From Aureispira sp. CCB-E (GTDB lineage: Bacteria; Bacteroidota; Bacteroidia; Chitinophagales; Saprospiraceae), in the NCBI RefSeq assembly GCF_031326345.1, contig NZ_CP133672.1, positions 1-64,000 on the forward strand: a stretch of DNA of 64,000 nt. Direction: 5' to 3'. This document shows, one piece after another, positions 1 to 64,000 of this stretch. The notes below the pieces were generated by a model. That model searched no databases, was not told where the DNA came from, and worked only from the letters and a program-made list of their open reading frames with translations. The translations under genes and the position numbers were made by a program. Every line of letters starts with the position of its first letter. Position 1 is the first letter of the stretch.

Positions 1-2383
1 GGTAGATTATGAGTTTTTTATAGAAGGAAGAGAAGCACTTCAGACAGCAGGCTCAGGAGGATTAGATTTTAATTTTGATTATGTACCCCTTTGGTTTGTA
101 TTGCCATTTCCATGGCCTAGTTATAAATATAGTGAAAACAAGGCTCGAACATCTGTTAGTAATAAAATTATTGTTCGTTCAGGAGTTTTAGAATCTGTTC
201 ATGCCTTTGATGGGCAGGCACATATTGTAACTAAGAATAAAGTGTTTGATGCACAAACAGGTTCTCCAGTGCTAGCTACAGTAGAGAATCAACTAGAGGG
301 AGAAATTTATAATTACAGTATTCCTGCTTATATGGCACATTCTTCTATGGGGGCTGCGGCAGATAATTGGGGGTATAATACTTTATTTTATTTTGATGGA
401 ACACCTGATAATTGTACAGGCTATTATTCTTCTTTGGCACCTGTAAATGTAAGTGATTTAATGGTTCCAGGAGATGAGTTTATTGCAGTGATAGAAGAAA
501 AACCCGCCATTCCTCAAGGTCCTTACCAAAAAATAGGCAAGACCAGAGTGATTTATATGGGGCAACTGTATAACTCTAGCGGTGTTAGAGTTCCTCAATT
601 TGATATTTTGGATAATACAGGGTTAGCAGGAAAAACCGAATTGAGAGCAATTGCTAAGAATACTCGTTCGGGGAATCGAAACTTGGTAGGGGCTACCATT
701 GCTCAATATAGCACAGTAGATACTGACCCTAATAATCCTAGTGCAAATCCATTAAGTAATAGATTCACAAGCACAGCGACGCCAAATTTAATGGATATTA
801 CAATCAATGGGACGGTAGCAAACATAGCTCCAACGACTAGTACAATTGCTCAAATAGATCAAATGTTTTTAAATAATGTTTTATCTGCTTCTGCTGCTGA
901 TTTTTCAGATGATTGGACAATGGAACATTATGATTATCGTACAAATGTCAGTAATATAAATCCTTATATTAGTGGATTGAAGGGAGTTTGGAAGGCAAGA
1001 AGCAGTTACGCTTACGTAGATGAACGAAATCAAGAAAATTTAACTTTATCTGAAAATGAAGTTGATATTAGGACTTCTGGTGTTGTAGATAATGTAGTCT
1101 TATTTAATTGGGAAAATCCCTTTAGAGAATATATAGCAACATCTAGGTGGATACGTACACAAGATATAACAAAGTATCGTTTAGGTGGGCAATCTGTAGA
1201 ATCAAGAGATGTTTTAGGGAATTATCAAGCTGCTTTATATGGTTATGATGATAATTTGGTTACAGCTCAAGGAGTAAATACAACCTATTATGAATTTGGT
1301 TATGAAGGATTTGAAGAGACCCCAATTAATTCAGATTATGATATAGGAATTGCAGCTACTAATGGTGTTATTAATAATGGGAATATTGACATTATTCCTA
1401 AAGATCCTAATAGCAGTATAACATCTATTGAACGACACGAGAATTATAGGTTAACTTACCCTATGAAAAAACCCAATGGTTCTAATATATCTTATGTTTT
1501 AGTTCGCAAATCATATTCTTCTGTTCCTGTGATTCCTACTAATTTAAAGGCAAGTTTGGTTTTAAATAATGGATCAACACAGCATAGGGTTGATGTAGCA
1601 GTGAAGAAAAAGTATCCTTTAAGTCTAGGAACTGGAATGCGTTATAAGGTACCAGGGTTGACGAATCTAATTGATGAAAACACAAAAGGAGAATACACAG
1701 TTTATGAACTTGATTTTTCAGATGCTTGCGACCTTAAAGCACTGCGAACAGATTGGTGGGCTGGGGATATTACCCTAAAATATAGCATGCCTATTAGTAC
1801 GCATGAAAACAATCTATTGGATAAAATAACAGATGAACAGGCACATACTGGAAATTATAGTTTGAGAGTTGCTCATAATAATGGAAATGGTCACTTTAGT
1901 TCTTATACACAGAATATTTTACGTTTGCAGCACAACAAAAAATATGTATTTAGTGCATGGATTGCTGTTCCCGTTGATGGTAGTGGTCCCTTATTAGTGA
2001 CTCCTACATACAAGAATGGAATAAGAGGAGTTAATATTGGAGGGATATTAATAGAACCAGAAGGACCTATTATTGAAGGTTGGCAAAGAGTAGAAGGAAC
2101 TTTTACTCATAATGCTAATAATGGCACTCCAACAATGGAGATTATAGGGGGTGACAATGATCTATATATAGATGACATTCGGATATTTCCAGCTGATGGT
2201 AATATGGTTAGCTATGTCTATAATCCTGTTAATTATAAATTGCAGGCAACCTTAGATGATAATAACTATGCGACTTTTTATATCTATGATGAGTCAGGAA
2301 GTTTAATTTCTACGAAACGAGAGACCGAACGAGGAATTATCTCTATTCAAGAATCACGTAGTTATGTAGAGCCAACTAAATAA
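1..2383 (+). CDS. Large surface/secreted protein upstream of rhs (5' partial)
   Basis: The reading frame is open from base 2 to the stop at 2381-2383, so the gene starts before the window; the first internal ATG at 101 is not a likely start. The visible part (about 790 residues) is Asn/Thr/Tyr-rich, like secreted Bacteroidota proteins. Roughly residues 580-710 after the internal Met look like a jelly-roll carbohydrate-binding domain of the CBM4/9 kind: a GNYSLRV segment, a KYVFSAWI segment, a GWQRVEGTFTH segment and a terminal LYIDDIRIFPADG strand, followed by a C-terminal segment with an RGIISIQE motif. That order is known from extracellular carbohydrate-binding modules. It lies directly upstream of a small secreted protein and the giant Rhs protein on the same strand, so it may be part of the same export or display unit (inference). 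Function is unknown. Confidence 0.6.
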   Translation, partial: VDYEFFIEGREALQTAGSGGLDFNFDYVPLWFVLPFPWPSYKYSENKARTSVSNKIIVRSGVLESVHAFDGQAHIVTKNKVFDAQTGSPVLATVENQLEGEIYNYSIPAYMAHSSMGAAADNWGYNTLFYFDGTPDNCTGYYSSLAPVNVSDLMVPGDEFIAVIEEKPAIPQGPYQKIGKTRVIYMGQLYNSSGVRVPQFDILDNTGLAGKTELRAIAKNTRSGNRNLVGATIAQYSTVDTDPNNPSANPLSNRFTSTATPNLMDITINGTVANIAPTTSTIAQIDQMFLNNVLSASAADFSDDWTMEHYDYRTNVSNINPYISGLKGVWKARSSYAYVDERNQENLTLSENEVDIRTSGVVDNVVLFNWENPFREYIATSRWIRTQDITKYRLGGQSVESRDVLGNYQAALYGYDDNLVTAQGVNTTYYEFGYEGFEETPINSDYDIGIAATNGVINNGNIDIIPKDPNSSITSIERHENYRLTYPMKKPNGSNISYVLVRKSYSSVPVIPTNLKASLVLNNGSTQHRVDVAVKKKYPLSLGTGMRYKVPGLTNLIDENTKGEYTVYELDFSDACDLKALRTDWWAGDITLKYSMPISTHENNLLDKITDEQAHTGNYSLRVAHNNGNGHFSSYTQNILRLQHNKKYVFSAWIAVPVDGSGPLLVTPTYKNGIRGVNIGGILIEPEGPIIEGWQRVEGTFTHNANNGTPTMEIIGGDNDLYIDDIRIFPADGNMVSYVYNPVNYKLQATLDDNNYATFYIYDESGSLISTKRETERGIISIQESRSYVEPTK

Positions 2384-2392
2384 TTGAGAAGT

Positions 2393-3076
2393 ATGAGAAT
2401 GAAAAGTATAATTTTTAGTTTGTTTTACCTAATAAGTATAGGAGGACAGGCTCAGTCTATTAAAGAAGATTTTAATAAGATGTTAGAAGCTTATAAAGGT
2501 GTGACTAATCTTTATATAGAAATGGAGAATAAAGTATATCAAGGAGATGATTTACAAAACGAGTCTAGTAGTTTGATTCGAAAAAAGGGAAATAATTATC
2601 TATATAATTTGTCAGAGCACGCTATGCTTATTAATGATAAATACGTTGTTTTAGTGGATAAGCGAAACTATAATATTGTATTTGATAAATTTACAAAGGA
2701 ACGGGCAGAATACCTAAATAATATGCAGATTCCTATTAGAGAGGATTTATTGAATCTTTATCCTTCTGTAACTTATATGGGGATAACTCAGAATCTCAAG
2801 CATTATCATCTAGAAAATGATCAAGAAAAGATTCATAAAATGGATTTATTCTTTGATGTAAGCACTGGTTTTGTAAAACGGGCAGTTTATTATCATAATC
2901 CAAAATTAATTCCAGGAAATATGCGATCAGAAATAGACTTAAAAGTAATTAATACCCAACCAACCTTTTCTGAAAAAACATTTTCTGAAACACAGTTTTT
3001 TACAACTAAAGATGGTCAAAATATTCCAGCAAGAGCCTATACAAAATATAGTGTCCGAAATGCTACTAAACGTTAA
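2393..3076 (+). CDS. Secreted protein, possibly LolA/LolB-like fold
   Basis: The frame is open from 2384, but that codon is TTG. ATG codons at 2393 and 2399 are better starts, because MKSIIFSLFYLISIGGQAQ is a clean Sec signal peptide. The mature protein of about 205 residues begins with a helix, continues with alternating hydrophobic strands and has no Cys lipobox. The layout (helix with KMLEAYKGVTNLYIEM, then strands ending in a basic C-terminus) resembles periplasmic LolA/LolB-type carriers, but this is only a fold-level impression. It starts 10-16 bp after the upstream surface protein and 40 bp before rhs, so the three are probably co-transcribed. A role in export or folding of the Rhs protein is possible but not shown. 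Confidence 0.6.
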   Translation: MRMKSIIFSLFYLISIGGQAQSIKEDFNKMLEAYKGVTNLYIEMENKVYQGDDLQNESSSLIRKKGNNYLYNLSEHAMLINDKYVVLVDKRNYNIVFDKFTKERAEYLNNMQIPIREDLLNLYPSVTYMGITQNLKHYHLENDQEKIHKMDLFFDVSTGFVKRAVYYHNPKLIPGNMRSEIDLKVINTQPTFSEKTFSETQFFTTKDGQNIPARAYTKYSVRNATKR

Positions 3077-3116
3077 CACAAACCTAAATCTAAGCCTAAG
3101 AAAATTCTAATATATT

Positions 3117-6100
3117 ATGAAACTATTTATTCTTATTGTAGTTGCTTCTCTTTTAGGAATTATACTTTTACCTACAGAAGTTTCTGCCCATGAAATAGAA
3201 TATGTAACGAAAAAAGAAAAACCTGCATTGGGAATAGGAGTTACTTTATCGGTCACAGATCCTTTGTATAACGACCCAAATGAAGGGGTTGATTATGTGA
3301 GTCAGCACAATGCGGTTGTTTCTTTAGTTTATGGTCGAGAAGATCGAAGCGATATTGCTGGACAAACTTGGTTTTATGAGGTTAATTACGACCTTATAGA
3401 TAAAACCAATAATTCCAATATTGGTTTTGGAACGGTTCGTATAGAACATAGTAATACAGAAGGTATTTATGAAAACACTAAAATACATAAAAATATTATT
3501 GGATCGATAGTCGTTCGAATAACAAGTATTAATACAAGTGCTTCAGGTGTACCAGATGATATTCGCTTAGAAACCAAGTTACATGTTGAACGTTATGATT
3601 ATTTAGATGAAACAATAGCTCCTACTTTAGCGATGCTTTCAGCTACACCAAATGCTAAAGTAGAAACAGAGGCACGTTGGCCGTATATTTCTGGAGCAGA
3701 GTATTATGAGTTAGAATGGGTTTACTGGGATGCAGAGAACAACAATACAGTACCAATAGAAGATAGAGAATTATTTAAACAAGCAATTCGTATTCAAACA
3801 AATGATAATTATTATAAATTAGATTTAGTATATCCAAACGGTACGGTTTATTTCAGAGTTCGCCCTGTAGGTCGATTTGTTCAGAATGGAGCAGACAATA
3901 CGATTGAAAAACGTGGTATGTGGTCAGCGAAAGAGGTTGTTACGATTCATACAGGATTTGAAAATGAACATAATTGGTCTTACTCTAGAGCTTTTGCAGA
4001 AGATGGAAAACACAAACAAGCTATTAGCTATTTTGATGACGGTTTGAAAGGAAGACAGTCATTAACAACATTGAGTAGTGAAGCAACGACAATTGTTGCC
4101 GAGTCTGTTTACGATGTAGAGAATAGACCTTCTTTAGCAATTATGCCTGTTCCCGTAAAAAATGACCAAATTGCTGGATCTAATCTGCAGTTTGGGGCAG
4201 GACATAGCAATCATTTAATTACCACTGGTGGTGTTGCTTATTCAAGAACAGATTTTGACATACATAATGTTGTAGGGGCTACAACTACAGTACCTGTTTT
4301 ACCTGCGACTCATGTTGCTAATCAATATTATTCTAGTGCAAATCCCTTTAATACACACACACATCAAAAATATATCCCAAATGCAGAAGGGTATCCTATT
4401 GCTCAAGTTAAATATAAAAATGATGGTAGAGGTTATGTGGAAAGTCAATCTGGCGTTGGAGCATTTTATCAACTTCAATCAAAACGAGAAAGTAAGTACT
4501 ACTATAGACAACCAACTACAACGGAACTTCAAAGCTTATTTGGTGCTAATGTAGGTGAAGGAAAATTTTATCGAAAAAATTATGCTATAGATGCTAATGG
4601 ACAGATAGCAGTAAGTATTATTGATCAAGCGGGGCAAACGATTATGACGGCATTAGCTGGTACTATTCCTGATAATGTACAAGATTTAGATGGGAACTCT
4701 AAAGTTCGAACAGAAACGCTTATGGGAAGCAATGTGACTTCTCTTCAAAATCAAACAAGTACATTGACGCACAATCTTTTTTGTGATGGAAATAATGTAA
4801 ATTATGACTTTGAATATGATCTAGAAACAGCAGTTAACATTGTTAATGGAGCACACAATTTTTGTTTAGGATGTACCTATGATTTAGAAATAGAAATACG
4901 AGACGCAAATAATAATGTAATTCCTTGTACCTTATTGGTTGCGAATCCTAATGTTACTCTTACTAATGGAGTGATTACAAGTAGTTATAGTAGCGCTCAA
5001 TCTCCTTGTAGTGGTGCTACTTATGCTCCTACTAATAACGAAATAAAATTTAGAGCGGTATTGCCAACAATCGGTAGCTATACGGTTTATAAAACACTGC
5101 GTGCAACGGGACCAAATGTAGCAGCTATATTAGCTAATCTCCAAGACAATGGTTCTATCATGGACCAACAAACATTTATTGATAATTATATTTTGGCTAA
5201 TTTTGATTCTACAGAGTGTACAGGTTGTAGTGATGCTCTTAGAATGCAACTCTGTCAAGATGTTATTTTGGCTGAAAATCCTAATTTAGACTTAGCAGAC
5301 ACCGCGGACTTATCTATCTTTCAAGGTTTATTAAATGATTGCATTAATAGTAATATTGATTGTGATGAATTACAAGAGCAATATGCTCTAAATCAGATTA
5401 TTGGAGGAAAAGATTGTGAGGCAATGTTGATGGAAATGAAAGGACAACTTTCTCCTGGTGGTTGTTTATACGAAGCTCCTTTAGGTGGTGGAAATCGTTT
5501 CTATTGGGAGGTACATAATGATGGGAGTAAAACCATTCCTGATGTAGAACAAAATACAGGCTTGGGATCTCCTCCTAATATCATATCTTTTGCTACCCGT
5601 GCTAATGTAGTAACTTATTTAGAAGACCCTTTACAGTGGCAAGAAAGTTGGATAGATGATTTGGTAACCTTGCATCCTGAATATTGTCGTTATTTAGCTT
5701 GTGTTAATGATCCTATTTTAACAGCAAGTAAACGTTTTGACTACGATTTGGCTTCTTATCAAAACTGGGAAGAGGTAGCAGCAGTAGCAGGGATAACCAT
5801 TGCCAATTCTCCAACGGTAACGGATGCTGAAAAGCGTAGTATCATTACTTTCTTAATCGATAACGATCCATATGTAAGTACCTTTTCACCAAATAATCCT
5901 ATAGGTATTAGTCTGTCTGATTATTGTAACAATCAATATGCTTTAGCACCAAGCGGAAGCTCACTTCCTCCACCTTGTGCTTGTGGAGATGTAATTTGTT
6001 TTTTAGCAATAGGAGGACCACTAGATAGTGGAGCGCCAACGACAGAAGAGGAACATTGGGATATGTTTAGAGGTATTTATACACACTTAAAACAAAATTT

Positions 6101-9100
6101 ATTCTATGATAATCAATGTGCATTGGATTTGCCAGTAGGTTATACCTCATTCCCTAATGTAGATTGCCAAGAAGTAGCTGGAGAGCCTTTAATTACAAGT
6201 GGTTCAAATACAGTGGGAGTTACAAGTGGTCTAGTAGATTTAGATGCCTTACAAGCTGCTGTACAATCAAATATACATGGTGGAAGTAGTGCAAATCTTA
6301 CTTCTACTTGTAATCAATTGTGTGCATCAAGGGCAGATGATTGGATTGATGAAATATGTCCTAATTTGGCTGCTGCTGCTGCTGCTGATTTTGCAACTAA
6401 TCCAAACTCTTTAATCAAGATAAAGTACGATGCTATTCGTTCTCAATTAATTAATTATTGTACAACAGGTTGTGGACTTATAACGGCTCCTAATGTACCA
6501 ACAGGTAACCCATATTTAGCCAATCCAATGGGCTACCTATTAACGGAAGATTTGAATAAAGCTCCATTTACAACACCTAATATAGGTATCATTGCTTTAT
6601 TGGACGATTTGGAAGCCAATCATAATTTATGTGTAAATGGAAGTAGCGGAGGAGCTAGTTTATTGAGTGGAATTTCTGTAAACCACAATACAGTTTATCA
6701 ACTAAATATTAGTTATAATAATATCTATGCAGGACTTCCTGTTCAAAATCCTAAATGTAGCATACTAACCAACATATTTACTCAGTTAAATCAAAATTTA
6801 TTTCCTGTTCGATTTAGTACATCAACAGGGCAAACTCCTTTTGAGAGACTATTTACACATACCAATGTTCCATCAACGATTAATAACTTGAATGGAGTAC
6901 CTGCATATGCTACTTTTAATAATGGTGGGCTGCTTACAGGTTTGGGAACAATATCTCATTTTTCAACGGGGAGTGTGGCTAGAGTTCGATTATACAATAC
7001 CCACATTTATGATAATGATGGCTACTTAGCAGATGTTAACCGTTTTATTCAATTTACAGGAGAAGGCTTTGACGACCCTTGTAGTAATCACCTTGGGATA
7101 GAATTGATTCATGCTACGACCCAAGAAGCAATTAATCCTTTTACCATTGTCTCTATTGGCTCTTATGATTGTGTGACCAATAGTGTCACAGTTGAGTATG
7201 TAAATCAGTCTTGTGCTTATGTTGATAATGTAACAGGATCGAATACAAGTCTTTCTGCTTGTTCAGGAACAGCAACAACAGAGACGGCACAGGCTTATGT
7301 TCGTGTTAATATAGACCCCTGTGCGCCTGCATGGGAAGTTACTGGAGATTCTACATGGATTCCTATTGTAAATACTGTAACTATTAACGTTGATTCTGCT
7401 ATCTCAGAATGTGATTCTGCACAAATAGCAGCTTTAACACAAGATGCACAACTAGCTTATCAAAATTATGTTAATAGTGTATTGAATGATGTGTTGGCGA
7501 ATACTAATTGTGTGCCTGTAGAAGAAAAATTAATGGTTTCGTATATTTCTACAGAACAACATTATACCTTATATTATTACGATCAGGCGGGGAATCTAGT
7601 ACAAACATTGCCTCCTGCTGCTATTGTTCCTTTAGATATGAATGACCCTAATAATGCAATACAAGGGGAAATTAAATCGGGGGTTCATCCACAACATAAT
7701 TTTGATTTGTTAACAACCTATACTTACAATACATTAGGACAAGTTACTTCTCAGCATTCTCCAGATGGTGGACTGACAATGTTTTATTATGACTATGCGC
7801 AGCGTTTAAGACTTTCTCAAAATGCAAAACAGGCACCAACAGCCAATAATGCAAATACTTATGGCCAAGGTGGAAATTATGCTTATACCAAATTTGATAG
7901 ACAAGGAAGAGTTATCGAAGTTGGAAAACTAGAAAATTACATAGTTAATCAGAATGATTTAAATGCTATAAATTTTCCAGAAAATACATATACATTAAGT
8001 GAGCAAACTATTACAGAGTATGATAATACTTCTGGAAGTGGATCACTGAATCAAAATAATCTAAGGAGTAGAGTTGCTAGAACTTACAATGAAAATATTG
8101 CTACTTATTATGACTATGATGTTCATGGTAATGTTAAAGAAATCCAACACCAAATTAAGCAGTTTGGAGTTGCTACAATAGAATATGTTTATGACTTAAT
8201 TACAGGAAATGTCAATGAAGTTGCTTTCCAAAAAGGAAGTGAAGATCAATTTTTCCATCGCTATCATTATGATGCAGACAATCGACTAACCAAAGCGCAA
8301 ACTAGTAAAAACAGTTATTTGTGGGATACCGATGCTCGTTATTTTTATTATGCACATGGACCATTAGCCCGAGTGGAAATTGGAGAAGATAATATACAAG
8401 GAATGGATTATTACTATAACCTACAAGGTTGGATAAAAGGAGTCAATAATACTTCTGTAGTTACTGATCTTGGAAAAGATGGAGACGTAACATCTGTTTA
8501 TCCTTCTGTAAATAAAAATCAATGGTTTGGTAAGGATGAATATGCCTATCACTTAGGATATCATAGGGAAGATTATAAACCAATTGGAGGAAGCATATTG
8601 GGGGTAATGGAACATACTGCTACTAGCTTGTTTGATTCAGAGATGCGTCCAGCATCCGCTACAGGAACATCAACAACAGGTTTGTTTAATGGGAACATTG
8701 CCTTTATGATTACACATATTCCTGAATTGGAAGATGCTGCCAACAACAAAGCTGCAACCAATGCAATGGTTTATCAATATGATGCTTTGCATAGAATCAA
8801 ACAAGCTCGATCATTTCATTTATCAACTTCTAATACATGGACAAGAGATGCGAGTACAGAATGGTATGATACGGACTACTCTTACGATGCAAATGGTAAT
8901 ATAAAAACTTTAAAACGTTATAATAAAGGTACATTAATCGACGATTTAGAATACAATTATAAAACGACAGTTCCAACTGGTCCTAATTTAAATCTAACAG
9001 GAACTAAGTTTAATCAATTGGATTATGTAAATGACCAAATTATCCCAGTAACAGTAGGAGATTTTGAAAAACAAACACAAGGAAATTATGAATATGATGC

Positions 9101-10805
9101 AGTAGGAAACTTAACCGCTGATGCATCACAGGAGATTTTATCTGGAGGAATTGAATGGAACTTAATGAATAAAATTGATAAAGTTTCTTACGATCCAAAT
9201 TCGGGAAAAACACCTTTAGAATTTACTTATGATGCAAGTGGTAGCCGTCTTACAAAAACGTCTATTGTTAATAATGACCGAATTACAACCGTATACATTC
9301 GTGATGTTGGAGGAAACATTATGGCAACTTATGAAATGGTTGATGAGCAACGAACAAATATAGGGGAAGACCCTGAATATTTTCCTCCAGGTTCATCTGT
9401 TTATGCCAAAACATTGAAAGAGACGGTTATTTATGGTGCTTCTCGTTTAGGTATTCGGAAATTTGATAAAAATTGGGACAGCTATCTAGAAATAGAAGAA
9501 GAACCTATAGATATGTCTGAAATGTTAACTATATTTATAGCAACAACATGGACAGATAAGTCTACTCGTGGAGACAAGCTCTACGAGTGTTCTAACCACT
9601 TGGGGAATGTACTCGTAACATTCAGTGATAAAAAGCTTGGGCAAGTCAATAACATAATCTCAACCTCTGCTGACTATTACGAAGCTATTGTGACCACAGC
9701 TTCTGACTATTATCCGTTTGGTTGGCAGATGCCAAATCGTAAATTGAACTCTGGAAACTACTCCTTTGGCTTTAATGGGCAAATCCAAGATGCTGAATGG
9801 ATGGGTGGGCAGTCCGTTGCCTTTGAGTTTAGAATAAATGACCCTAGGTTGGGGAGATTTCTTTCTTCTGATCCATTAACTACTTTTTATCCACAACTTA
9901 CTCCTTATCAATTTGCAAGTAATACTCCTATTGCAGGAGTAGATTTAGATGGCTTAGAATTTGCACTAATTACAAGAGGTAAAAATAATATTATTACGGC
10001 TGAGTTTAAAATGGTTAATTTTGTAGGAGTGAAAAAGAAGGTTATACGACAATATAAAAGAAAATTAAAACAAGGATTTAAAGTGTTTTTTGATAGGGAG
10101 TTTGAAGGCAAAAAGTATAAAGGACGTTTAAAGATAAACGTTACCAATAATGCCTCTGTTACCGACTATACTATAGATCTTATATCTAGAGCAGAAACGG
10201 ATGACCTTCAACTTGTGTCAAATGGACCTATGGAAGTTGACAATATTGGTGGTAGACACATTTTTATCAATTCTAGAATGCCTTATGAAGGAGATCCTAA
10301 AGACCTTCCTAGTAGGTGGGAAAAGAGAGGGAATTTTGCGTATAAAAAATTTGATAATGCTCTTGATGTAACTGCCTTAATTCATGAAATAACCCACCTA
10401 TTTGGATTGATACATATTAGTGATTTAAACTTGGGAGGCTTTAATCAAGAAACCGATGTTTGGCTTTTATATGTACAGTCAGTAAAAGATTTTAACAGCC
10501 TTATTGAGGATTCAAAAGCAGGTAAAAAGTTAGAAAATAATATACAGTCTCCTGGGGATAAAGGAATACCTGGAGCAGATAGAACTAGTCCTCATATAAA
10601 AGACCAAACTATTACTGATTCGCAATTTAAAAGGATTTTAGAAAACATTCGTAATAAAGATGTTCCTGTTCCAGCTGATGATGTTTTAAATAGAATATAT
10701 ATAAAATACCCTAAAAGGTATCCAAATTATAAAGGTAATAGTGAAGCGAAATCTAATGAAGAACCTTCTTCACCTAATGGTGATCCATGTGGTGAAATAT
10801 GGTAA
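3117..10805 (+). CDS. Giant Rhs-repeat polymorphic toxin with metzincin-type C-terminal domain
   Basis: 2562 residues. Residues 1-24 form a Sec signal peptide ending SAHE. An Fn3-like segment lies around 160-255, followed by a long Cys-containing region. Rhs/YD repeats start near residue 1480 (YYYDQAGNLVQTLPP) and lead to the Rhs-associated core near 2155-2285 (SNHLGNVL, YYPFGWQMPNR, DPRLGRFLSSDPL, PIAGVDLDG). The variable tip after DLDG contains HEITHLFGLIH at 2423-2433, a perfect HExxHxxGxxH metzincin zinc motif, so the toxin is probably a metalloprotease. In known Rhs proteins the repeats form a shell around the cleaved C-terminal toxin. The 3' end from base 9582 (codon 2156) is identical to the start of a second tandem unit, so the tip was probably delivered by the mobile unit described at 9582-17233. 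An exported immunity candidate follows 33 bp downstream. The secretion route after Sec is unknown. Confidence 0.9.
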   Translation: MKLFILIVVASLLGIILLPTEVSAHEIEYVTKKEKPALGIGVTLSVTDPLYNDPNEGVDYVSQHNAVVSLVYGREDRSDIAGQTWFYEVNYDLIDKTNNSNIGFGTVRIEHSNTEGIYENTKIHKNIIGSIVVRITSINTSASGVPDDIRLETKLHVERYDYLDETIAPTLAMLSATPNAKVETEARWPYISGAEYYELEWVYWDAENNNTVPIEDRELFKQAIRIQTNDNYYKLDLVYPNGTVYFRVRPVGRFVQNGADNTIEKRGMWSAKEVVTIHTGFENEHNWSYSRAFAEDGKHKQAISYFDDGLKGRQSLTTLSSEATTIVAESVYDVENRPSLAIMPVPVKNDQIAGSNLQFGAGHSNHLITTGGVAYSRTDFDIHNVVGATTTVPVLPATHVANQYYSSANPFNTHTHQKYIPNAEGYPIAQVKYKNDGRGYVESQSGVGAFYQLQSKRESKYYYRQPTTTELQSLFGANVGEGKFYRKNYAIDANGQIAVSIIDQAGQTIMTALAGTIPDNVQDLDGNSKVRTETLMGSNVTSLQNQTSTLTHNLFCDGNNVNYDFEYDLETAVNIVNGAHNFCLGCTYDLEIEIRDANNNVIPCTLLVANPNVTLTNGVITSSYSSAQSPCSGATYAPTNNEIKFRAVLPTIGSYTVYKTLRATGPNVAAILANLQDNGSIMDQQTFIDNYILANFDSTECTGCSDALRMQLCQDVILAENPNLDLADTADLSIFQGLLNDCINSNIDCDELQEQYALNQIIGGKDCEAMLMEMKGQLSPGGCLYEAPLGGGNRFYWEVHNDGSKTIPDVEQNTGLGSPPNIISFATRANVVTYLEDPLQWQESWIDDLVTLHPEYCRYLACVNDPILTASKRFDYDLASYQNWEEVAAVAGITIANSPTVTDAEKRSIITFLIDNDPYVSTFSPNNPIGISLSDYCNNQYALAPSGSSLPPPCACGDVICFLAIGGPLDSGAPTTEEEHWDMFRGIYTHLKQNLFYDNQCALDLPVGYTSFPNVDCQEVAGEPLITSGSNTVGVTSGLVDLDALQAAVQSNIHGGSSANLTSTCNQLCASRADDWIDEICPNLAAAAAADFATNPNSLIKIKYDAIRSQLINYCTTGCGLITAPNVPTGNPYLANPMGYLLTEDLNKAPFTTPNIGIIALLDDLEANHNLCVNGSSGGASLLSGISVNHNTVYQLNISYNNIYAGLPVQNPKCSILTNIFTQLNQNLFPVRFSTSTGQTPFERLFTHTNVPSTINNLNGVPAYATFNNGGLLTGLGTISHFSTGSVARVRLYNTHIYDNDGYLADVNRFIQFTGEGFDDPCSNHLGIELIHATTQEAINPFTIVSIGSYDCVTNSVTVEYVNQSCAYVDNVTGSNTSLSACSGTATTETAQAYVRVNIDPCAPAWEVTGDSTWIPIVNTVTINVDSAISECDSAQIAALTQDAQLAYQNYVNSVLNDVLANTNCVPVEEKLMVSYISTEQHYTLYYYDQAGNLVQTLPPAAIVPLDMNDPNNAIQGEIKSGVHPQHNFDLLTTYTYNTLGQVTSQHSPDGGLTMFYYDYAQRLRLSQNAKQAPTANNANTYGQGGNYAYTKFDRQGRVIEVGKLENYIVNQNDLNAINFPENTYTLSEQTITEYDNTSGSGSLNQNNLRSRVARTYNENIATYYDYDVHGNVKEIQHQIKQFGVATIEYVYDLITGNVNEVAFQKGSEDQFFHRYHYDADNRLTKAQTSKNSYLWDTDARYFYYAHGPLARVEIGEDNIQGMDYYYNLQGWIKGVNNTSVVTDLGKDGDVTSVYPSVNKNQWFGKDEYAYHLGYHREDYKPIGGSILGVMEHTATSLFDSEMRPASATGTSTTGLFNGNIAFMITHIPELEDAANNKAATNAMVYQYDALHRIKQARSFHLSTSNTWTRDASTEWYDTDYSYDANGNIKTLKRYNKGTLIDDLEYNYKTTVPTGPNLNLTGTKFNQLDYVNDQIIPVTVGDFEKQTQGNYEYDAVGNLTADASQEILSGGIEWNLMNKIDKVSYDPNSGKTPLEFTYDASGSRLTKTSIVNNDRITTVYIRDVGGNIMATYEMVDEQRTNIGEDPEYFPPGSSVYAKTLKETVIYGASRLGIRKFDKNWDSYLEIEEEPIDMSEMLTIFIATTWTDKSTRGDKLYECSNHLGNVLVTFSDKKLGQVNNIISTSADYYEAIVTTASDYYPFGWQMPNRKLNSGNYSFGFNGQIQDAEWMGGQSVAFEFRINDPRLGRFLSSDPLTTFYPQLTPYQFASNTPIAGVDLDGLEFALITRGKNNIITAEFKMVNFVGVKKKVIRQYKRKLKQGFKVFFDREFEGKKYKGRLKINVTNNASVTDYTIDLISRAETDDLQLVSNGPMEVDNIGGRHIFINSRMPYEGDPKDLPSRWEKRGNFAYKKFDNALDVTALIHEITHLFGLIHISDLNLGGFNQETDVWLLYVQSVKDFNSLIEDSKAGKKLENNIQSPGDKGIPGADRTSPHIKDQTITDSQFKRILENIRNKDVPVPADDVLNRIYIKYPKRYPNYKGNSEAKSNEEPSSPNGDPCGEIW
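9574..9594 (+). other. attL-like junction inside rhs
   Basis: Resident left half ACAAGCT, spacer CTACGAG (core TACGAG at 9582-9587), then element left arm TGTTCTA. It encodes L-Y-E-C-S-N of the Rhs core. Compared with the junctions at 17226 and 24878, it fits one strand exchange at TACGAG between an rhs target and a circular element. Assigning it as an att site is inference from three aligned junctions. Confidence 0.65.
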
Positions 10806-10838
10806 GAGAAATTCTTTTATGTAATAAAAAGAAATGTA

Positions 10839-11294
10839 ATGAAATTGATTATAATGGTATTGTTTGTCTTAAATAGTAGTGTTTATGCTCAAAGTAATAA
10901 AAAATGTACTAGTATAAATCTTTTGTATAAAAAAGTAGATAATGACAAAGAAAGTTATTTTGTAAATAATCGACTTGAGGAATTATCAGATACTAAACAT
11001 ATATATTTATATACATCTAAACATACAAATATTCATATTAGAGTCTATTTAGATTCAGACTTAGTTTATAATGATATAGCTACAACAGATAATATGAATA
11101 AGGAAATATTAAAATTGGATAGAAGTAAAGAATATTTTTTTAAAATAGAATCTTTAAAATTAAATTATTGCTATGAGCAGTTGCTAGACTTGTCAAGTCT
11201 AAAAGAAGAAATAAAATATTTATACATAGACAATGCGCCTAATGTCTATTCATGTTCAATAATTCAGACAGAATATGCTCTATTTAGTTGGTAG
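10839..11294 (+). CDS. Candidate immunity protein for tip X (exported), copy A
   Basis: 151 residues with an N-terminal signal peptide (MKLIIMVLFVLNSSVYAQS). The body is Lys/Asn/Tyr-rich with three Cys after the signal and no recognised family. It starts 33 bp after the metzincin-tip stop codon on the same strand, the classic position of an immunity gene in polymorphic toxin loci. The signal peptide places it in the periplasm or on the surface, which suggests that the cognate toxin acts outside the cytoplasm. It lies inside the mobile unit, so toxin tip and protection travel together. Function is assigned from position only. Confidence 0.6.
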   Translation: MKLIIMVLFVLNSSVYAQSNKKCTSINLLYKKVDNDKESYFVNNRLEELSDTKHIYLYTSKHTNIHIRVYLDSDLVYNDIATTDNMNKEILKLDRSKEYFFKIESLKLNYCYEQLLDLSSLKEEIKYLYIDNAPNVYSCSIIQTEYALFSW

Positions 11295-11624
11295 AGCTAA
11301 ACTTAACAAGGTATTCCACCGAGAGAGTAGCGTTCTAGTATTGCGCCAGTAGCCAAAGGTTACCAGTCATTAGTCGTTCCTTCTGTCACAGTACTAGGCT
11401 TTACTATTCGGTGTCATGGCGGGTTCTCATGCTTATAGCCTCGGCGTAGCATCCTTGTCAGGTTCACTCCACCATATAGCCACTGGCTATATGCCCTTCG
11501 GGTACGTTCGTTCATGTTACAAGCACTACACCGCCCTAGTATGCGTCCCTTCGTGGAGCCGCCTAGCTGCGTAGATTTAGTTTTTATTTTCAAATGAAAT
11601 ATAAGGTATCTACTTGCATAAAAT

Positions 11625-11654
11625 GCCCCTTCAGAATCTTGTTTCTGAAGGGGC
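11625..11654. terminator. Strong hairpin, likely bidirectional terminator (copy A)
   Basis: Perfect 12-bp stem GCCCCTTCAGAA / TTCTGAAGGGGC with a 6-nt loop. It is followed by TTTT on the plus strand and preceded by an A run that gives U's on the minus strand. It would end transcription from the immunity gene side and from the XRE side. Confidence 0.7.
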
Positions 11655-11843
11655 TTTTAGCCTATCGCTCTACTTTGTAGGACTTTCCTAGTCTGTACTA
11701 GTCGCTCCATACGCTATCGGGAACGCCAGGGGCAAAGCCCGTTTTGTCCTCTCTTTTACTATTCGTTTGTCACTCATAGTTACTCAATAGGAATGTCATT
11801 ATTTTTATTCCGCTATCGCTGCATAAAAATAAACCCCAATTGC

Positions 11844-11886
11844 TGCTGTGCGCTGCTATCGCTGCAAAGCAGCCACGCACACAGCA
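11844..11886. terminator. GC-rich imperfect hairpin downstream of XRE gene (copy A)
   Basis: Outer arms TGCTGTGCG and CGCACACAGCA enclose further short complementary segments (CTGCT, AGCAG). It lies 20 bp beyond the minus-strand XRE stop codon, in an otherwise AT-rich stretch. It could be a terminator for that gene or a structured origin for the element's primase; the first is simpler. Confidence 0.4.
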
Positions 11887-11905
11887 TCAGTTGTGGTCAA
11901 AAAAG

Positions 11906-12250
11906 TTATGCTATAGCTTGAAGTTTTCTTTTAGTAACTAGAGCATCAATCAATACTTTTACAACTTTCTTATCTTCATTTTCAAGTTTTTCTACTGATG
12001 AAAATAAAGTTAAAAGCTCTTGATCCTGAATTTGTTGATTAGCTCGTTCTTCTGTTTGACCAAAAACTAAAAAATCAATAGAAGAGTTCATTGCTTCTGC
12101 AAGCTTTACGAGAATTTCAATTGTTGGAATTGATTTTTCATTTTCATACCTACCTAACTGTACAGGAGCTAAGTTTGCTTTCTCTGCAAGTTCTGCTTGT
12201 GTCCAACCTAATTCTTTTCTTAATTTTTTAATATTTTTTGCTAACTGCAT
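11906..12250 (-). CDS. XRE-family transcriptional regulator, copy A
   Basis: 114 residues. Residues 3-62 form a Cro/C1-type helix-turn-helix: ELGWTQAELAEKANLAPVQL carries the two recognition helices, followed by GRYENEKSIPTIEILVKLAEAM. The C-terminal half is a charged helix (LENEDKKVVKVLIDALVTKRK) typical of dimerisation in this family. It is transcribed away from the primase gene, with which it shares a 206-bp intergenic region holding repeated TAAGTAGTATA sequences. This is the usual layout for a repressor that controls itself and the element's replication and recombination genes (inference). Confidence 0.85.
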   Translation of the reverse strand: MQLAKNIKKLRKELGWTQAELAEKANLAPVQLGRYENEKSIPTIEILVKLAEAMNSSIDFLVFGQTEERANQQIQDQELLTLFSSVEKLENEDKKVVKVLIDALVTKRKLQAIA

Positions 12251-12364
12251 AGTTTGTTTTTTGCTATAAAATCTACTTAAAGATAGCTATTTAGACTTTT
12301 TAATGCAAGTTTTAAATACTATGTAGTTCGTTTTGTTTACTAAATAATTTGCTTTTTACTTTAT

Positions 12365-12396
12365 TAAGTAGTATACTTGCAATACTAAGTAGTATA
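12365..12396. promoter_or_regulatory. Candidate XRE operator pair upstream of primase (copy A)
   Basis: TAAGTAGTATA occurs at 12365-12375 and again at 12386-12396, spaced 21 bp start to start (two helical turns), with a CTACTTA-like half-site nearer the XRE start. It lies in the divergent XRE/primase control region. The link to XRE binding is inferred from position and repetition. Confidence 0.45.
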
Positions 12397-12456
12397 TATT
12401 AAAAATATTTACAAAAAGTTCAACAGCGCTGATGGATTAAACGAAATCTATCAAAA

Positions 12457-14940
12457 ATGACAATAGAAGAAATCAAAAGCCGCCTAAGGATACAAGATGT
12501 CTTGGCGCATTACGGCATAGAGCCAAACAAAAACAAACACATTAACTGTCCGTTCCACGAGGACAAAACGCCGAGCATGAAAGTGTATGCAGAAACCAAC
12601 ACGGTGTATTGCTTTAGTGGCAACTGTGCAACACATGGGAGCAGTTTAGATGTGATTGAGTTTGTAATGCAAATGGAAGGGGGCACAAAACGCCAGGCAA
12701 TTTTAAAATGTAAAGCATTGCTAGGGCATATCGAGCCGATGAAAGGAGAGCTTCGTGCAATGGATCAAGTATGGAAAAGCTTACAACAGAGTTTAGGCAG
12801 AAGTGAAAAAGCAAAAAGTTATTTGAAAAATAGAGGATTATCCACAAAGGGCGTGGGTTATCATAGTGGACAATTACACAAAGGAAAGTTAGCCAAAGAA
12901 GCAAAATCGGTGGGCTTGATCAATGAGCAGAACAAGCCATGGGCAGCGAATTGTGTGCTTTATCCACTAAAAGATGCGCTGGACAAGGTGGTCAGTTTGT
13001 ATGGACGAAGTCTGACGACTGGCCACTTTTATTTGTCTGGACGTTGTGGATTATATCCTAGTTATCCGAGCAAAAAGGCAAAGCAGATTATACTGACAGA
13101 AAGCATTATAGATGCAACAAGTTTGCTAGAAATCAAGGCTTTGAAAGACTATGAAGTTCTTGCATTGTATGGGACAAATGGGCTAACAGAGGAACACAAA
13201 AAAGCCTTGGAAAGCTGCGGAGACTTGGAGGAAATTATCTTACTGTTAGATGGCGATGCAGCAGGAGCAAAGGCAAGTAAAAAGTATCAAGTCGAGCTTC
13301 AACAATTATTACCAAAGGTAAGTACAAGAATCGTAGAGTTGCCTAATAATACAGATATAAACGAGCTTTGGGCAAATCATTTGAGTGAAGCAATGTTTGT
13401 AGAATTATTACAAGTAGAAAAACCAAAGAGCCTTGAAAATAAGTTAAATACAGCAAATCCAAACAACTTAATCTATCAAGGGATGCACGCTGTCTATTAC
13501 GTTAAAGGCTTTAGTTCCTTGAAAAATTTGGATAGTTTAAAAGTTACTTTGGTCACCGAATTAGAGCATAAGAAATCAAGGGGAAAAGTAGAGATGTACG
13601 AAGATACAGCCGTTCAGAAGTATTGCAGAACAGCTAGCCAAAAGCTAGGGATTAACGAAGATTTACTGGACTTAGATATTAGTTTGTTGACCGATGAATT
13701 AGAAGCCTATCGAGCAAGTTTTGAAAGTGCTGAAAGTATGAGTTCTAGTATTGTAAAAAACTTTCAAATAAGTGCAGAAGCTCGAAAGCAAGCCAAAGCA
13801 TTTTTAAGTCATAAAAACTTGTTCCAAAGGCTCAATACGTTGATTGGAAAAACAGGCATTGTGGGAGAAGAAAATACACGGCTACTATTGTTGATCGTAG
13901 CGAGTTCTTATAAATGCAAAGACCCCTTGCACGCTTTGATACAAGGTAGTTCGGGCACGGGTAAGACGTTGTTATTACGCAAAATAATGGATATGATACC
14001 CGAGCAAGACCGCCACATCTGGACACGAATCAGTGATAAGAGTTTGTATCATGCAGGGACGAAGTTTAAACACTCCAGTATTGCTGTAGAAGATTGGGAC
14101 GGACTGAGCGAAGAGGTTCAATATGTGGTTCGAGAAATGCAGTCGGGCAAGCGTTTAAGTTCAACGATTACGCAAAAGCAAGCGAATGGAAAGATGGAGA
14201 ATGTGGAAATCTTGGCAGAAGGTCCCATATCAACTTTAATGTGTACGACACGAGGGGCTGTTTATGAGGATAATATGAGTCGTTGTTTATTGGTTGCTGT
14301 TGATGAAAGCGAGGAGCAGACCGAGCGCATACTAGATTATCAATATCAAAAAGATCGTGGAGAGATCGACCATAAAACAGAACTAGCCGCAATTAATCAG
14401 CTTCAAAATATGGTTTATTTATTAGAACCTAAGTCAGTGGTTAATCCTTTTGCGGGTAAAATACAGCTGCCAAAGCGAGTGCATAAAATCAGGCGTTTGA
14501 ATCACTTGTTCCAATGTTTTGTGAAGCAAATAACGTGGCTGCATCAGTTGCAACGGGAAGTAGATAATAATGGTCGAATTATTACCACTAAGGAAGATAT
14601 ACAGTTGGCTATTAATCTGTTGTTTGAAACGATTATTTTGAAAGTAGATGAATTGGATGGGAGCTTGCGCCAGTTTTTTGAGCAGTTGAAAGAGTACATA
14701 CAAGGTCAAGAAGAGCAAGAAAAACATTGCTTTGGTCGTCGAGAAATACGGCAGGCATTAGGCGTGCGAAAAAGCCAATTGCACAACTACATTAGAAGTT
14801 TATTAGACTTAGAATATCTCAAACAAGTTGGGGGCTACTCGAACAAAGGATTTAGGTATCAAATTGTTTATTGGGATGATAACAAAGCTCTTCGCAAAGG
14901 AATACAAAATGACTTAACCGAACAATTAAAAGCTTTATAA
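12457..14940 (+). CDS. DNA primase/helicase-like replication protein, copy A
   Basis: 827 residues. The N-terminus has a DnaG-type CHC2 zinc finger (HINCPFHEDKTPSMKVYAE, then VYCFSGNC; residues about 28-58). A Toprim domain follows at about 205-285, with ILTESIIDATSLL (acidic Glu) and ILLLDGDAAGAKA (DxD). The C-terminal half has a P-loop GSSGTGKT near residue 499 and a later IAVEDWDGL segment, as in helicase or ATPase domains of phage-like primase-helicase proteins. The C-terminus looks like a winged helix (FGRREIRQALGVRKSQLHNY). Proteins of this kind replicate phages, satellites and integrative elements, so the unit probably replicates after excision. The two recombinase genes follow on the same strand. 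Confidence 0.85.
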   Translation: MTIEEIKSRLRIQDVLAHYGIEPNKNKHINCPFHEDKTPSMKVYAETNTVYCFSGNCATHGSSLDVIEFVMQMEGGTKRQAILKCKALLGHIEPMKGELRAMDQVWKSLQQSLGRSEKAKSYLKNRGLSTKGVGYHSGQLHKGKLAKEAKSVGLINEQNKPWAANCVLYPLKDALDKVVSLYGRSLTTGHFYLSGRCGLYPSYPSKKAKQIILTESIIDATSLLEIKALKDYEVLALYGTNGLTEEHKKALESCGDLEEIILLLDGDAAGAKASKKYQVELQQLLPKVSTRIVELPNNTDINELWANHLSEAMFVELLQVEKPKSLENKLNTANPNNLIYQGMHAVYYVKGFSSLKNLDSLKVTLVTELEHKKSRGKVEMYEDTAVQKYCRTASQKLGINEDLLDLDISLLTDELEAYRASFESAESMSSSIVKNFQISAEARKQAKAFLSHKNLFQRLNTLIGKTGIVGEENTRLLLLIVASSYKCKDPLHALIQGSSGTGKTLLLRKIMDMIPEQDRHIWTRISDKSLYHAGTKFKHSSIAVEDWDGLSEEVQYVVREMQSGKRLSSTITQKQANGKMENVEILAEGPISTLMCTTRGAVYEDNMSRCLLVAVDESEEQTERILDYQYQKDRGEIDHKTELAAINQLQNMVYLLEPKSVVNPFAGKIQLPKRVHKIRRLNHLFQCFVKQITWLHQLQREVDNNGRIITTKEDIQLAINLLFETIILKVDELDGSLRQFFEQLKEYIQGQEEQEKHCFGRREIRQALGVRKSQLHNYIRSLLDLEYLKQVGGYSNKGFRYQIVYWDDNKALRKGIQNDLTEQLKAL

Positions 14941-15035
14941 TTGGACGCTAGTGGACACTAGATGGATGCTAGACATACGATAAAACCTAGAAAAGTGCCT
15001 TTGTATCCACTATCCACAAAATATGAACAAGCCCT

Positions 15036-15869
15036 ATGGAAAATACAATCACTTATCAAAAATGGTTGGAGCTACAAAACTACAAATACCGCAGCATCCA
15101 AACGCTGATTAGCTTAAAAAATCAGTTAGAAAACTACTTAAACGAACAGTCTTTAGAACTATCTACCGAAACTCTAAAACACTTCGCTTCTTGGGCATCG
15201 AATCAAGGTTATAGCTTAGTTTATCAACGGCAATTATATTGGGGTGTTTGGGTCTATTGTCGGTATTTAAAACAAGTACAAGGACTTAAAATACAAGCTT
15301 ATCTACACAAAATAAAACCAATCGATAATCGTAGAAAAGCTTTAAATCAAAGTCAACTAAAAACAATTGCTACCTGGTTAAAAAAAGAACAAAAAAACTA
15401 CTGGTTAAATCAAGCACTTTGGGCTTTGTTTTATGGCTGTGGGCTGCGAAGAGCAGAGGCTTTAAACTTAGAATTAAAAGACTTAAACATCAGTCAAAAG
15501 TTGTTATCTGTAGCAACAATAAAAGGAGGTAGAAAACGTTTTTTGCCCTTGTCTAAAAAGCAATTAGAAGCTTTGGTAAATTACATTAATGAAGAACGAT
15601 GTACTCCAAAAGAAAGCTATCAAAACAAGCTCTTTATTGGCAAAAGAGGTGGCAATGCAGCGCATTTACTAGCGAAACAATTACACCAATGGCAGGAAGG
15701 AACAGGACTTGGAGCGGTTTTGTGTTGGCATGTTTTACGGCATAGCATTGCTACAGAGCTAGTTCAAAAAGGGATGAAATTAGAGGAAGTGAGTCGTTTT
15801 TTAGGACACAGTAGCATAGAATCTACGACTCGATATTTACATTATAATCCAATTAGTTATGAGCTTTAA
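15036..15869 (+). CDS. Tyrosine recombinase 1 (catalytically complete), copy A
   Basis: 277 residues, normal length for a short Xer-type integrase. The N-terminal SAM-like core-binding domain spans about 1-105. The catalytic domain shows box I Arg in YGCGLRRAEALNLELKDL, the beta-hairpin Lys in IKGGRKRFLPLS, the box II motif HVLRHS, the GHSSIESTTRY segment and the nucleophile Tyr at its end. All expected catalytic residues are therefore visible. It overlaps the next recombinase gene by 11 bp, so the two are translationally linked and likely act as a pair. It is the best candidate for the enzyme that cuts at the TACGAG core sites at the element ends. Confidence 0.9.
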   Translation: MENTITYQKWLELQNYKYRSIQTLISLKNQLENYLNEQSLELSTETLKHFASWASNQGYSLVYQRQLYWGVWVYCRYLKQVQGLKIQAYLHKIKPIDNRRKALNQSQLKTIATWLKKEQKNYWLNQALWALFYGCGLRRAEALNLELKDLNISQKLLSVATIKGGRKRFLPLSKKQLEALVNYINEERCTPKESYQNKLFIGKRGGNAAHLLAKQLHQWQEGTGLGAVLCWHVLRHSIATELVQKGMKLEEVSRFLGHSSIESTTRYLHYNPISYEL

Positions 15870-16698
15870 AAACTATCTCCAGAACTTAGAATTTAGTCCT
15901 TCGACAATCAAACGTTATTTATCCTTTGAAAAAGCCTTTAACTTATATTTTCAATTGAAAAATAAAGCTCCTAAAGATTTAGATTACAACGATTTATTAA
16001 GCTATATAAATGACAAACAACAAAGCAAACCAAAGCGCAGTACGATGGTTCTTTTGTTGGGAAGAATCCAACAATATTACAATTATTTAGGCGTAGAAAA
16101 TCCAATCCAAGACTTTCGCTTAAAAGGCTATGAGCAGCCGAATAAGCCACCAATTTTGACAGCAGTTCAATTGAAACAAATAGCGGTAGTTTATCATCAA
16201 AATAAACGACTAGGCTTAGTAAGTAAAGTAGCCTTGAGTTTGTTAATTTATCAAGGCTTATCGACTCATGAACTGCCTTTACTTTGTGTGGAGCATCTTG
16301 ATTTACAACAGGGAGAAATTACCATCCCATCAAGTCGTCTAGAAACTAGGACGATTGCTTTAGAAGCCAGTCAAGTTCTTGATTTAATGCAGCTTACAGA
16401 AGGGAAAGGTTTAGAAGTTAGTTTGTTAGATTATCAAGGCTCAAAGCATTTACAAAACAGGCACAGCCATTGGAAAGCGCAGGTAAAAAGAGAGCTTAAA
16501 AAGCACAATTTAGCTATTTCATTTATCAATCTACAGCAGTTTAGAAATAGCCGTATAGCCCATTGGATAAAGGACTTAGGGATATTACATGCCCAATATT
16601 TAGCAGGGCATCATCGTTTGGGAGCCACACAGGCATATCAAGCAGAGGACCACGAGGCTTTACGAGCAACTTTTACGCAGTTGCATCCTTTCTTTTGA
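15859..16698 (+). CDS. Tyrosine recombinase 2, degenerate active site, copy A
   Basis: 279 residues with the same two-domain layout as the preceding recombinase. In the box I position (YQGLSTHELPLL) the catalytic Arg is replaced, and in box II (LQQFRNSRIAHW) the leading His is replaced by Gln while the Arg remains. LAGHHRLGATQAY keeps the GH and a Tyr. Loss of the first Arg normally abolishes strand cleavage, so this is probably a structural or regulatory partner of recombinase 1. The overlap of 11 bp with the upstream gene supports joint expression. It is still intact and identical in the second copy, so it is not simply decaying. Confidence 0.85.
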   Translation: MSFKNYLQNLEFSPSTIKRYLSFEKAFNLYFQLKNKAPKDLDYNDLLSYINDKQQSKPKRSTMVLLLGRIQQYYNYLGVENPIQDFRLKGYEQPNKPPILTAVQLKQIAVVYHQNKRLGLVSKVALSLLIYQGLSTHELPLLCVEHLDLQQGEITIPSSRLETRTIALEASQVLDLMQLTEGKGLEVSLLDYQGSKHLQNRHSHWKAQVKRELKKHNLAISFINLQQFRNSRIAHWIKDLGILHAQYLAGHHRLGATQAYQAEDHEALRATFTQLHPFF

Positions 16699-17233
16699 TT
16701 TTAATTTTTGGCAGACGTAGCGAGGGGAAAGAGTGTTTGCCACGACTGACAAATAATTAAAACTTGCAGCCGTCTAGGCTGTAATAAAGAACGAGGACAA
16801 AATGCCTTTACGGCTGGCGTACCGTAAGCGTATGGAGCGACTAGTGCTATACAGGAAAGTATGTTAATACGTTGGATAGCCACATTTTTTATGCAAGCGT
16901 TAGCGCAGCTAGGCGGCTCCCCAAGCGGTACGCCTACTAGGCTAGTGGAGTGCTTGTACTATATTAATAGTATAAGGATGAGAACTAGCAGGACGAGGAA
17001 TATGTAAGCCCAAAGCTGTGACAGACAGAGCGACTAGCGAAGGATATTTTAAATACTGGCGTAGCTATGGACAGCAACTTCTGACGAGACCTACCACTTT
17101 CCCTTTTTTAATTTATATAGCTATTTTTTTCAACTGATATAATATCAATTGAAATAAAAAGCTATATCTTTAAAGCTGTACAGAGCGTACCACAAGGGTA
17201 TGCAGAGGAGCTAAAAAATAGTGCGTAGAACAT
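16699..17233. repeat. Element right arm: inverted-repeat partner, no gene seen
   Basis: About 535 bp without a convincing gene. From about 16770 to 17055 it carries the inverted partners of the left-arm blocks (for example AGCGTATGGAGCGACTAG, CGCAGCTAGGCGGCT, CTGTGACAG). It ends with a palindromic terminator-like hairpin and the right-end sequence GTGCGTAGAACATTACGAG. Confidence 0.6.
17115..17167. terminator. AT-rich hairpin near element right end (copy A)
   Basis: An imperfect palindrome of about 53 bp: ATATAGCTATTTTTTTCAA and its near-complement TTGAAATAAAAAGCTATAT around a TGATATAATATCA centre. It would insulate the tip gene that follows from element transcription. Function inferred from structure. 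Confidence 0.5.
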
Positions 17234-17246
17234 TACGAGTGTTCTA
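17226..17246 (+). other. attP-like tandem junction: 7-7-7 inverted-repeat core site
   Basis: TAGAACA (17226-17232), spacer TTACGAG (17233-17239), TGTTCTA (17240-17246). The two arms are perfect reverse complements, the standard layout of a tyrosine-recombinase core site. It joins the right end of copy A to the left end of copy B, which is the sequence expected at the joint of the excised circle. It is the clearest evidence that the unit moves by site-specific recombination. Confidence 0.75.
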
Positions 17247-17251
17247 ACCAC

Positions 17252-18457
17252 TTGGGGAATGTACTCGTAACATTCAGTGATAAAAAGCTTGGGCAAGTCA
17301 ATAACATAATCTCAACCTCTGCTGACTATTACGAAGCTATTGTGACCACAGCTTCTGACTATTATCCGTTTGGTTGGCAGATGCCAAATCGTAAATTGAA
17401 CTCTGGAAACTACTCCTTTGGCTTTAATGGGCAAATCCAAGATGCTGAATGGATGGGTGGGCAGTCCGTTGCCTTTGAGTTTAGAATAAATGACCCTAGG
17501 TTGGGGAGATTTCTTTCTTCTGATCCATTAACTACTTTTTATCCACAACTTACTCCTTATCAATTTGCAAGTAATACTCCTATTGCAGGAGTAGATTTAG
17601 ATGGCTTAGAATTTGCACTAATTACAAGAGGTAAAAATAATATTATTACGGCTGAGTTTAAAATGGTTAATTTTGTAGGAGTGAAAAAGAAGGTTATACG
17701 ACAATATAAAAGAAAATTAAAACAAGGATTTAAAGTGTTTTTTGATAGGGAGTTTGAAGGCAAAAAGTATAAAGGACGTTTAAAGATAAACGTTACCAAT
17801 AATGCCTCTGTTACCGACTATACTATAGATCTTATATCTAGAGCAGAAACGGATGACCTTCAACTTGTGTCAAATGGACCTATGGAAGTTGACAATATTG
17901 GTGGTAGACACATTTTTATCAATTCTAGAATGCCTTATGAAGGAGATCCTAAAGACCTTCCTAGTAGGTGGGAAAAGAGAGGGAATTTTGCGTATAAAAA
18001 ATTTGATAATGCTCTTGATGTAACTGCCTTAATTCATGAAATAACCCACCTATTTGGATTGATACATATTAGTGATTTAAACTTGGGAGGCTTTAATCAA
18101 GAAACCGATGTTTGGCTTTTATATGTACAGTCAGTAAAAGATTTTAACAGCCTTATTGAGGATTCAAAAGCAGGTAAAAAGTTAGAAAATAATATACAGT
18201 CTCCTGGGGATAAAGGAATACCTGGAGCAGATAGAACTAGTCCTCATATAAAAGACCAAACTATTACTGATTCGCAATTTAAAAGGATTTTAGAAAACAT
18301 TCGTAATAAAGATGTTCCTGTTCCAGCTGATGATGTTTTAAATAGAATATATATAAAATACCCTAAAAGGTATCCAAATTATAAAGGTAATAGTGAAGCG
18401 AAATCTAATGAAGAACCTTCTTCACCTAATGGTGATCCATGTGGTGAAATATGGTAA
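17252..18457 (+). pseudogene. Orphan Rhs tip X (headless copy of metzincin toxin tip)
   Basis: 401 residues if read from the TTG at 17252, identical to the last 401 residues of the intact Rhs protein. It begins at GNVLVTFSDKK of the Rhs core and ends with the metzincin domain (HEITHLFGLIH). An in-frame TAG lies 15 bases before the shared core, so there is no shell and no export signal. It is probably silent, a stored or transferable tip that becomes expressed only when recombination places it behind an rhs shell. The same immunity gene follows. Confidence 0.8.
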
Positions 18458-18490
18458 GAGAAATTCTTTTATGTAATAAAAAGAAATGTA

Positions 18491-18946
18491 ATGAAATTGA
18501 TTATAATGGTATTGTTTGTCTTAAATAGTAGTGTTTATGCTCAAAGTAATAAAAAATGTACTAGTATAAATCTTTTGTATAAAAAAGTAGATAATGACAA
18601 AGAAAGTTATTTTGTAAATAATCGACTTGAGGAATTATCAGATACTAAACATATATATTTATATACATCTAAACATACAAATATTCATATTAGAGTCTAT
18701 TTAGATTCAGACTTAGTTTATAATGATATAGCTACAACAGATAATATGAATAAGGAAATATTAAAATTGGATAGAAGTAAAGAATATTTTTTTAAAATAG
18801 AATCTTTAAAATTAAATTATTGCTATGAGCAGTTGCTAGACTTGTCAAGTCTAAAAGAAGAAATAAAATATTTATACATAGACAATGCGCCTAATGTCTA
18901 TTCATGTTCAATAATTCAGACAGAATATGCTCTATTTAGTTGGTAG
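18491..18946 (+). CDS. Candidate immunity protein for tip X, copy B
   Basis: Identical to the 151-residue exported immunity candidate of copy A. It stands 33 bp behind the headless tip. If it has its own promoter it could double the immunity dose; no clear promoter is visible. Confidence 0.55.
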   Translation: MKLIIMVLFVLNSSVYAQSNKKCTSINLLYKKVDNDKESYFVNNRLEELSDTKHIYLYTSKHTNIHIRVYLDSDLVYNDIATTDNMNKEILKLDRSKEYFFKIESLKLNYCYEQLLDLSSLKEEIKYLYIDNAPNVYSCSIIQTEYALFSW

Positions 18947-19557
18947 AGCTAAACTTAACAAGGTATTCCACCGAGAGAGTAGCGTTCTAGTATTGCGCCA
19001 GTAGCCAAAGGTTACCAGTCATTAGTCGTTCCTTCTGTCACAGTACTAGGCTTTACTATTCGGTGTCATGGCGGGTTCTCATGCTTATAGCCTCGGCGTA
19101 GCATCCTTGTCAGGTTCACTCCACCATATAGCCACTGGCTATATGCCCTTCGGGTACGTTCGTTCATGTTACAAGCACTACACCGCCCTAGTATGCGTCC
19201 CTTCGTGGAGCCGCCTAGCTGCGTAGATTTAGTTTTTATTTTCAAATGAAATATAAGGTATCTACTTGCATAAAATGCCCCTTCAGAATCTTGTTTCTGA
19301 AGGGGCTTTTAGCCTATCGCTCTACTTTGTAGGACTTTCCTAGTCTGTACTAGTCGCTCCATACGCTATCGGGAACGCCAGGGGCAAAGCCCGTTTTGTC
19401 CTCTCTTTTACTATTCGTTTGTCACTCATAGTTACTCAATAGGAATGTCATTATTTTTATTCCGCTATCGCTGCATAAAAATAAACCCCAATTGCTGCTG
19501 TGCGCTGCTATCGCTGCAAAGCAGCCACGCACACAGCATCAGTTGTGGTCAAAAAAG
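18947..19557. repeat. Element left arm, copy B, no gene seen
   Basis: Second copy of the left inverted-repeat arm, with the same GAGAGAGTAGCG motif at its start and the same two hairpins at 19277-19306 and 19496-19538. Confidence 0.6.
19277..19306. terminator. Strong hairpin terminator, copy B
   Basis: Second copy of the perfect 12-bp stem GCCCCTTCAGAA / TTCTGAAGGGGC. Confidence 0.7.
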
Positions 19558-19902
19558 TTATGCTATAGCTTGAAGTTTTCTTTTAGTAACTAGAGCATCA
19601 ATCAATACTTTTACAACTTTCTTATCTTCATTTTCAAGTTTTTCTACTGATGAAAATAAAGTTAAAAGCTCTTGATCCTGAATTTGTTGATTAGCTCGTT
19701 CTTCTGTTTGACCAAAAACTAAAAAATCAATAGAAGAGTTCATTGCTTCTGCAAGCTTTACGAGAATTTCAATTGTTGGAATTGATTTTTCATTTTCATA
19801 CCTACCTAACTGTACAGGAGCTAAGTTTGCTTTCTCTGCAAGTTCTGCTTGTGTCCAACCTAATTCTTTTCTTAATTTTTTAATATTTTTTGCTAACTGC
19901 AT
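19558..19902 (-). CDS. XRE-family transcriptional regulator, copy B
   Basis: Identical in protein sequence to the copy A regulator (114 residues, Cro/C1-type helix-turn-helix). A duplicated repressor gene would raise repressor dose and might hold both units in the integrated state (inference). Confidence 0.85.
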   Translation of the reverse strand: MQLAKNIKKLRKELGWTQAELAEKANLAPVQLGRYENEKSIPTIEILVKLAEAMNSSIDFLVFGQTEERANQQIQDQELLTLFSSVEKLENEDKKVVKVLIDALVTKRKLQAIA

Positions 19903-20016
19903 AGTTTGTTTTTTGCTATAAAATCTACTTAAAGATAGCTATTTAGACTTTTTAATGCAAGTTTTAAATACTATGTAGTTCGTTTTGTTTACTAAATAAT
20001 TTGCTTTTTACTTTAT

Positions 20017-20048
20017 TAAGTAGTATACTTGCAATACTAAGTAGTATA
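20017..20048. promoter_or_regulatory. Candidate XRE operator pair, copy B
   Basis: Second copy of the paired TAAGTAGTATA sequences, 21 bp apart, between the divergent XRE and primase genes. Confidence 0.45.
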
Positions 20049-20108
20049 TATTAAAAATATTTACAAAAAGTTCAACAGCGCTGATGGATTAAACGAAATC
20101 TATCAAAA

Positions 20109-22592
20109 ATGACAATAGAAGAAATCAAAAGCCGCCTAAGGATACAAGATGTCTTGGCGCATTACGGCATAGAGCCAAACAAAAACAAACACATTAACTG
20201 TCCGTTCCACGAGGACAAAACGCCGAGCATGAAAGTGTATGCAGAAACCAACACGGTGTATTGCTTTAGTGGCAACTGTGCAACACATGGGAGCAGTTTA
20301 GATGTGATTGAGTTTGTAATGCAAATGGAAGGGGGCACAAAACGCCAGGCAATTTTAAAATGTAAAGCATTGCTAGGGCATATCGAGCCGATGAAAGGAG
20401 AGCTTCGTGCAATGGATCAAGTATGGAAAAGCTTACAACAGAGTTTAGGCAGAAGTGAAAAAGCAAAAAGTTATTTGAAAAATAGAGGATTATCCACAAA
20501 GGGCGTGGGTTATCATAGTGGACAATTACACAAAGGAAAGTTAGCCAAAGAAGCAAAATCGGTGGGCTTGATCAATGAGCAGAACAAGCCATGGGCAGCG
20601 AATTGTGTGCTTTATCCACTAAAAGATGCGCTGGACAAGGTGGTCAGTTTGTATGGACGAAGTCTGACGACTGGCCACTTTTATTTGTCTGGACGTTGTG
20701 GATTATATCCTAGTTATCCGAGCAAAAAGGCAAAGCAGATTATACTGACAGAAAGCATTATAGATGCAACAAGTTTGCTAGAAATCAAGGCTTTGAAAGA
20801 CTATGAAGTTCTTGCATTGTATGGGACAAATGGGCTAACAGAGGAACACAAAAAAGCCTTGGAAAGCTGCGGAGACTTGGAGGAAATTATCTTACTGTTA
20901 GATGGCGATGCAGCAGGAGCAAAGGCAAGTAAAAAGTATCAAGTCGAGCTTCAACAATTATTACCAAAGGTAAGTACAAGAATCGTAGAGTTGCCTAATA
21001 ATACAGATATAAACGAGCTTTGGGCAAATCATTTGAGTGAAGCAATGTTTGTAGAATTATTACAAGTAGAAAAACCAAAGAGCCTTGAAAATAAGTTAAA
21101 TACAGCAAATCCAAACAACTTAATCTATCAAGGGATGCACGCTGTCTATTACGTTAAAGGCTTTAGTTCCTTGAAAAATTTGGATAGTTTAAAAGTTACT
21201 TTGGTCACCGAATTAGAGCATAAGAAATCAAGGGGAAAAGTAGAGATGTACGAAGATACAGCCGTTCAGAAGTATTGCAGAACAGCTAGCCAAAAGCTAG
21301 GGATTAACGAAGATTTACTGGACTTAGATATTAGTTTGTTGACCGATGAATTAGAAGCCTATCGAGCAAGTTTTGAAAGTGCTGAAAGTATGAGTTCTAG
21401 TATTGTAAAAAACTTTCAAATAAGTGCAGAAGCTCGAAAGCAAGCCAAAGCATTTTTAAGTCATAAAAACTTGTTCCAAAGGCTCAATACGTTGATTGGA
21501 AAAACAGGCATTGTGGGAGAAGAAAATACACGGCTACTATTGTTGATCGTAGCGAGTTCTTATAAATGCAAAGACCCCTTGCACGCTTTGATACAAGGTA
21601 GTTCGGGCACGGGTAAGACGTTGTTATTACGCAAAATAATGGATATGATACCCGAGCAAGACCGCCACATCTGGACACGAATCAGTGATAAGAGTTTGTA
21701 TCATGCAGGGACGAAGTTTAAACACTCCAGTATTGCTGTAGAAGATTGGGACGGACTGAGCGAAGAGGTTCAATATGTGGTTCGAGAAATGCAGTCGGGC
21801 AAGCGTTTAAGTTCAACGATTACGCAAAAGCAAGCGAATGGAAAGATGGAGAATGTGGAAATCTTGGCAGAAGGTCCCATATCAACTTTAATGTGTACGA
21901 CACGAGGGGCTGTTTATGAGGATAATATGAGTCGTTGTTTATTGGTTGCTGTTGATGAAAGCGAGGAGCAGACCGAGCGCATACTAGATTATCAATATCA
22001 AAAAGATCGTGGAGAGATCGACCATAAAACAGAACTAGCCGCAATTAATCAGCTTCAAAATATGGTTTATTTATTAGAACCTAAGTCAGTGGTTAATCCT
22101 TTTGCGGGTAAAATACAGCTGCCAAAGCGAGTGCATAAAATCAGGCGTTTGAATCACTTGTTCCAATGTTTTGTGAAGCAAATAACGTGGCTGCATCAGT
22201 TGCAACGGGAAGTAGATAATAATGGTCGAATTATTACCACTAAGGAAGATATACAGTTGGCTATTAATCTGTTGTTTGAAACGATTATTTTGAAAGTAGA
22301 TGAATTGGATGGGAGCTTGCGCCAGTTTTTTGAGCAGTTGAAAGAGTACATACAAGGTCAAGAAGAGCAAGAAAAACATTGCTTTGGTCGTCGAGAAATA
22401 CGGCAGGCATTAGGCGTGCGAAAAAGCCAATTGCACAACTACATTAGAAGTTTATTAGACTTAGAATATCTCAAACAAGTTGGGGGCTACTCGAACAAAG
22501 GATTTAGGTATCAAATTGTTTATTGGGATGATAACAAAGCTCTTCGCAAAGGAATACAAAATGACTTAACCGAACAATTAAAAGCTTTATAA
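20109..22592 (+). CDS. DNA primase/helicase-like replication protein, copy B
   Basis: Identical to the copy A protein (827 residues: CHC2 zinc finger, Toprim, P-loop GSSGTGKT, C-terminal winged-helix-like region). No lesion is visible, so both units appear competent for replication. Confidence 0.85.
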   Translation: MTIEEIKSRLRIQDVLAHYGIEPNKNKHINCPFHEDKTPSMKVYAETNTVYCFSGNCATHGSSLDVIEFVMQMEGGTKRQAILKCKALLGHIEPMKGELRAMDQVWKSLQQSLGRSEKAKSYLKNRGLSTKGVGYHSGQLHKGKLAKEAKSVGLINEQNKPWAANCVLYPLKDALDKVVSLYGRSLTTGHFYLSGRCGLYPSYPSKKAKQIILTESIIDATSLLEIKALKDYEVLALYGTNGLTEEHKKALESCGDLEEIILLLDGDAAGAKASKKYQVELQQLLPKVSTRIVELPNNTDINELWANHLSEAMFVELLQVEKPKSLENKLNTANPNNLIYQGMHAVYYVKGFSSLKNLDSLKVTLVTELEHKKSRGKVEMYEDTAVQKYCRTASQKLGINEDLLDLDISLLTDELEAYRASFESAESMSSSIVKNFQISAEARKQAKAFLSHKNLFQRLNTLIGKTGIVGEENTRLLLLIVASSYKCKDPLHALIQGSSGTGKTLLLRKIMDMIPEQDRHIWTRISDKSLYHAGTKFKHSSIAVEDWDGLSEEVQYVVREMQSGKRLSSTITQKQANGKMENVEILAEGPISTLMCTTRGAVYEDNMSRCLLVAVDESEEQTERILDYQYQKDRGEIDHKTELAAINQLQNMVYLLEPKSVVNPFAGKIQLPKRVHKIRRLNHLFQCFVKQITWLHQLQREVDNNGRIITTKEDIQLAINLLFETIILKVDELDGSLRQFFEQLKEYIQGQEEQEKHCFGRREIRQALGVRKSQLHNYIRSLLDLEYLKQVGGYSNKGFRYQIVYWDDNKALRKGIQNDLTEQLKAL

Positions 22593-22687
22593 TTGGACGC
22601 TAGTGGACACTAGATGGATGCTAGACATACGATAAAACCTAGAAAAGTGCCTTTGTATCCACTATCCACAAAATATGAACAAGCCCT

Positions 22688-23521
22688 ATGGAAAATACAA
22701 TCACTTATCAAAAATGGTTGGAGCTACAAAACTACAAATACCGCAGCATCCAAACGCTGATTAGCTTAAAAAATCAGTTAGAAAACTACTTAAACGAACA
22801 GTCTTTAGAACTATCTACCGAAACTCTAAAACACTTCGCTTCTTGGGCATCGAATCAAGGTTATAGCTTAGTTTATCAACGGCAATTATATTGGGGTGTT
22901 TGGGTCTATTGTCGGTATTTAAAACAAGTACAAGGACTTAAAATACAAGCTTATCTACACAAAATAAAACCAATCGATAATCGTAGAAAAGCTTTAAATC
23001 AAAGTCAACTAAAAACAATTGCTACCTGGTTAAAAAAAGAACAAAAAAACTACTGGTTAAATCAAGCACTTTGGGCTTTGTTTTATGGCTGTGGGCTGCG
23101 AAGAGCAGAGGCTTTAAACTTAGAATTAAAAGACTTAAACATCAGTCAAAAGTTGTTATCTGTAGCAACAATAAAAGGAGGTAGAAAACGTTTTTTGCCC
23201 TTGTCTAAAAAGCAATTAGAAGCTTTGGTAAATTACATTAATGAAGAACGATGTACTCCAAAAGAAAGCTATCAAAACAAGCTCTTTATTGGCAAAAGAG
23301 GTGGCAATGCAGCGCATTTACTAGCGAAACAATTACACCAATGGCAGGAAGGAACAGGACTTGGAGCGGTTTTGTGTTGGCATGTTTTACGGCATAGCAT
23401 TGCTACAGAGCTAGTTCAAAAAGGGATGAAATTAGAGGAAGTGAGTCGTTTTTTAGGACACAGTAGCATAGAATCTACGACTCGATATTTACATTATAAT
23501 CCAATTAGTTATGAGCTTTAA
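22688..23521 (+). CDS. Tyrosine recombinase 1, copy B
   Basis: Identical to the catalytically complete recombinase of copy A (277 residues, HVLRHS and TTRY motifs present). Confidence 0.9.
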   Translation: MENTITYQKWLELQNYKYRSIQTLISLKNQLENYLNEQSLELSTETLKHFASWASNQGYSLVYQRQLYWGVWVYCRYLKQVQGLKIQAYLHKIKPIDNRRKALNQSQLKTIATWLKKEQKNYWLNQALWALFYGCGLRRAEALNLELKDLNISQKLLSVATIKGGRKRFLPLSKKQLEALVNYINEERCTPKESYQNKLFIGKRGGNAAHLLAKQLHQWQEGTGLGAVLCWHVLRHSIATELVQKGMKLEEVSRFLGHSSIESTTRYLHYNPISYEL

Positions 23522-24350
23522 AAACTATCTCCAGAACTTAGAATTTAGTCCTTCGACAATCAAACGTTATTTATCCTTTGAAAAAGCCTTTAACTTATAT
23601 TTTCAATTGAAAAATAAAGCTCCTAAAGATTTAGATTACAACGATTTATTAAGCTATATAAATGACAAACAACAAAGCAAACCAAAGCGCAGTACGATGG
23701 TTCTTTTGTTGGGAAGAATCCAACAATATTACAATTATTTAGGCGTAGAAAATCCAATCCAAGACTTTCGCTTAAAAGGCTATGAGCAGCCGAATAAGCC
23801 ACCAATTTTGACAGCAGTTCAATTGAAACAAATAGCGGTAGTTTATCATCAAAATAAACGACTAGGCTTAGTAAGTAAAGTAGCCTTGAGTTTGTTAATT
23901 TATCAAGGCTTATCGACTCATGAACTGCCTTTACTTTGTGTGGAGCATCTTGATTTACAACAGGGAGAAATTACCATCCCATCAAGTCGTCTAGAAACTA
24001 GGACGATTGCTTTAGAAGCCAGTCAAGTTCTTGATTTAATGCAGCTTACAGAAGGGAAAGGTTTAGAAGTTAGTTTGTTAGATTATCAAGGCTCAAAGCA
24101 TTTACAAAACAGGCACAGCCATTGGAAAGCGCAGGTAAAAAGAGAGCTTAAAAAGCACAATTTAGCTATTTCATTTATCAATCTACAGCAGTTTAGAAAT
24201 AGCCGTATAGCCCATTGGATAAAGGACTTAGGGATATTACATGCCCAATATTTAGCAGGGCATCATCGTTTGGGAGCCACACAGGCATATCAAGCAGAGG
24301 ACCACGAGGCTTTACGAGCAACTTTTACGCAGTTGCATCCTTTCTTTTGA
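23511..24350 (+). CDS. Tyrosine recombinase 2 (degenerate), copy B
   Basis: Identical to the copy A partner (279 residues) and again lacking the box I Arg and box II His. The 11-bp overlap with the upstream recombinase gene is preserved. Confidence 0.85.
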   Translation: MSFKNYLQNLEFSPSTIKRYLSFEKAFNLYFQLKNKAPKDLDYNDLLSYINDKQQSKPKRSTMVLLLGRIQQYYNYLGVENPIQDFRLKGYEQPNKPPILTAVQLKQIAVVYHQNKRLGLVSKVALSLLIYQGLSTHELPLLCVEHLDLQQGEITIPSSRLETRTIALEASQVLDLMQLTEGKGLEVSLLDYQGSKHLQNRHSHWKAQVKRELKKHNLAISFINLQQFRNSRIAHWIKDLGILHAQYLAGHHRLGATQAYQAEDHEALRATFTQLHPFF

Positions 24351-24885
24351 TTTTAATTTTTGGCAGACGTAGCGAGGGGAAAGAGTGTTTGCCACGACTG
24401 ACAAATAATTAAAACTTGCAGCCGTCTAGGCTGTAATAAAGAACGAGGACAAAATGCCTTTACGGCTGGCGTACCGTAAGCGTATGGAGCGACTAGTGCT
24501 ATACAGGAAAGTATGTTAATACGTTGGATAGCCACATTTTTTATGCAAGCGTTAGCGCAGCTAGGCGGCTCCCCAAGCGGTACGCCTACTAGGCTAGTGG
24601 AGTGCTTGTACTATATTAATAGTATAAGGATGAGAACTAGCAGGACGAGGAATATGTAAGCCCAAAGCTGTGACAGACAGAGCGACTAGCGAAGGATATT
24701 TTAAATACTGGCGTAGCTATGGACAGCAACTTCTGACGAGACCTACCACTTTCCCTTTTTTAATTTATATAGCTATTTTTTTCAACTGATATAATATCAA
24801 TTGAAATAAAAAGCTATATCTTTAAAGCTGTACAGAGCGTACCACAAGGGTATGCAGAGGAGCTAAAAAATAGTGCGTAGAACAT
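24351..24885. repeat. Element right arm, copy B, no gene seen
   Basis: Second copy of the right inverted-repeat arm, including the AT-rich hairpin at 24767-24819 and the terminal GTGCGTAGAACATTACGAG. Confidence 0.6.
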
Positions 24886-24898
24886 TACGAGAGTAGCA
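24878..24898 (+). other. attR-like junction at displaced Rhs tip
   Basis: Element right arm TAGAACA (24878-24884), spacer TTACGAG (24885-24891), then resident right half AGTAGCA (24892-24898). Joining the resident left half at 9574 to this right half gives codons for L-Y-E-S-S-N-H-L-G-N with the frame intact. The displaced tip behind it is therefore the original 3' end of this rhs gene. Confidence 0.65.
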
Positions 24899-24903
24899 AC
24901 CAC

Positions 24904-26208
24904 TTGGGGAATGTACTCGTAACATTCAGTGATAAAAAGCTCGGGCAAGTTAATAATATCATTTCCACTTCAGCAGATTATTATGAGGCTATTGTAACCA
25001 CAGCTTCTGACTATTATCCGTTCGGTTGGCAAATGCCGAATCGTAAATTGAACTCTGAAAATTACTCCTTTGGATTTAATGGGCAACTCCAAGATGCTGA
25101 ATGGATGGGTGGGCAGTCTGTTGCTTTTGAGTTTAGAACGCAGGATCCTAGACTAGGAAGGTTCCTCAGCACTGACCCGTTGACAGCTATGACACCTTGG
25201 CAAAGCCCTTATGTTTTTGCTGATAATTCGCCTATTGCTAATATTGATTATCTTGGGTTAAAAGCAGGAGAACCTCGAGAAGAAACTGCTCCGCCTTTGG
25301 AGGCTCAACCTCCTGTAGAAATAAACCCCGTTAGTATTGCTCCTAGTGATATTATTAGTTTTGGGCAAATGGTTAATATTGTAGAAGATGCTAAAGATCC
25401 GCCTTTGAGGAGTAATCAAAGTAGTCCTAATGTCCAAGGTAATTCTTTTGGCTTTAATCAACAGTTAAATTCTGCCCAAAACTCTAAAAAGGATACATTG
25501 CCTGATGGACGCTATATTTGGGAAATGACAGAACATGAAAAATGGCTTTTCTTTGGAAATCCATTTGAAACAGAATGGGAGACTTGGCAGCGATTGCAAG
25601 AATTAGCAGAAAGCAACTTACCTGATGAACTTCATATTAGTTGGGCTGAAAGATTTTACTTAATAGGGCATCAATTTGGATGGGCATTGCCTACTTCTGG
25701 TGCTATGGTCGCCTCTAAAGCTAGTAAAATAGCCAAATCGACTAATGCAGGAAAGGTTTTTCAAGAATCAAGAGGAGCAGATGTAGTTGAAATTACTATC
25801 CATACATGGAATGCAAAACTTAGAAATAAAGTACCTATTATTGATAGTAAAGGCTATCATAGCGCTATACAAATTGGAGATGATATTTTTGACTTTAACA
25901 ATGTAATAGGGGCAAATGGATTTGCTCATATATTAAAAAATAGTGTAGACCTTAGAAATGTAGCATTCTCAAGCAGCTTTAAAGTTTCGAAAAGCACAGC
26001 AGATTTAATGTTCGCATCTGCTAGTAAAAAAGTTTTAGCTGGAAGATTTCGTGTTTCAATGTTTGGTTTTTTTACAAATAATAATTGTGCAGCTTTTTGT
26101 AAAAGTACACTAAGAGCAGGAGGTTTTAGATTCTTTCCTAGTATTAGTTCTACACCTTTAGGTATTGGTTTAAAAACAAAATATTTATCAATTTTTAGCA
26201 AAAAATAA
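24904..26208 (+). pseudogene. Displaced Rhs tip Y with permuted NlpC/P60-like toxin
   Basis: 434 residues from the TTG at 24904; the same frame is open back to the TACGAG core at 24886. The first 115 residues repeat the Rhs core (HLGNVLVTFSDKK, YYPFGWQMPNR, QDPRLGRFLSTDPL, PIANIDYLGL). The variable region ends in a domain with GYHSAIQIGDDIFDF and later NNNCAAFCKSTLRAGG. The order His then Cys, with strand-rich spacing, resembles permuted NlpC/P60 or other papain-fold hydrolases, so the toxin may be a peptidase or amidase-like enzyme (moderate confidence). It has no shell or signal of its own, but precise excision of the upstream units would fuse it in frame to the 2155-residue shell. Its immunity gene follows 4 bp later. 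Confidence 0.7.
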
Positions 26209-26212
26209 AGTT

Positions 26213-26560
26213 ATGGCTTGTACTGTCCAATTTAAAGCTGAGAGTTTAGATTTAAATTTTTTTATTGAAAGGTTAATGCTGAATACAGGTATTAAAATAG
26301 ACGTCAAACAATTTACAGAAAAAGGAGAGTATTGTTATTCGCTAAACCCTATAGGAAAATTCACATTTGGTCTAGACTCAGTTCTTATAAAGAGTAGAAA
26401 TTCAGAATATAAACTTATAAGTACTAGAGAAGGTTATCTTTTTAATGAAGCAATCAATATAATTAATGAGTTACTTTCACTAAAAATACCTTTACCTAAA
26501 GGATATAAATCTACTAAATATAAAGAGTTAAGTTTTTTTGATAAAATAAAATTTAGATAA
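26213..26560 (+). CDS. Candidate immunity protein for tip Y
   Basis: 115 residues, MACTVQFKAESLDL at the start, no signal peptide, no recognised family. It starts 4 bp after the stop codon of tip Y. The lack of a signal suggests a cytoplasmic site of action for its toxin, unlike the tip X pair. The sequence after its stop codon (ACCGAGAGAGTAGCG, then ATCTAGTATT) is nearly the same as the sequence after the tip X immunity gene, which suggests that both cassettes came from related elements. Confidence 0.55.
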   Translation: MACTVQFKAESLDLNFFIERLMLNTGIKIDVKQFTEKGEYCYSLNPIGKFTFGLDSVLIKSRNSEYKLISTREGYLFNEAINIINELLSLKIPLPKGYKSTKYKELSFFDKIKFR

Positions 26561-26655
26561 AAGGTATTTCACCGAGAGAGTAGCGATCTAGTATTACGTC
26601 CAGTAGCTTTTGTACCAGAGGCACAACTCCACAAAAAATAGCAAAAGGTTACACC
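26561..26655. repeat. Remnant of an older element end between cassettes Y and Z
   Basis: The first 40 bases match the start of the 7.65-kb element's left arm (AGGTATT-CACCGAGAGAGTAGCG, CTAGTATT, CCAGTAGC). The rest is unrelated and leads directly into the next Rhs core remnant. It looks like the scar of an earlier element whose body is lost (inference). Confidence 0.45.
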
Positions 26656-26769
26656 TTGGGGAATGTTCTAGCCACTTTCTCAGACAAAAAGATAGGGGTA
26701 GATAACGATAACAATGGTATTGCAGAGTATTATGAAGCTATAGTCACGACAGCTTTAATGGGCAATTAA
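26656..26769 (+). pseudogene. Rhs core remnant of tip Z, broken by a ~70-bp deletion
   Basis: Codons from 26656 encode LGNVLATFSDKKIGVDNDNN and then AEYYEAIVTTA, after which the sequence jumps to the FNGQ-DAEWMGG region out of frame and ends at a TAA. Alignment by eye with tip Y indicates about 70 missing bases, not a multiple of three. Tip Z can therefore not be read through from upstream. Confidence 0.7.
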
Positions 26770-26783
26770 CCGATGCTGAATGG

Positions 26784-27830
26784 ATGGGCGGGCAAAGTGT
26801 TGCCTTTGAGTTTAGAACGCAGGATCCTAGACTAGGAAGGTTCCTCAGTACTGACCCGTTGACAGCTATGACACCTTGGGAAACTCCTTATGCTTTTGCA
26901 GGGAACAGTCCGATTGCGAATATTGACTATTTGGGTTTAAATCGCGAAGATGGAAAAGGGAATGATCCTAAAAAAGGAGAACCTCTTTTAGATGAAAAAG
27001 GAAATATAATTTTAGATGAAAAAGATGAGCCTCTTTTAGCAGGAGGTGATGGCATTGCTTCTATTACACCTAAATCAACCGATGAAGCTGTTAAAAAACA
27101 GAAAAACGTTCAAGTATTTACTAGAGAAGAGTTTGAAAAAGAAGCTATGCGTCATCATTTGGACTTACCAACAGATGAGGCTGCAGAGAAATATCGCGAA
27201 TCACTTAGAAATGCGGGATATTCTAATTTAGCAGATGAGCTGTTTAAAGAAAGGATGATCCAAAGTATGCATAAAACACAATCTGAAGTTGGTTGGTTTG
27301 TTGTTACTTTTCCTACCTATTTTATGGGTATGCCTAGAGAAAGTGGAGCAGCAAACGCAGCTGAGGCTGCAACCACAATTACTTATGCTGGAGGCATGTC
27401 TGTTTCACAAACAATAGCTCTTCGATCTGGAAGGTATCTAGGGTCAAAAGGTTGGAATTTGGGGAAAGTAGGCCTAACAGATCAGCAAATGTTATCTTTA
27501 GCAAATTCTCAACCTGTGGAATTTGCATTAGTTTACACAATGGGAGCGGGAAAAAATGGAAGAGGAGGTTTTTATACACTTTATTCTGGCACTCAAACTG
27601 GTGTTTATCTTGGGGAACTTACTAAGCGAACTATTGTAATAGGACATACTCATCCTTATGGAGTTCGACTGATAGGTTCATCTGCAGATCACATTTTTAT
27701 GAAAAAGTTGTTTAGTCTTGGTTCTCCTCAAAAATTCACTAAAATTTATGGTCATGGGCAAACCACATTTCAATCTTTCTCTAGATATATTGATTTAAAG
27801 ACCAATAAACTTGTAACACCACCTCAATAA
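26784..27830 (+). pseudogene. Displaced Rhs tip Z with JAMM/MPN-like toxin domain
   Basis: 348 residues from the first ATG, beginning MGGQSVAFEFRTQDPRLGRF, i.e. inside the Rhs core. The C-terminal domain has IGHTHPYGVRLIGSSAD: H-x-H, eight residues, then S-x-x-D, the zinc-binding pattern of JAMM/MPN+ (JAB) metallopeptidases, preceded by an acidic segment (LGELTKRT) that may supply the Glu. JAB-like domains are known among polymorphic toxins. The upstream Rhs core is frame-broken, so this is a fossil or reserve tip. An immunity candidate follows 7 bp later. Confidence 0.7.
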
Positions 27831-27837
27831 TATATCA

Positions 27838-28293
27838 ATGAAATATCAGTTTAATTTAGTATTAAGGAAGGAACACTTAAAAAACATTGCAGTTATTAAA
27901 GCACTGAGTAAAAAGCTAGGTAAACCAATTAAATTTATCCAAAGTCTCTCTATTGGTGAAAAAGCACCAATAATCTTTGATTATAAGTTTAATGATTATA
28001 CAGAACTTGATGAATTTTGTACACTTTTGGAAAATAATGGAGTTACTCTTGATAATGTTTATTTATTGGAAGAAAAAGTGGGACTTAACAAGGATATATC
28101 AATGAATAACTTCAAGTATATTTTTGAAAATATTAATGATTATTATCTTGTAAGAAAAGCTAATGGTAGTTTTATATTATACGATCATAACAAGGGCTAC
28201 TATCATTTTGACAATCATAATGTATTTATTAAATTGGTTGAAAATTTAATAAATGCAGGTATTAGAGTAGAACAAAGCACTCAACTAAAATAG
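27838..28293 (+). CDS. Candidate immunity protein for tip Z
   Basis: 151 residues without signal peptide: MKYQFNLVLRKEHLKNIAVI, a central acidic helix and a C-terminal strand-rich part. No family recognised. Position directly after the JAMM-like tip is the only evidence for immunity. It remains intact although its toxin is no longer attached to a shell, as expected if immunity to neighbours' toxins is still selected. Confidence 0.5.
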   Translation: MKYQFNLVLRKEHLKNIAVIKALSKKLGKPIKFIQSLSIGEKAPIIFDYKFNDYTELDEFCTLLENNGVTLDNVYLLEEKVGLNKDISMNNFKYIFENINDYYLVRKANGSFILYDHNKGYYHFDNHNVFIKLVENLINAGIRVEQSTQLK

Positions 28294-28301
28294 TGTTCTA
28301 G

Positions 28302-28523
28302 CATTCGCTAATAGTTTCAATCACTAAAAATAAACTTATCCAAGAACTAGTTAACTCGACCATTACTCAAGCTAACTTTAATAATAAAAAAGTATTAGAA
28401 AATAGTTCTAGTAAAAATCAACAATGGAACTTCAAGTTAGATAAAGAAAGTATTGGTGAGTTTTTGAGTTCAGAGTACCATGCTATATTTGTTTTAGGAG
28501 AACACATGTTACTCTCTAATTGA
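28302..28523 (+). pseudogene. Truncated coding fragment (older cassette W)
   Basis: An open frame of 73 codons without a plausible start, entered right after a GTGTTCTAG motif (28293-28301) like those behind the other immunity genes. It reads SITKNKLIQELVNSTITQAN and ends YHAIFVLGEHMLLSN. It is probably the 3' end of an older toxin or immunity gene cut by cassette exchange. Confidence 0.4.
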
Positions 28524-28533
28524 GAGTATTTAT

Positions 28534-28569
28534 AAATACCTCTTGATAAATCTAAATCAAGAGGTATTT
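28534..28569. terminator. Hairpin terminator closing the Rhs cassette stack
   Basis: Perfect 14-bp stem AAATACCTCTTGAT / ATCAAGAGGTATTT with an 8-nt loop and T-rich flanks, 11 bp after the last cassette fragment. Confidence 0.7.
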
Positions 28570-28615
28570 TATATTTTACCTTATTTGCAATTGAATCATA
28601 AAAATGTATGTGTAA

Positions 28616-29878
28616 ATGAAATACATTATTATACTTTTGGTTTTCATAGTTCCTGTTTTAAGTTTTGCACAAACCTTTCTAAATGGAGATTTTGAACTAA
28701 CAACAGCTGTAGAAGATCAGATTAATATTTCTAATAACTCCTTTACTCGTCAAATGCCTCATACAGTAGCTTTTGGGCATAGAGAGAATATGGATATTAT
28801 CAAGAGCAAAAAATATTGTGGGTTGGCTCAAAAAGGAGATTGGTTTGTGGCATTAACTTCAGATGGAACAGATATTATATCAATGGAGTTATCTTCTCCT
28901 TTGATTGCAGGAAATGAATATGTTCTTACATTTCATGATAGAGGCTGCTTAAAATATGGTCCTGTATCTTATACCCAAATCGGTATATCAGATACTATCA
29001 ATCGCTTTGGAACATTGATTCATACAACCACAACACCTATTGACCAAATTTGGACGAGAAGAATTATTAAATTTATAGCGCCTATTAATGCTAACTTTAT
29101 TACTGTTAAAGGGGAAGCAGATTCATTAGTTACCCCTGTATTACATTGGTTACAAGTAGATAACTTTTCTTTGGAATGTCCTAATGAGTTAAATTTAGGT
29201 GAAGATACAATACTTTGCGCACCAAGAACTATGAACATAGGCTTGAATACAACAGATGCTACTTATCTTTGGAATAATGGTTTAACAGATTCGATGCAAA
29301 CCATTACAACTACAGGTTCTTATAGTCTTGAAGTCAAGCATCCATTTTGTAATACGTTAAAAGACACCATTTTTATAAACTATATAGAGTTTCCTCCTCA
29401 TCCTTTTCCAAGAGACACAACAATCTGTTTAGGAGATACTTTAGAATTGGATGCAACGATTCCTAATGCAAGCTATCAATGGTCTGACTTATCTTCTCAA
29501 GCAATCAATTTAGTATCTGAAGAAGGGCAACATTTCGTTAATGTAACTATTGAAGGCTGTTTTCGAACTAGTCCTATATATATTGAACATAAAGATTGCT
29601 TTCCTCTATTGGAAATGCCCAATATTTTTACTCCTAATGGAGATGGACACAATGAATTATTCTACCCTAGAAAAGCAGAACGGATTTCAGAAGCTACTTT
29701 ATACATATTCAATCGTTGGGGGCAAAAGCTATTTGAAACAAGTGATTTATCACAAGGATGGAATGGTAAATTCAATGGACAAGATTCTGTAGAAGGTACT
29801 TATTCTTGGGCTATTTCCTATTTGGATATTGAGGGTAATAGCTATAATGCTAAAGGTTTTCTTCAATTAATTCGCTGA
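28616..29878 (+). CDS. Secreted protein with gliding-motility-type C-terminal domain
   Basis: 420 residues. Residues 1-19 are a signal peptide (MKYIIILLVFIVPVLSFAQ). Residues about 20-190 resemble a carbohydrate-binding jelly-roll (NGDFEL start, WLQVDNFSLEC end). Two PKD/Ig-like repeats follow, each with GEDTILC or GDTLELDA motifs. The last 90 residues match the CHU_C / gliding-motility-associated C-terminal family: NIFTPNGDGHNELF, IFNRWGQKLFET, GWNGKFNGQ and GTYSWAISY. That domain is known to direct secretion through the type IX system. It is separated from the Rhs locus by a terminator and has its own start. Confidence 0.88.
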   Translation: MKYIIILLVFIVPVLSFAQTFLNGDFELTTAVEDQINISNNSFTRQMPHTVAFGHRENMDIIKSKKYCGLAQKGDWFVALTSDGTDIISMELSSPLIAGNEYVLTFHDRGCLKYGPVSYTQIGISDTINRFGTLIHTTTTPIDQIWTRRIIKFIAPINANFITVKGEADSLVTPVLHWLQVDNFSLECPNELNLGEDTILCAPRTMNIGLNTTDATYLWNNGLTDSMQTITTTGSYSLEVKHPFCNTLKDTIFINYIEFPPHPFPRDTTICLGDTLELDATIPNASYQWSDLSSQAINLVSEEGQHFVNVTIEGCFRTSPIYIEHKDCFPLLEMPNIFTPNGDGHNELFYPRKAERISEATLYIFNRWGQKLFETSDLSQGWNGKFNGQDSVEGTYSWAISYLDIEGNSYNAKGFLQLIR

Positions 29879-30851
29879 TTTAGTACCAACTTGTTTAATC
29901 CTATTCACATCAATCATACAACAAAGTTTTACATTTTATACTCATCTTCTGCAAAAAAATCTTTCAGTAAAATTCCCCAATAATTACAAATCGTCTATTT
30001 AAAGGCTATTAAGTAAACCCCAAATACAATAAGGCAGGTTTAGTAGGTAGGAACAAAACAGAGTATTGCAAAACATCATGAAGTTGGTGCACTGTACACA
30101 ATATGAAAAGTTTCTGAAAACACCAATTATACTTGATCGGCTAATATATTGAAGCCCTATAAATCAATATAGAACCACCCTATAGATAATCCTTTATAGG
30201 ATAATAAATTCGTTCTACAGCAGTACTTCTAAAGGCTTTGGGAATTGACTTTATCAAAGTCTTATTGATCTAAAGTAATACACTGATTCATTGACAAACT
30301 ATTACGATTTTTGTTAGAAAGAAAAAGCAGAAAGTACAAAGTTGGTTATGTTGTGTAAAAGAGTTTGAAAAATAGAAAAACGCTTCTTTTTGATGCTCTT
30401 TCTTCTTGTCTCAAGAAATAGCAGTTCTAAAGAGAGAATAAGTAGGGAATGTCACCTATCAGAGTTTGTGGATCATTTAAGTAAGATCTTTTAAGCAAAT
30501 TAATAATGGGTGGTGTTGCTTTGTCTAAAGCAACAAAAGCACCAGAACCAATTTCTGTACTTTCGGCATAAAGTGTTTGGCAAACTATAAGAGATTTCAT
30601 AGGTCAGAAAATGAAGAATAAAAAAACGCACAAACATGTGCGAGAAAATTTTCTGACAAAAAGTAAGAGCAGGAATAATTCTACTCAAATACCTGCTCAC
30701 ACAAAATGCTTTTTTCTTCCCTCAAGCCTCAAATCTTCTACAATAAGTGTATCGTCCTGAAAAAAGTTGACACATCTTGTTTTTTGAACTGGTAGTGATG
30801 TAGATTGTATGATAAGTTAGAAAAAAAGACAATGAAGACTATATTTGTAAG
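29879..30851. other. Long intergenic stretch, mostly featureless
   Basis: About 970 bp. It is AT-rich with several broken repeats and no open frame of convincing length on the plus strand. The only item worth recording is the small minus-strand frame at 30427-30600. The last 100 bases may contain the left end of the IS1-like element, but its inverted repeat could not be defined. Confidence 0.4.
30427..30600 (-). CDS. Possible small protein (57 aa), unrecognised
   Basis: An ATG-started frame, MKSLIVCQTLYAESTEIGSG at the start, DPQTLIGDIPYLFSL at the end, no lysine/asparagine bias typical of random AT-rich frames. It could be a short peptide gene or the remnant of a longer gene. No family recognised and no ribosome-binding signal seen. 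Confidence 0.25.
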   Translation of the reverse strand: MKSLIVCQTLYAESTEIGSGAFVALDKATPPIINLLKRSYLNDPQTLIGDIPYLFSL

Positions 30852-31562
30852 ATGTGTTCAATATCTATACAAATAAAATGTCCTCATTGCCACAATTCAA
30901 AGGTCGTTAAAAACGGGAAAAAAACCACAGGAAGACAAAACTTTCTGTGTAAGAATTGTGGCAAACAATTTCAAGCTGAATATTTATACCAAGGAGCAGA
31001 TCCAAGTATGAAAGCCCAGCTACAAAGTTCTTTATTACATGGTAGTGGTATTAGAGATTGTTACAAAATATTTGGAATTAGTCCTAAAACTACTCTTCGA
31101 TTTATATTAGAGCAAGGAGAAAAAATTAAAATTACTCCTAGACAAAAGAAGTATAAAAAAGTGCAAATTGATGAGTTATATTCCTTTGTGAATCAGAAAG
31201 GTAAAAAAGTGTGGATTTTCTACGTTTACGCTCCTGAGACCAAAGAAATATTAGCTGTAACAATGGGCAAACGTACAAAAAAGCAACTTCGATATTTAAT
31301 GACACAATTAAAGTGTCTAGATATAGAAATTGAATTTTACTGTACAGATGCTTTTAAGAGTTTTAAAGAGGTCTTACCTTATTATCAACATATTATTGGT
31401 AAATCTTTTACTAAAGATATTGAAGGTATTAATACTCTTATTCGCTCTAAAATTGCACGATTTCACCGAAGAACTACCAAGTTTTCTAAGAAACTTAAGT
31501 ATCAATAGCATTTGTTTAAAATTTTTGTCTTTTATTTCAATGAACTTCCATCATACATTTAA
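30852..31562 (+). pseudogene. IS1-like single-frame transposase with a premature TAG
   Basis: Starts MCSISIQIKCPHCHNSKVVK: a Cys4 zinc finger (CPHCH, CKNCGKQF) followed by a helix-turn-helix (GSGIRDCYKIFGISPKTT) and the DDE part (QIDELYSFV, YCTDAFKSF, and ..RRTTKFSKKLKYQ). This is the IS1 family in its fused InsA/InsB form. The frame stops at TAG 31506-31508 (218 aa). Eighteen further in-frame codons (HLFKIFVFYFNELPSYI, then TAA) look like the natural family C-terminus, so the TAG is probably a nonsense mutation, or the fused end is optional. Confidence 0.7.
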
Positions 31563-31636
31563 CAACACAACCTTTGAACTATTCGGAAAAAGTCAATAAT
31601 TTTTTTTGAAAAAAATCAATAAAAGCGAGAATTTTG

Positions 31637-31685
31637 TTTAGATGAAAGCTCCTTTTACCAAAAAAGGAGAGGAGTTTCATCTAAA
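31637..31685. terminator. Hairpin at end of IS3-like element
   Basis: TTTAGATGAAA / TTTCATCTAAA outer stem and CTCCTTTT / AAAAGGAG inner stem with a small bulge. It overlaps the orfB stop codon. Confidence 0.5.
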
Positions 31686-32537
31686 TAAAATGTGTATAGG
31701 TTTGTTCTTTTTCGTGTATAGCAGCAGGAGTTTGATAGGCTAAACTCAAGTGAGGCCGCAAGTGATTGTACAAACGGATCGCTTTGGCTATAGCAGCTTG
31801 TACTTCTTCGTAATTAAAGTAAAAATAATAAGACAAAAACTCTTCTTTGAGTGTCCTGTGTACTCGTTCTGCAAGTGCATTTTCGTAAGGATCTCCGTTT
31901 TCTGTCATAGAAATGCGAACCTTGTTTGCTTTCAATTTTCTAATGTAAGCGTTACAACAATACTGCAATCCTCGGTCGGAATGATGGATTAATGGTTGGC
32001 TTACATTTCGCTGTTTTAAAGCCTGCGACAAGGCATTTAATGGTCCTGCTGTTCCTAGATCTTCTCGCAGAGACCAACCTATAATTTTTCTAGAATAAGC
32101 ATCTGTAATTAGACTTAAATAAGCAAAACTAGCTCCTAAAGAAATATAAGTAATGTCACTGACCCATAATTGGTTAGGTCGTGTCACTTTCAATTCTTTA
32201 ATGATATTCGGATATTTCCTAAAACGGTGATAAGAAAAAGTTGTTCGCCTTGTTTTCTTTCGCTTGATTAGAAGATTATGCTCTGATAATAAATCAAATA
32301 GCTTATCTCTGCCCAATTTAATGTGATGTTGCCTTAGAAAATCACCTAGCAAATAATATAGTTTTCTGACACCACAGCGGGGGAGGTTCTTTCGGATTTT
32401 TTTACCTCATGAATAACCAATAAGGCTTGCATTTGTTGCCGCTCTGATCGTTGTATTGCCTTATACCACGCCTGTCTAGTCTTGCCAAACAATCCACTCA
32501 TTTGCTTCACAGAAGCTCTTGAGCGGCTTTTTTTCAC
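31681..32537 (-). pseudogene. IS3-family OrfB integrase, frameshifted
   Basis: Starts at GTG 32535-32537 (VKKSRSRASVKQMSGLFGKT), overlapping the OrfA stop by the usual GTGA arrangement. The first 63 codons run into a stop, while the remainder continues in the -1 frame as LPRCGVRKLYYLLGDFL and on through the rve core: WVSDITYISL (Asp), HHSDRGLQY (Asp) and ENALAERVHRTLKEEF (Glu). All three DDE residues survive. The frame break falls at a run of seven A's (minus strand; 32397-32403), so it is a one-base slip, a sequencing error in a homopolymer, or translational slippage. Confidence 0.8.
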
Positions 32538-32941
32538 TTCTTGAACTGTTTGGCTCCAAGCTTTTTTCGCAGAGGTATGTCAAAATCCTCTTCTGCAATT
32601 TTTATCATTGTTTCATAGGTATAACTCTTTAGTTCTGACTAGTCTAACTGTTTCTTCAAAGCTGCATTTTCTTTTTCTAAGGCTTTGATACGATCTTGCA
32701 TTGCTTTTTTCTCACTTTTCATTTTTATAGGCTTTTTGAGATGAATTTTTGATGGAGTGTATTGTTTCTCCTTGATTTTACGATACCAACAGTTCAACTG
32801 TTGCAACATTTTTTTATCAACTCCATACTCTTGACGAATACGCCGTTCATCTTTGATACCTGAAAGCCAGTATTCTACGACTTTTTTTCGAGTTAAGACA
32901 CTTAGTTTTCTTTTGGGTTGACTTTTACTAATAGCATACAT
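32534..32941 (-). pseudogene. IS3-family OrfA with nonsense codon
   Basis: Begins MYAISKSQPKRKLSVLTRKK with a helix-turn-helix (YWLSGIKDERRIRQEYGVDK) and a leucine-zipper-like coiled coil (KALEKENAALKKQLD). A TAG at 32639-32641 stops it after 100 residues, but the same frame continues SELKSYTYETMIKIAEEDF and ends RKKLGAKQFKK at TGA 32534-32536, the normal family end. Together with the orfB frame break, the element is defective unless complemented. Confidence 0.75.
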
Positions 32942-33593
32942 TCTATTGATTTTTAAGCTTTTATAAAATATTGATTAAACTAGTTAACTTATTTTAGGAC
33001 TAAATACTTAGTTTTCTTTTTAGTTATTTTTACTAGTGTTACACATTTAACTTATTTTCAATACTTTATAAACTAGAAGTCAATCTATTTCAGTACCATT
33101 CAATTTTACCTATAATCTTTCTTATGTTAAATAAAAGTCTTCTATTACATACCTTCCCTCCAAAATAGTCGTATATATATATATGGTGATTCCATTTCAT
33201 GCAAGATTCCTACTCTATTCATAAATCGGAATTGTTACTTTTTACTTGGCAAAGAGCAATGAATGCCTACACTAGTAAAGACACCTCATTACAATTTCGA
33301 GCTAATCTTTATTTACGAGTTAACATCGTAATATCTCCAAGCCCTTCTAGCACACAGTTCCAATCAATGGTGGGATAACAACACTGCCTATTATGGAACT
33401 GATTATAGATTAGTCTGCAATGGGGTGTCACAGTTGTTGTTATCCTGTTTTTGTAGAAGGATGCCATTTTCTTTTTCGGCAAAGAAGACTTTTATGCTAA
33501 GCTCCCAAACGAAGTCGTTCAAATAAAATGACTTTCTTTTTATTTAAGCTAACCTCCTTCTATGTGAAGGGGGATATTTTGTTGTTTTTCTAC
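32942..33593. other. Intergenic region before the methyltransferase, no gene seen
   Basis: About 650 bp, AT-rich. Near 33375-33445 GGATAACAACACTG is followed by the near-complement CAGTTGTTGTTATCC, a weak stem that could be a leader structure. Nothing else stands out. Confidence 0.3.
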
Positions 33594-34577
33594 ATGAATG
33601 TCATTTCTCTCTTTGCAGGTGTTGGTGGTTTTGATTTGGGTTTTAAAAATGCTGGATTTACCATAATCTGGGCAAATGAAAGAGAGAAAGACATTTGGAA
33701 AACTTATCGTTACAACCACCCCAAAACAATCCTTGACAAAAGAGACATAACCTATATCCCAGCTCATGAAATCCCCAACTGTGATGGCATTATTGGAGGT
33801 CCACCCTGTCAGAGTTGGAGTCAAGCAGGGTTGGCAAAAGGCATACAAGATATACGTGGACAACTTATTTATGAGTTCATTCGCATTGTGAAAGAAAAAC
33901 AACCTCGCTTTTTTGTGATGGAGAATGTCAGTGGATTACTTCAGAGAAAGCATAAAACAGCCTTTATAAATATCTGTAGCACTTTCAATCAGATTGGGTA
34001 TACACTCAGCGTAAAAATGCTTAATGCCGCAGACTATGGAATTCCACAGGACAGAAAAAGAGTATTTTTCGTTGGTTTCCGAAAAGACCTTGGTATAAGG
34101 TATCAGTTTCCCACCCCCTTTCCTTCTAAAGTCACACTTCACCAAGCAATAAAAGACCTTCAAACAAACGTTCTGTCTGGAAAAGCAAACAATCACTCTA
34201 ACAAGGAACGATGCGTTATTCCCAATCATGAATATATGACAGGGGACTTTTCTTCCCGTTACCTTTCTCGAAACCGTGCCCGAACATGGAACCAACAAAG
34301 CTTTACCATTCAAGCAGGTGGAAGGCATGCTCCTATTCATCCACAAGCTCCAAAGATGATCCAACAAACAAAAGATACATACACCTTTTTACCACAAAAA
34401 GAATCGCTCTATCGTCGTTTAAGCATCAGAGAATGTGCTCGAATACAAACATTTCCAGATAACTTTCTCTTTTTCTATGACCGCTTAACAACGGGATATA
34501 AAATGGTTGGGAATGCTGTTCCTGTCCAACTTGCCTTTGTCATCGCAAAAAGCATTCAAAAGCAATTATTAGAGTAG
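33594..34577 (+). CDS. DNA (cytosine-5-)-methyltransferase, orphan
   Basis: 327 residues from the ATG at 33594. The frame is open 22 codons further up, but MNVISLFAGVGGFDLGF is the normal N-terminus of the family. Motifs: I FAGVGG (SAM binding), IV GGPPCQSWS with the catalytic Cys, VI ENVSG, VIII QDRKRVFFVGF, IX in the RARTWNQQSFTIQ region and X GNAVPVQ. A complete C5-MTase that methylates DNA cytosine. No restriction endonuclease gene lies next to it; an ArdC-like gene follows 130 bp later, so the pair may protect the replicon during transfer (inference). The recognition sequence cannot be predicted. Confidence 0.92.
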   Translation: MNVISLFAGVGGFDLGFKNAGFTIIWANEREKDIWKTYRYNHPKTILDKRDITYIPAHEIPNCDGIIGGPPCQSWSQAGLAKGIQDIRGQLIYEFIRIVKEKQPRFFVMENVSGLLQRKHKTAFINICSTFNQIGYTLSVKMLNAADYGIPQDRKRVFFVGFRKDLGIRYQFPTPFPSKVTLHQAIKDLQTNVLSGKANNHSNKERCVIPNHEYMTGDFSSRYLSRNRARTWNQQSFTIQAGGRHAPIHPQAPKMIQQTKDTYTFLPQKESLYRRLSIRECARIQTFPDNFLFFYDRLTTGYKMVGNAVPVQLAFVIAKSIQKQLLE

Positions 34578-34707
34578 AGATAGACTTCAATCATTTTCTT
34601 TTCGCCCTCCCTCCTATCTATGCTATCATCCGATTACAGTTCTCTTTTCGAGGGCTGTTTTTGCTATTTCACATTCCCACCACATTTTTTATCAAAACAA
34701 CGATGAT

Positions 34708-35628
34708 ATGCAAAAAAATAAAAAGAATGCTTTGGATACAGATGTGTATCAAGAAGTAACCGATAAACTTATCCAATTACTTGAAAACGGTACCATTCCT
34801 TGGAAACAACTGTTCAAAACTTCTGAATACGGATTTGCCCAGAACTTCTTCACCAAACACCAATACACAGGAATCAATTGGTTCTTGCTCAACTTTATCG
34901 CAGAATATGAAGTGCCGTATTACTTGACTTGGAAACAAATTCAAAAATTAGGAGGAAAAATCATTAAAGGTTCAAAAGCGGAATACATTTATTACGTCAA
35001 TTTTTATTGTACAAATGAAGATGGAAAAAAGCTTTCTGCTACAGAGATACGAACGGCGGAAGAAAATGGAACTCCAATTCAAAAACGTCCTTATTTAAAG
35101 CGATATACTGTTTTTAATATCAGTTGCATTGAAGGCATTGAATGGGAAAAGCCAACTCTTGAAAAACAAGAGATTCGGCCAATTGAGCACTGTGAATCAC
35201 TGCTTGATGCAATGGAAGAAGCTCCTAAAATTCTATTTTCATCTGAAAATAGAGCTTACTATGCACCTCTTCTAGATTATATCAATATGCCTAATCTCCA
35301 ACAATTTGTAGCACATGGTGCTGAAGCTTATTACAGAGTTCTCTTTCATGAACTAATTCATTGGACTGGGCATCGTTCTCGGTTGGCACGAAAAGGAATT
35401 CTCCAGATGAAGCAAAAAAATAAAATGATTTACGCTGAGGAAGAATTAATAGCTGAACTTGGGGCTTGTGTTCTTGCTGCTTTGACAGGAATTCAGAAGG
35501 AAAATCTTTTGCACAACTCCGCAGCTTATTTACAATCTTGGTTAGCTTGTATGAAGGAGGATAAACGATTTATTTTTCGAGTCGCTCCACAAGCTGAAAG
35601 CGCTGTCAAATATATTCTTGGCAACTAA
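34708..35628 (+). CDS. ArdC-like antirestriction protein
   Basis: 306 residues. The N-terminal ssDNA-binding domain is of the ArdC type (DVYQEVTDKLIQLLENGTIPW, TGINWFLL, YYLTWKQIQKLGGKIIKGSK). The C-terminal zincin-like metallopeptidase domain has HELIHWTGH (residues about 218-226) and a downstream YAEEELIAELGA helix that supplies the third ligand. ArdC proteins ride on plasmids and protect incoming single-stranded DNA from restriction. The setting between a methyltransferase and a partition/replication block agrees with this. Confidence 0.88.
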   Translation: MQKNKKNALDTDVYQEVTDKLIQLLENGTIPWKQLFKTSEYGFAQNFFTKHQYTGINWFLLNFIAEYEVPYYLTWKQIQKLGGKIIKGSKAEYIYYVNFYCTNEDGKKLSATEIRTAEENGTPIQKRPYLKRYTVFNISCIEGIEWEKPTLEKQEIRPIEHCESLLDAMEEAPKILFSSENRAYYAPLLDYINMPNLQQFVAHGAEAYYRVLFHELIHWTGHRSRLARKGILQMKQKNKMIYAEEELIAELGACVLAALTGIQKENLLHNSAAYLQSWLACMKEDKRFIFRVAPQAESAVKYILGN

Positions 35629-35673
35629 AATATAAACTTATTTATTCTAATCTTGGTGGAGTGGAAGTAACTT

Positions 35674-35699
35674 AGAGGCTGTTCTTTTGGACAGTCTCT
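35674..35699 (+). terminator. Terminator after ardC-like gene
   Basis: AGAGGCTGT / ACAGTCTCT stem (one G-U pair) with an 8-nt loop, followed by a T run, between two convergent genes. Confidence 0.6.
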
Positions 35700-35775
35700 T
35701 TTTATAATACTTGTTTATTTCAAGGGGGGTATAAATGATCCCCCCTACCAGTCTATTATTCTTCGTTAAGAATAG

Positions 35776-36045
35776 CTATTCCGTATTTTTCTCAAAATAA
35801 GCTTCCAAAATACGCTCTAATAAATCTGTAATAGTCATATCTCTATTAAGAGCAGTGCGTTTTAGTTCTTTAATTAGTTCTGGGCGTAGTTGTGTTCCAA
35901 ACTTCTTCCTTTCTATTTTTCTAGAAATATTATTTTCTTCTAAAATAGAATCCACATCATTAAACATAGCTTCTACTTTATCTGGCGTTGGCAAATCTTT
36001 ATCCAACATTCCTGCTAACTTTTCGCCTCTTCTTTTCTTGCTCAT
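35776..36045 (-). CDS. Ribbon-helix-helix protein, putative partition partner of ParA
   Basis: 89 residues. The C-terminal half FGTQLRPELIKELKRTALNR followed by MTITDLLERILEAYF is a typical ribbon-helix-helix with a DNA-contacting strand. The N-terminus is basic (MSKKRRGEKLAG). Its ATG overlaps the parA stop by ATGA, so it is co-translated with parA. Small RHH proteins are the centromere-binding partners in many plasmid ParA systems. Likely sites are the repeated TTTCTAGAAA palindromes upstream of the operon. Confidence 0.75.
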   Translation of the reverse strand: MSKKRRGEKLAGMLDKDLPTPDKVEAMFNDVDSILEENNISRKIERKKFGTQLRPELIKELKRTALNRDMTITDLLERILEAYFEKNTE

Positions 36046-36725
36046 AATTCTGCTGTTTTTATTAATTCATTCAACCAACATCTAAAATTCCGCTTTGCAG
36101 TATCACTTGATTTATTAGAATAAATACTCTTTAAAGTATCTGCATCCATAAAAGCCGTATAAAATCCTAAATTATTATCTAGCACAGACACATACTTTTC
36201 AAATGCCTCTAAATCTTCTCTTGCATCTCTATATCTTGTTCTCCCCTTGATATACATATTTACAAACCCTATCATTGTAATTGGTCTCATCTTATTGCCT
36301 TCTCTTTTTTGAGAAACTTTTAGAGCAAATTTTACATAATCAAAGGTAGACTCCAAAGAGAAGTTTCCTGCCTGAAAAGGAATCATTAGAACATCTACAT
36401 AAAACAAAACTTTTTTGGTAAAATCATCTAATCGCCCAGCTACATCTACAAAAATATAATCATGTGTAGTTCGTGCACGTTGGATAATTTCATACAGACG
36501 ATCTATGTCATTAAGACAAGATATGATTTTATAGCTAGGCTCTGCATCTAAATCATCTCCTAAATCATCATTTCTAAATTTAACCAGACTTTGCTGGTCA
36601 TCAGCATCTATAACTAAGATTTTTTTATTGAAGGGTGCTTGGCTTAATGCTGTAGCTGTCATCATTGTCAAAGTAGATTTGCCTACCCCTCCTTTTCGAT
36701 TCCCAAATACAATAACTTTTGCCAT
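36042..36725 (-). CDS. parA: ParA-family partition ATPase
   Basis: 227 residues. Deviant Walker A KGGVGKSTL at residues 10-18, Walker A' region VIDADDQQS, and Walker B-like HDYIFVDVAGR. A small MinD/ParA-type ATPase without an N-terminal DNA-binding domain, as in ParA systems that pair with a ribbon-helix-helix protein. It is the first gene of a two-gene operon read away from the iteron region. It drives segregation of the replicon. Confidence 0.9.
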   Translation of the reverse strand: MAKVIVFGNRKGGVGKSTLTMMTATALSQAPFNKKILVIDADDQQSLVKFRNDDLGDDLDAEPSYKIISCLNDIDRLYEIIQRARTTHDYIFVDVAGRLDDFTKKVLFYVDVLMIPFQAGNFSLESTFDYVKFALKVSQKREGNKMRPITMIGFVNMYIKGRTRYRDAREDLEAFEKYVSVLDNNLGFYTAFMDADTLKSIYSNKSSDTAKRNFRCWLNELIKTAEL

Positions 36726-37860
36726 GTGGATAAATTGGTTTTAAGAAGATTTCTAGAAAAATAGAAATCTATAAAATTATTTAAAAAGATTTCTTAAAAA
36801 TAAGAAATCTGTATTAGATCTAAAATTTATTTCCTTATAATATCTTTGAAAGGTGTTTTTCTTTTTTGAATCTTAATTTCTAGAAATCGAGATTTATTTT
36901 TTTCTATTCTCCTCTCATCAGATTTAATCCTTTTGCTCAAAGGTTCTTAAAACATGTATAAACTAGAACAATAGTTCGTTGAAAAACTTTATTAGTTTGA
37001 TAATCAGTAAGTTATAGTTTCATTGCGTTTCATGTTAAAACCCTGATTATCAAACTAATATAAATGTGCTTTTTTATCTTTTTGGTAAAAAAGTAAAAAG
37101 CAACGAACTACTACTAGAATATACAAGTGAATTTATTTTATTACTCTAGTTACCTAGAAGTCTTCTTTTCCAGAAAAGAAGACTTCTAAAAGCATTACCA
37201 TGAAGTAAGATTTCGATAGCATAAAGTACTTATTTCCATCTTAAACAGTCCATGATAACTGCTAACTACTTTTTCGTGATAATACAACATCATATTTATT
37301 CAATATTTCTATTTATCTAGAAAAGAAGAAATATATTTTTGTACTTTACTAGAAAAAAAGAATTCTAGTTTTTAAAGGCTAACATTTTCAAAAAACTATA
37401 TTTCTAGAAATATAGTTTTCTTCTTAAAGAAACTTCTTTTATTATTTTTGATTTTAGCTGTAGGTAAAAAGTGACGAAAGGGGTATTATAGTTTTGGTCT
37501 TTTTTTTCTAGAAATAAAGAATTATAGATTTCTAGAAAAATATTTTTTTACTAATTTCTTCTGTTGATTTCATAAAAACTCCTATTTTTAATAATAGCTT
37601 TTTTATAACCTCAATGTCAGACAAAATATATTCAAGCTAATTTCAATTTGGCCAAATATATTTCTTCTTTTCTAGAAAACTATTTTATTAGAAAAGTATG
37701 GCGACAAGATGCTACTTTCATCCAGATGAATAGAAATCTAGATTTCTAGAAATAAAGAATAGTATATTATTACAAATAAAGTACCTAAAATAATTTTTTC
37801 ATGAAAAAACATCATCAGAAGAACTGTTGATGTTTTATATTTTATTTGTTTATTGTTATT
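36726..37860. repeat. Putative centromere: clustered TTTCTAGAAA palindromes
   Basis: About 1.1 kb without genes. TTTCTAGAAA occurs at 36750, 36877, 37401, 37505, 37529, 37669 and 37743. The site at 37401 is the centre of a perfect 28-bp palindrome (37392-37419). A further 15-bp perfect stem with a CCAG loop sits at 37155-37188. The cluster lies between parA and the replication iterons, the normal place of a plasmid centromere and of autoregulatory operators. Binding by the RHH protein is an inference. Confidence 0.65.
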
Positions 37861-37908
37861 TGTTAAGAAGAGCCTGAACCTTTGTATTTATAGGGCTTCT
37901 AGAGTTTA

Positions 37909-38425
37909 ATTATCCATAAAACGGGATATATTATCCATAAAACAGGATATATTATCCATAAAACAGGAGCCAAGTATCCTAAGAACGGGATATATTATCC
38001 ATAAAACGGGAAGAACTATCCGAAAAACGGGAGATGTTTTCTAAGGTATAGATCCCCTAATTATCCATAAAACGGGAAAGTATACAGATCTAAGAGTTCT
38101 TATTTATGCAAATTATCCATAAAACGGGAAGTTATAAGGCTTATATAGTGCCTATTACCCATATTTGCCAACTATAGTGATTAAAAGAGTCAATTTTTAT
38201 GTTTTTCTACATAGAAGTATCCACAAAAGGGGAAAGGGCTAGGCTTTGTAGAAACTTAATTGTCCACAAAACGGGAAAAATTTATTTTTGGACGTAATTT
38301 ATTGATATATAGCTTATTATTGCTTGTGTTGGGAGCGAGAAAATTCTTAATTATCCATAAAACGGGAAAAAATAATGCAAACAGCTAAACTATTCTATTT
38401 TAATTATCCATAAAACGGGAAATTA
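37909..38425 (+). repeat. Replication origin iterons
   Basis: About ten direct copies of TTATCCATAAAACGGGA, with variants such as ACAGGA and TGTCCACAAAACGGGA. They begin near 37909 and continue to about 38420; the nearest to rep ends about 95 bp before its start. Spacing is irregular (about 22 bp in the first block, then 60-130 bp). TTATCCA resembles a DnaA-box half. Directly repeated motifs ahead of a Rep_3 gene are the initiator-binding sites that set copy number. Confidence 0.85.
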
Positions 38426-38515
38426 TCTTTAGCAGAAAACTATCCATAGGCCAAAGTTCGTTGGATAGTTTAGTTTTTTTATCTATTTTGCTGTTATCAA
38501 AGATAAAAAATCGTT

Positions 38516-39865
38516 ATGAAAATACCTGCGCAATTAGTTAAGAAAAAGGATATTAAGGATAAAAATGTTGCCAAGGCTCAACCCTTAGTAGAAGCAGCCT
38601 ACAATTTTTCTATTTGGGAAAAAAGAGTCTATACTATATTAGCCTCATTAGTTGATAAAAAAGATCCTGATTTTAAATCGTATCGAATTAATATTCGTGA
38701 TATTATTGATTTCTATGAATGTAAAAGTAATGATGCTTATGATCGAATTCGAGAAGTACCAGAGAGTTTATTAACAAAAAACAAGATTATCAAAATTCCT
38801 TACACAACAGAGGAAGGGCATAGGCGTATATTAAAAACACATCTTATCACAGCAGTTACAGAACCTGCTGAGGATGACAATTCAACTGGGAATGGATATA
38901 TAGAGCTGGAGTTCCATCCTCGTCTAAAACCTTTTTTGCTAGGACTAAAGCGTTATCTTTGTTATGATATAAAGAATACAATAGGTATTTCTAGTGTGCA
39001 TACATTGCGAATTTTTGAGTTCTTGAAATTGCATCAGTATAAGAAACAGCATCAAATCACAGTGCACGATTTAAAAGTAATGTTGGGCTTAGAAGAAAAG
39101 CACAAGAAGTATGGGCATTTCAAAAGGGTTATTGTAAAAGCACAAAAAGACATTAAGAAACATACAGATATTCGATTTGAGTTTGATGAAATTAAACAAG
39201 GTCGTGCTGTTTATGCATTGAACTTTAAGATTTATGACAATGGAAATGTAAAAACAACTTCCACAGCAATAATAGGAGCAGAGGTGACAGATGTTGGAAA
39301 TGGCTATGAATTGTTTCTAATTATCCGTAATTGGGGAATTACAAAAGAAACCTTTAATGAATTTGTTAGGAACTATTCTATACAACACATAAAGGAACGA
39401 ATTGAATATATTCAAAATGCGCCTAAGAATAATCAAATTAAAAATAGGGCAGGTTATTTAAGAAAGTTGTTAGAGCAGCCTACCTTATTTGATGAAAGTA
39501 AAATAAAGAAACAAACACAGGTAATAACAAAAAGAAAGAAAGCTGCTCAAGCAAAGAATAAGGCAAAGTTGAAAGAGCAACTAGTGGAATTAAAACGTCT
39601 ATTAAACGCTGCTGAAAATGAGCAAATCGATATATTCTTTCAAGACCATCCAGCTGAAAAATTAGCAATCATCCAGCAAACAAAAGCTTCTGGATTGGCC
39701 AAAAATAAGTTTGACAATTTATTGAGTGATGAAGAAAATTTTAGTGATAATCCTCGTTTTCAATTGTTTGTCTATGCAGAGGCTAAAAAAACATATCCAG
39801 AATTGTTAACAGAAGTTCGTTCTACCTATTTACCTCAGATTGAAGCATTAAAAAAGATTGCTTAA
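38516..39865 (+). CDS. Rep_3-family plasmid replication initiator
   Basis: 449 residues. The N-terminal winged-helix pair of Rep_3 (RepB/RepE-type) proteins is recognisable by YNFSIWEKRVYTILASLV, the FKSYRINIRDIIDFY segment and VHTLRIFEFLKLHQY. The C-terminal 170 residues are an unrelated Lys/Glu-rich, partly coiled-coil extension (KKQTQVITKRKKAAQAKNKA). It starts just downstream of the iterons, which it is expected to bind to open the origin and to repress itself. This gene is the main evidence that the window comes from a plasmid-like replicon. Confidence 0.9.
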   Translation: MKIPAQLVKKKDIKDKNVAKAQPLVEAAYNFSIWEKRVYTILASLVDKKDPDFKSYRINIRDIIDFYECKSNDAYDRIREVPESLLTKNKIIKIPYTTEEGHRRILKTHLITAVTEPAEDDNSTGNGYIELEFHPRLKPFLLGLKRYLCYDIKNTIGISSVHTLRIFEFLKLHQYKKQHQITVHDLKVMLGLEEKHKKYGHFKRVIVKAQKDIKKHTDIRFEFDEIKQGRAVYALNFKIYDNGNVKTTSTAIIGAEVTDVGNGYELFLIIRNWGITKETFNEFVRNYSIQHIKERIEYIQNAPKNNQIKNRAGYLRKLLEQPTLFDESKIKKQTQVITKRKKAAQAKNKAKLKEQLVELKRLLNAAENEQIDIFFQDHPAEKLAIIQQTKASGLAKNKFDNLLSDEENFSDNPRFQLFVYAEAKKTYPELLTEVRSTYLPQIEALKKIA

Positions 39866-39875
39866 TATGCAAGAA

Positions 39876-40736
39876 TCAAGCTTCTGGGGGGAGTTGTTTA
39901 TTGTGTTTTTCTTTCAATTTTTTGAAGGAACTAGAACCAATTAAGATGCCCATTTGATAAATTGCAATACGATTGAGTTCTTCAAGGCGTTCTTGGTGAT
40001 CAAGTCCTGATTTGATAAATTCAGCATTTAAATTCTCAATATTGGCCAAAATTAGCAATTGTTCAGGTGTTGCATGATCCCTAATATTACCTTTTAAATC
40101 AGGATTTTCTTGCTTCCACTGTTTGGCTGTCATTCCAAAAATTGCCATATTGAGCAGATCTGCTTCATTAGCATAAATCATAGGGACTTGGCGAGTCCCT
40201 TCTATTTTAGGAGGAATCAAATATTCTTTGATAGCATCAGTATGTAGACGATAATTAATTTTACTCAGTAGTCGTTTTACATCCCAAGCCAGCGATTTTT
40301 GTTGATGTTCTAATTCTTTTAGTTTTTGGAACTCAACAATTAGATATAGTTTAAATTCAGGACTTAGCCAAGAACCAAATTCAAAGGCAATATCTTTATG
40401 GGCAAATGTTCCTCCATAACGCCCTGCTTTGGAAACTAATCCAATGGCACCTGTTGTGCTAATCCACTTTTTAGCAGAAAGATAAAAACGGTTGGTTCCT
40501 GCTTCATTTTTAATTCCCTCGAATTCGAGGGAATTAAAATTAGGGTTGTAAACTTTTTCCCAAACGCCTAAAAATTCAATTGTATTTTTGTTTCTCAACC
40601 ATTGTTCAATTAGGGCATTGCCCCCTTCAAAGTTCTTAACCATATCCGTTAGAGAAAGAAAATCTTTTTCTTTCTTTTTAACGATACTAATAGGTGTACC
40701 AAGTACAGATATGTTTTGTTTTTTATTTTTACTCAT
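39876..40736 (-). CDS. KilA-N domain protein
   Basis: 286 residues. KilA-N domain at about 25-140: SLTDMVKNFEGGNALIEQWL, NTIEFLGVWEKVYNPNFNSL, WISTTGAIGLVSKAGRYGGT and FAHKDIAFEFGSWLSPEF. The rest is a helical region with a KQWKQENPDLKGN motif often seen in this type. KilA-N proteins are DNA-binding proteins of phages and plasmids; the exact role is unknown. It converges with rep 10 bp away. The gene contains an unusually long perfect palindrome. Confidence 0.85.
   Translation of the reverse strand: MSKNKKQNISVLGTPISIVKKKEKDFLSLTDMVKNFEGGNALIEQWLRNKNTIEFLGVWEKVYNPNFNSLEFEGIKNEAGTNRFYLSAKKWISTTGAIGLVSKAGRYGGTFAHKDIAFEFGSWLSPEFKLYLIVEFQKLKELEHQQKSLAWDVKRLLSKINYRLHTDAIKEYLIPPKIEGTRQVPMIYANEADLLNMAIFGMTAKQWKQENPDLKGNIRDHATPEQLLILANIENLNAEFIKSGLDHQERLEELNRIAIYQMGILIGSSSFKKLKEKHNKQLPPEA
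40508..40539. repeat. Perfect 32-bp palindrome inside the KilA-N gene
   Basis: TTTTAATTCCCTCGAA followed by its exact complement TTCGAGGGAATTAAAA. It encodes the SLEFEGIKN stretch. Confidence 0.7.
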
Positions 40737-40797
40737 CTTGATAATTTGGTTAAGAATTATTGGAATAATAATAGAGGATTAAGAATTCTTGCATAGT

Positions 40798-41355
40798 TTA
40801 CTTCTGAAAGTCTCGAACGTATTTATATAGGGTAGGTTTTGAAATACCAAACATATTGCAAATTTCCATGATAGGATGTTTTTTACTTTGGTATAAATCG
40901 AAAACCATTTGACGTTTTTCTTGTGTCAGAGATTTACGTCTTCCTCCTAATCGCCCCCTAGCTCTAGCAGCAGCTAACCCAGCTTTTGTTCGTTCCAAAA
41001 TTAAATTACGCTCAAATTCTGCTAACGCTCCAAAGATATGAAAAATGAGTTTACCTGTAGAGGTACTTGTGTTGATGGATTCTTCAATGGATAAAAAGCT
41101 AACCTGCTGCTCTTCCAAATAATTCATCCACTCAATTAAATCTTTTAGTGAACGCCCCAAGCGATCTAACCTCCAAACAACAAGAGTGTCTCCTTTGCGA
41201 AGGATAGTTTTTATCGTATCAAGACCAGGGCGACTAGTATTTTTACCAGAAGCTGTGTCAAGAATGACTTTTTCACAACCTGCTTTTTCCAAAGCATCCT
41301 GTTGCAAGTCTAAATTTTGTTCATGGGTCGATATTCGAGCATATCCAATTAACAT
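40798..41355 (-). CDS. Serine recombinase (resolvase/invertase family) 1
   Basis: 185 residues. Catalytic Ser in IGYARISTHEQNLDLQ (residue about 9), then WRLDRLGRSLKDL and EFERNLILERTKAGLAAARA with the helix E arm. The C-terminus has a short helix-turn-helix (SKKHPIMEICNMFGISKPTL). Full length for a small resolvase. Likely resolves replicon multimers or cointegrates, or inverts DNA. A close paralogue lies 130 bp upstream in the same direction. Confidence 0.9.
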   Translation of the reverse strand: MLIGYARISTHEQNLDLQQDALEKAGCEKVILDTASGKNTSRPGLDTIKTILRKGDTLVVWRLDRLGRSLKDLIEWMNYLEEQQVSFLSIEESINTSTSTGKLIFHIFGALAEFERNLILERTKAGLAAARARGRLGGRRKSLTQEKRQMVFDLYQSKKHPIMEICNMFGISKPTLYKYVRDFQK

Positions 41356-41488
41356 AAGTAAATAAACTCATTAAAAATTAAAACAAATTTTACTTAGATA
41401 AAGATACGAGTTTTTTTACTATAAAAGCGTCTTTTGTTAGAAAAGTTTAAGAGAAAGTAAAAGAGTAAAGAAAAGGACCGTTTAGTAT

Positions 41489-42085
41489 TTACTTTTTACG
41501 TTTGGTAAATCCTTTAATATCTACACCTTGATGCCTAAGGTATTTATAGAGTGTTGCTTTGCTAATAGAAAGGTTTTTACAAATATCTGCTATACTCAAT
41601 TTTTCATCCTTATAGAGCGCTTCGGCTGAAATAGCTGTTTTTTGTGCATCCTCTGATAAGCCTTTCGGTCTTCCACCCACTCGACCTCTTGCCCTAGCAG
41701 CTTTGAGTCCAGCTTGGGTACGTTCACGAATAACATCTCGTTCAAATTCTGCCAAACAAGCAAAAATATTGAAGATTAGTCTTCCTTGGGAGGTGGTGGT
41801 GTCAATTGGGTCATTGATACTTTGGAGTCCAATGCCTTTTTCATTTAATTCATGAACAAGCTCAACCAGATGTTTGAGAGATCTTCCCAGTCTGTCCAAT
41901 TTCCATATAACTAAAATATCTCCTCTCCGTAATTGAGAAAGAAGTCGATTCAGTTCTACCCGTTCAGTTTTTGCTCCACTGACTACTTCATGGAAAATTT
42001 GTTCACAGCCTGCCTTTTTTAAAGCATCAATCTGTAAATCTAAAGATTGGTCTTTTGTACTTACTCTTGCATATCCTATTTTCAT
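41489..42085 (-). CDS. Serine recombinase (resolvase/invertase family) 2
   Basis: 198 residues. IGYARVSTKDQSLDLQ with the catalytic Ser, WKLDRLGRSLKHL, EFERDVIRERTQAGLKAARA, and a C-terminal helix-turn-helix (KLSIADICKNLSISKATL). It is similar to the neighbouring recombinase but clearly diverged, so the pair is not a recent duplication. It lies between the plasmid backbone and the CRISPR array. Confidence 0.9.
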   Translation of the reverse strand: MKIGYARVSTKDQSLDLQIDALKKAGCEQIFHEVVSGAKTERVELNRLLSQLRRGDILVIWKLDRLGRSLKHLVELVHELNEKGIGLQSINDPIDTTTSQGRLIFNIFACLAEFERDVIRERTQAGLKAARARGRVGGRPKGLSEDAQKTAISAEALYKDEKLSIADICKNLSISKATLYKYLRHQGVDIKGFTKRKK

Positions 42086-42271
42086 GCTACAAGTTTACAA
42101 AACTTATCTAGAAAAGACAAGCTAAACTTAGATTAGGTAGACCAGTTTTTTTGAACATGTATGTAGAACAATTTGTAGATTTTCTAATTTTAAAACTGAG
42201 TTCACATAAACGGTCGTTTTTTTGAACTTATAGTTTTACTGGATAGGTGATCCAAAATTCTAAATGAACAA

Positions 42272-42828
42272 GTTTCAATCCTACTTTTATTGGATGATGG
42301 TTTAGTACAACTGCTTATTATTTAATCTATTACACGCAACTCCAGGTTTCAATCCTACTTTTATTGGATGATGGTTTAGTACTTTTTCGATCCAAGCTCA
42401 GATCCTAACAACATTATTGTTTCAATCCTACTTTTATTGGATGATGGTTTAGTACTTTGATGTATTAACATCTATTCATAGAAAACAAAAATAGTTTCAA
42501 TCCTACTTTTATTGGATGATGGTTTAGTACGAGATCAATTTAAATTGGAGGTCAAAAACAATGGAGTGTTTCAATCCTACTTTTATTGGATGATGGTTTA
42601 GTACAAGACTTCAAGTTGGGAATCAGTACCGCGATTACTAGGTTTCAATCCTACTTTTATTGGATGATGGTTTAGTACTTTAAATGCTTAGCTAGTATTG
42701 CTTAGATACTAGACTTTGTTTCAATCCTACTTTTATTGGATGATGGTTTAGTACTACTAACCTACAAAATGGACGTGTACAGATTGCAAGTGTTTCAATC
42801 CTACTTTTATTGGATGATGGTTTAGTAC
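42272..42828 (-). CRISPR. CRISPR array, 8 repeats and 7 spacers
   Basis: Eight identical 37-bp repeats start at 42272, 42346, 42419, 42494, 42568, 42642, 42718 and 42792. On the plus strand each begins GTTTCAATCC and ends GGTTTAGTAC. Spacers are 37, 36, 38, 37, 37, 39 and 37 bp, all different. The reverse complement of the repeat ends ATTGAAAC, the canonical 8-nt 5' handle of type III crRNAs, so transcription is on the minus strand, away from cas2. No repeat decay is visible at either end. Confidence 0.95.
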
Positions 42829-42920
42829 TCACTTTATGATATATATATCATTCTTTGTATATGTATTACAAAGTATCCACTATGTCAAAGAACTTATATT
42901 TCTTTCAAAATAAGAAAAAA
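42829..42920 (-). promoter_or_regulatory. CRISPR leader
   Basis: About 90 very AT-rich bases between the cas2 stop codon and the first repeat in the direction of transcription. Orientation follows from the repeat handle. No clear promoter hexamers. Confidence 0.6.
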
Positions 42921-43223
42921 CTAGAAAAAAAGATAGAATATTTCTGTTAGAAAAGAGTCTAAAGTACTAGAATTACCTATAACAATAGCTTCTATTAATT
43001 GTTTTTTTTGAATTGGAATAATATATAAACTCTCGTTTACAGTAAGTTGTCCTTGAAATAAAGTATGCAAATTTTGTCTAAAATTATCCCACTCTGAGGT
43101 TTTGAAAGAAGGAGCTAAGTAAACAGATTTTTGCATTCTTTCACAGGCATTTTTTAATAAGAATTTTGCAATTTTACTACGTAAACGATCATTTTCTATA
43201 TCATAGGTAATTATATAGTTCAT
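42921..43223 (-). CDS. cas2: CRISPR-associated Cas2
   Basis: 100 residues from the ATG at 43223; the frame is open 7 codons further up, but MNYIITYDIENDRLRSKIAK is the normal start with the conserved metal Asp. Ferredoxin-like fold pattern: YIITYDI, RMQKSVYLAP and SLYIIPI. It forms the Cas1-Cas2 integration complex. It overlaps the preceding membrane-protein gene by 4 bp, so it is translationally coupled to it. Confidence 0.92.
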   Translation of the reverse strand: MNYIITYDIENDRLRSKIAKFLLKNACERMQKSVYLAPSFKTSEWDNFRQNLHTLFQGQLTVNESLYIIPIQKKQLIEAIVIGNSSTLDSFLTEIFYLFF

Positions 43224-43864
43224 GTTGAAGATTTTTCCCACCAAAGTTTAGCAATATATGCTATTGTCAAACAAACAATAAAAAGCATTAACATATCTAA
43301 GAAAGTAGATTGATTACTATTGGTATTTTTTTCTTTTTGTTTTCTTTTAAAAGAGGCTAATTTTGATAGCTCGTCATACGAAAGAGGAGCTGGATGTCTT
43401 TTGTGGTGAGAAGTTGGGTATTCAAGTATTAAACCATTTTCTTGTTGATGTAGCCAAAATCGAACGCCGCCATGACCACTACAAGCACCTGTTCCTTGAC
43501 GATTTTGTCGATCGTTGTCCATGCAGATACAGCCAATGCGATTTCCTGAGGGTTTTTGATTTTTTTCTTTTGCAGAATAATTATTATTTGTCATTTTAGA
43601 AGTATACAGATCATCCTCTTCACTTTCGATCCATTCGATAAGATTTTCAGGAGATAATTTAATACTATCATTAGGTGTGTCTAAAATAATCGTTGAACTA
43701 TCCGATATTAAAGGTGTCTTTTCTTTATGAGAAATAGGTATTTCGTACCAAAAATGTTGAATTATTAACTCTATCCAACCTAACTCCCAAGCAAATGCTG
43801 ATCCTGATCCAAACAAGCTAATCCCTATAATGTATGGAGTCATTTTGTACCATGTTTTTTTCAT
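43220..43864 (-). CDS. Membrane protein with DUF3761-like Cys motif, between cas1 and cas2
   Basis: 214 residues from the ATG at 43864; starts further up would run into cas1. N-terminal hydrophobic segment or signal anchor (MTPYIIGISLFGSGSAFAW), a disordered linker, then CICMDNDRQNRQGTGACSGH followed by GGVRFW, resembling the DUF3761 motif with Cys pairs and a GACSxHGGV core, and a C-terminal transmembrane helix (FLDMLMLFIVCLTIAYIAKL). It stands between cas1 and cas2 and overlaps cas2 by ATGA. Membrane proteins are unusual at this point of an adaptation operon. Function unknown. Confidence 0.7.
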   Translation of the reverse strand: MKKTWYKMTPYIIGISLFGSGSAFAWELGWIELIIQHFWYEIPISHKEKTPLISDSSTIILDTPNDSIKLSPENLIEWIESEEDDLYTSKMTNNNYSAKEKNQKPSGNRIGCICMDNDRQNRQGTGACSGHGGVRFWLHQQENGLILEYPTSHHKRHPAPLSYDELSKLASFKRKQKEKNTNSNQSTFLDMLMLFIVCLTIAYIAKLWWEKSST

Positions 43865-43874
43865 AATTGAATAT

Positions 43875-44885
43875 TTAAGAATTAAAAGAAGAAGGAGAAA
43901 AGAATTTAAACATTGTTGCCATTTGGAAGGCATTTATATCTATATGAGAACGTCGCTTGCGCTTATTTCCCTTATAAGAAATAATTTGATTCATATGCTT
44001 GGTAAAAGCATGAACTAATGTTTCTTTTCCTTCAAAGCTCAGCCATAAGCCCTCTTTTGCTGTCTTTTGAAAATAGGATGAAGGTATTGGATGTGTTAAA
44101 AAGAGCTGTATAATGAGTTCGTCTACCCAAGATCTATATTGATCAATGACATCAAAAACCAATGTTGGAGTATTATAACGATCTGTATGGAGAACTCCCA
44201 TATATGGATCTATACCTGCTTTAATTAAAGCTATTTCAATTATTCCATAAAGAATTCCATATAAGTAATTCATACAAGCATTAAAAGGATCATAGGCTGG
44301 ATGTTTACTTCTTTTTTTGAAATTATATTGCTTAGGTATTACTAAACTAAGGCAGTAAAAATAAGCTCTAGAAGCTGTTCCTTCCCATCCCCTAAAACTT
44401 GCTGCAATTTCTTTTAAATTAGAAGTAGTTTCAGTAGACCAATTTTGAAATTTTTGAATCATATTTGCCATTATTTTTTGTGCATTTAAGTATTCTCGTT
44501 CAATTAAATAGTTGTCGTTATATAATTGCTTTAATAAACTTTGTTGGTTATTAATTTTTTGTAATAATAAATCTCGGATCCAAAGCATTCCTTGTATATG
44601 TTGAGCAAATAAAGCTTGATGTTTTCGGATAGTAGAAATAGAACCATATTGCCCACTCCATACAAGTCCTTTCGATCGACCAATTTTATCTAGCAAGAGG
44701 ACAGTAATAGAGTTCTTTAAAGCTAAAAAAAGTGCATCTGTACTTACACGAATGCTAGGACTAAGCAAAATGCTGCGAACTTTTCGGACAGCAATAAGTT
44801 TTCCTTTAGTTTCTATGGGCTTGACCCAAAACATCCCATCCTTTACACCTAAAAAAGCGCCATAAGAATCAATATATAATTGCAT
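43875..44885 (-). CDS. cas1: CRISPR-associated Cas1 integrase
   Basis: 336 residues, usual length. Begins MQLYIDSYGAFLGVKDGMFW, the beta-strand N-domain. Catalytic residues: Glu in GWEGTASRAYF (near 168), His in MGVLHTDRY (near 232) and Asp in LVFDVIDQY (near 245). KRSKHPAYDPFNACMNYLYG is the family core. It joins new spacers to the leader end of the array. It is read towards cas2 and the array and divergent from cas6. Confidence 0.95.
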   Translation of the reverse strand: MQLYIDSYGAFLGVKDGMFWVKPIETKGKLIAVRKVRSILLSPSIRVSTDALFLALKNSITVLLLDKIGRSKGLVWSGQYGSISTIRKHQALFAQHIQGMLWIRDLLLQKINNQQSLLKQLYNDNYLIEREYLNAQKIMANMIQKFQNWSTETTSNLKEIAASFRGWEGTASRAYFYCLSLVIPKQYNFKKRSKHPAYDPFNACMNYLYGILYGIIEIALIKAGIDPYMGVLHTDRYNTPTLVFDVIDQYRSWVDELIIQLFLTHPIPSSYFQKTAKEGLWLSFEGKETLVHAFTKHMNQIISYKGNKRKRRSHIDINAFQMATMFKFFSPSSFNS

Positions 44886-44943
44886 TGAATATTTGGTTTG
44901 TTATTAAATAAACAGTAATTTGATTTTTATACATAAAATAAAA

Positions 44944-45669
44944 ATGATGCATAGTGAATTTTCGATTCAAAAAGAGCTGCGAATTTTAGCTGTTGTTTTT
45001 GACAGTTATTTAGAACCTTGGGAAATTGCCCAATTTAGAGGAGCGATGGCTCATAAAGTTGGATTAGAACATGATTGGTTCCATAATCACAATAGTTCAA
45101 ATAATCCCACTACTTTTCATTACCGTTATCCGCTTATTCAATATAAGTTGAATAAAAATCATCCTATGTTGATTTGTATAGATAAAGGGGTAGAAGAAGC
45201 GCAACATTTTTTTGCTCAAGCTGATTGGACTTTGATGATTGGTAAAAAACAACATCAGATGCGTCTCAAAAGTCTAAATGTGAATCAATTTTCACTACAA
45301 ATACTCTCTCAAAAAAGAGAATATAGGATACATAATTGGTTGGCTCTAAACCAAGATAACTATAAGCAATATCAAGAACTAGAACGTTTATCTGAGAAAC
45401 TGGATTTTTTAGAACCAATTTTGATTGGACATATCTTATCTTTTGCTAAGGGCGTTCAATGGGAAGTCCCTGAATCCATAGAGTTGAGTATTACAGATTT
45501 ATTAAACACACAATGGATTAAACATAAGAGAGTCCGAAGAATAGCGTTTAACTTACATTTTAAATGCAATGTTTTTATTCCTAATTTCATAGGTTTAGGC
45601 AAAGGCTGTAGTCATGGTTTAGGAGTTATTAAAGAAAATAAAACCTTTGCTAAGGTTAAAAAACACTAG
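44944..45669 (+). CDS. cas6: Cas6 crRNA endoribonuclease
   Basis: 241 residues from ATG 44944 (the frame is open from a TTG at 44920). RAMP fold: an AQFRGAMAHKVG region in the first domain, VRRIAFNLHFKCNVFIP, and the glycine-rich C-terminal GLGKGCSHGLGVI typical of Cas6. It cuts the pre-crRNA within the repeat to leave the ATTGAAAC handle. It is divergent from cas1, with a 58-bp shared promoter region. Confidence 0.88.
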   Translation: MMHSEFSIQKELRILAVVFDSYLEPWEIAQFRGAMAHKVGLEHDWFHNHNSSNNPTTFHYRYPLIQYKLNKNHPMLICIDKGVEEAQHFFAQADWTLMIGKKQHQMRLKSLNVNQFSLQILSQKREYRIHNWLALNQDNYKQYQELERLSEKLDFLEPILIGHILSFAKGVQWEVPESIELSITDLLNTQWIKHKRVRRIAFNLHFKCNVFIPNFIGLGKGCSHGLGVIKENKTFAKVKKH

Positions 45670-45682
45670 CCTATATGACTCC

Positions 45683-46182
45683 TTAATTACATGCCTTCGC
45701 CAAACCTAAGCAGAGTAAAAACAATAAACTTATAATTATTTGCGCTATAAATTGTTCTCCGGCTCCTTTTACAATGCCTTTCGCCCCTGCATTAGCCATT
45801 CCTCTAAAATCTTCAATGGTTTGTTTTACTAAAGTAGCTGCTTGTTTTCTTGCTCGTTCCATCCAAGTTTTTAGCACAGCATCACTTATGTTATAGTCTT
45901 TGTAATAGTGCTCTTGTTCATGATTCGTTGTATTTTGTTTTGAAGATGTTTTCTCTGCTTGAAATGCATGATAACTATTATCATAACGTGATCTAGCTAT
46001 GGGATCTTTTAAAATAATAAAATAAGGTAAGCTTCATTGATTGCTTTCATTCGTTCTGTTGTATCTTTATTTGGGTGAACATCAGGATGCCATTTGAAAG
46101 CCTGTTTTCGGAAAGCTTGTTTTATTTTGGTTTGATCGGTATTTATTGTTATTTCTAATAAGGCATAATAATCTACAAACAT
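45683..46182 (-). pseudogene. J-domain membrane protein, broken by a one-base frameshift
   Basis: From ATG 46182 the frame reads MFVDYYALLEITINTDQTKI and includes AFKWHPDVHPNK, the HPD motif of DnaJ domains, and MKAINEAYLIL before it stops at 46009. In the adjacent frame the text continues smoothly as KDPIARSRYDNSYHAFQAEK, a long linker, then KGAGEQFIAQIIISLLFLLC, a C-terminal membrane helix, ending at 45683. The break lies within about 46011-46026, a T/A-rich run. The intact product would be a roughly 165-residue J-domain protein anchored in the membrane. Either a real pseudogene or a sequencing slip. Confidence 0.7.
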
Positions 46183-46187
46183 GATTC

Positions 46188-46382
46188 TTAGGATTTATCC
46201 AAATGTTGATTATCTATTTCTGAACTAGTATTTGAGTCGTATTTCCAAATTGCTCCAATACCTGCTACCAACCCCGCTAAAAAAATTAACTTTAAAGATG
46301 GTGCATCTTTTACAAGCACGAATAAAGGCGTAGCAATAATAAATAAGATAAAGATCATTAGAATTTTAATAAATGTTTTCAT
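46188..46382 (-). CDS. Small membrane protein (64 aa)
   Basis: Best start at MKTFIKILMIFILFIIATPL (the frame is open 6 codons further up). Two hydrophobic segments (about 5-22 and 28-45) and a polar tail ending NQHLDKS. It lies 5 bp upstream of the J-domain gene on the same strand. Function unknown. Confidence 0.5.
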   Translation of the reverse strand: MKTFIKILMIFILFIIATPLFVLVKDAPSLKLIFLAGLVAGIGAIWKYDSNTSSEIDNQHLDKS

Positions 46383-46409
46383 TTTGTTGTTTTTTTGCAA
46401 TGATAAAAA

Positions 46410-46592
46410 CTATTTGGCTCGAGTTAAGAAGACGAATAAACCTAGTATAAGATCTCCAATTCCCCAGATAAACAAAAGCAACATTATTCCTAATCCACTT
46501 CCAATTGTAGCACCTGCTTGTTCTGCTTCACTAGAATAACTCTGTGTTGTTTGTACAGCCACTCCAATTCCTGTTATTATTGAGTAAAGCAT
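46410..46592 (-). CDS. Small membrane protein (60 aa)
   Basis: MLYSIITGIGVAVQTTQSYS, then GATIGSGLGIMLLLFIWGIG and a final membrane segment ending LTRAK. First gene of the three-gene minus-strand set with the J-domain protein. A transposon with target duplication AGCATAAAT has inserted exactly at its start codon region (ATG is at 46590-46592), so its upstream promoter has been displaced. Confidence 0.5.
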   Translation of the reverse strand: MLYSIITGIGVAVQTTQSYSSEAEQAGATIGSGLGIMLLLFIWGIGDLILGLFVFLTRAK

Positions 46593-46684
46593 AAATCAGC
46601 AATTCTAACGATAAACAGAATTATATGATAAAATAATATTTAAGTTCATTGAAAAAGGAACGTACATTTACTAAAAAGTAAACG

Positions 46685-47965
46685 ATGTACGACAAATTAG
46701 TAGAAATAGTATCCAAAGAGTTTCACCAAGTTCCAGACGATCGAAAAGGGCATACAGAATATTTGCTACATGATTGTTTAATGGGAGCATTTGCTATGTT
46801 TGGTCTAAAAGATCCATCATTATTGAGTTTTATAGATAATGCCATTCATCGTAAGGACAATTTAGAACAAGTCTTTAAAATTAGTAAGCTTCCAACAGAT
46901 AATGGGATGCGAAAAATTTTAGATGCTGTCCAACCATCTGTTTTTCAACCTACTTTTAAAACAATCTTTGAACATTTGGAAAGGCTCAAAATACTCGAAA
47001 GTAGAAGATACTTAGACCAACATTTGCTAGTAAGTGTTGATGCCACAGGTACATTTTCTTCCAATAAGATTGGTTGTTCTCAATGTTTAACAAAGAAAAG
47101 AAAAAATGGTACAATAGAACATCATCACCAATTGTTAGCAGCGAGTGTAGTTCATCCTAATTTCAAGACCGTTTTTCCTGTTTTTGGAGAAGCAATAACG
47201 CGGCAGGATGGTTCAAAAAAGAATGATTGTGAACGAAAGGCATGTAAACGATTATTTCCACATTTACGCAGCATACTGCCAAAAGAAAAGATCTTAATTC
47301 TTTTAGATGCTTTATATGCTGATGGTCCAACTATTAAAGCACTTCAAGCACAAGATATCCAAATGGATTACATCATAGTAATCAAGGAAGGATATGTTTT
47401 GGAACAAGTTAAGCAACTTAGAAAAAAGGATAGTTTGCATCAGTGTCAATACCAGAAAAATGAAAAGACTCTGTGTCGATACAGGTGGGCATCTAACCTC
47501 ATTCTAAATGGCGCAAACCAAGATATTATCGTAAACTATTTAGAATACGAAGAATATGATTTAGAAAAAGATAAAGTGGTTTATTCCAATAAGTGGATTA
47601 CCAACCTAACTTTGACTAAATCAAATGTTTCATCTATTGCCACAGCTGGAAGAGCAGGTTGGAAAATTGAAAATGAGACATTTAACACCTTGAAGAATCA
47701 AGACTACAATTTGGAACATAATTATGGTCATGGAAAATTCTACTTGTCAACAGTATTTGCTTTGATTATGCTATTAGCATTTTTTGTTGACCAGATTACA
47801 AGGGCTGTTGATGAAAGTTTTGAACAAGCCTTAAAAGAAGCAAAAACATTGCGTGATTTAAGGCAGAAAGTTCGAGTACTCTTTGATTTTATTCCTACTA
47901 TTTCAATGAACTTAATCTATCAAATAATCGCTAGAAAGGTCAATATTCGACCTCAATTAGAATAG
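46685..47965 (+). CDS. DDE transposase of the outer insertion sequence
   Basis: 426 residues. RKGHTEYLLHDCLMGAFAMF at the N-terminus, LVSVDATGTFSS (first Asp), ILILLDALYADGPTIKALQA (second Asp) and AGWKIENETFNTLKNQDYNL (Glu of the E-x6 K/R type helix) mark an RNase-H-fold DDE enzyme of the IS4/ISNCY-like group. The 9-bp target duplication agrees with IS4-type transposition. It appears intact; 3' flanking sequence is interrupted by the nested element only after the stop codon. Confidence 0.82.
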   Translation: MYDKLVEIVSKEFHQVPDDRKGHTEYLLHDCLMGAFAMFGLKDPSLLSFIDNAIHRKDNLEQVFKISKLPTDNGMRKILDAVQPSVFQPTFKTIFEHLERLKILESRRYLDQHLLVSVDATGTFSSNKIGCSQCLTKKRKNGTIEHHHQLLAASVVHPNFKTVFPVFGEAITRQDGSKKNDCERKACKRLFPHLRSILPKEKILILLDALYADGPTIKALQAQDIQMDYIIVIKEGYVLEQVKQLRKKDSLHQCQYQKNEKTLCRYRWASNLILNGANQDIIVNYLEYEEYDLEKDKVVYSNKWITNLTLTKSNVSSIATAGRAGWKIENETFNTLKNQDYNLEHNYGHGKFYLSTVFALIMLLAFFVDQITRAVDESFEQALKEAKTLRDLRQKVRVLFDFIPTISMNLIYQIIARKVNIRPQLE

Positions 47966-47996
47966 CTATTTGATATTATTATTCTAAGTACAGGAC

Positions 47997-49067
47997 CTAA
48001 GTACAGGACAAAAGTTTTAATTCCTGAAATAAAGTTAAAAAGTTAAGTAAACGTTCTTTGATATAATCTAAGCCAAATCTAAAAATACTAAAGAGTTTAG
48101 CTTTTCGAGTTTTTAGTTTTTTTATTGGAATTTTACCCCCTCTTTTGATTAACCATTCTCCTGTTTTATAAGACCAAACAAAGGCTATTGCAACAAGAAA
48201 TAGTAGACTGGATAATCTAGATGGTGCTGTTACATGAGTATCCTCAAAATTAAATCCTCTTGTTTTACAAGCTGAGAAAAAAACTTCGATTCCCCAGCGT
48301 TCTTGATAAATTCTTTTACCTTTTGAAATAGGTTTGTTACTTATCAAAATAAGCCATTCAGATTTACCTAGTTTCTGACCTCCAATATAAAGTTGGTGCT
48401 TGAAAAGTATTCTTTGTTTTCTCAAAGCTTTAAAAGTTGATTGGCTAAAGTATTTGCCAACTTTTACTTCTTTTATTTGTCCAAACTTTCGCATCAAACT
48501 GTTACTTCGGATTCTAATAATAAAAATTAAAGGCAAAGATTTTAAATAGCTTATCCATTGATTACCAATAAACTCACGGTCTGCTAACAAATATTTGATT
48601 TGCCCTTTTTGCTTTATTGTTAAATGACTCATCAAGCTTTGCATTAAATCTATCCGTTCCTGTTGAGAAGAGTTACCTCTTTTGTCTAATAGAGTCCAAA
48701 TAAGTGGTATTGCTGTTCCATTATAGCTAATACCTATTAGTAAAATATTGATGTTGATTTTCCCAAATTTCCAATTGGTTCTATCAATGCTCAGAGCTAC
48801 CCACTGATTACTAAAAACAATGAGTTTCCAAACTAATTGAATATAGCACTTACGACAGAATTTGTATTCTTTCATGAAACGTTGAATCCTTTTGAAATTA
48901 GATTCTCGTTTTGCAAAAGGGTTCAATACCAGCGAAAGTTGAGCATAGCTAATGCTGCTCATTTTTATTATGGAAATAACCAGCTTACTCAACATGGTCA
49001 ATCGCTGACTTTGACCAGCAAAATGATCAGATAATATATCTTTAAGAACTTTTTCTGTATCTTTCAT
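47997..49067 (-). CDS. IS4-family transposase
   Basis: 356 residues. WVALSIDRTNWKFGKININI carries the first Asp, KYLLADREFIGNQWISYL the second with the DREF motif, and IYQERWGIEVFFSACKTRGF the YREK-like region with the catalytic Glu. The stop codon overlaps the terminal repeat. Intact and probably active. The N-terminal codons fall in the 117-bp right-end duplication, so the duplicated part includes the first 10 codons and the promoter region. Confidence 0.88.
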   Translation of the reverse strand: MKDTEKVLKDILSDHFAGQSQRLTMLSKLVISIIKMSSISYAQLSLVLNPFAKRESNFKRIQRFMKEYKFCRKCYIQLVWKLIVFSNQWVALSIDRTNWKFGKININILLIGISYNGTAIPLIWTLLDKRGNSSQQERIDLMQSLMSHLTIKQKGQIKYLLADREFIGNQWISYLKSLPLIFIIRIRSNSLMRKFGQIKEVKVGKYFSQSTFKALRKQRILFKHQLYIGGQKLGKSEWLILISNKPISKGKRIYQERWGIEVFFSACKTRGFNFEDTHVTAPSRLSSLLFLVAIAFVWSYKTGEWLIKRGGKIPIKKLKTRKAKLFSIFRFGLDYIKERLLNFLTLFQELKLLSCT

Positions 49068-49271
49068 TCGGAGTTATTGAAGTTTGTAAATAGTGATTTC
49101 GCAACTACTAATTTACTAATTTTTCAATTTCTCCATTTTTTGTCCTGTACTTAGATCTTTAAGAACTTTTTCTGTATCTTTCATTCGGAGTTATTGAAGT
49201 TTGTAAATAGTGATTTCGCAACTACTAATTTACTAATTTTTCAATTTCTCCATTTTTTGTCCTGTACTTAG
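49038..49271. repeat. 117-bp tandem duplication of the IS right end
   Basis: Two apparently identical 117-bp copies start ATCTTTAAGAAC and end GTCCTGTACTTAG. Confidence 0.85.
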
Positions 49272-49575
49272 ATTATTATTATTTAATATATTTTCTTACA
49301 TCGTTAGAATTGCTGAGCATAAATAAATTGAAAGCAATAAAACAATATTTGATAATTTTGCCCCCAAAAGTTTGTTTGACTTTTTTTAGTTGCACACCTT
49401 TGCGGTACATTCATGGCATTCTATAAGTGACATTTTATAAAATTTTTAATGATGAAAATGATTAATGTGCTTTTCTAAGCAACTTATATTCCAAGTGATT
49501 TATTGAGTTTATTTGGGATTTCAGATGATCTTAAAGTATCAAATATTAATACTTGGTAGTTAATTATTGATAGGA
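49272..49575. other. Downstream flank of TIR operon, no gene seen
   Basis: About 300 bp of AT-rich sequence holding the right ends of both insertion sequences and their target duplications. No terminator hairpin for the TIR operon was recognised. Confidence 0.4.
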
Positions 49576-50232
49576 TCAAGTAGCATCTAAAAACTGTTTT
49601 AGCAACTTGGTATAGTGAATTAATGATTGATTTGCTTGTTTTAGGTCAATGATTAACTCAGAATAATGAGGGTAGCTTTCTTGAATTTCTTGTGGAGATA
49701 ATTGACTATGTGCTACTCGTTTGCTTTCAATTTTATACCACTTTCGAAAAGCAGCTTGATGATTTGTTAAGTGAGGTCTTAGTCCTTCATTTAATATTTT
49801 TGCTGTTAGATCAATTAGTGCATTACCTGAGTATTTCTTCTGCAAATGATGTCCAGGAATTGTTTTTATTTCTTCTCGAATAAATCCGAATAATTGATAC
49901 CAAGAATCATAAATTTCAATAATAACATCTTTTCCTTCTTCAAAGGGTAAGGTTACTTTTCTAGTAATTAATTCTATATAGATTCTATTGGCAATATACA
50001 AGTTAGAATAATCTCTTTTTACCTTAAATGTAGCTTTAGGATTCCCTGAAATTTCTATGCCCATTTCTACAAGCTGGAATTTATTCTTGCCATATCTTTT
50101 GACAATAAATAAAAGGATTAGAATAGAGAATATTCCAATTAAGAATAGCACTCCTAATTCTATATGTAAGCTTAAATCAGAATAATCCATATGTAAACGG
50201 ATTATTCTGAAAGTCGTCATTGCATCCCTCAT
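49576..50232 (-). CDS. Single-pass membrane protein, last gene of TIR operon
   Basis: 218 residues from ATG 50232, which overlaps the upstream stop by one base (TAATG). One transmembrane helix at about 25-45 (ELGVLFLIGIFSILILLFIV), then a cytoplasmic domain with RIYIELITRKVTLPFEEGKD, VIIEIYDSWYQLFGFIREEI and ILNEGLRPHLTNHQAAFRKW, a conserved-looking pattern that I associate with proteins near TIR genes without being able to name the family. A membrane-anchored effector of the operon is one possibility: several cyclic-nucleotide-type defence systems pair a sensor enzyme with a membrane effector. Confidence 0.65.
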   Translation of the reverse strand: MRDAMTTFRIIRLHMDYSDLSLHIELGVLFLIGIFSILILLFIVKRYGKNKFQLVEMGIEISGNPKATFKVKRDYSNLYIANRIYIELITRKVTLPFEEGKDVIIEIYDSWYQLFGFIREEIKTIPGHHLQKKYSGNALIDLTAKILNEGLRPHLTNHQAAFRKWYKIESKRVAHSQLSPQEIQESYPHYSELIIDLKQANQSLIHYTKLLKQFLDAT

Positions 50233-51023
50233 TATGTACAAGTATTTTTTTTCATCTGAGGTCTTGAATTAATACGTTTGTCTGCTTGAGCTTTCCGATT
50301 GGCAAAAGCTAATTCAATATATTCCTGTAGTTTCTTACGATCGGTCGTATAATTTCTAATAATCGCATAACCCGTTTCAACATTATCTATAAATCGTTGA
50401 GGATGTTTAGAAGAGGTGTATTTTCCCGTATTATAGTCAGGGTGTGATGGTAAAATTAAGCCCAATACTCCTGCATATCCGTCACCAACTTTTAGGTTTA
50501 GTGCACCACTAATTTCCCAGTCAATATGTTTGCGGCATTTGGTCTTGTTACCAAGTAATAGAATTAAAACAGTAGTATCCTTTAAATAACCTTTTAGAAT
50601 CAGTTGCTTGATGTATTCATCGCTTAAATCAGATTTTATATCTCCATCTTCTACAGATTTATTGACAATTAAATCTGTCGTTAAGTGTTTGAAATGCTCT
50701 TTATCTGTTTGGTTATCTTTATGGTAATAACTAATAAATGATTTTCGTCTAGGAAGAATTAAAGGTAAGGCTGAATTATCTTTAGAATTGAAATTTTGAC
50801 TAAGTGTTAAGGGGGCACCTTTACACCATTGTCCTTGTTCATTTTTATGAATGCAACGAAAAATTTTACCAGTTCTCAATTGTTGGATTACCCAGCTTTT
50901 TTGTCGTTCTATACCATTGTCATCTATGGAAGCGTAATCATTGGAATGAACTAAAAAAGATTCCACAACTCCCTTTTTTTTCCATTTTAATTTTGATACA
51001 AAATAATCTGCTGTTCGACTCAT
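50232..51023 (-). CDS. DUF3892-like plus ThsB-type TIR protein
   Basis: 263 residues. Residues 1-65 (DYFVSKLKWKKKGVVESFLV through IQQLRTGKIFRCI) look like a DUF3892-type small beta domain. Residues about 90-235 form a TIR-like DUF1863 domain: RRKSFISYYHKDNQTDKEHF, LILKGYLKDTTVLILLLGNK, HIDWEIS with the conserved acidic residue, and GVLGLILPSHPDY. The DUF1863/ThsB group is known from Thoeris, where TIR enzymes make NAD-derived signals on phage infection. 6 bp separate it from the upstream TIR gene and it is coupled to the membrane protein downstream. Confidence 0.8.
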   Translation of the reverse strand: MSRTADYFVSKLKWKKKGVVESFLVHSNDYASIDDNGIERQKSWVIQQLRTGKIFRCIHKNEQGQWCKGAPLTLSQNFNSKDNSALPLILPRRKSFISYYHKDNQTDKEHFKHLTTDLIVNKSVEDGDIKSDLSDEYIKQLILKGYLKDTTVLILLLGNKTKCRKHIDWEISGALNLKVGDGYAGVLGLILPSHPDYNTGKYTSSKHPQRFIDNVETGYAIIRNYTTDRKKLQEYIELAFANRKAQADKRINSRPQMKKNTCT

Positions 51024-51029
51024 GATCGT

Positions 51030-51620
51030 TTACTTGTTAAGATTTAGAATTTTGTGTAAAGGATGATTATATTTTAGGAAGACATCTTGAACACGCCCTT
51101 CTGTGAGCAATTGTTTTTTACTTGAATTAAGGACAATGGCAATGTACTCGTTGAACGATTTTCCTCCTTTAATATCAGGTGCTGTTTGCAAGTAGTCAGG
51201 AAGCACTCTATTAGAAATATCCTCTAATCGTAATATACTAACTTGATATTCTTTTGATTTTTGATTAAAAGAGTTATCAACAATAGCAGCATGTGCATAA
51301 CCAATTTCAAAAGGAACCCATTGAGATTTAATGGTCTCAGCAGAAATTACACATAAAATATGCGTACTTTCTTTAAGACCCTTCTTGATACATTTTGTGA
51401 TGCTCTTTTTATCATTTTCAAGAGTGGCAATCTGTAGTTCTTCATCATAACAATCGAGATAAATATCAATACCAGCGTCATTAAGATATGCTCCAATTTC
51501 TATACATGCATTTTTATCTTTGCTCTTATGGCTCAGAAACACACATTTTTTGCCTTTTGTGCGATGTTCTGTTAACAATCGCATATTAACTTTAGGGTTG
51601 GCTCGATTAATTCCTTTCAT
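51030..51620 (-). CDS. TIR-domain protein
   Basis: 196 residues, essentially one TIR domain. KCVFLSHKSKDKNACIEIGA is the first strand and BB-loop side, GIDIYLDCYDEELQ the second strand, HILCVISAETIKSQWVPFEI with GYAHAA carries the putative catalytic Glu in the W-x-x-x-E position. NAD-cleaving or cyclising activity is the known role of such bacterial TIRs. Third from the end of the TIR operon. No membrane segment or other domain. Confidence 0.85.
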   Translation of the reverse strand: MKGINRANPKVNMRLLTEHRTKGKKCVFLSHKSKDKNACIEIGAYLNDAGIDIYLDCYDEELQIATLENDKKSITKCIKKGLKESTHILCVISAETIKSQWVPFEIGYAHAAIVDNSFNQKSKEYQVSILRLEDISNRVLPDYLQTAPDIKGGKSFNEYIAIVLNSSKKQLLTEGRVQDVFLKYNHPLHKILNLNK

Positions 51621-51626
51621 TATTTA

Positions 51627-53711
51627 TTATTTATTGGGATTAAAAAAATTATTCAGTCCTTTAAGTATCAATCTAGTAATCTCAAGGAGGTTGTTGGAGG
51701 TAAACAATATTTGGTTTTCTTCGGACGATAAACCATTGTTTAGGTTATTATCATTCTGTTTCCAGTAGTTGTCAAAGAATTTAGAGAGTGAATCATAATG
51801 AATACGATCATTAAGCATCTGTTTATCTTCTTGCCACAACTCTTGTGCATATTTTTGGTAAGTGGTATATTTTTGATTCCAATGCTCATTTTGATAATTT
51901 TCTAAGGAATCTTCTTGAATAAGAGGACTCTCTTTTCCCTCAAACAACTGAATTAAAGCTGCACTGATTCCTCCAAAAGCCCCAACAATATAAATCGGAC
52001 GTTGATATTTTAGAGCCCAGTAAGCTTCTTCTAAAATACCTGATATAAGTCCTTTATAACCTCTTATTTTTCCTGCAATAAAAATCTGAGCATCGTTTTG
52101 CTCAAACATTTTTTTACGCATATAAGTCAATGAAATAGCGGCTTCAGGACTTTCTAAATCAGAAAATGGATGAGTCAATGGATTCTCATGAAATTTGAAA
52201 TCAATTATTCCTTTGTATTTGCTTCTGATATGGATGTCTTTTTTGACAAATTCAGAAATAGGATAAAAAACGTGATTAATAATAGGAGTAATATCATCCT
52301 GATAATCTTCTCGATAAGATGCAATCAACTCACTAAGTATATTGGTGAAACTTAATTCTTTAGAGTAGTTAATATCTCCTCCATAAGCGCAATTAGCTCC
52401 TGTAACCAATAGATAACGAGAAATTTCAACTAACGCATCTTGTAGATGAAGGTGATCAAATAATTGATATCCGCCTTTGACTAGGTTAGGGTTTTCAGAA
52501 ATAGATAAACCTATGGTCTTATTATGTAAGAAATTTTCATTATAAACTTCTTGAATAAGCGTTTGTGACATATAGAGCATGGGGGTTGTAAACTCTATAT
52601 TAGGTTTTTTAGTCCTTAAAATGGATAACTCTTCGTTTCCTAAAGGAGGATCTGGGTACAGTAAAAGCTGTTTTTGATTATCTTGATTTAATATCAATAG
52701 TTCAGGAGGTAAAGCCAAAGATTGATAGCTTCTAATGTTATCATTATTTGACTGACTAACAATAGTTTTATTTAGTTTTTTATGATATTTAAATCGAAGT
52801 GTTTCTAATAAAACCGTAGCTATTATTTCCTTAATATTGCTATTGCCTGTTTCTGTTATTTGTAACTTAATACTTGGGAAATTACCTAAATAAGGAAACA
52901 CTCGTTTAGTATGATTTTTGGTTGCATTAACATGAACGATTGGGCAATAATGTTGCTTAGCGTACAAAATTTCTTTAATACACCATTCTCTAGAACTATA
53001 TTCATCTGTATTTAAGACTAGAAAAATAGATTCTGTAATAGCATTCGTAATCTCTTTTTCAAAATTTTCTCCTTTCCCAATATCCTTAACATCTATAAAA
53101 GAAGTTAGTCCAAATCTTAACTTATCAATTGCATTTTTGACTAATAGAGCTAAATTACTACCATCCTGTCGAGCATGGCTAATAAAAACGGTAACAGGAA
53201 GTTCACGTTCATTATTTTTAAGGGGATATAGTCTTGTAGATAATTTAAATGCAATTTGTAATAATAGTTCATCTTCTTTTTCTTGACTTTTAAAGTCATA
53301 TAAGTTGAGACGGTTACTGATGTTTAATTTTGTCGAAAATTGACTAGCTTGTTCGTGTGTAGCAATAGGGTAAAAAAGTGTTTTATGTTGATTGTTATGA
53401 CAATGCTTGTGAACCGCCAATATTTCTTGTTCCCATTTGATTGGAGCATCATCTATAATCATATGCTCATCTATAAAAAATAGAATGCAAGTTTGTTCAG
53501 CTTCTTCCCAGTTAATGGTTTCCATTAAATGTTTAGGATTGGATATAAAATAAGTTGGAATCCCAATTCCTCGTTGCAAAGGGTGCTGCACATCTCTTGA
53601 AAAGGTCGAAAAAATGGTGTTTGCATATTCAAAACCTTGGTAGTTGTTAGTATGCCATAAAACGTAAATGCTTAAAGGATATTTCATAGTTAACAATAGA
53701 TTATTGGTCAT
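51627..53711 (-). CDS. TIR-like + TIR + SLOG protein
   Basis: 694 residues. N-terminal domain (1-150) with IYVLWHTNNYQGFEYANTIF and ILFFIDEHMI, TIR-like but diverged. A clear TIR domain at about 170-310: LPVTVFISHARQDGSNLALL, FIDVKDIGKGENFEKEI, and SREWCIKEILYAKQHYCPIV with the catalytic Glu. The C-terminal third is a Rossmann-type SLOG domain: TIGLSISENPNLVKGGYQLF, YLLVTGANCAYGGDIN, AQIFIAGKIRGYKGLISGIL and PIYIVGAFGGISAALIQLF. SLOG domains bind nucleotide-derived signals, as in ThsA of Thoeris, where the signal activates the attached enzyme. By analogy this is the likely effector or NADase of the operon (inference). Confidence 0.85.
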   Translation of the reverse strand: MTNNLLLTMKYPLSIYVLWHTNNYQGFEYANTIFSTFSRDVQHPLQRGIGIPTYFISNPKHLMETINWEEAEQTCILFFIDEHMIIDDAPIKWEQEILAVHKHCHNNQHKTLFYPIATHEQASQFSTKLNISNRLNLYDFKSQEKEDELLLQIAFKLSTRLYPLKNNERELPVTVFISHARQDGSNLALLVKNAIDKLRFGLTSFIDVKDIGKGENFEKEITNAITESIFLVLNTDEYSSREWCIKEILYAKQHYCPIVHVNATKNHTKRVFPYLGNFPSIKLQITETGNSNIKEIIATVLLETLRFKYHKKLNKTIVSQSNNDNIRSYQSLALPPELLILNQDNQKQLLLYPDPPLGNEELSILRTKKPNIEFTTPMLYMSQTLIQEVYNENFLHNKTIGLSISENPNLVKGGYQLFDHLHLQDALVEISRYLLVTGANCAYGGDINYSKELSFTNILSELIASYREDYQDDITPIINHVFYPISEFVKKDIHIRSKYKGIIDFKFHENPLTHPFSDLESPEAAISLTYMRKKMFEQNDAQIFIAGKIRGYKGLISGILEEAYWALKYQRPIYIVGAFGGISAALIQLFEGKESPLIQEDSLENYQNEHWNQKYTTYQKYAQELWQEDKQMLNDRIHYDSLSKFFDNYWKQNDNNLNNGLSSEENQILFTSNNLLEITRLILKGLNNFFNPNK

Positions 53712-53789
53712 TAATAGAAGATCTATTATGATTATTTGATAGAAATAATTGCGTTAAATCTAATTAGAAAGGGAATCAGGGATTTAGTT

Positions 53790-54341
53790 TTAATCTTGCC
53801 ATTGCCATTGATAAAATGACCTATTGTTTCTAAATAAAGTCCTAGAATTATCAGGAATAATATTATACCGTCGATTAAAAGCTTCATGAATCCAATCTTG
53901 AACACAATTTTTATTCATAGTCCAATTATATATTTTGGCAAAGCCTTTTTCTACATTATCTTGAAGTCTAGGAGGAATTGTATATGGATTATATGTTTTT
54001 TTACCATAATCAGGATGAGAAGGCAATAATATACCAATTAATCCCATCCTAGAATTATACTGTGTATCTCTTATACTAGAGGAAATTTCCCAATCTATAT
54101 ATTTACGTTTCCAAGTATCTTTCCCTATCAAGACCACAAGAACTGTTGAATCTCGTAAATATTCATCTCTAATTTTTCGTCGAATAGTTTCTGTTTTTAA
54201 GTTAGGTGCAATATCTCCTAGTTGAACGGATTTAGAAACCATAATATCATAACAATGACTAAAGCATTGCTCAAATTCATTTCTATAAGATTGATCATTT
54301 TCATGATGATAGCTCACAAAAACATTGTGTCGTCTACCCAT
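53790..54341 (-). CDS. ThsB-type TIR protein (DUF1863)
   Basis: 183 residues, a single DUF1863 TIR domain: RRHNVFVSYHHENDQSYRNE, IRDEYLRDSTVLVVLIGKDT, KYIDWEISSSIRDTQ with the acidic residue, and MGLIGILLPSHPDYGK. It is similar in layout to the TIR part of the protein at 50232 but distinct in sequence. ThsB proteins sense infection and produce a cyclic ADP-ribose-type signal. It is followed 78 bp later by the TIR-SLOG gene, the same order of sensor next to SLOG effector as in Thoeris. Confidence 0.85.
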   Translation of the reverse strand: MGRRHNVFVSYHHENDQSYRNEFEQCFSHCYDIMVSKSVQLGDIAPNLKTETIRRKIRDEYLRDSTVLVVLIGKDTWKRKYIDWEISSSIRDTQYNSRMGLIGILLPSHPDYGKKTYNPYTIPPRLQDNVEKGFAKIYNWTMNKNCVQDWIHEAFNRRYNIIPDNSRTLFRNNRSFYQWQWQD

Positions 54342-54347
54342 AATTTA

Positions 54348-54737
54348 TTATTGATTTTGATTTAAAAATAAAGCTACTTCGTTGAGGTCTTTGAACCAAT
54401 AGGCGCCATTGTGTTGCACCATTTTTCCAACAGCTTTTAAGGATTTAATTTGATGTTTAGAGAAACCAGCTTCAATGAAACAGAAAATAGTTTTTTTAGG
54501 ACGCTTATTAGAGTCATCTATTGCCTCTGCAATAGAATAAACACCTATCATTTCCACTGTAATAACATACAAACAATAATTACATCTTTCTCGTTGCAGC
54601 AGTTCTTCTTGATAAGCCTCTTCTGTCCATACCTCTACTAAAGGATTGAAATAATCTATTTTTAGTTTTGGAATTAATGCTGTTCTCCAAGTAGATTTAT
54701 TACAAGTTCCTCCTAGGAATACTTTTATATTTTTCAT
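54348..54737 (-). CDS. Nucleoside 2-deoxyribosyltransferase-like protein
   Basis: 129 residues. IKVFLGGTCNKSTWRTALIP, YFNPLVEVWTEEAYQEELLQ, CLYVITVEMIGVYSIAEAID and DSNKRPKKTIFCFIEAGF match the deoxyribosyltransferase-like/SLOG-related fold, with the conserved GGT start, NP and the S-x-A-E motif holding the nucleophile-like Glu. Family members cleave or exchange N-glycosidic bonds of nucleosides. First gene of the TIR operon; it may process NAD-derived nucleotides made by the TIR proteins (inference). Confidence 0.8.
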   Translation of the reverse strand: MKNIKVFLGGTCNKSTWRTALIPKLKIDYFNPLVEVWTEEAYQEELLQRERCNYCLYVITVEMIGVYSIAEAIDDSNKRPKKTIFCFIEAGFSKHQIKSLKAVGKMVQHNGAYWFKDLNEVALFLNQNQ

Positions 54738-54772
54738 AAATAATGCTAGTGTATATGTCTAGTGTTTTGTTT

Positions 54773-54799
54773 AGGAGCATAGAAAAATACTATGCTCCT
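54773..54799. terminator. Hairpin separating two minus-strand units
   Basis: Perfect 10-bp stem AGGAGCATAG / CTATGCTCCT with a 7-nt loop, in the 72-bp gap before the TIR operon. No U run follows on the minus strand, so termination may be weak; it could also be an operator. Confidence 0.45.
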
Positions 54800-54809
54800 G
54801 AGTGTTGAA

Positions 54810-55280
54810 TTAATTAGGACTAATGGAGCTGTGATATTTAAAAACTAAAGCGTCATCAATAATCTCAAAAGAAATAATTCGATCTTCCATAGGAAGGAGC
54901 CCTTTGGGAATAGATATTAATGTGTTTCTAATATCATCTGCACCAATCCAAAAGGCATGAAATTTATCCTTTACAGCAATTACTTCATTGTCTCCCAAAG
55001 AAGTAGTACAATCGTTTATTGGACTACCAAATAAGACTTTTGCATAATGATTTTCACTAATGAGTTTGATTTTTAAATCAAGCTTTTCGCTTGAGAAATT
55101 TCCGATTGGAGCTGTTTCAAGGAGTACCTTTAACTGTTCTTCTTGTTTGTAAACCTGTAATTTTACAGCAGTGGTACTTAGATTAAATGGACTAAAAACT
55201 AGTTCTCCATCTAGTTTAATTGAAAGCTCCTTCGCCTCAGGATTGAAATTAATGGAATCAAAATTCATTGCTTGCGACAT
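54810..55280 (-). CDS. Hypothetical protein (156 aa), beta-rich
   Basis: No signal peptide or membrane helix. Mostly predicted strands: FDSINFNPEAKELSIKLDGE, LKVLLETAPIGNFSSEKLDL and ISFEIIDDALVFKYHSS. No family recognised. It is the last gene of a three-gene minus-strand set with the deiminase-like protein 68 bp upstream, so it may be its partner or regulator (inference from position). Confidence 0.55.
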   Translation of the reverse strand: MSQAMNFDSINFNPEAKELSIKLDGELVFSPFNLSTTAVKLQVYKQEEQLKVLLETAPIGNFSSEKLDLKIKLISENHYAKVLFGSPINDCTTSLGDNEVIAVKDKFHAFWIGADDIRNTLISIPKGLLPMEDRIISFEIIDDALVFKYHSSISPN

Positions 55281-55348
55281 AATAATTAAAAATTTAAATG
55301 AAATAAGGGGCCTACTCTATTGTGGCTTTTCGGTTTCCGCCATTTAAT

Positions 55349-56752
55349 TTATTCTCGTTCAATACAATTCGTCAGACAATTGAGGGACCCTTGTCTGCGT
55401 ATAAATGGGTTAAAATCCTGACGCATTAGAACAACCTTATACCCCAAATCTTCCCATAACCATTGATTTTGCAAATCATGACTATGCAGTTCTGTCCAAG
55501 ATCCATAAGATTGACCTGTTTTAGAGCAGGTTCTATGCGAATAATCACTATTAATCCCATAAGAAGGGATAATAACATTTTTGACAATTCGAGCATCTAA
55601 TCCACTATTATCATAATAATTTTCTACCAAACAGTTGTTATAACTTGCCCAGCACCAATGGCGTGTTTTTCTTTCATTAACAATCTCGTCATAATAAGTT
55701 AATGGAAGTGGATTTCGGACAATTTGAAACGATATGTTTAAGTCTGAAAATTCTTTTTTAAGCAAGCGAATCACTTCATTGATAGCACATTTTGTTTGTA
55801 TAATAATATCTTTAACTAATTGTTTTACATCAGCAGGTATATCATCTGTCAATGCAAAACCAATAGTAGGTTCACCAATAACAAAAATTTCTTGCCCTGC
55901 CTTATTTTTACCAGCAGCGGTCATAAATAGATCACCATGAAAAAGAGGTTGTTTTTTTGCACTGGCATCATACCGATTATAAAAATTATCACTTGTTATT
56001 TTACATTCAGGCCAAGAAATCGATAAATCAGTAGATTTTGATTCTAAAATAATTATATTTTTTCCAAGCCATTTTTTTCCAAATTGTCGAATTAGTTGTC
56101 GATTACTTTGATGGATACCAATAATAATAAAACGATCTCCAACCAACACATTCCCTCCAACAAATGGAATAGGACTATCACTATGTCGAATTGTAAAGTT
56201 AGGGATTGTGATTTGCTCTAAACTATTCACTAGTTCTTTGGCAACATTTTTATTACTTGCCTCATTGGAAGGTTCTACTAGATAAATTTGATCCTCTCCA
56301 TCAACAGTATATGTAATTGATAGAAAACAATCTTGTGCCCAAGGTGCCAAATCACGAGAGTCATAAATAATTGGAATCAAATAAAAAGTATTCCCATTTT
56401 GTCTAGCTAATAGACTCAGTTCATCGCATTCTGATCCTGACAATACATTGGATTCTGCTACCAATAAAAAACGTCGCCCTCCTCCGTTAAACTGTTCTAT
56501 GAATTCTTTAACAAATTTGAAATAAGGATAAACAGTATAAGCTCCATTGGTTGGAAAAAATAAAATAATTGTTTTTAATCTTCCATATACAGAAGAAACA
56601 ACTCTAGGATTTTCTCCTGGGGCTTTATTTGTCGTTCTTTGAGGATAAAGGAATCGTTCTGTTCGTTGGCTACCTTTTACTCCCGTTTTAGTGGATTTAG
56701 ATAAACTACTTAATTGGGAAGGTAATAACTTAAGAGGTAAGCTTCTTGCCAT
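55349..56752 (-). CDS. Peptidylarginine/agmatine deiminase-like protein
   Basis: 467 residues without signal peptide. The guanidino-group-modifying enzyme superfamily is suggested by RLKTIILFFPTNGAYTVYPY, the acidic motif DSRDLAPWAQDCFLSI (compare the W-x-R/Q-D region of agmatine deiminases), PFVGGNVLVGDRFIIIG, FHGDLFMTAAG with an H-x-D pair, and the C-terminal GSLNCLTNCIERE with a Cys in the C-x-T-N context used as nucleophile by these enzymes (Cys about 459). All four catalytic positions are therefore plausible. It would convert arginine or agmatine side groups to citrulline or carbamoyl forms. Its presence in a defence island is unusual. Alternatives: a related amidinotransferase. Confidence 0.65.
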   Translation of the reverse strand: MARSLPLKLLPSQLSSLSKSTKTGVKGSQRTERFLYPQRTTNKAPGENPRVVSSVYGRLKTIILFFPTNGAYTVYPYFKFVKEFIEQFNGGGRRFLLVAESNVLSGSECDELSLLARQNGNTFYLIPIIYDSRDLAPWAQDCFLSITYTVDGEDQIYLVEPSNEASNKNVAKELVNSLEQITIPNFTIRHSDSPIPFVGGNVLVGDRFIIIGIHQSNRQLIRQFGKKWLGKNIIILESKSTDLSISWPECKITSDNFYNRYDASAKKQPLFHGDLFMTAAGKNKAGQEIFVIGEPTIGFALTDDIPADVKQLVKDIIIQTKCAINEVIRLLKKEFSDLNISFQIVRNPLPLTYYDEIVNERKTRHWCWASYNNCLVENYYDNSGLDARIVKNVIIPSYGINSDYSHRTCSKTGQSYGSWTELHSHDLQNQWLWEDLGYKVVLMRQDFNPFIRRQGSLNCLTNCIERE

Positions 56753-56756
56753 TTTG

Positions 56757-57224
56757 TTATGTTGTTTTTAAAGAAAAATTAATGCTCATGGTTGGGTTGT
56801 CAAATTTGATAGTATTCTCTTGTCTAAGTATCGTTACAGGAAGAACAACGGTAAAAAGTTGGTGAAATAGAGTTGTACTACGATCTCTAGTGTTGATGAA
56901 TGCATTGGTATGAATTAATTTTTTTATTTTAATTCGGTTCATAGCTAATCGCCTATAATTTCCTAATAGAATTAGTGAAAACTCTAAAGGATCTTTATTA
57001 GATTTAAATTCAAAATTTTTATTATGTAGTACTCGTGTATTGTTTGAGTCCAGAGTAATAACATAATCGTTTAATGTGGATCCTTTTTCTAAGTATGCTA
57101 ATTCAAAAGTTTCTTGATGTACTAATAAGAGTAGAAAAAACTCCATTGAAATATCAAAAAAGTGTTTTATAAAAGCATTGCAATCTTTCTTTAGAATCAG
57201 TTGCTCAATCTCAAGTTTGTACAT
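56757..57224 (-). CDS. Hypothetical protein (155 aa)
   Basis: MYKLEIEQLILKKDCNAFIK, a hydrophobic stretch MEFFLLLLVHQETFELAYLE that is too polar at its end for a clear membrane helix, then LILLGNYRRLAMNRIKIKKL and strands at the C-terminus. No family recognised. It starts the three-gene set; 4 bp separate it from the deiminase-like gene. A 150-bp divergent promoter region lies between it and the helical-repeat gene. Confidence 0.5.
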   Translation of the reverse strand: MYKLEIEQLILKKDCNAFIKHFFDISMEFFLLLLVHQETFELAYLEKGSTLNDYVITLDSNNTRVLHNKNFEFKSNKDPLEFSLILLGNYRRLAMNRIKIKKLIHTNAFINTRDRSTTLFHQLFTVVLPVTILRQENTIKFDNPTMSINFSLKTT

Positions 57225-57374
57225 GGTATCATTAGTTTAATGGTTGTTTGTTTTCGATATTGCAAAACTGAGAAAATTGCATGCTACTCCAAAACCATTA
57301 ACTTTGGAATTGCGGAATTCTGAACTTGGATATAGTGCTTCTTTTTTTATAAAAAATAAACTAATTTATCACCT

Positions 57375-58922
57375 ATGGCGACAGGAAAAGCCTTATTTGA
57401 TTTAATAAAAACATTATCACCTAGCGAAAAACGAAGTTTTACGCTGAATAATAGACTTCAAAAAAAAAATGAAAAAGATGGTAAAAAAACATACTACAAT
57501 GAAATTTTTAATATTTTGTATGAACTAGGAGACTATAATAAAGAAGAAATTTTAGCTCGATTAATAGATCAAATAGGCAATGATTTACTTAAAACTGATC
57601 CTAAGTCGATTCTTCGGCATTCGGAAAACTATCTTTATGAAAAACTAATTGAAACCTTAAAAACTTCCTATGCTAATAAATCCATCAGCATTCAACTGCA
57701 AGATTTAATTTTAGAGGCTCAAATTTTAGATGAAAGAGGGTTACATCTAAAAGCAATTAGCGTTTTTAAGAAAGCAGAAAATCTAGCCTTGAAATATCAT
57801 AAGAATACTTTTTTATTAGAAATTCTTCCTCAAAAAGCAGCAGCTATTGTGGCGCTTGAAAAAAAAGACATTAAGGAGCAAATAGACGCTGTTTATCAAA
57901 TGGCACATGTTGCTGCCAATACTTTAAAAGAAGAAATGGCTTATCGTCATGAAAATATCAAGTTAACGACGATCTTTAGAACAAAAAATGAACAAAAAAA
58001 ATCAGATCAATTCATCTCAAATGAGATTAGAGATACGTATGCAAAAACTGAAAGTAAAGATTTTCCGATTCACGGTTCCTTTTTTTCGCAGTATTACTAT
58101 TATAATATCCTAGCCTTATCAGCACATCTCCAAAAAAAGCTTCAACTCGCCATTGAACATCAAAAAAAAGCGATCGAAATATGGAATCAACATCCACATA
58201 TTATTGAAAAAGATGCATCGTCTTATATGACACAGTTGGCAAATCTTATCAATTACCATATTTGTGCTAAAGAATTTGTAGAAGCAGAAGCAATTATTGA
58301 AAAACTAGAAACTGTAAAAATTCCTCAAAAGAATACAGATGCCAAAGGCGAACAGTTCCAAAATGTTTATTTTTACCGACAAATGCTTTATCTGAACCAA
58401 AAAAAATATCCAGCTGCACTAGAACTCATACAGGGAATTGAAGGAGGGCTAAAAAAGTATAAAAACAAGATTAATGAATCGAGAAAAGTTGCATTTTTTT
58501 ATAACATAGGCTTAATATATTTGTTAAACAATGATTTTGATAAAGCACTTCATTGGTTACAAAAAATTTCAAGAAGTACTCGTTTTAATGAACATCGACC
58601 TAAGCTTGTTCGAAGTGCTCGTTTATTGCAATTAGCCATTTTTTATGAATTAGAAAGTTCAAAAGTAGTAGATAATCTTAGCCGAAATATTAAAGACAAT
58701 AAGAAGAATACCATTAGCATTTTTGAAGATATTTTGCTTAAATTTTTTGATCAATTAAATAAATGTGTGCCTTCTTCTAAAAAAGAAAAAGAGATTTTTG
58801 CCCATTTCCAAGAAGCGTTAAAAGGATTAGAAGACAAGGAAGTTATAGGCTATGAAGCCTATTGTCATTGGGTAGAAGGTCATCTTAATCCTATAAAAGA
58901 TAAATATGATTGGAGCAATTAA
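57375..58922 (+). CDS. Helical-repeat (TPR-like) protein, 515 aa
   Basis: All-helical, no signal peptide. MATGKALFDLIKTLSPSEKR at the start; TPR-like helix pairs in the middle and C-terminal half (ILDERGLHLKAISVFKKAEN, YYYNILALSAHLQKKLQLAI, FFYNIGLIYLLNNDFDKALH). Such proteins usually act as protein-interaction scaffolds or sensors. The only plus-strand gene in this part of the island, divergent from the deiminase set; its last 4 bp overlap the end of the convergent csx20-like gene. Function unknown. Confidence 0.65.
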   Translation: MATGKALFDLIKTLSPSEKRSFTLNNRLQKKNEKDGKKTYYNEIFNILYELGDYNKEEILARLIDQIGNDLLKTDPKSILRHSENYLYEKLIETLKTSYANKSISIQLQDLILEAQILDERGLHLKAISVFKKAENLALKYHKNTFLLEILPQKAAAIVALEKKDIKEQIDAVYQMAHVAANTLKEEMAYRHENIKLTTIFRTKNEQKKSDQFISNEIRDTYAKTESKDFPIHGSFFSQYYYYNILALSAHLQKKLQLAIEHQKKAIEIWNQHPHIIEKDASSYMTQLANLINYHICAKEFVEAEAIIEKLETVKIPQKNTDAKGEQFQNVYFYRQMLYLNQKKYPAALELIQGIEGGLKKYKNKINESRKVAFFYNIGLIYLLNNDFDKALHWLQKISRSTRFNEHRPKLVRSARLLQLAIFYELESSKVVDNLSRNIKDNKKNTISIFEDILLKFFDQLNKCVPSSKKEKEIFAHFQEALKGLEDKEVIGYEAYCHWVEGHLNPIKDKYDWSN

Positions 58923-59278
58923 GCTTTTGGATATTCCCGAAATTGTTCAAACTCAAACAAGACGGTTTTTTGCCCATTTTCTTCTGCCACTACTTTGCGT
59001 TGTGAGGTACTAGCAATGCAAGAAATCCTCTGCTTTTGTAACAATCGTACCAAGGTGAAGGTAAAGGTCATTTCTCCCATTAGATGAACTGCTTGTGGTT
59101 GCAATGCTACAATTCGTTGACAGTAATTTATCGCTAATTTTTGTATCTCTTCACTACTATTTTGGGGGGCAATGGTAGGGAAGGGGAGGTCTTCTATTTT
59201 TCCGTATTGAGCGATGGCGTTTTGTCGCTGTGCTTTTCCCCATTGATCAGAAAGGTGATTGCTTAGGTTTAGGAGCAT
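58919..59278 (-). CDS. Csx20-like CRISPR-associated protein
   Basis: 119 residues: MLLNLSNHLSDQWGKAQRQN, the DLPFPTIAP motif, YCQRIVALQPQAVHLMGEMT and ISCIASTSQRKVVAEENGQK with a final FEFEQFREYP. This looks like the small CRISPR-linked family annotated as Csx20, in which MGE and CIAST motifs form a CARF-like Rossmann core. If correct it would bind or degrade cyclic oligoadenylate made by the Cmr complex. Last gene of the cmr operon. The assignment is from memory of the motif pattern. Confidence 0.6.
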   Translation of the reverse strand: MLLNLSNHLSDQWGKAQRQNAIAQYGKIEDLPFPTIAPQNSSEEIQKLAINYCQRIVALQPQAVHLMGEMTFTFTLVRLLQKQRISCIASTSQRKVVAEENGQKTVLFEFEQFREYPKA

Positions 59279-59295
59279 GTCTTAATGAATTTAGT

Positions 59296-59541
59296 TTACC
59301 ATTTTAAATCTCGATTACGACGAACTTGCCAATCCCCATAGCATCTCAATACATTTGCTCTAAAATAACCTCCTACAGAATTAGCTTGCTGCAATTCTTC
59401 AAATATCTCTTGTTCGACTTCTTCGTAAGCATATATTTTATCTGTGGTGGCAAATTCTGCAAAAAGTGTCTGACTGTCTGCATCATACCCAATCGCTGAA
59501 ATCATGCTGCTGTCTACTGGAATGAGTGTTACTTCTATCAT
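59296..59541 (-). CDS. KTSC-domain protein
   Basis: 81 residues. VDSSMISAIGYDADSQTLFA, KIYAYEEVEQEIFEEL and ANSVGGYFRANVLRCY match the KTSC domain, named for a motif near the C-terminus of lysyl-tRNA synthetases and found alone in phages and defence loci. The KTSC domain is thought to bind RNA or nucleic acids. It sits between cmr6 (11 bp upstream) and the csx20-like gene (17 bp downstream). Confidence 0.75.
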   Translation of the reverse strand: MIEVTLIPVDSSMISAIGYDADSQTLFAEFATTDKIYAYEEVEQEIFEELQQANSVGGYFRANVLRCYGDWQVRRNRDLKW

Positions 59542-59552
59542 TTTTTATTGTT

Positions 59553-61004
59553 TTATGTGGTCATGTAACCGTAGCCTACGGCTGTTTTTGCGCCTATGCC
59601 GTGTTCGCTTAGAGCTTGTTTTAGCCAATCTATAATTGTTTTGTCTTGAAATGGTTGATTTAATAATCCCTCATTTCCTTTTTCTCCTATAATAAATTGG
59701 AATTTAGTGCCTTTTGCTACAGTGAGAAAAGGAATAGGAATAGGACTTTCTGTATCTACAGGTGCTTTATGTTTTTTATTGTCAATATCCCCATAATAGT
59801 CACTATAATGTGGTGTCATTATATCTGTTTCTATTGTGGGTTCTGATGCAGGAAAGGCATCAAAGAAGACGATGTTACCCTTATGCGCTTTTGAATCCAA
59901 CGCCTTATCATCTGTTCCAAAAATGGCTGCAAAAATATTATCTTGCATAGCCACTTTTTCTAATCTTTTATTTTGTTCTTTAGACTCTAACTGGTTAAAT
60001 GTTTCATCTCTGTCCAATAGACTTGGATAAATTACTTCTTGAATTATCCAACTTCTAACCACGCCTTTGATACTACTAGCAGGAATATAAGGAATTCCAT
60101 AAATATGATGCAAGGTCATAGAGGTCTCATAAACAGAAGCACCACCCAAACCAACGACCATGCGCCCATCTGTGGCTTGTGTCCAGCATTTATGTTGAGG
60201 GGTGATGAGCTTGGCTTGTTTTTTTTGTTTTTGTAGGATGTAGTCTATAAGATTTTTATGCGAGAGTTTTTTAGTGGCATATTGATTAATATCAATACTA
60301 AATTTATCTTTCTCTACAACTCCTAATCTTGCGGTTTTGTTTAATTCTAAATAAAAGTTATCTATTTGTTTAAAATTAGATGCTGCCAATAGTTGATAAC
60401 TATCAAAGGGTAAACGTTTACCACTTAGAAGCTCTCCCATACGAATATCTAATGCAGTTCCTTTAAAATTTACTTGACTCTTAACAAAGGTAAGTGAGTC
60501 CTTTTCTAAGTAATTCTCAAGTGATTCTTTCTTTTTCTTAAATTTGCTTTCTTCTATTATTGATGATACCAGAACATATTTTTCTCCTACAATATCTTCT
60601 CCACTATATTGGGGGACATCTAGATTATGTTGGTTTATTTTGAAAATATCACTTTTTTTGAAATAAATAATGAAAGGACTTTGTATGTCAAAATTATCAA
60701 AATTAAAATTTCTAGGAATTTTCTTATTAGTAGATTGGATCGTAATTTTATTATCTTGTTTTGATAAAAAATCAATGATAATATGCTTATATTTTCTAGG
60801 TAATTCTATACCTTTTTTATTTGTTATTTTAAATACTATTTTCTCTATACAATGAGCGGTATATTCTTGGTCTTCCTTAGCTTGGTTGAAATCATAATAG
60901 TCTTCTAATTTAGGTAAACAAAAACTAAGAGATTCGTCAGAATATATAGACCACTGAGAATTTGAATATTCTAATAAAATATTATATTCTTTGTATTCTT
61001 TCAT
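59553..61004 (-). CDS. cmr6: Type III-B RAMP protein Cmr6, long form
   Basis: 483 residues, longer than typical Cmr6. The C-terminal 200 residues hold the RAMP core: MVVGLGGASVYETSMTLHHI, YGIPYIPASSIKGVVRSWII, AIFGTDD and GNIVFFDAFPASEPTIETDI, with a glycine-rich GIGAKTAVGYGYM at the end. The N-terminal half is specific to this protein, with a LDIRMGELLSGKRLPF segment. Cmr6 caps the Cmr effector complex at the crRNA 3' side. 3 bp lie between it and cmr5. Confidence 0.88.
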   Translation of the reverse strand: MKEYKEYNILLEYSNSQWSIYSDESLSFCLPKLEDYYDFNQAKEDQEYTAHCIEKIVFKITNKKGIELPRKYKHIIIDFLSKQDNKITIQSTNKKIPRNFNFDNFDIQSPFIIYFKKSDIFKINQHNLDVPQYSGEDIVGEKYVLVSSIIEESKFKKKKESLENYLEKDSLTFVKSQVNFKGTALDIRMGELLSGKRLPFDSYQLLAASNFKQIDNFYLELNKTARLGVVEKDKFSIDINQYATKKLSHKNLIDYILQKQKKQAKLITPQHKCWTQATDGRMVVGLGGASVYETSMTLHHIYGIPYIPASSIKGVVRSWIIQEVIYPSLLDRDETFNQLESKEQNKRLEKVAMQDNIFAAIFGTDDKALDSKAHKGNIVFFDAFPASEPTIETDIMTPHYSDYYGDIDNKKHKAPVDTESPIPIPFLTVAKGTKFQFIIGEKGNEGLLNQPFQDKTIIDWLKQALSEHGIGAKTAVGYGYMTT

Positions 61005-61007
61005 AAT

Positions 61008-61391
61008 CTATTTATTTTCTTTTTCAATCAATCCATCCGAAAAACGCTTTAACCAATTAAATAAAGCTAGAACTTCTATAGTTACAGCACGATAGCTAGA
61101 ACTGTCTAATTCAATTAAAACTTTGACTAAATCATCATTTTTTGAAAATGTTTTCCCAAGAGCTAAATTCTCTTTGAGCCAATCATGAGTCTGTTTATAC
61201 AATAATTTATAAGTTTTTTCTTTTTCCTTAGATTTCATAAATGCAAAAGCAGCCCCCAAGCCATTTGTTTTTATCATCATAGGTATATTTTTAACATGAG
61301 ATTTATAGTCCTTACCCAAGTCCTTACCTTGTAAAGCACATTTATACGCAAACGCAGCCCGTCCACCTTCCAGTTGTTTTAAATTAGCCAT
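61008..61391 (-). CDS. cmr5: Type III-B Cmr5 small subunit
   Basis: 127 residues, all-helical: GGRAAFAYKCALQGKDLGKD, HVKNIPMMIKTNGLGAAFAF, YKLLYKQTHDWLKENLALGK and YRAVTIEVLALFNWLKRFSD. Usual length and pattern of Cmr5, which lines the minor filament and contacts target RNA. 7 bp after cmr4. Confidence 0.88.
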   Translation of the reverse strand: MANLKQLEGGRAAFAYKCALQGKDLGKDYKSHVKNIPMMIKTNGLGAAFAFMKSKEKEKTYKLLYKQTHDWLKENLALGKTFSKNDDLVKVLIELDSSSYRAVTIEVLALFNWLKRFSDGLIEKENK

Positions 61392-61398
61392 TGTTCTT

Positions 61399-62433
61399 TT
61401 AGTTTTCTTGTTTACATTCTTTATCAGATACTGATGTTAAAAATTGTGTCCTAGTGATACCCTTTCCTAAAGTAGCACTACCTCCAATCTGCACGACATT
61501 AGGAATTTTAGTAAAAAAGTCAACTACTTGACAAGCTGATAAACCATCCTTTTTAAATTCAGGTGCAGCTAAAATCATTGAATATAGGATAGATTCAGCA
61601 GGTAAATATTCTTCTGTAAATAATCCCGTATCTGCTGCTGTACCAGTAATGTTATTAATCTTATTACGAGTAATAACCTCTGTGCTTAAATTGACAAAGT
61701 CCTTAAAAGCATCATCGCTAAGAATGACAATACTAGATTTTATTTTTTCTTCCCAATAACTATTGGCTTGTACAATGTTATTATTTACCAGCCATTCTCC
61801 TAAAAAGCAACCATCTTTGTGTTGGTTATTTTTTACAGTACACTGAATCGACGATTTATTTTCAAAAGTATATTCCTCTAAGATGACATATTTATCATTT
61901 ACAAGTAGGGCTTCACCTTGCGTATAACATTCATTGTCAATAATAAAAGAGGGAATACCATCAAGACTGAAATTCTCAAAACATCCTTTCATATCCATTT
62001 CAAACTGTCGCAAGACTTTAGGGCAAGTTATCCAAGCAAAGACACCTTTCATAGACTTAACAGGGAATAAAAATAAACGAGCATCTGAAATGCCTAAACA
62101 ACCTGCAAATTCCTTTTCTTTTTCAGCAAAGAGCTTATCCATTTCTTCTTTAGGAAAGCCTTTTAAAGCTGCATTGTCGAAACCAAAAATTTTGTTAAGT
62201 TCTTTTATTTTTTCTCTAAAACTCTCATCAATTTTATTTTCTTTTAATTGATCCAGAACTTTATTCTCAAAAGCTTCCCTCAAAGCTCCTTTTAAACTAG
62301 AGCCTTCAATTTTAGGGAAGCTGGTGTGTCGTTCTCTTTGGATGGGAAGGTCAACAATACCCAAATCAGAACCACTCCCTGCATGGAGAGGGGTTTCACA
62401 AATTAGAAATAGTGGATTAGCGTGTTTATACAT
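61399..62433 (-). CDS. cmr4: Type III-B RAMP protein Cmr4 (backbone, target RNA cleavage)
   Basis: 344 residues. PLFLICETPLHAGSGSDLGI, DLPIQRERHTSFPKIEGSSL, KGALREAFE, CLGISDARLFLFPVKSMKGV and GGSATLGKGITRTQF. The Asp in the GSGSDLGIVDLPIQRE region is the family's target-RNA-cutting residue (Asp26-equivalent). Cmr4 forms the main filament of the effector. Overlaps the CARF-nuclease gene by 8 bp. Confidence 0.92.
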   Translation of the reverse strand: MYKHANPLFLICETPLHAGSGSDLGIVDLPIQRERHTSFPKIEGSSLKGALREAFENKVLDQLKENKIDESFREKIKELNKIFGFDNAALKGFPKEEMDKLFAEKEKEFAGCLGISDARLFLFPVKSMKGVFAWITCPKVLRQFEMDMKGCFENFSLDGIPSFIIDNECYTQGEALLVNDKYVILEEYTFENKSSIQCTVKNNQHKDGCFLGEWLVNNNIVQANSYWEEKIKSSIVILSDDAFKDFVNLSTEVITRNKINNITGTAADTGLFTEEYLPAESILYSMILAAPEFKKDGLSACQVVDFFTKIPNVVQIGGSATLGKGITRTQFLTSVSDKECKQEN

Positions 62434-63619
62434 GATTATTGTTTAAGTGTTCTTTAAGTTTATTTGCAATTTCATTTAGGTGCCAAACGGGTAATTTAGC
62501 CCGCTCAGCTGCGGCTATAGCTTTAGTGATTTTATCATTTATTTTATTACTATCTTCTTTAACCATTGGAGTAATGAGTATAGGTAATCCATATACCCCA
62601 GATATTGCATAGGTAGAATAGTTAGTACTTTTTGCTACATCTCCTGTCATTTTTCCACTTTTGCACTCAAAATTTAATATTTGGCCGTGTTTAGTGAGAA
62701 TGATAATGTCAAATTCATCAATGATTTCATTTGATGTATGACTCATATGGTTGATTTTTGTACTAGCGTACAATCCAATTAATTGAGACTTAATGATTGG
62801 ATTTTTTTCTATAGCTTTTAATAAAAGGCAAATTGCCATATCTTCTAGGATATAGCCAAAGGATTTTTTATTTTTATATTTTGACCAAAATATTTTAATT
62901 TCTTCTTTAGTTAAAGAGGAAGTTTGAGGTAGGTTAAGTTCATCAATAATAACATCTAAGTCGCTTCCATTTTGGTTGCTTTTTGTAAGTGAAACAGGGA
63001 TAGATGGATGCTCTTTATAAATAGGATAAAATTTGTTATAAAATTCTTTTTCTTCATCAAATCCACCCTTTTGTAAATTTTGGGGCAATTTAGGTATATT
63101 ATAGCCCATCAATTGGAGTGCAATTTTAAGGTTCAATTCATTCTCATTCAGTTTATAATCTAAATTATTCCCATCAAAATTTTGAATATCCTGTATTCCC
63201 TTTTCAAACTTCATAATTTGCATTTGCCCAGAGTTACCCTCCAAGTAACAAAGATAATGCGTTTTATCTTCCAATTCTTTTACTAAGTCATAAACAGCTA
63301 ATACAAAGGGACGTTGTCCGCCAGTTATATTCCAAAAGATAGAAGAAGCATTTTCAATGGTTTCATTATCACTTAATCTTTCTTTTAAATTTTCTATATT
63401 AGTTAATTCTTTATATTTAAATGAAATGAAAGGGAGTTCTTCCTCTAAGACTTTTTGGAAGTTTTTATCCCAATTTTCATTCTTATCATCATCTGTAGTA
63501 ATATTTAAAATATTTTGGAATCCAAAATACTTTAAAGGAATATAATTAACCATTTGATTTTGGGTAGATAGCATAATATATAGACTATTCCCAATTTCTA
63601 TTTTTTGTTCTTCGTTCAT
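62426..63619 (-). CDS. CARF-PD-(D/E)xK nuclease (Card1/Can2-like)
   Basis: 397 residues. N-terminal CARF domain with SIFWNITGGQRPFVLAVYDL near 95-112; NITGGQRP is the ligand-binding CARF signature. C-terminal DUF1887-type PD-(D/E)xK nuclease: GYILEDMAICLLLKAI (Glu), DEFDIIILTKHGQIL (Asp) and NFECKSGKMTG with the E-x-K pair. Known relatives are activated by cyclic tetra-adenylate from the Cas10 subunit and cut DNA and RNA. It sits inside the cmr operon between cmr3 and cmr4, with overlaps on both sides (4 and 8 bp), so expression is tied to the complex. Confidence 0.85.
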   Translation of the reverse strand: MNEEQKIEIGNSLYIMLSTQNQMVNYIPLKYFGFQNILNITTDDDKNENWDKNFQKVLEEELPFISFKYKELTNIENLKERLSDNETIENASSIFWNITGGQRPFVLAVYDLVKELEDKTHYLCYLEGNSGQMQIMKFEKGIQDIQNFDGNNLDYKLNENELNLKIALQLMGYNIPKLPQNLQKGGFDEEKEFYNKFYPIYKEHPSIPVSLTKSNQNGSDLDVIIDELNLPQTSSLTKEEIKIFWSKYKNKKSFGYILEDMAICLLLKAIEKNPIIKSQLIGLYASTKINHMSHTSNEIIDEFDIIILTKHGQILNFECKSGKMTGDVAKSTNYSTYAISGVYGLPILITPMVKEDSNKINDKITKAIAAAERAKLPVWHLNEIANKLKEHLNNNHV

Positions 63620-64000
63620 TCTTTTATTGTTAATGGCAATATTTCAAATAGACCAAACCCCTTATCACAAGGTTTTAAGACTTGGTTTAATTTAGATTCT
63701 ATTTTTTGATAAGATAGCTTTGGGGTTGTTCTTAAAAAATAGATGCTTCCAGCAGGAACTGCTTTCTGCATGGCTTTAGGTTTATTTTTAAGTATATCAA
63801 AGCCACCAATAGTTTGTGTTTTCCCCAAGCAAGCAGACAAGATTTCAAAACCTGCTTCTTTTAATTCATCTATACCTGTTCCACTATCAAAAAAAGTTGG
63901 ACTGTATAAATACAATCTTAGGTAATTAAAAGACTCGTCAAAACTGTTGAGTAGTTTAGTTTTTATCTTATGGATTTTTCTCTCTTTAGTAAAAAACTCA
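63616..64000 (-). CDS. cmr3: Type III-B Cmr3 (C-terminal part; runs off the window)
   Basis: The frame is open to the right edge (NYLRLYLYSPTFF near 63900), so only the last 128 residues are visible. GKTQTIGGFDILKNKPKAMQ and KAVPAGSIYFLRTTP are the typical Cmr3 C-terminus, followed by CDKGFGLFEILPL. Cmr3 binds Cas10/Cmr2 and the crRNA 5' handle. The stop codon overlaps the CARF-nuclease start (ATGA). cmr2 and cmr1 are expected beyond the window. Confidence 0.88.
   Translation of the reverse strand, partial: EFFTKERKIHKIKTKLLNSFDESFNYLRLYLYSPTFFDSGTGIDELKEAGFEILSACLGKTQTIGGFDILKNKPKAMQKAVPAGSIYFLRTTPKLSYQKIESKLNQVLKPCDKGFGLFEILPLTIKE

What the first reader, a model, noticed from the sequence alone, without database searches (positions are those of the whole stretch)
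54810..57224. Deiminase-like protein in a defence island
A cytosolic protein with the likely Asp, H-x-D and C-x-T-N residues of arginine/agmatine deiminases is flanked by two unknown small proteins on the same strand. Arginine deimination is not an established prokaryotic antiphage activity, so the trio may be a new defence or regulatory module.
Basis: partly seen in the sequence, partly recalled or inferred. Interest (0 to 1): 0.6.

Follow-up and report, generated by a model that had tools for sequence, protein, structure and literature searches.

The report
Arginine-deiminase gene cassette near defence genes
A plasmid of a marine bacterium carries an enzyme that looks built to change arginine into citrulline, together with small partner proteins and a likely regulator that travel with it as a unit in related bacteria; it is wedged between two defence systems and may be a new kind of immune or regulatory module, but no activity has been tested.

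Summary
The 467-aa middle protein (55349-56752) has a confident predicted pentein fold (pLDDT 82.8; Z 25-27 to agmatine deiminases, 20-25 to peptidylarginine deiminases); its Asp, His, Asp and Cys are invariant in 71 of 71 aligned rows. No Pfam or NCBIfam model matches it or its two small neighbours. In one genome upstream protein and deiminase form one polypeptide; elsewhere the upstream slot holds trypsin-like or subtilisin-like proteins, 4 of 5 lacking the catalytic Ser by eye. The downstream protein (IGxDDxR motif) was found only beside deiminases in 396 genomes, one marginal match aside. At a syntenic locus the trio diverges far faster than most neighbours. The window copy lies on a plasmid between a TIR/SLOG cluster and type III-B CRISPR genes; one other cassette of 23 also precedes the TIR/SLOG pair, the other 21 do not. 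Best reading: a peptidylarginine-deiminase-like conflict module. The enzyme class is well supported; the defence role and protein substrate are inferred.

The parts
55349..56752 (-). PAD-like deiminase, 467 aa, pentein fold; catalytic D141, H272, D274, C459; disordered N-terminal tail of about 41 residues with an LKLLP motif
54810..55280 (-). downstream small protein, 156 aa, predicted mostly beta (pLDDT 67.9), IGxDDxR motif (here IGADDIR); found beside deiminases
56757..57224 (-). upstream small protein, 155 aa, fast evolving; protease-like proteins stand in its place in some loci; fused to the deiminase in L032
57375..58922 (+). TPR-like repeat protein, 515 aa (Pfam TPR matches below cut-off), divergently transcribed; the two cassette copies are the closest of 17 match places in the genome to the profile
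57225..57374 (.). 150-bp divergent intergenic region between the operon and the TPR-like gene; presumed promoter region (inference)
49576..54737 (-). context, not part of the module: TIR/SLOG cluster (TIR-SLOG 51627-53711, ThsB-type TIR 53790-54341, TIR 51030-51620, TIR 50232-51023, PF15891 nucleoside-deoxyribosyltransferase-like 54348-54737, unknown 49576-50241); related clusters occur elsewhere without the deiminase
58919..63619 (-). context: type III-B CRISPR genes (Cmr5, Cmr4, RAMP protein, Card1-type CARF, Csx20-like below cut-off) and a KTSC-domain protein

Best explanation
The four genes encode one module. A TPR-like protein (divergent gene) and small partner proteins bind or gate a cytosolic pentein enzyme that hydrolyses arginine side chains, most likely in proteins or peptides, to citrulline plus ammonia. 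The upstream slot (small protein, or a trypsin-like or subtilisin-like protein that mostly lacks its catalytic Ser) is proposed to be an exchangeable substrate or trigger adaptor, and the IGxDDxR protein a fixed subunit or inhibitor. Triggered deimination would inactivate phage proteins or vital host proteins, so that the module works as a conflict (anti-phage or abortive-infection) system. Shown: module, fold, frozen active site, fast divergence, one fusion, defence-plasmid context of the window copy. Inferred: protein substrate, adaptor role, sensing, defence. My split: guanidino deiminase chemistry about 0.85, real multi-gene module about 0.95, the whole protein-directed conflict mechanism about 0.37.
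For: Fold: Foldseek top 6b10 agmatine deiminase E 7e-14, PAD3 E 1.4e-11; VIA-align Z 27.1 Medicago agmatine deiminase (rmsd 3.0, 307 aligned), PAD1 Z 24.9 (rmsd 4.0, 303), PPAD 4yt9 Z 24.2 (rmsd 3.4, 295). Catalytic D, H, D, C in 71 of 71 rows. A profile of 35 homologues aligns its HxD and Cys motifs with those of human PAD1 (E 0.06) and its Cys motif with H. pylori agmatine deiminase (E 0.0055); weak, and plant EDS1 follows at 0.16. TPR-like gene upstream and divergent in 18 of 23 loci, 18 of 21 with at least 2.2 kb upstream; 11 of the 18 were not in the profile. Downstream protein: 14 matches in 10 of 396 genomes, 13 beside a deiminase, the 14th at E 7e-4. L032: the upstream-protein profile, built without it, matches at E 6.8e-33 inside the same 835-aa ORF as the deiminase. 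Divergence between syntenic loci of two Aureispira genomes: four flanking genes 62.6-87.9% identical, TPR-like 73.9%, but upstream protein 41.5%, deiminase 39.8%, downstream 27.0%. Patchy: deiminase profile in 11 of 396 genomes of the order. Defence context: TIR/SLOG pair downstream on the same strand in the window and in L074, although the TIR-SLOG protein was found in only 4 of 396 genomes; plasmid with Rep3, ParA, Cas1, Cas6b, Cmr genes.
Against: No activity or phage data. 21 of 23 loci have no homologue of the window's TIR/SLOG genes in the stretch held, and the orthologous chromosomal copies (L011/L019, L012) sit among ordinary-looking genes. The TIR-SLOG protein occurs in 3 genomes without a deiminase, so that cluster is a separate system. 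No homologue in viral contigs or phage records, which neither supports nor excludes defence. PADLOC has no convincing model for it. Fast divergence also fits relaxed constraint; an exported gene next to the trio at the syntenic locus is as divergent (24.9%). The highest fold scores are to agmatine deiminases, and the fold cannot tell protein arginine from agmatine or free arginine.
Confidence: 0.37

Rival explanations
1. Own-protein regulation, not defence: the module citrullinates a host protein (for example an exported or surface protein) to regulate it; the TPR-like protein is a regulator, and the defence neighbourhood of the window copy is incidental.
For: Most loci examined have no homologue of the window's TIR/SLOG genes (21 of 23) and neighbours look ordinary by eye. 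In three Aureispira chromosomal loci (L011/L019, L012, L013) a gene with an exported look by eye follows the trio, with a papain-family gene after it in L011/L019; the exported gene has a hypervariable tract between two nearly identical genomes.
Against: Rare and patchy: 11 of 396 genomes. Fast divergence of three subunits at one locus is unusual for a conserved regulatory enzyme. The exported proteins at that position are not recognisably related to each other.
Confidence: 0.3
2. Small-molecule deiminase: the enzyme acts on agmatine, free arginine or an Asp-Arg dipeptide, either metabolically or to deplete a metabolite during infection.
For: Highest structural scores are to agmatine deiminases, about 2 Z units above the best PADs. 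W-x-R-D, as in agmatine deiminases, occurs in 3 of 21 cassette rows. In 7 of 7 Pontibacter loci the related stand-alone deiminase shares its locus with an S51/cyanophycinase-type gene (one BLAST cluster); the two tested score 223 and 217 bits against a cut-off of 126.6, suggesting Arg-containing dipeptides for that branch. Two of 9 cassette genomes have a cyanophycinase over cut-off and one of 9 a cyanophycin synthetase over cut-off.
Against: PF04371 does not match the window protein at E up to 1, while the same genome has a separate PF04371 protein. Position 140 is Q in 15 of 21 cassette rows, not R as in the PF04371 proteins looked at. The own genome shows no cyanophycinase at E up to 0.001 and no cyanophycin synthetase over cut-off. 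Dedicated protein partners are unexpected for a metabolic enzyme.
Confidence: 0.2
3. Antibacterial toxin and immunity set: the deiminase is a delivered toxin, the IGxDDxR protein its immunity protein, the upstream protein an adaptor or chaperone.
For: Fast-evolving pair side by side; an N-terminally truncated deiminase with the downstream gene intact exists (L150), as for orphan immunity genes; a short LK[IL][LF]P-type motif lies at the N-terminus in at least 9 of 21 rows.
Against: No delivery domain in the Pfam scans. The upstream protein is fused to the enzyme in L032, and a C-terminal extension stands where the downstream protein would be in L032 and L024, odd for toxin plus immunity. The conserved divergent TPR-like gene is unexplained.
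Confidence: 0.1
4. The trio is an accessory of the neighbouring TIR/SLOG or CRISPR system rather than a module of its own.
For: Same strand, with gaps of 72 bp (window, to the PF15891 gene) and 94 bp (L074, to the TIR gene) after the downstream gene.
Against: 21 of 23 loci lack these genes in the stretch held, and 3 of 4 genomes with the TIR-SLOG protein have no deiminase match.
Confidence: 0.03

Closest known systems
Protein-arginine deiminases (PADI/PAD, Pfam PF03068; vertebrate and cyanobacterial three-domain, actinobacterial and fungal two-domain forms: PMC8826395, passages read)
   Same: Pentein catalytic fold (Z 20-25 to human PAD1-4 chains); same order of Asp, HxD, Cys motifs; HxD and Cys motifs align to PAD1 (weak E); W-x-Q-D as in human PADs (human motif recalled)
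   Different: PF03068 does not match the window protein; no recognised extra N-terminal domain in the same chain; dedicated partner genes; calcium sites not examined
Agmatine deiminase / Porphyromonas-type PAD (PF04371)
   Same: Best structural scores (Z 23.5-27); same catalytic Cys/His/Asp motifs
   Different: PF04371 does not match the window protein; W-A-Q-D where three PF04371 proteins have W-x-R-D, though 3 of 21 cassette rows also have R; 467 aa against about 340-385
Stand-alone PAD-like proteins of Pontibacter, Nostocales cyanobacteria, Lentzea, Kocuria, Algoriphagus and others (within L020-L087)
   Same: Sequence homologues, E down to 2e-38 in the candidate set; identical catalytic residues
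   Different: No TPR-like gene in their loci by BLAST clustering, except L048 of a Chitinophagales MAG; mostly shorter branches; up/down profiles were not run on them
VMAP/vWA-MoxR and related conflict systems with inactive trypsin or caspase domains in effector position (PMC7159879, passages read)
   Same: Use of catalytically dead protease domains as partners
   Different: The word deiminase does not occur in that paper; vWA, MoxR or VMAP genes near the cassettes were not searched for by profile

Membership tests
Pentein (guanidino-group-modifying enzyme) superfamily | pentein fold | tested here: met
   confident model, Foldseek E 7e-14, VIA Z 27.1, rmsd 3.0 over 307 residues
Pentein (guanidino-group-modifying enzyme) superfamily | catalytic Cys, His and two Asp/Glu | tested here: met
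   D141, H272, D274, C459 invariant in 71 of 71 rows
Protein-arginine deiminase PF03068 | sequence match to the PAD catalytic-domain model | tested here: not met
   window protein 0 Pfam families at E up to 1; 9 of 35 homologues match at E up to 0.5, best 1.3e-5
Protein-arginine deiminase PF03068 | additional PAD_M or PAD_N domain in the same chain | tested here: inconclusive
   no Pfam match; residues 1-41 of low confidence; folds of the separate small proteins unresolved
Protein-arginine deiminase PF03068 | citrullinates protein arginine | not testable with these tools
   needs an enzyme assay
Agmatine deiminase / PAD_porph PF04371 | sequence match to the family model | tested here: not met
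   window protein 0 families; 6 of 35 homologues match at E up to 0.5, best 2.5e-6
Agmatine deiminase / PAD_porph PF04371 | agmatine hydrolysis | not testable with these tools
   needs an enzyme assay
Known anti-phage system (PADLOC-DB 2.0.0) | match of the core proteins to a PADLOC model | tested here: not met
   none for either small protein or the TPR-like protein; deiminase only 12.5 bits, E 0.015, to a restriction-enzyme model, taken as chance
Anti-phage defence system in general | protects cells from phage | not testable with these tools
   no experiment available
Anti-phage defence system in general | recurrent association with defence genes | tested here: inconclusive
   TIR/SLOG pair directly downstream in 2 of 23 loci; two other TIR proteins 3-7 kb upstream in a third, L144; 10 neighbours from four other loci gave no convincing PADLOC match; no systematic scan of all neighbours

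The most novel reading that the evidence does not exclude
A citrullination-based bacterial immune system: a triggered peptidylarginine deiminase with exchangeable, often dead-protease adaptors and a TPR-like sensor, which switches off phage or host proteins by removing arginine charge.
Probability: 0.27. Interest if true: 0.87.

Novelty: new variant of a known kind. Interest (0 to 1): 0.6.

Why it matters
Citrullination in animals is a central signal, and PADIs are thought to have come from bacteria (PMC8826395, passages read), but what such enzymes do in bacteria is open. A multi-gene cassette with dedicated partners, rapid divergence and a defence-plasmid copy gives a concrete, testable system for intracellular deimination in bacteria. 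If it defends against phage, it adds a protein-modifying chemistry that I did not see described as anti-phage in the listings I viewed of the held library (searches; the longer result lists were capped at 12-15 rows).

Tried and rejected
Chance motif: rejected by the fold and by 71 of 71 conservation. Filing as PF03068 or PF04371: rejected, no match for the window protein. Downstream protein as a known fold: AlphaFold model only pLDDT 67.9; Foldseek best E 1.3; VIA best Z 2.9, to aspartic proteases; no conclusion drawn. Upstream and downstream families in Pfam: only single weak hits. TPR-like gene as a random neighbour: rejected; the family has 17 match places in the genome, but the two cassette copies score 746 and 655 bits against 211 for the next, and 11 of the 18 cassette TPR-like genes were not in the profile that found them. 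Diversity-generating mutagenesis as the cause of variation in the downstream and exported genes: the exported-gene differences are of all types with gaps, so replacement or recombination is more likely; the downstream gene has only 7 differences. Cyanophycin as the substrate in Aureispira: not supported. Fragment in G006:C299 (L009/L174): same C-terminus as L014 by eye and no downstream-type gene after it, taken as assembly redundancy and dropped. L083 has a deiminase, no partner found, and groups with Rhizobium/Tropicimonas; kept in the 23 as a miss. PF03068 search over 40 genomes rang in no control genome, so it shows nothing. Viral and phage searches: nothing; plasmid records: no near DNA match, 3 protein-level homologues, none over 80% of the query. 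Neighbour control: PADLOC on 10 neighbouring proteins of L011, L013, L016, L066 and L075 gave matches for 2 only, an E 7e-4 hit and a GTPase-like protein matching LeoA/LeoBC, both read as ordinary GTPases (identity recalled).
Full report
1. What is there. Searches confirm three minus-strand ORFs at the stated coordinates. The window is part of a 77,276-bp contig (C2) of a 7.39-Mb two-contig genome; Rep3 initiator and ParA genes indicate a plasmid. The organism is an Aureispira (Saprospirales): genome G383, marked 'same species', has two contigs with lengths identical to those of Aureispira sp. CCB-QB1 records. A second, chromosomal copy of the trio exists in the same genome (deiminase 33% identical; layout).

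2. The enzyme. Pfam and NCBIfam do not match the 467-aa protein or its two neighbours; PADLOC gives only a chance-level hit. AlphaFold with 35 homologues gives pLDDT 82.8 and pTM 0.85; residues 1-41 are of low confidence. Foldseek and VIA-align place it firmly among penteins: agmatine deiminases Z 25-27, P. gingivalis PAD about 24, human PAD1/3/4 mostly 23-25, PAD2 20-22. D141, H272, D274, N373 and C459 are invariant in all 71 aligned rows, W138 is W in 70. PF04371 proteins from two related genomes (397 and 287 bits) show the same order of motifs, W-x-R-D, H-I-D and G-x-x-H-C. Position 140 is Q in 15 of 21 cassette rows (R in 3, E in 2, S in 1) and E in 41 of 50 stand-alone relatives. The W-I-Q-D of human PADs is recalled, not from a call. 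Nine of 35 homologues match PF03068 and six PF04371 at E up to 0.5; the window protein matches neither.

3. The module. I compared 23 loci of the order, dereplicated by hand, the window included; L011 and L012 are orthologous, the near-copy L019 was left out. A TPR-like gene lies upstream and divergent in 18 of 23; two of the five misses lack upstream sequence (L014 685 bp, L145 1464 bp), so 18 of 21. The other misses are L144, L150 (truncated deiminase) and L083 (another branch). Seven of the 18 had been used to build the profile; 11 had not. The downstream profile matches 17 of 23, but all 17 are rows of that profile, so this count is by construction; more telling is the survey of 396 genomes, in which 13 of 14 matches lie beside a deiminase and the last is marginal (E 7e-4). 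Most of the 13 are again rows of the profile, and at most 9 candidates per genome were scored, so the weight lies in the absence of strong matches elsewhere. In L148 the downstream-type protein stands before the deiminase. The upstream protein matches in 10 of 23, two of them (L032, L144) not in its profile. In L066, L068 and L075 the upstream slot holds members of one BLAST cluster (Trypsin_2 over cut-off only for L068; L075 no match) in which the expected catalytic Ser reads E, Q and E by eye; in L017/L081 and L069 it holds an S8 subtilase, with Ser to Ala by eye in L081 and an intact-looking motif in L069. L032 encodes upstream protein and deiminase in one 835-aa chain with a C-terminal extension, and L024 a 617-aa deiminase with a similar extension; the extensions carry a DFR motif resembling DDxR but are not matched by the downstream profile, so their identity is inferred from position.

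4. Evolution. The tree of 71 rows clusters the TPR-linked rows in a few deep, long-branched groups (5 label changes against 16.3 in shuffles; well-supported branches force at least 3; the basal split is weak, 65/76), with L048 among the stand-alone relatives. Those relatives in Pontibacter, Nostocales, Lentzea and others mostly have shorter branches, with exceptions such as Tropicimonas. At the syntenic locus of G000 and G003 four flanking genes (names such as RsgA recalled) are 62.6-87.9% identical and the TPR-like gene 73.9%, while the upstream protein is 41.5%, the deiminase 39.8% and the downstream protein 27.0%. The exported gene next to the trio is as divergent (24.9%, no significant BLAST match). 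dN/dS of 0.27-0.40 for the trio against 0.025-0.12 for the four flanking genes points the same way, but dS is near saturation. Between G000 and CCB-QB1 the deiminase and upstream protein have no differences and the downstream gene has 6 non-synonymous and 1 synonymous; the exported gene has 84 and 34, two other flanking genes 5/9 and 3/3: suggestive for the downstream gene, few events.

5. Context. Downstream of the trio is a TIR/SLOG cluster; on the other side lie type III-B CRISPR genes, with Cas1 and Cas6b at 43.9-45.7 kb. The TIR-SLOG protein is found in 4 of 396 genomes; the three other genomes have no deiminase match and none was seen nearby, so it is a separate system. Yet in L074, a Saprospiraceae MAG, the order recurs: TPR-like, upstream, deiminase, downstream, ThsB-type TIR, TIR-SLOG. 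A direct comparison finds homologues of the window's six TIR/SLOG-cluster proteins in 1 of the other 22 loci, L074 only. Two unrelated TIR proteins lie 3-7 kb upstream of the L144 deiminase. The other neighbourhoods look ordinary by eye; a check of 10 neighbours from five loci against PADLOC gave only GTPase-type matches. I read this as linkage to immunity genes in a minority of loci, not as proof of defence.

6. Mechanism. Shown: fold, catalytic set, module, rapid divergence, one fusion. From established pentein chemistry (recalled): enzymes with this set hydrolyse guanidino groups through a covalent Cys intermediate. Inferred: the substrate is arginine in proteins (dedicated protein partners; protease-like folds in the partner slot that could bind Arg peptides; W-x-Q-D in most rows); TPR-like protein as sensor or regulator; IGxDDxR protein as fixed subunit or inhibitor; outcome is inactivation of phage or host proteins. 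Rivals are own-protein regulation, small-molecule deimination, and toxin plus immunity.

7. Known or new. The enzyme belongs to a known superfamily; published PADI surveys cover bacterial PADI types (PMC8826395, passages only), but whether they include this family was not checked. I saw no description of the cassette or of an anti-phage deiminase in the result lists viewed from the held open-access library (several lists capped; most subscription papers and preprints are not held). PMC7159879 and PMC3482391 contain no 'deiminase' in the text held (find only). I rate it a new variant of a known kind.

Noticed in passing
window 36042-36725, 38516-39865: ParA and Rep3 initiator genes: the contig is probably a plasmid.
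   Followed up: yes
window 43875-45669 and 58919-63619: CRISPR genes: Cas1, Cas6b, Cmr4, Cmr5, a RAMP protein, a Card1-type CARF protein and a Csx20-like protein (26 bits, below the cut-off of 70).
   Followed up: partly
window 49576-54737: Multi-gene TIR/SLOG cluster with four TIR proteins, related to loci in L140, L141, L139 and L074; possibly Thoeris-like (ThcB4 56 bits, below the cut-off of 220).
   Followed up: partly
window about 10839-26200: Tandem duplication with a 7652-bp offset: ORFs starting at 10839, 11906, 12457, 15036 and 15859 recur at 18491, 19558, 20109, 22688 and 23511 with the same translations as read by eye; includes two integrase-like genes downstream of an Rhs/YD-type gene.
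   Followed up: no
window 49035-49268: Two tandem copies of a 117-bp repeat, 99% identical.
   Followed up: no
L020, L026, L028, L029, L036, L037, L043: Stand-alone PAD-like genes of Pontibacter share their locus with an S51/cyanophycinase-type gene (7 of 7 by BLAST cluster; within 0.5 kb upstream in 6, 4.2 kb in L028), a hint that this branch acts on Arg-containing dipeptides.
   Followed up: partly
L019:10054-11487 against L011:5496-6959: Exported-looking gene after the trio has a tract of about 600 bp with dense differences inside an otherwise nearly identical stretch of about 14 kb between two Aureispira genomes.
   Followed up: partly
window, deiminase N-terminus (just below 56752) and homologues: Short motif LK[IL][LF]P or LRILP within the N-terminal tail in at least 9 of 21 cassette deiminases (two rows were trimmed there); may be a docking peptide.
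   Followed up: no
L011:4312-5460, L019:11523-12671, L149:6188-6994: Papain-family-like genes a few genes downstream of the cassette (Pfam C1 match tested for L019 only; L149 by eye).
   Followed up: no
L150:8586-9170 (same gene as L038): N-terminally truncated deiminase in CCB-QB1, lacking the W-x-Q-D half, with an intact downstream gene.
   Followed up: partly
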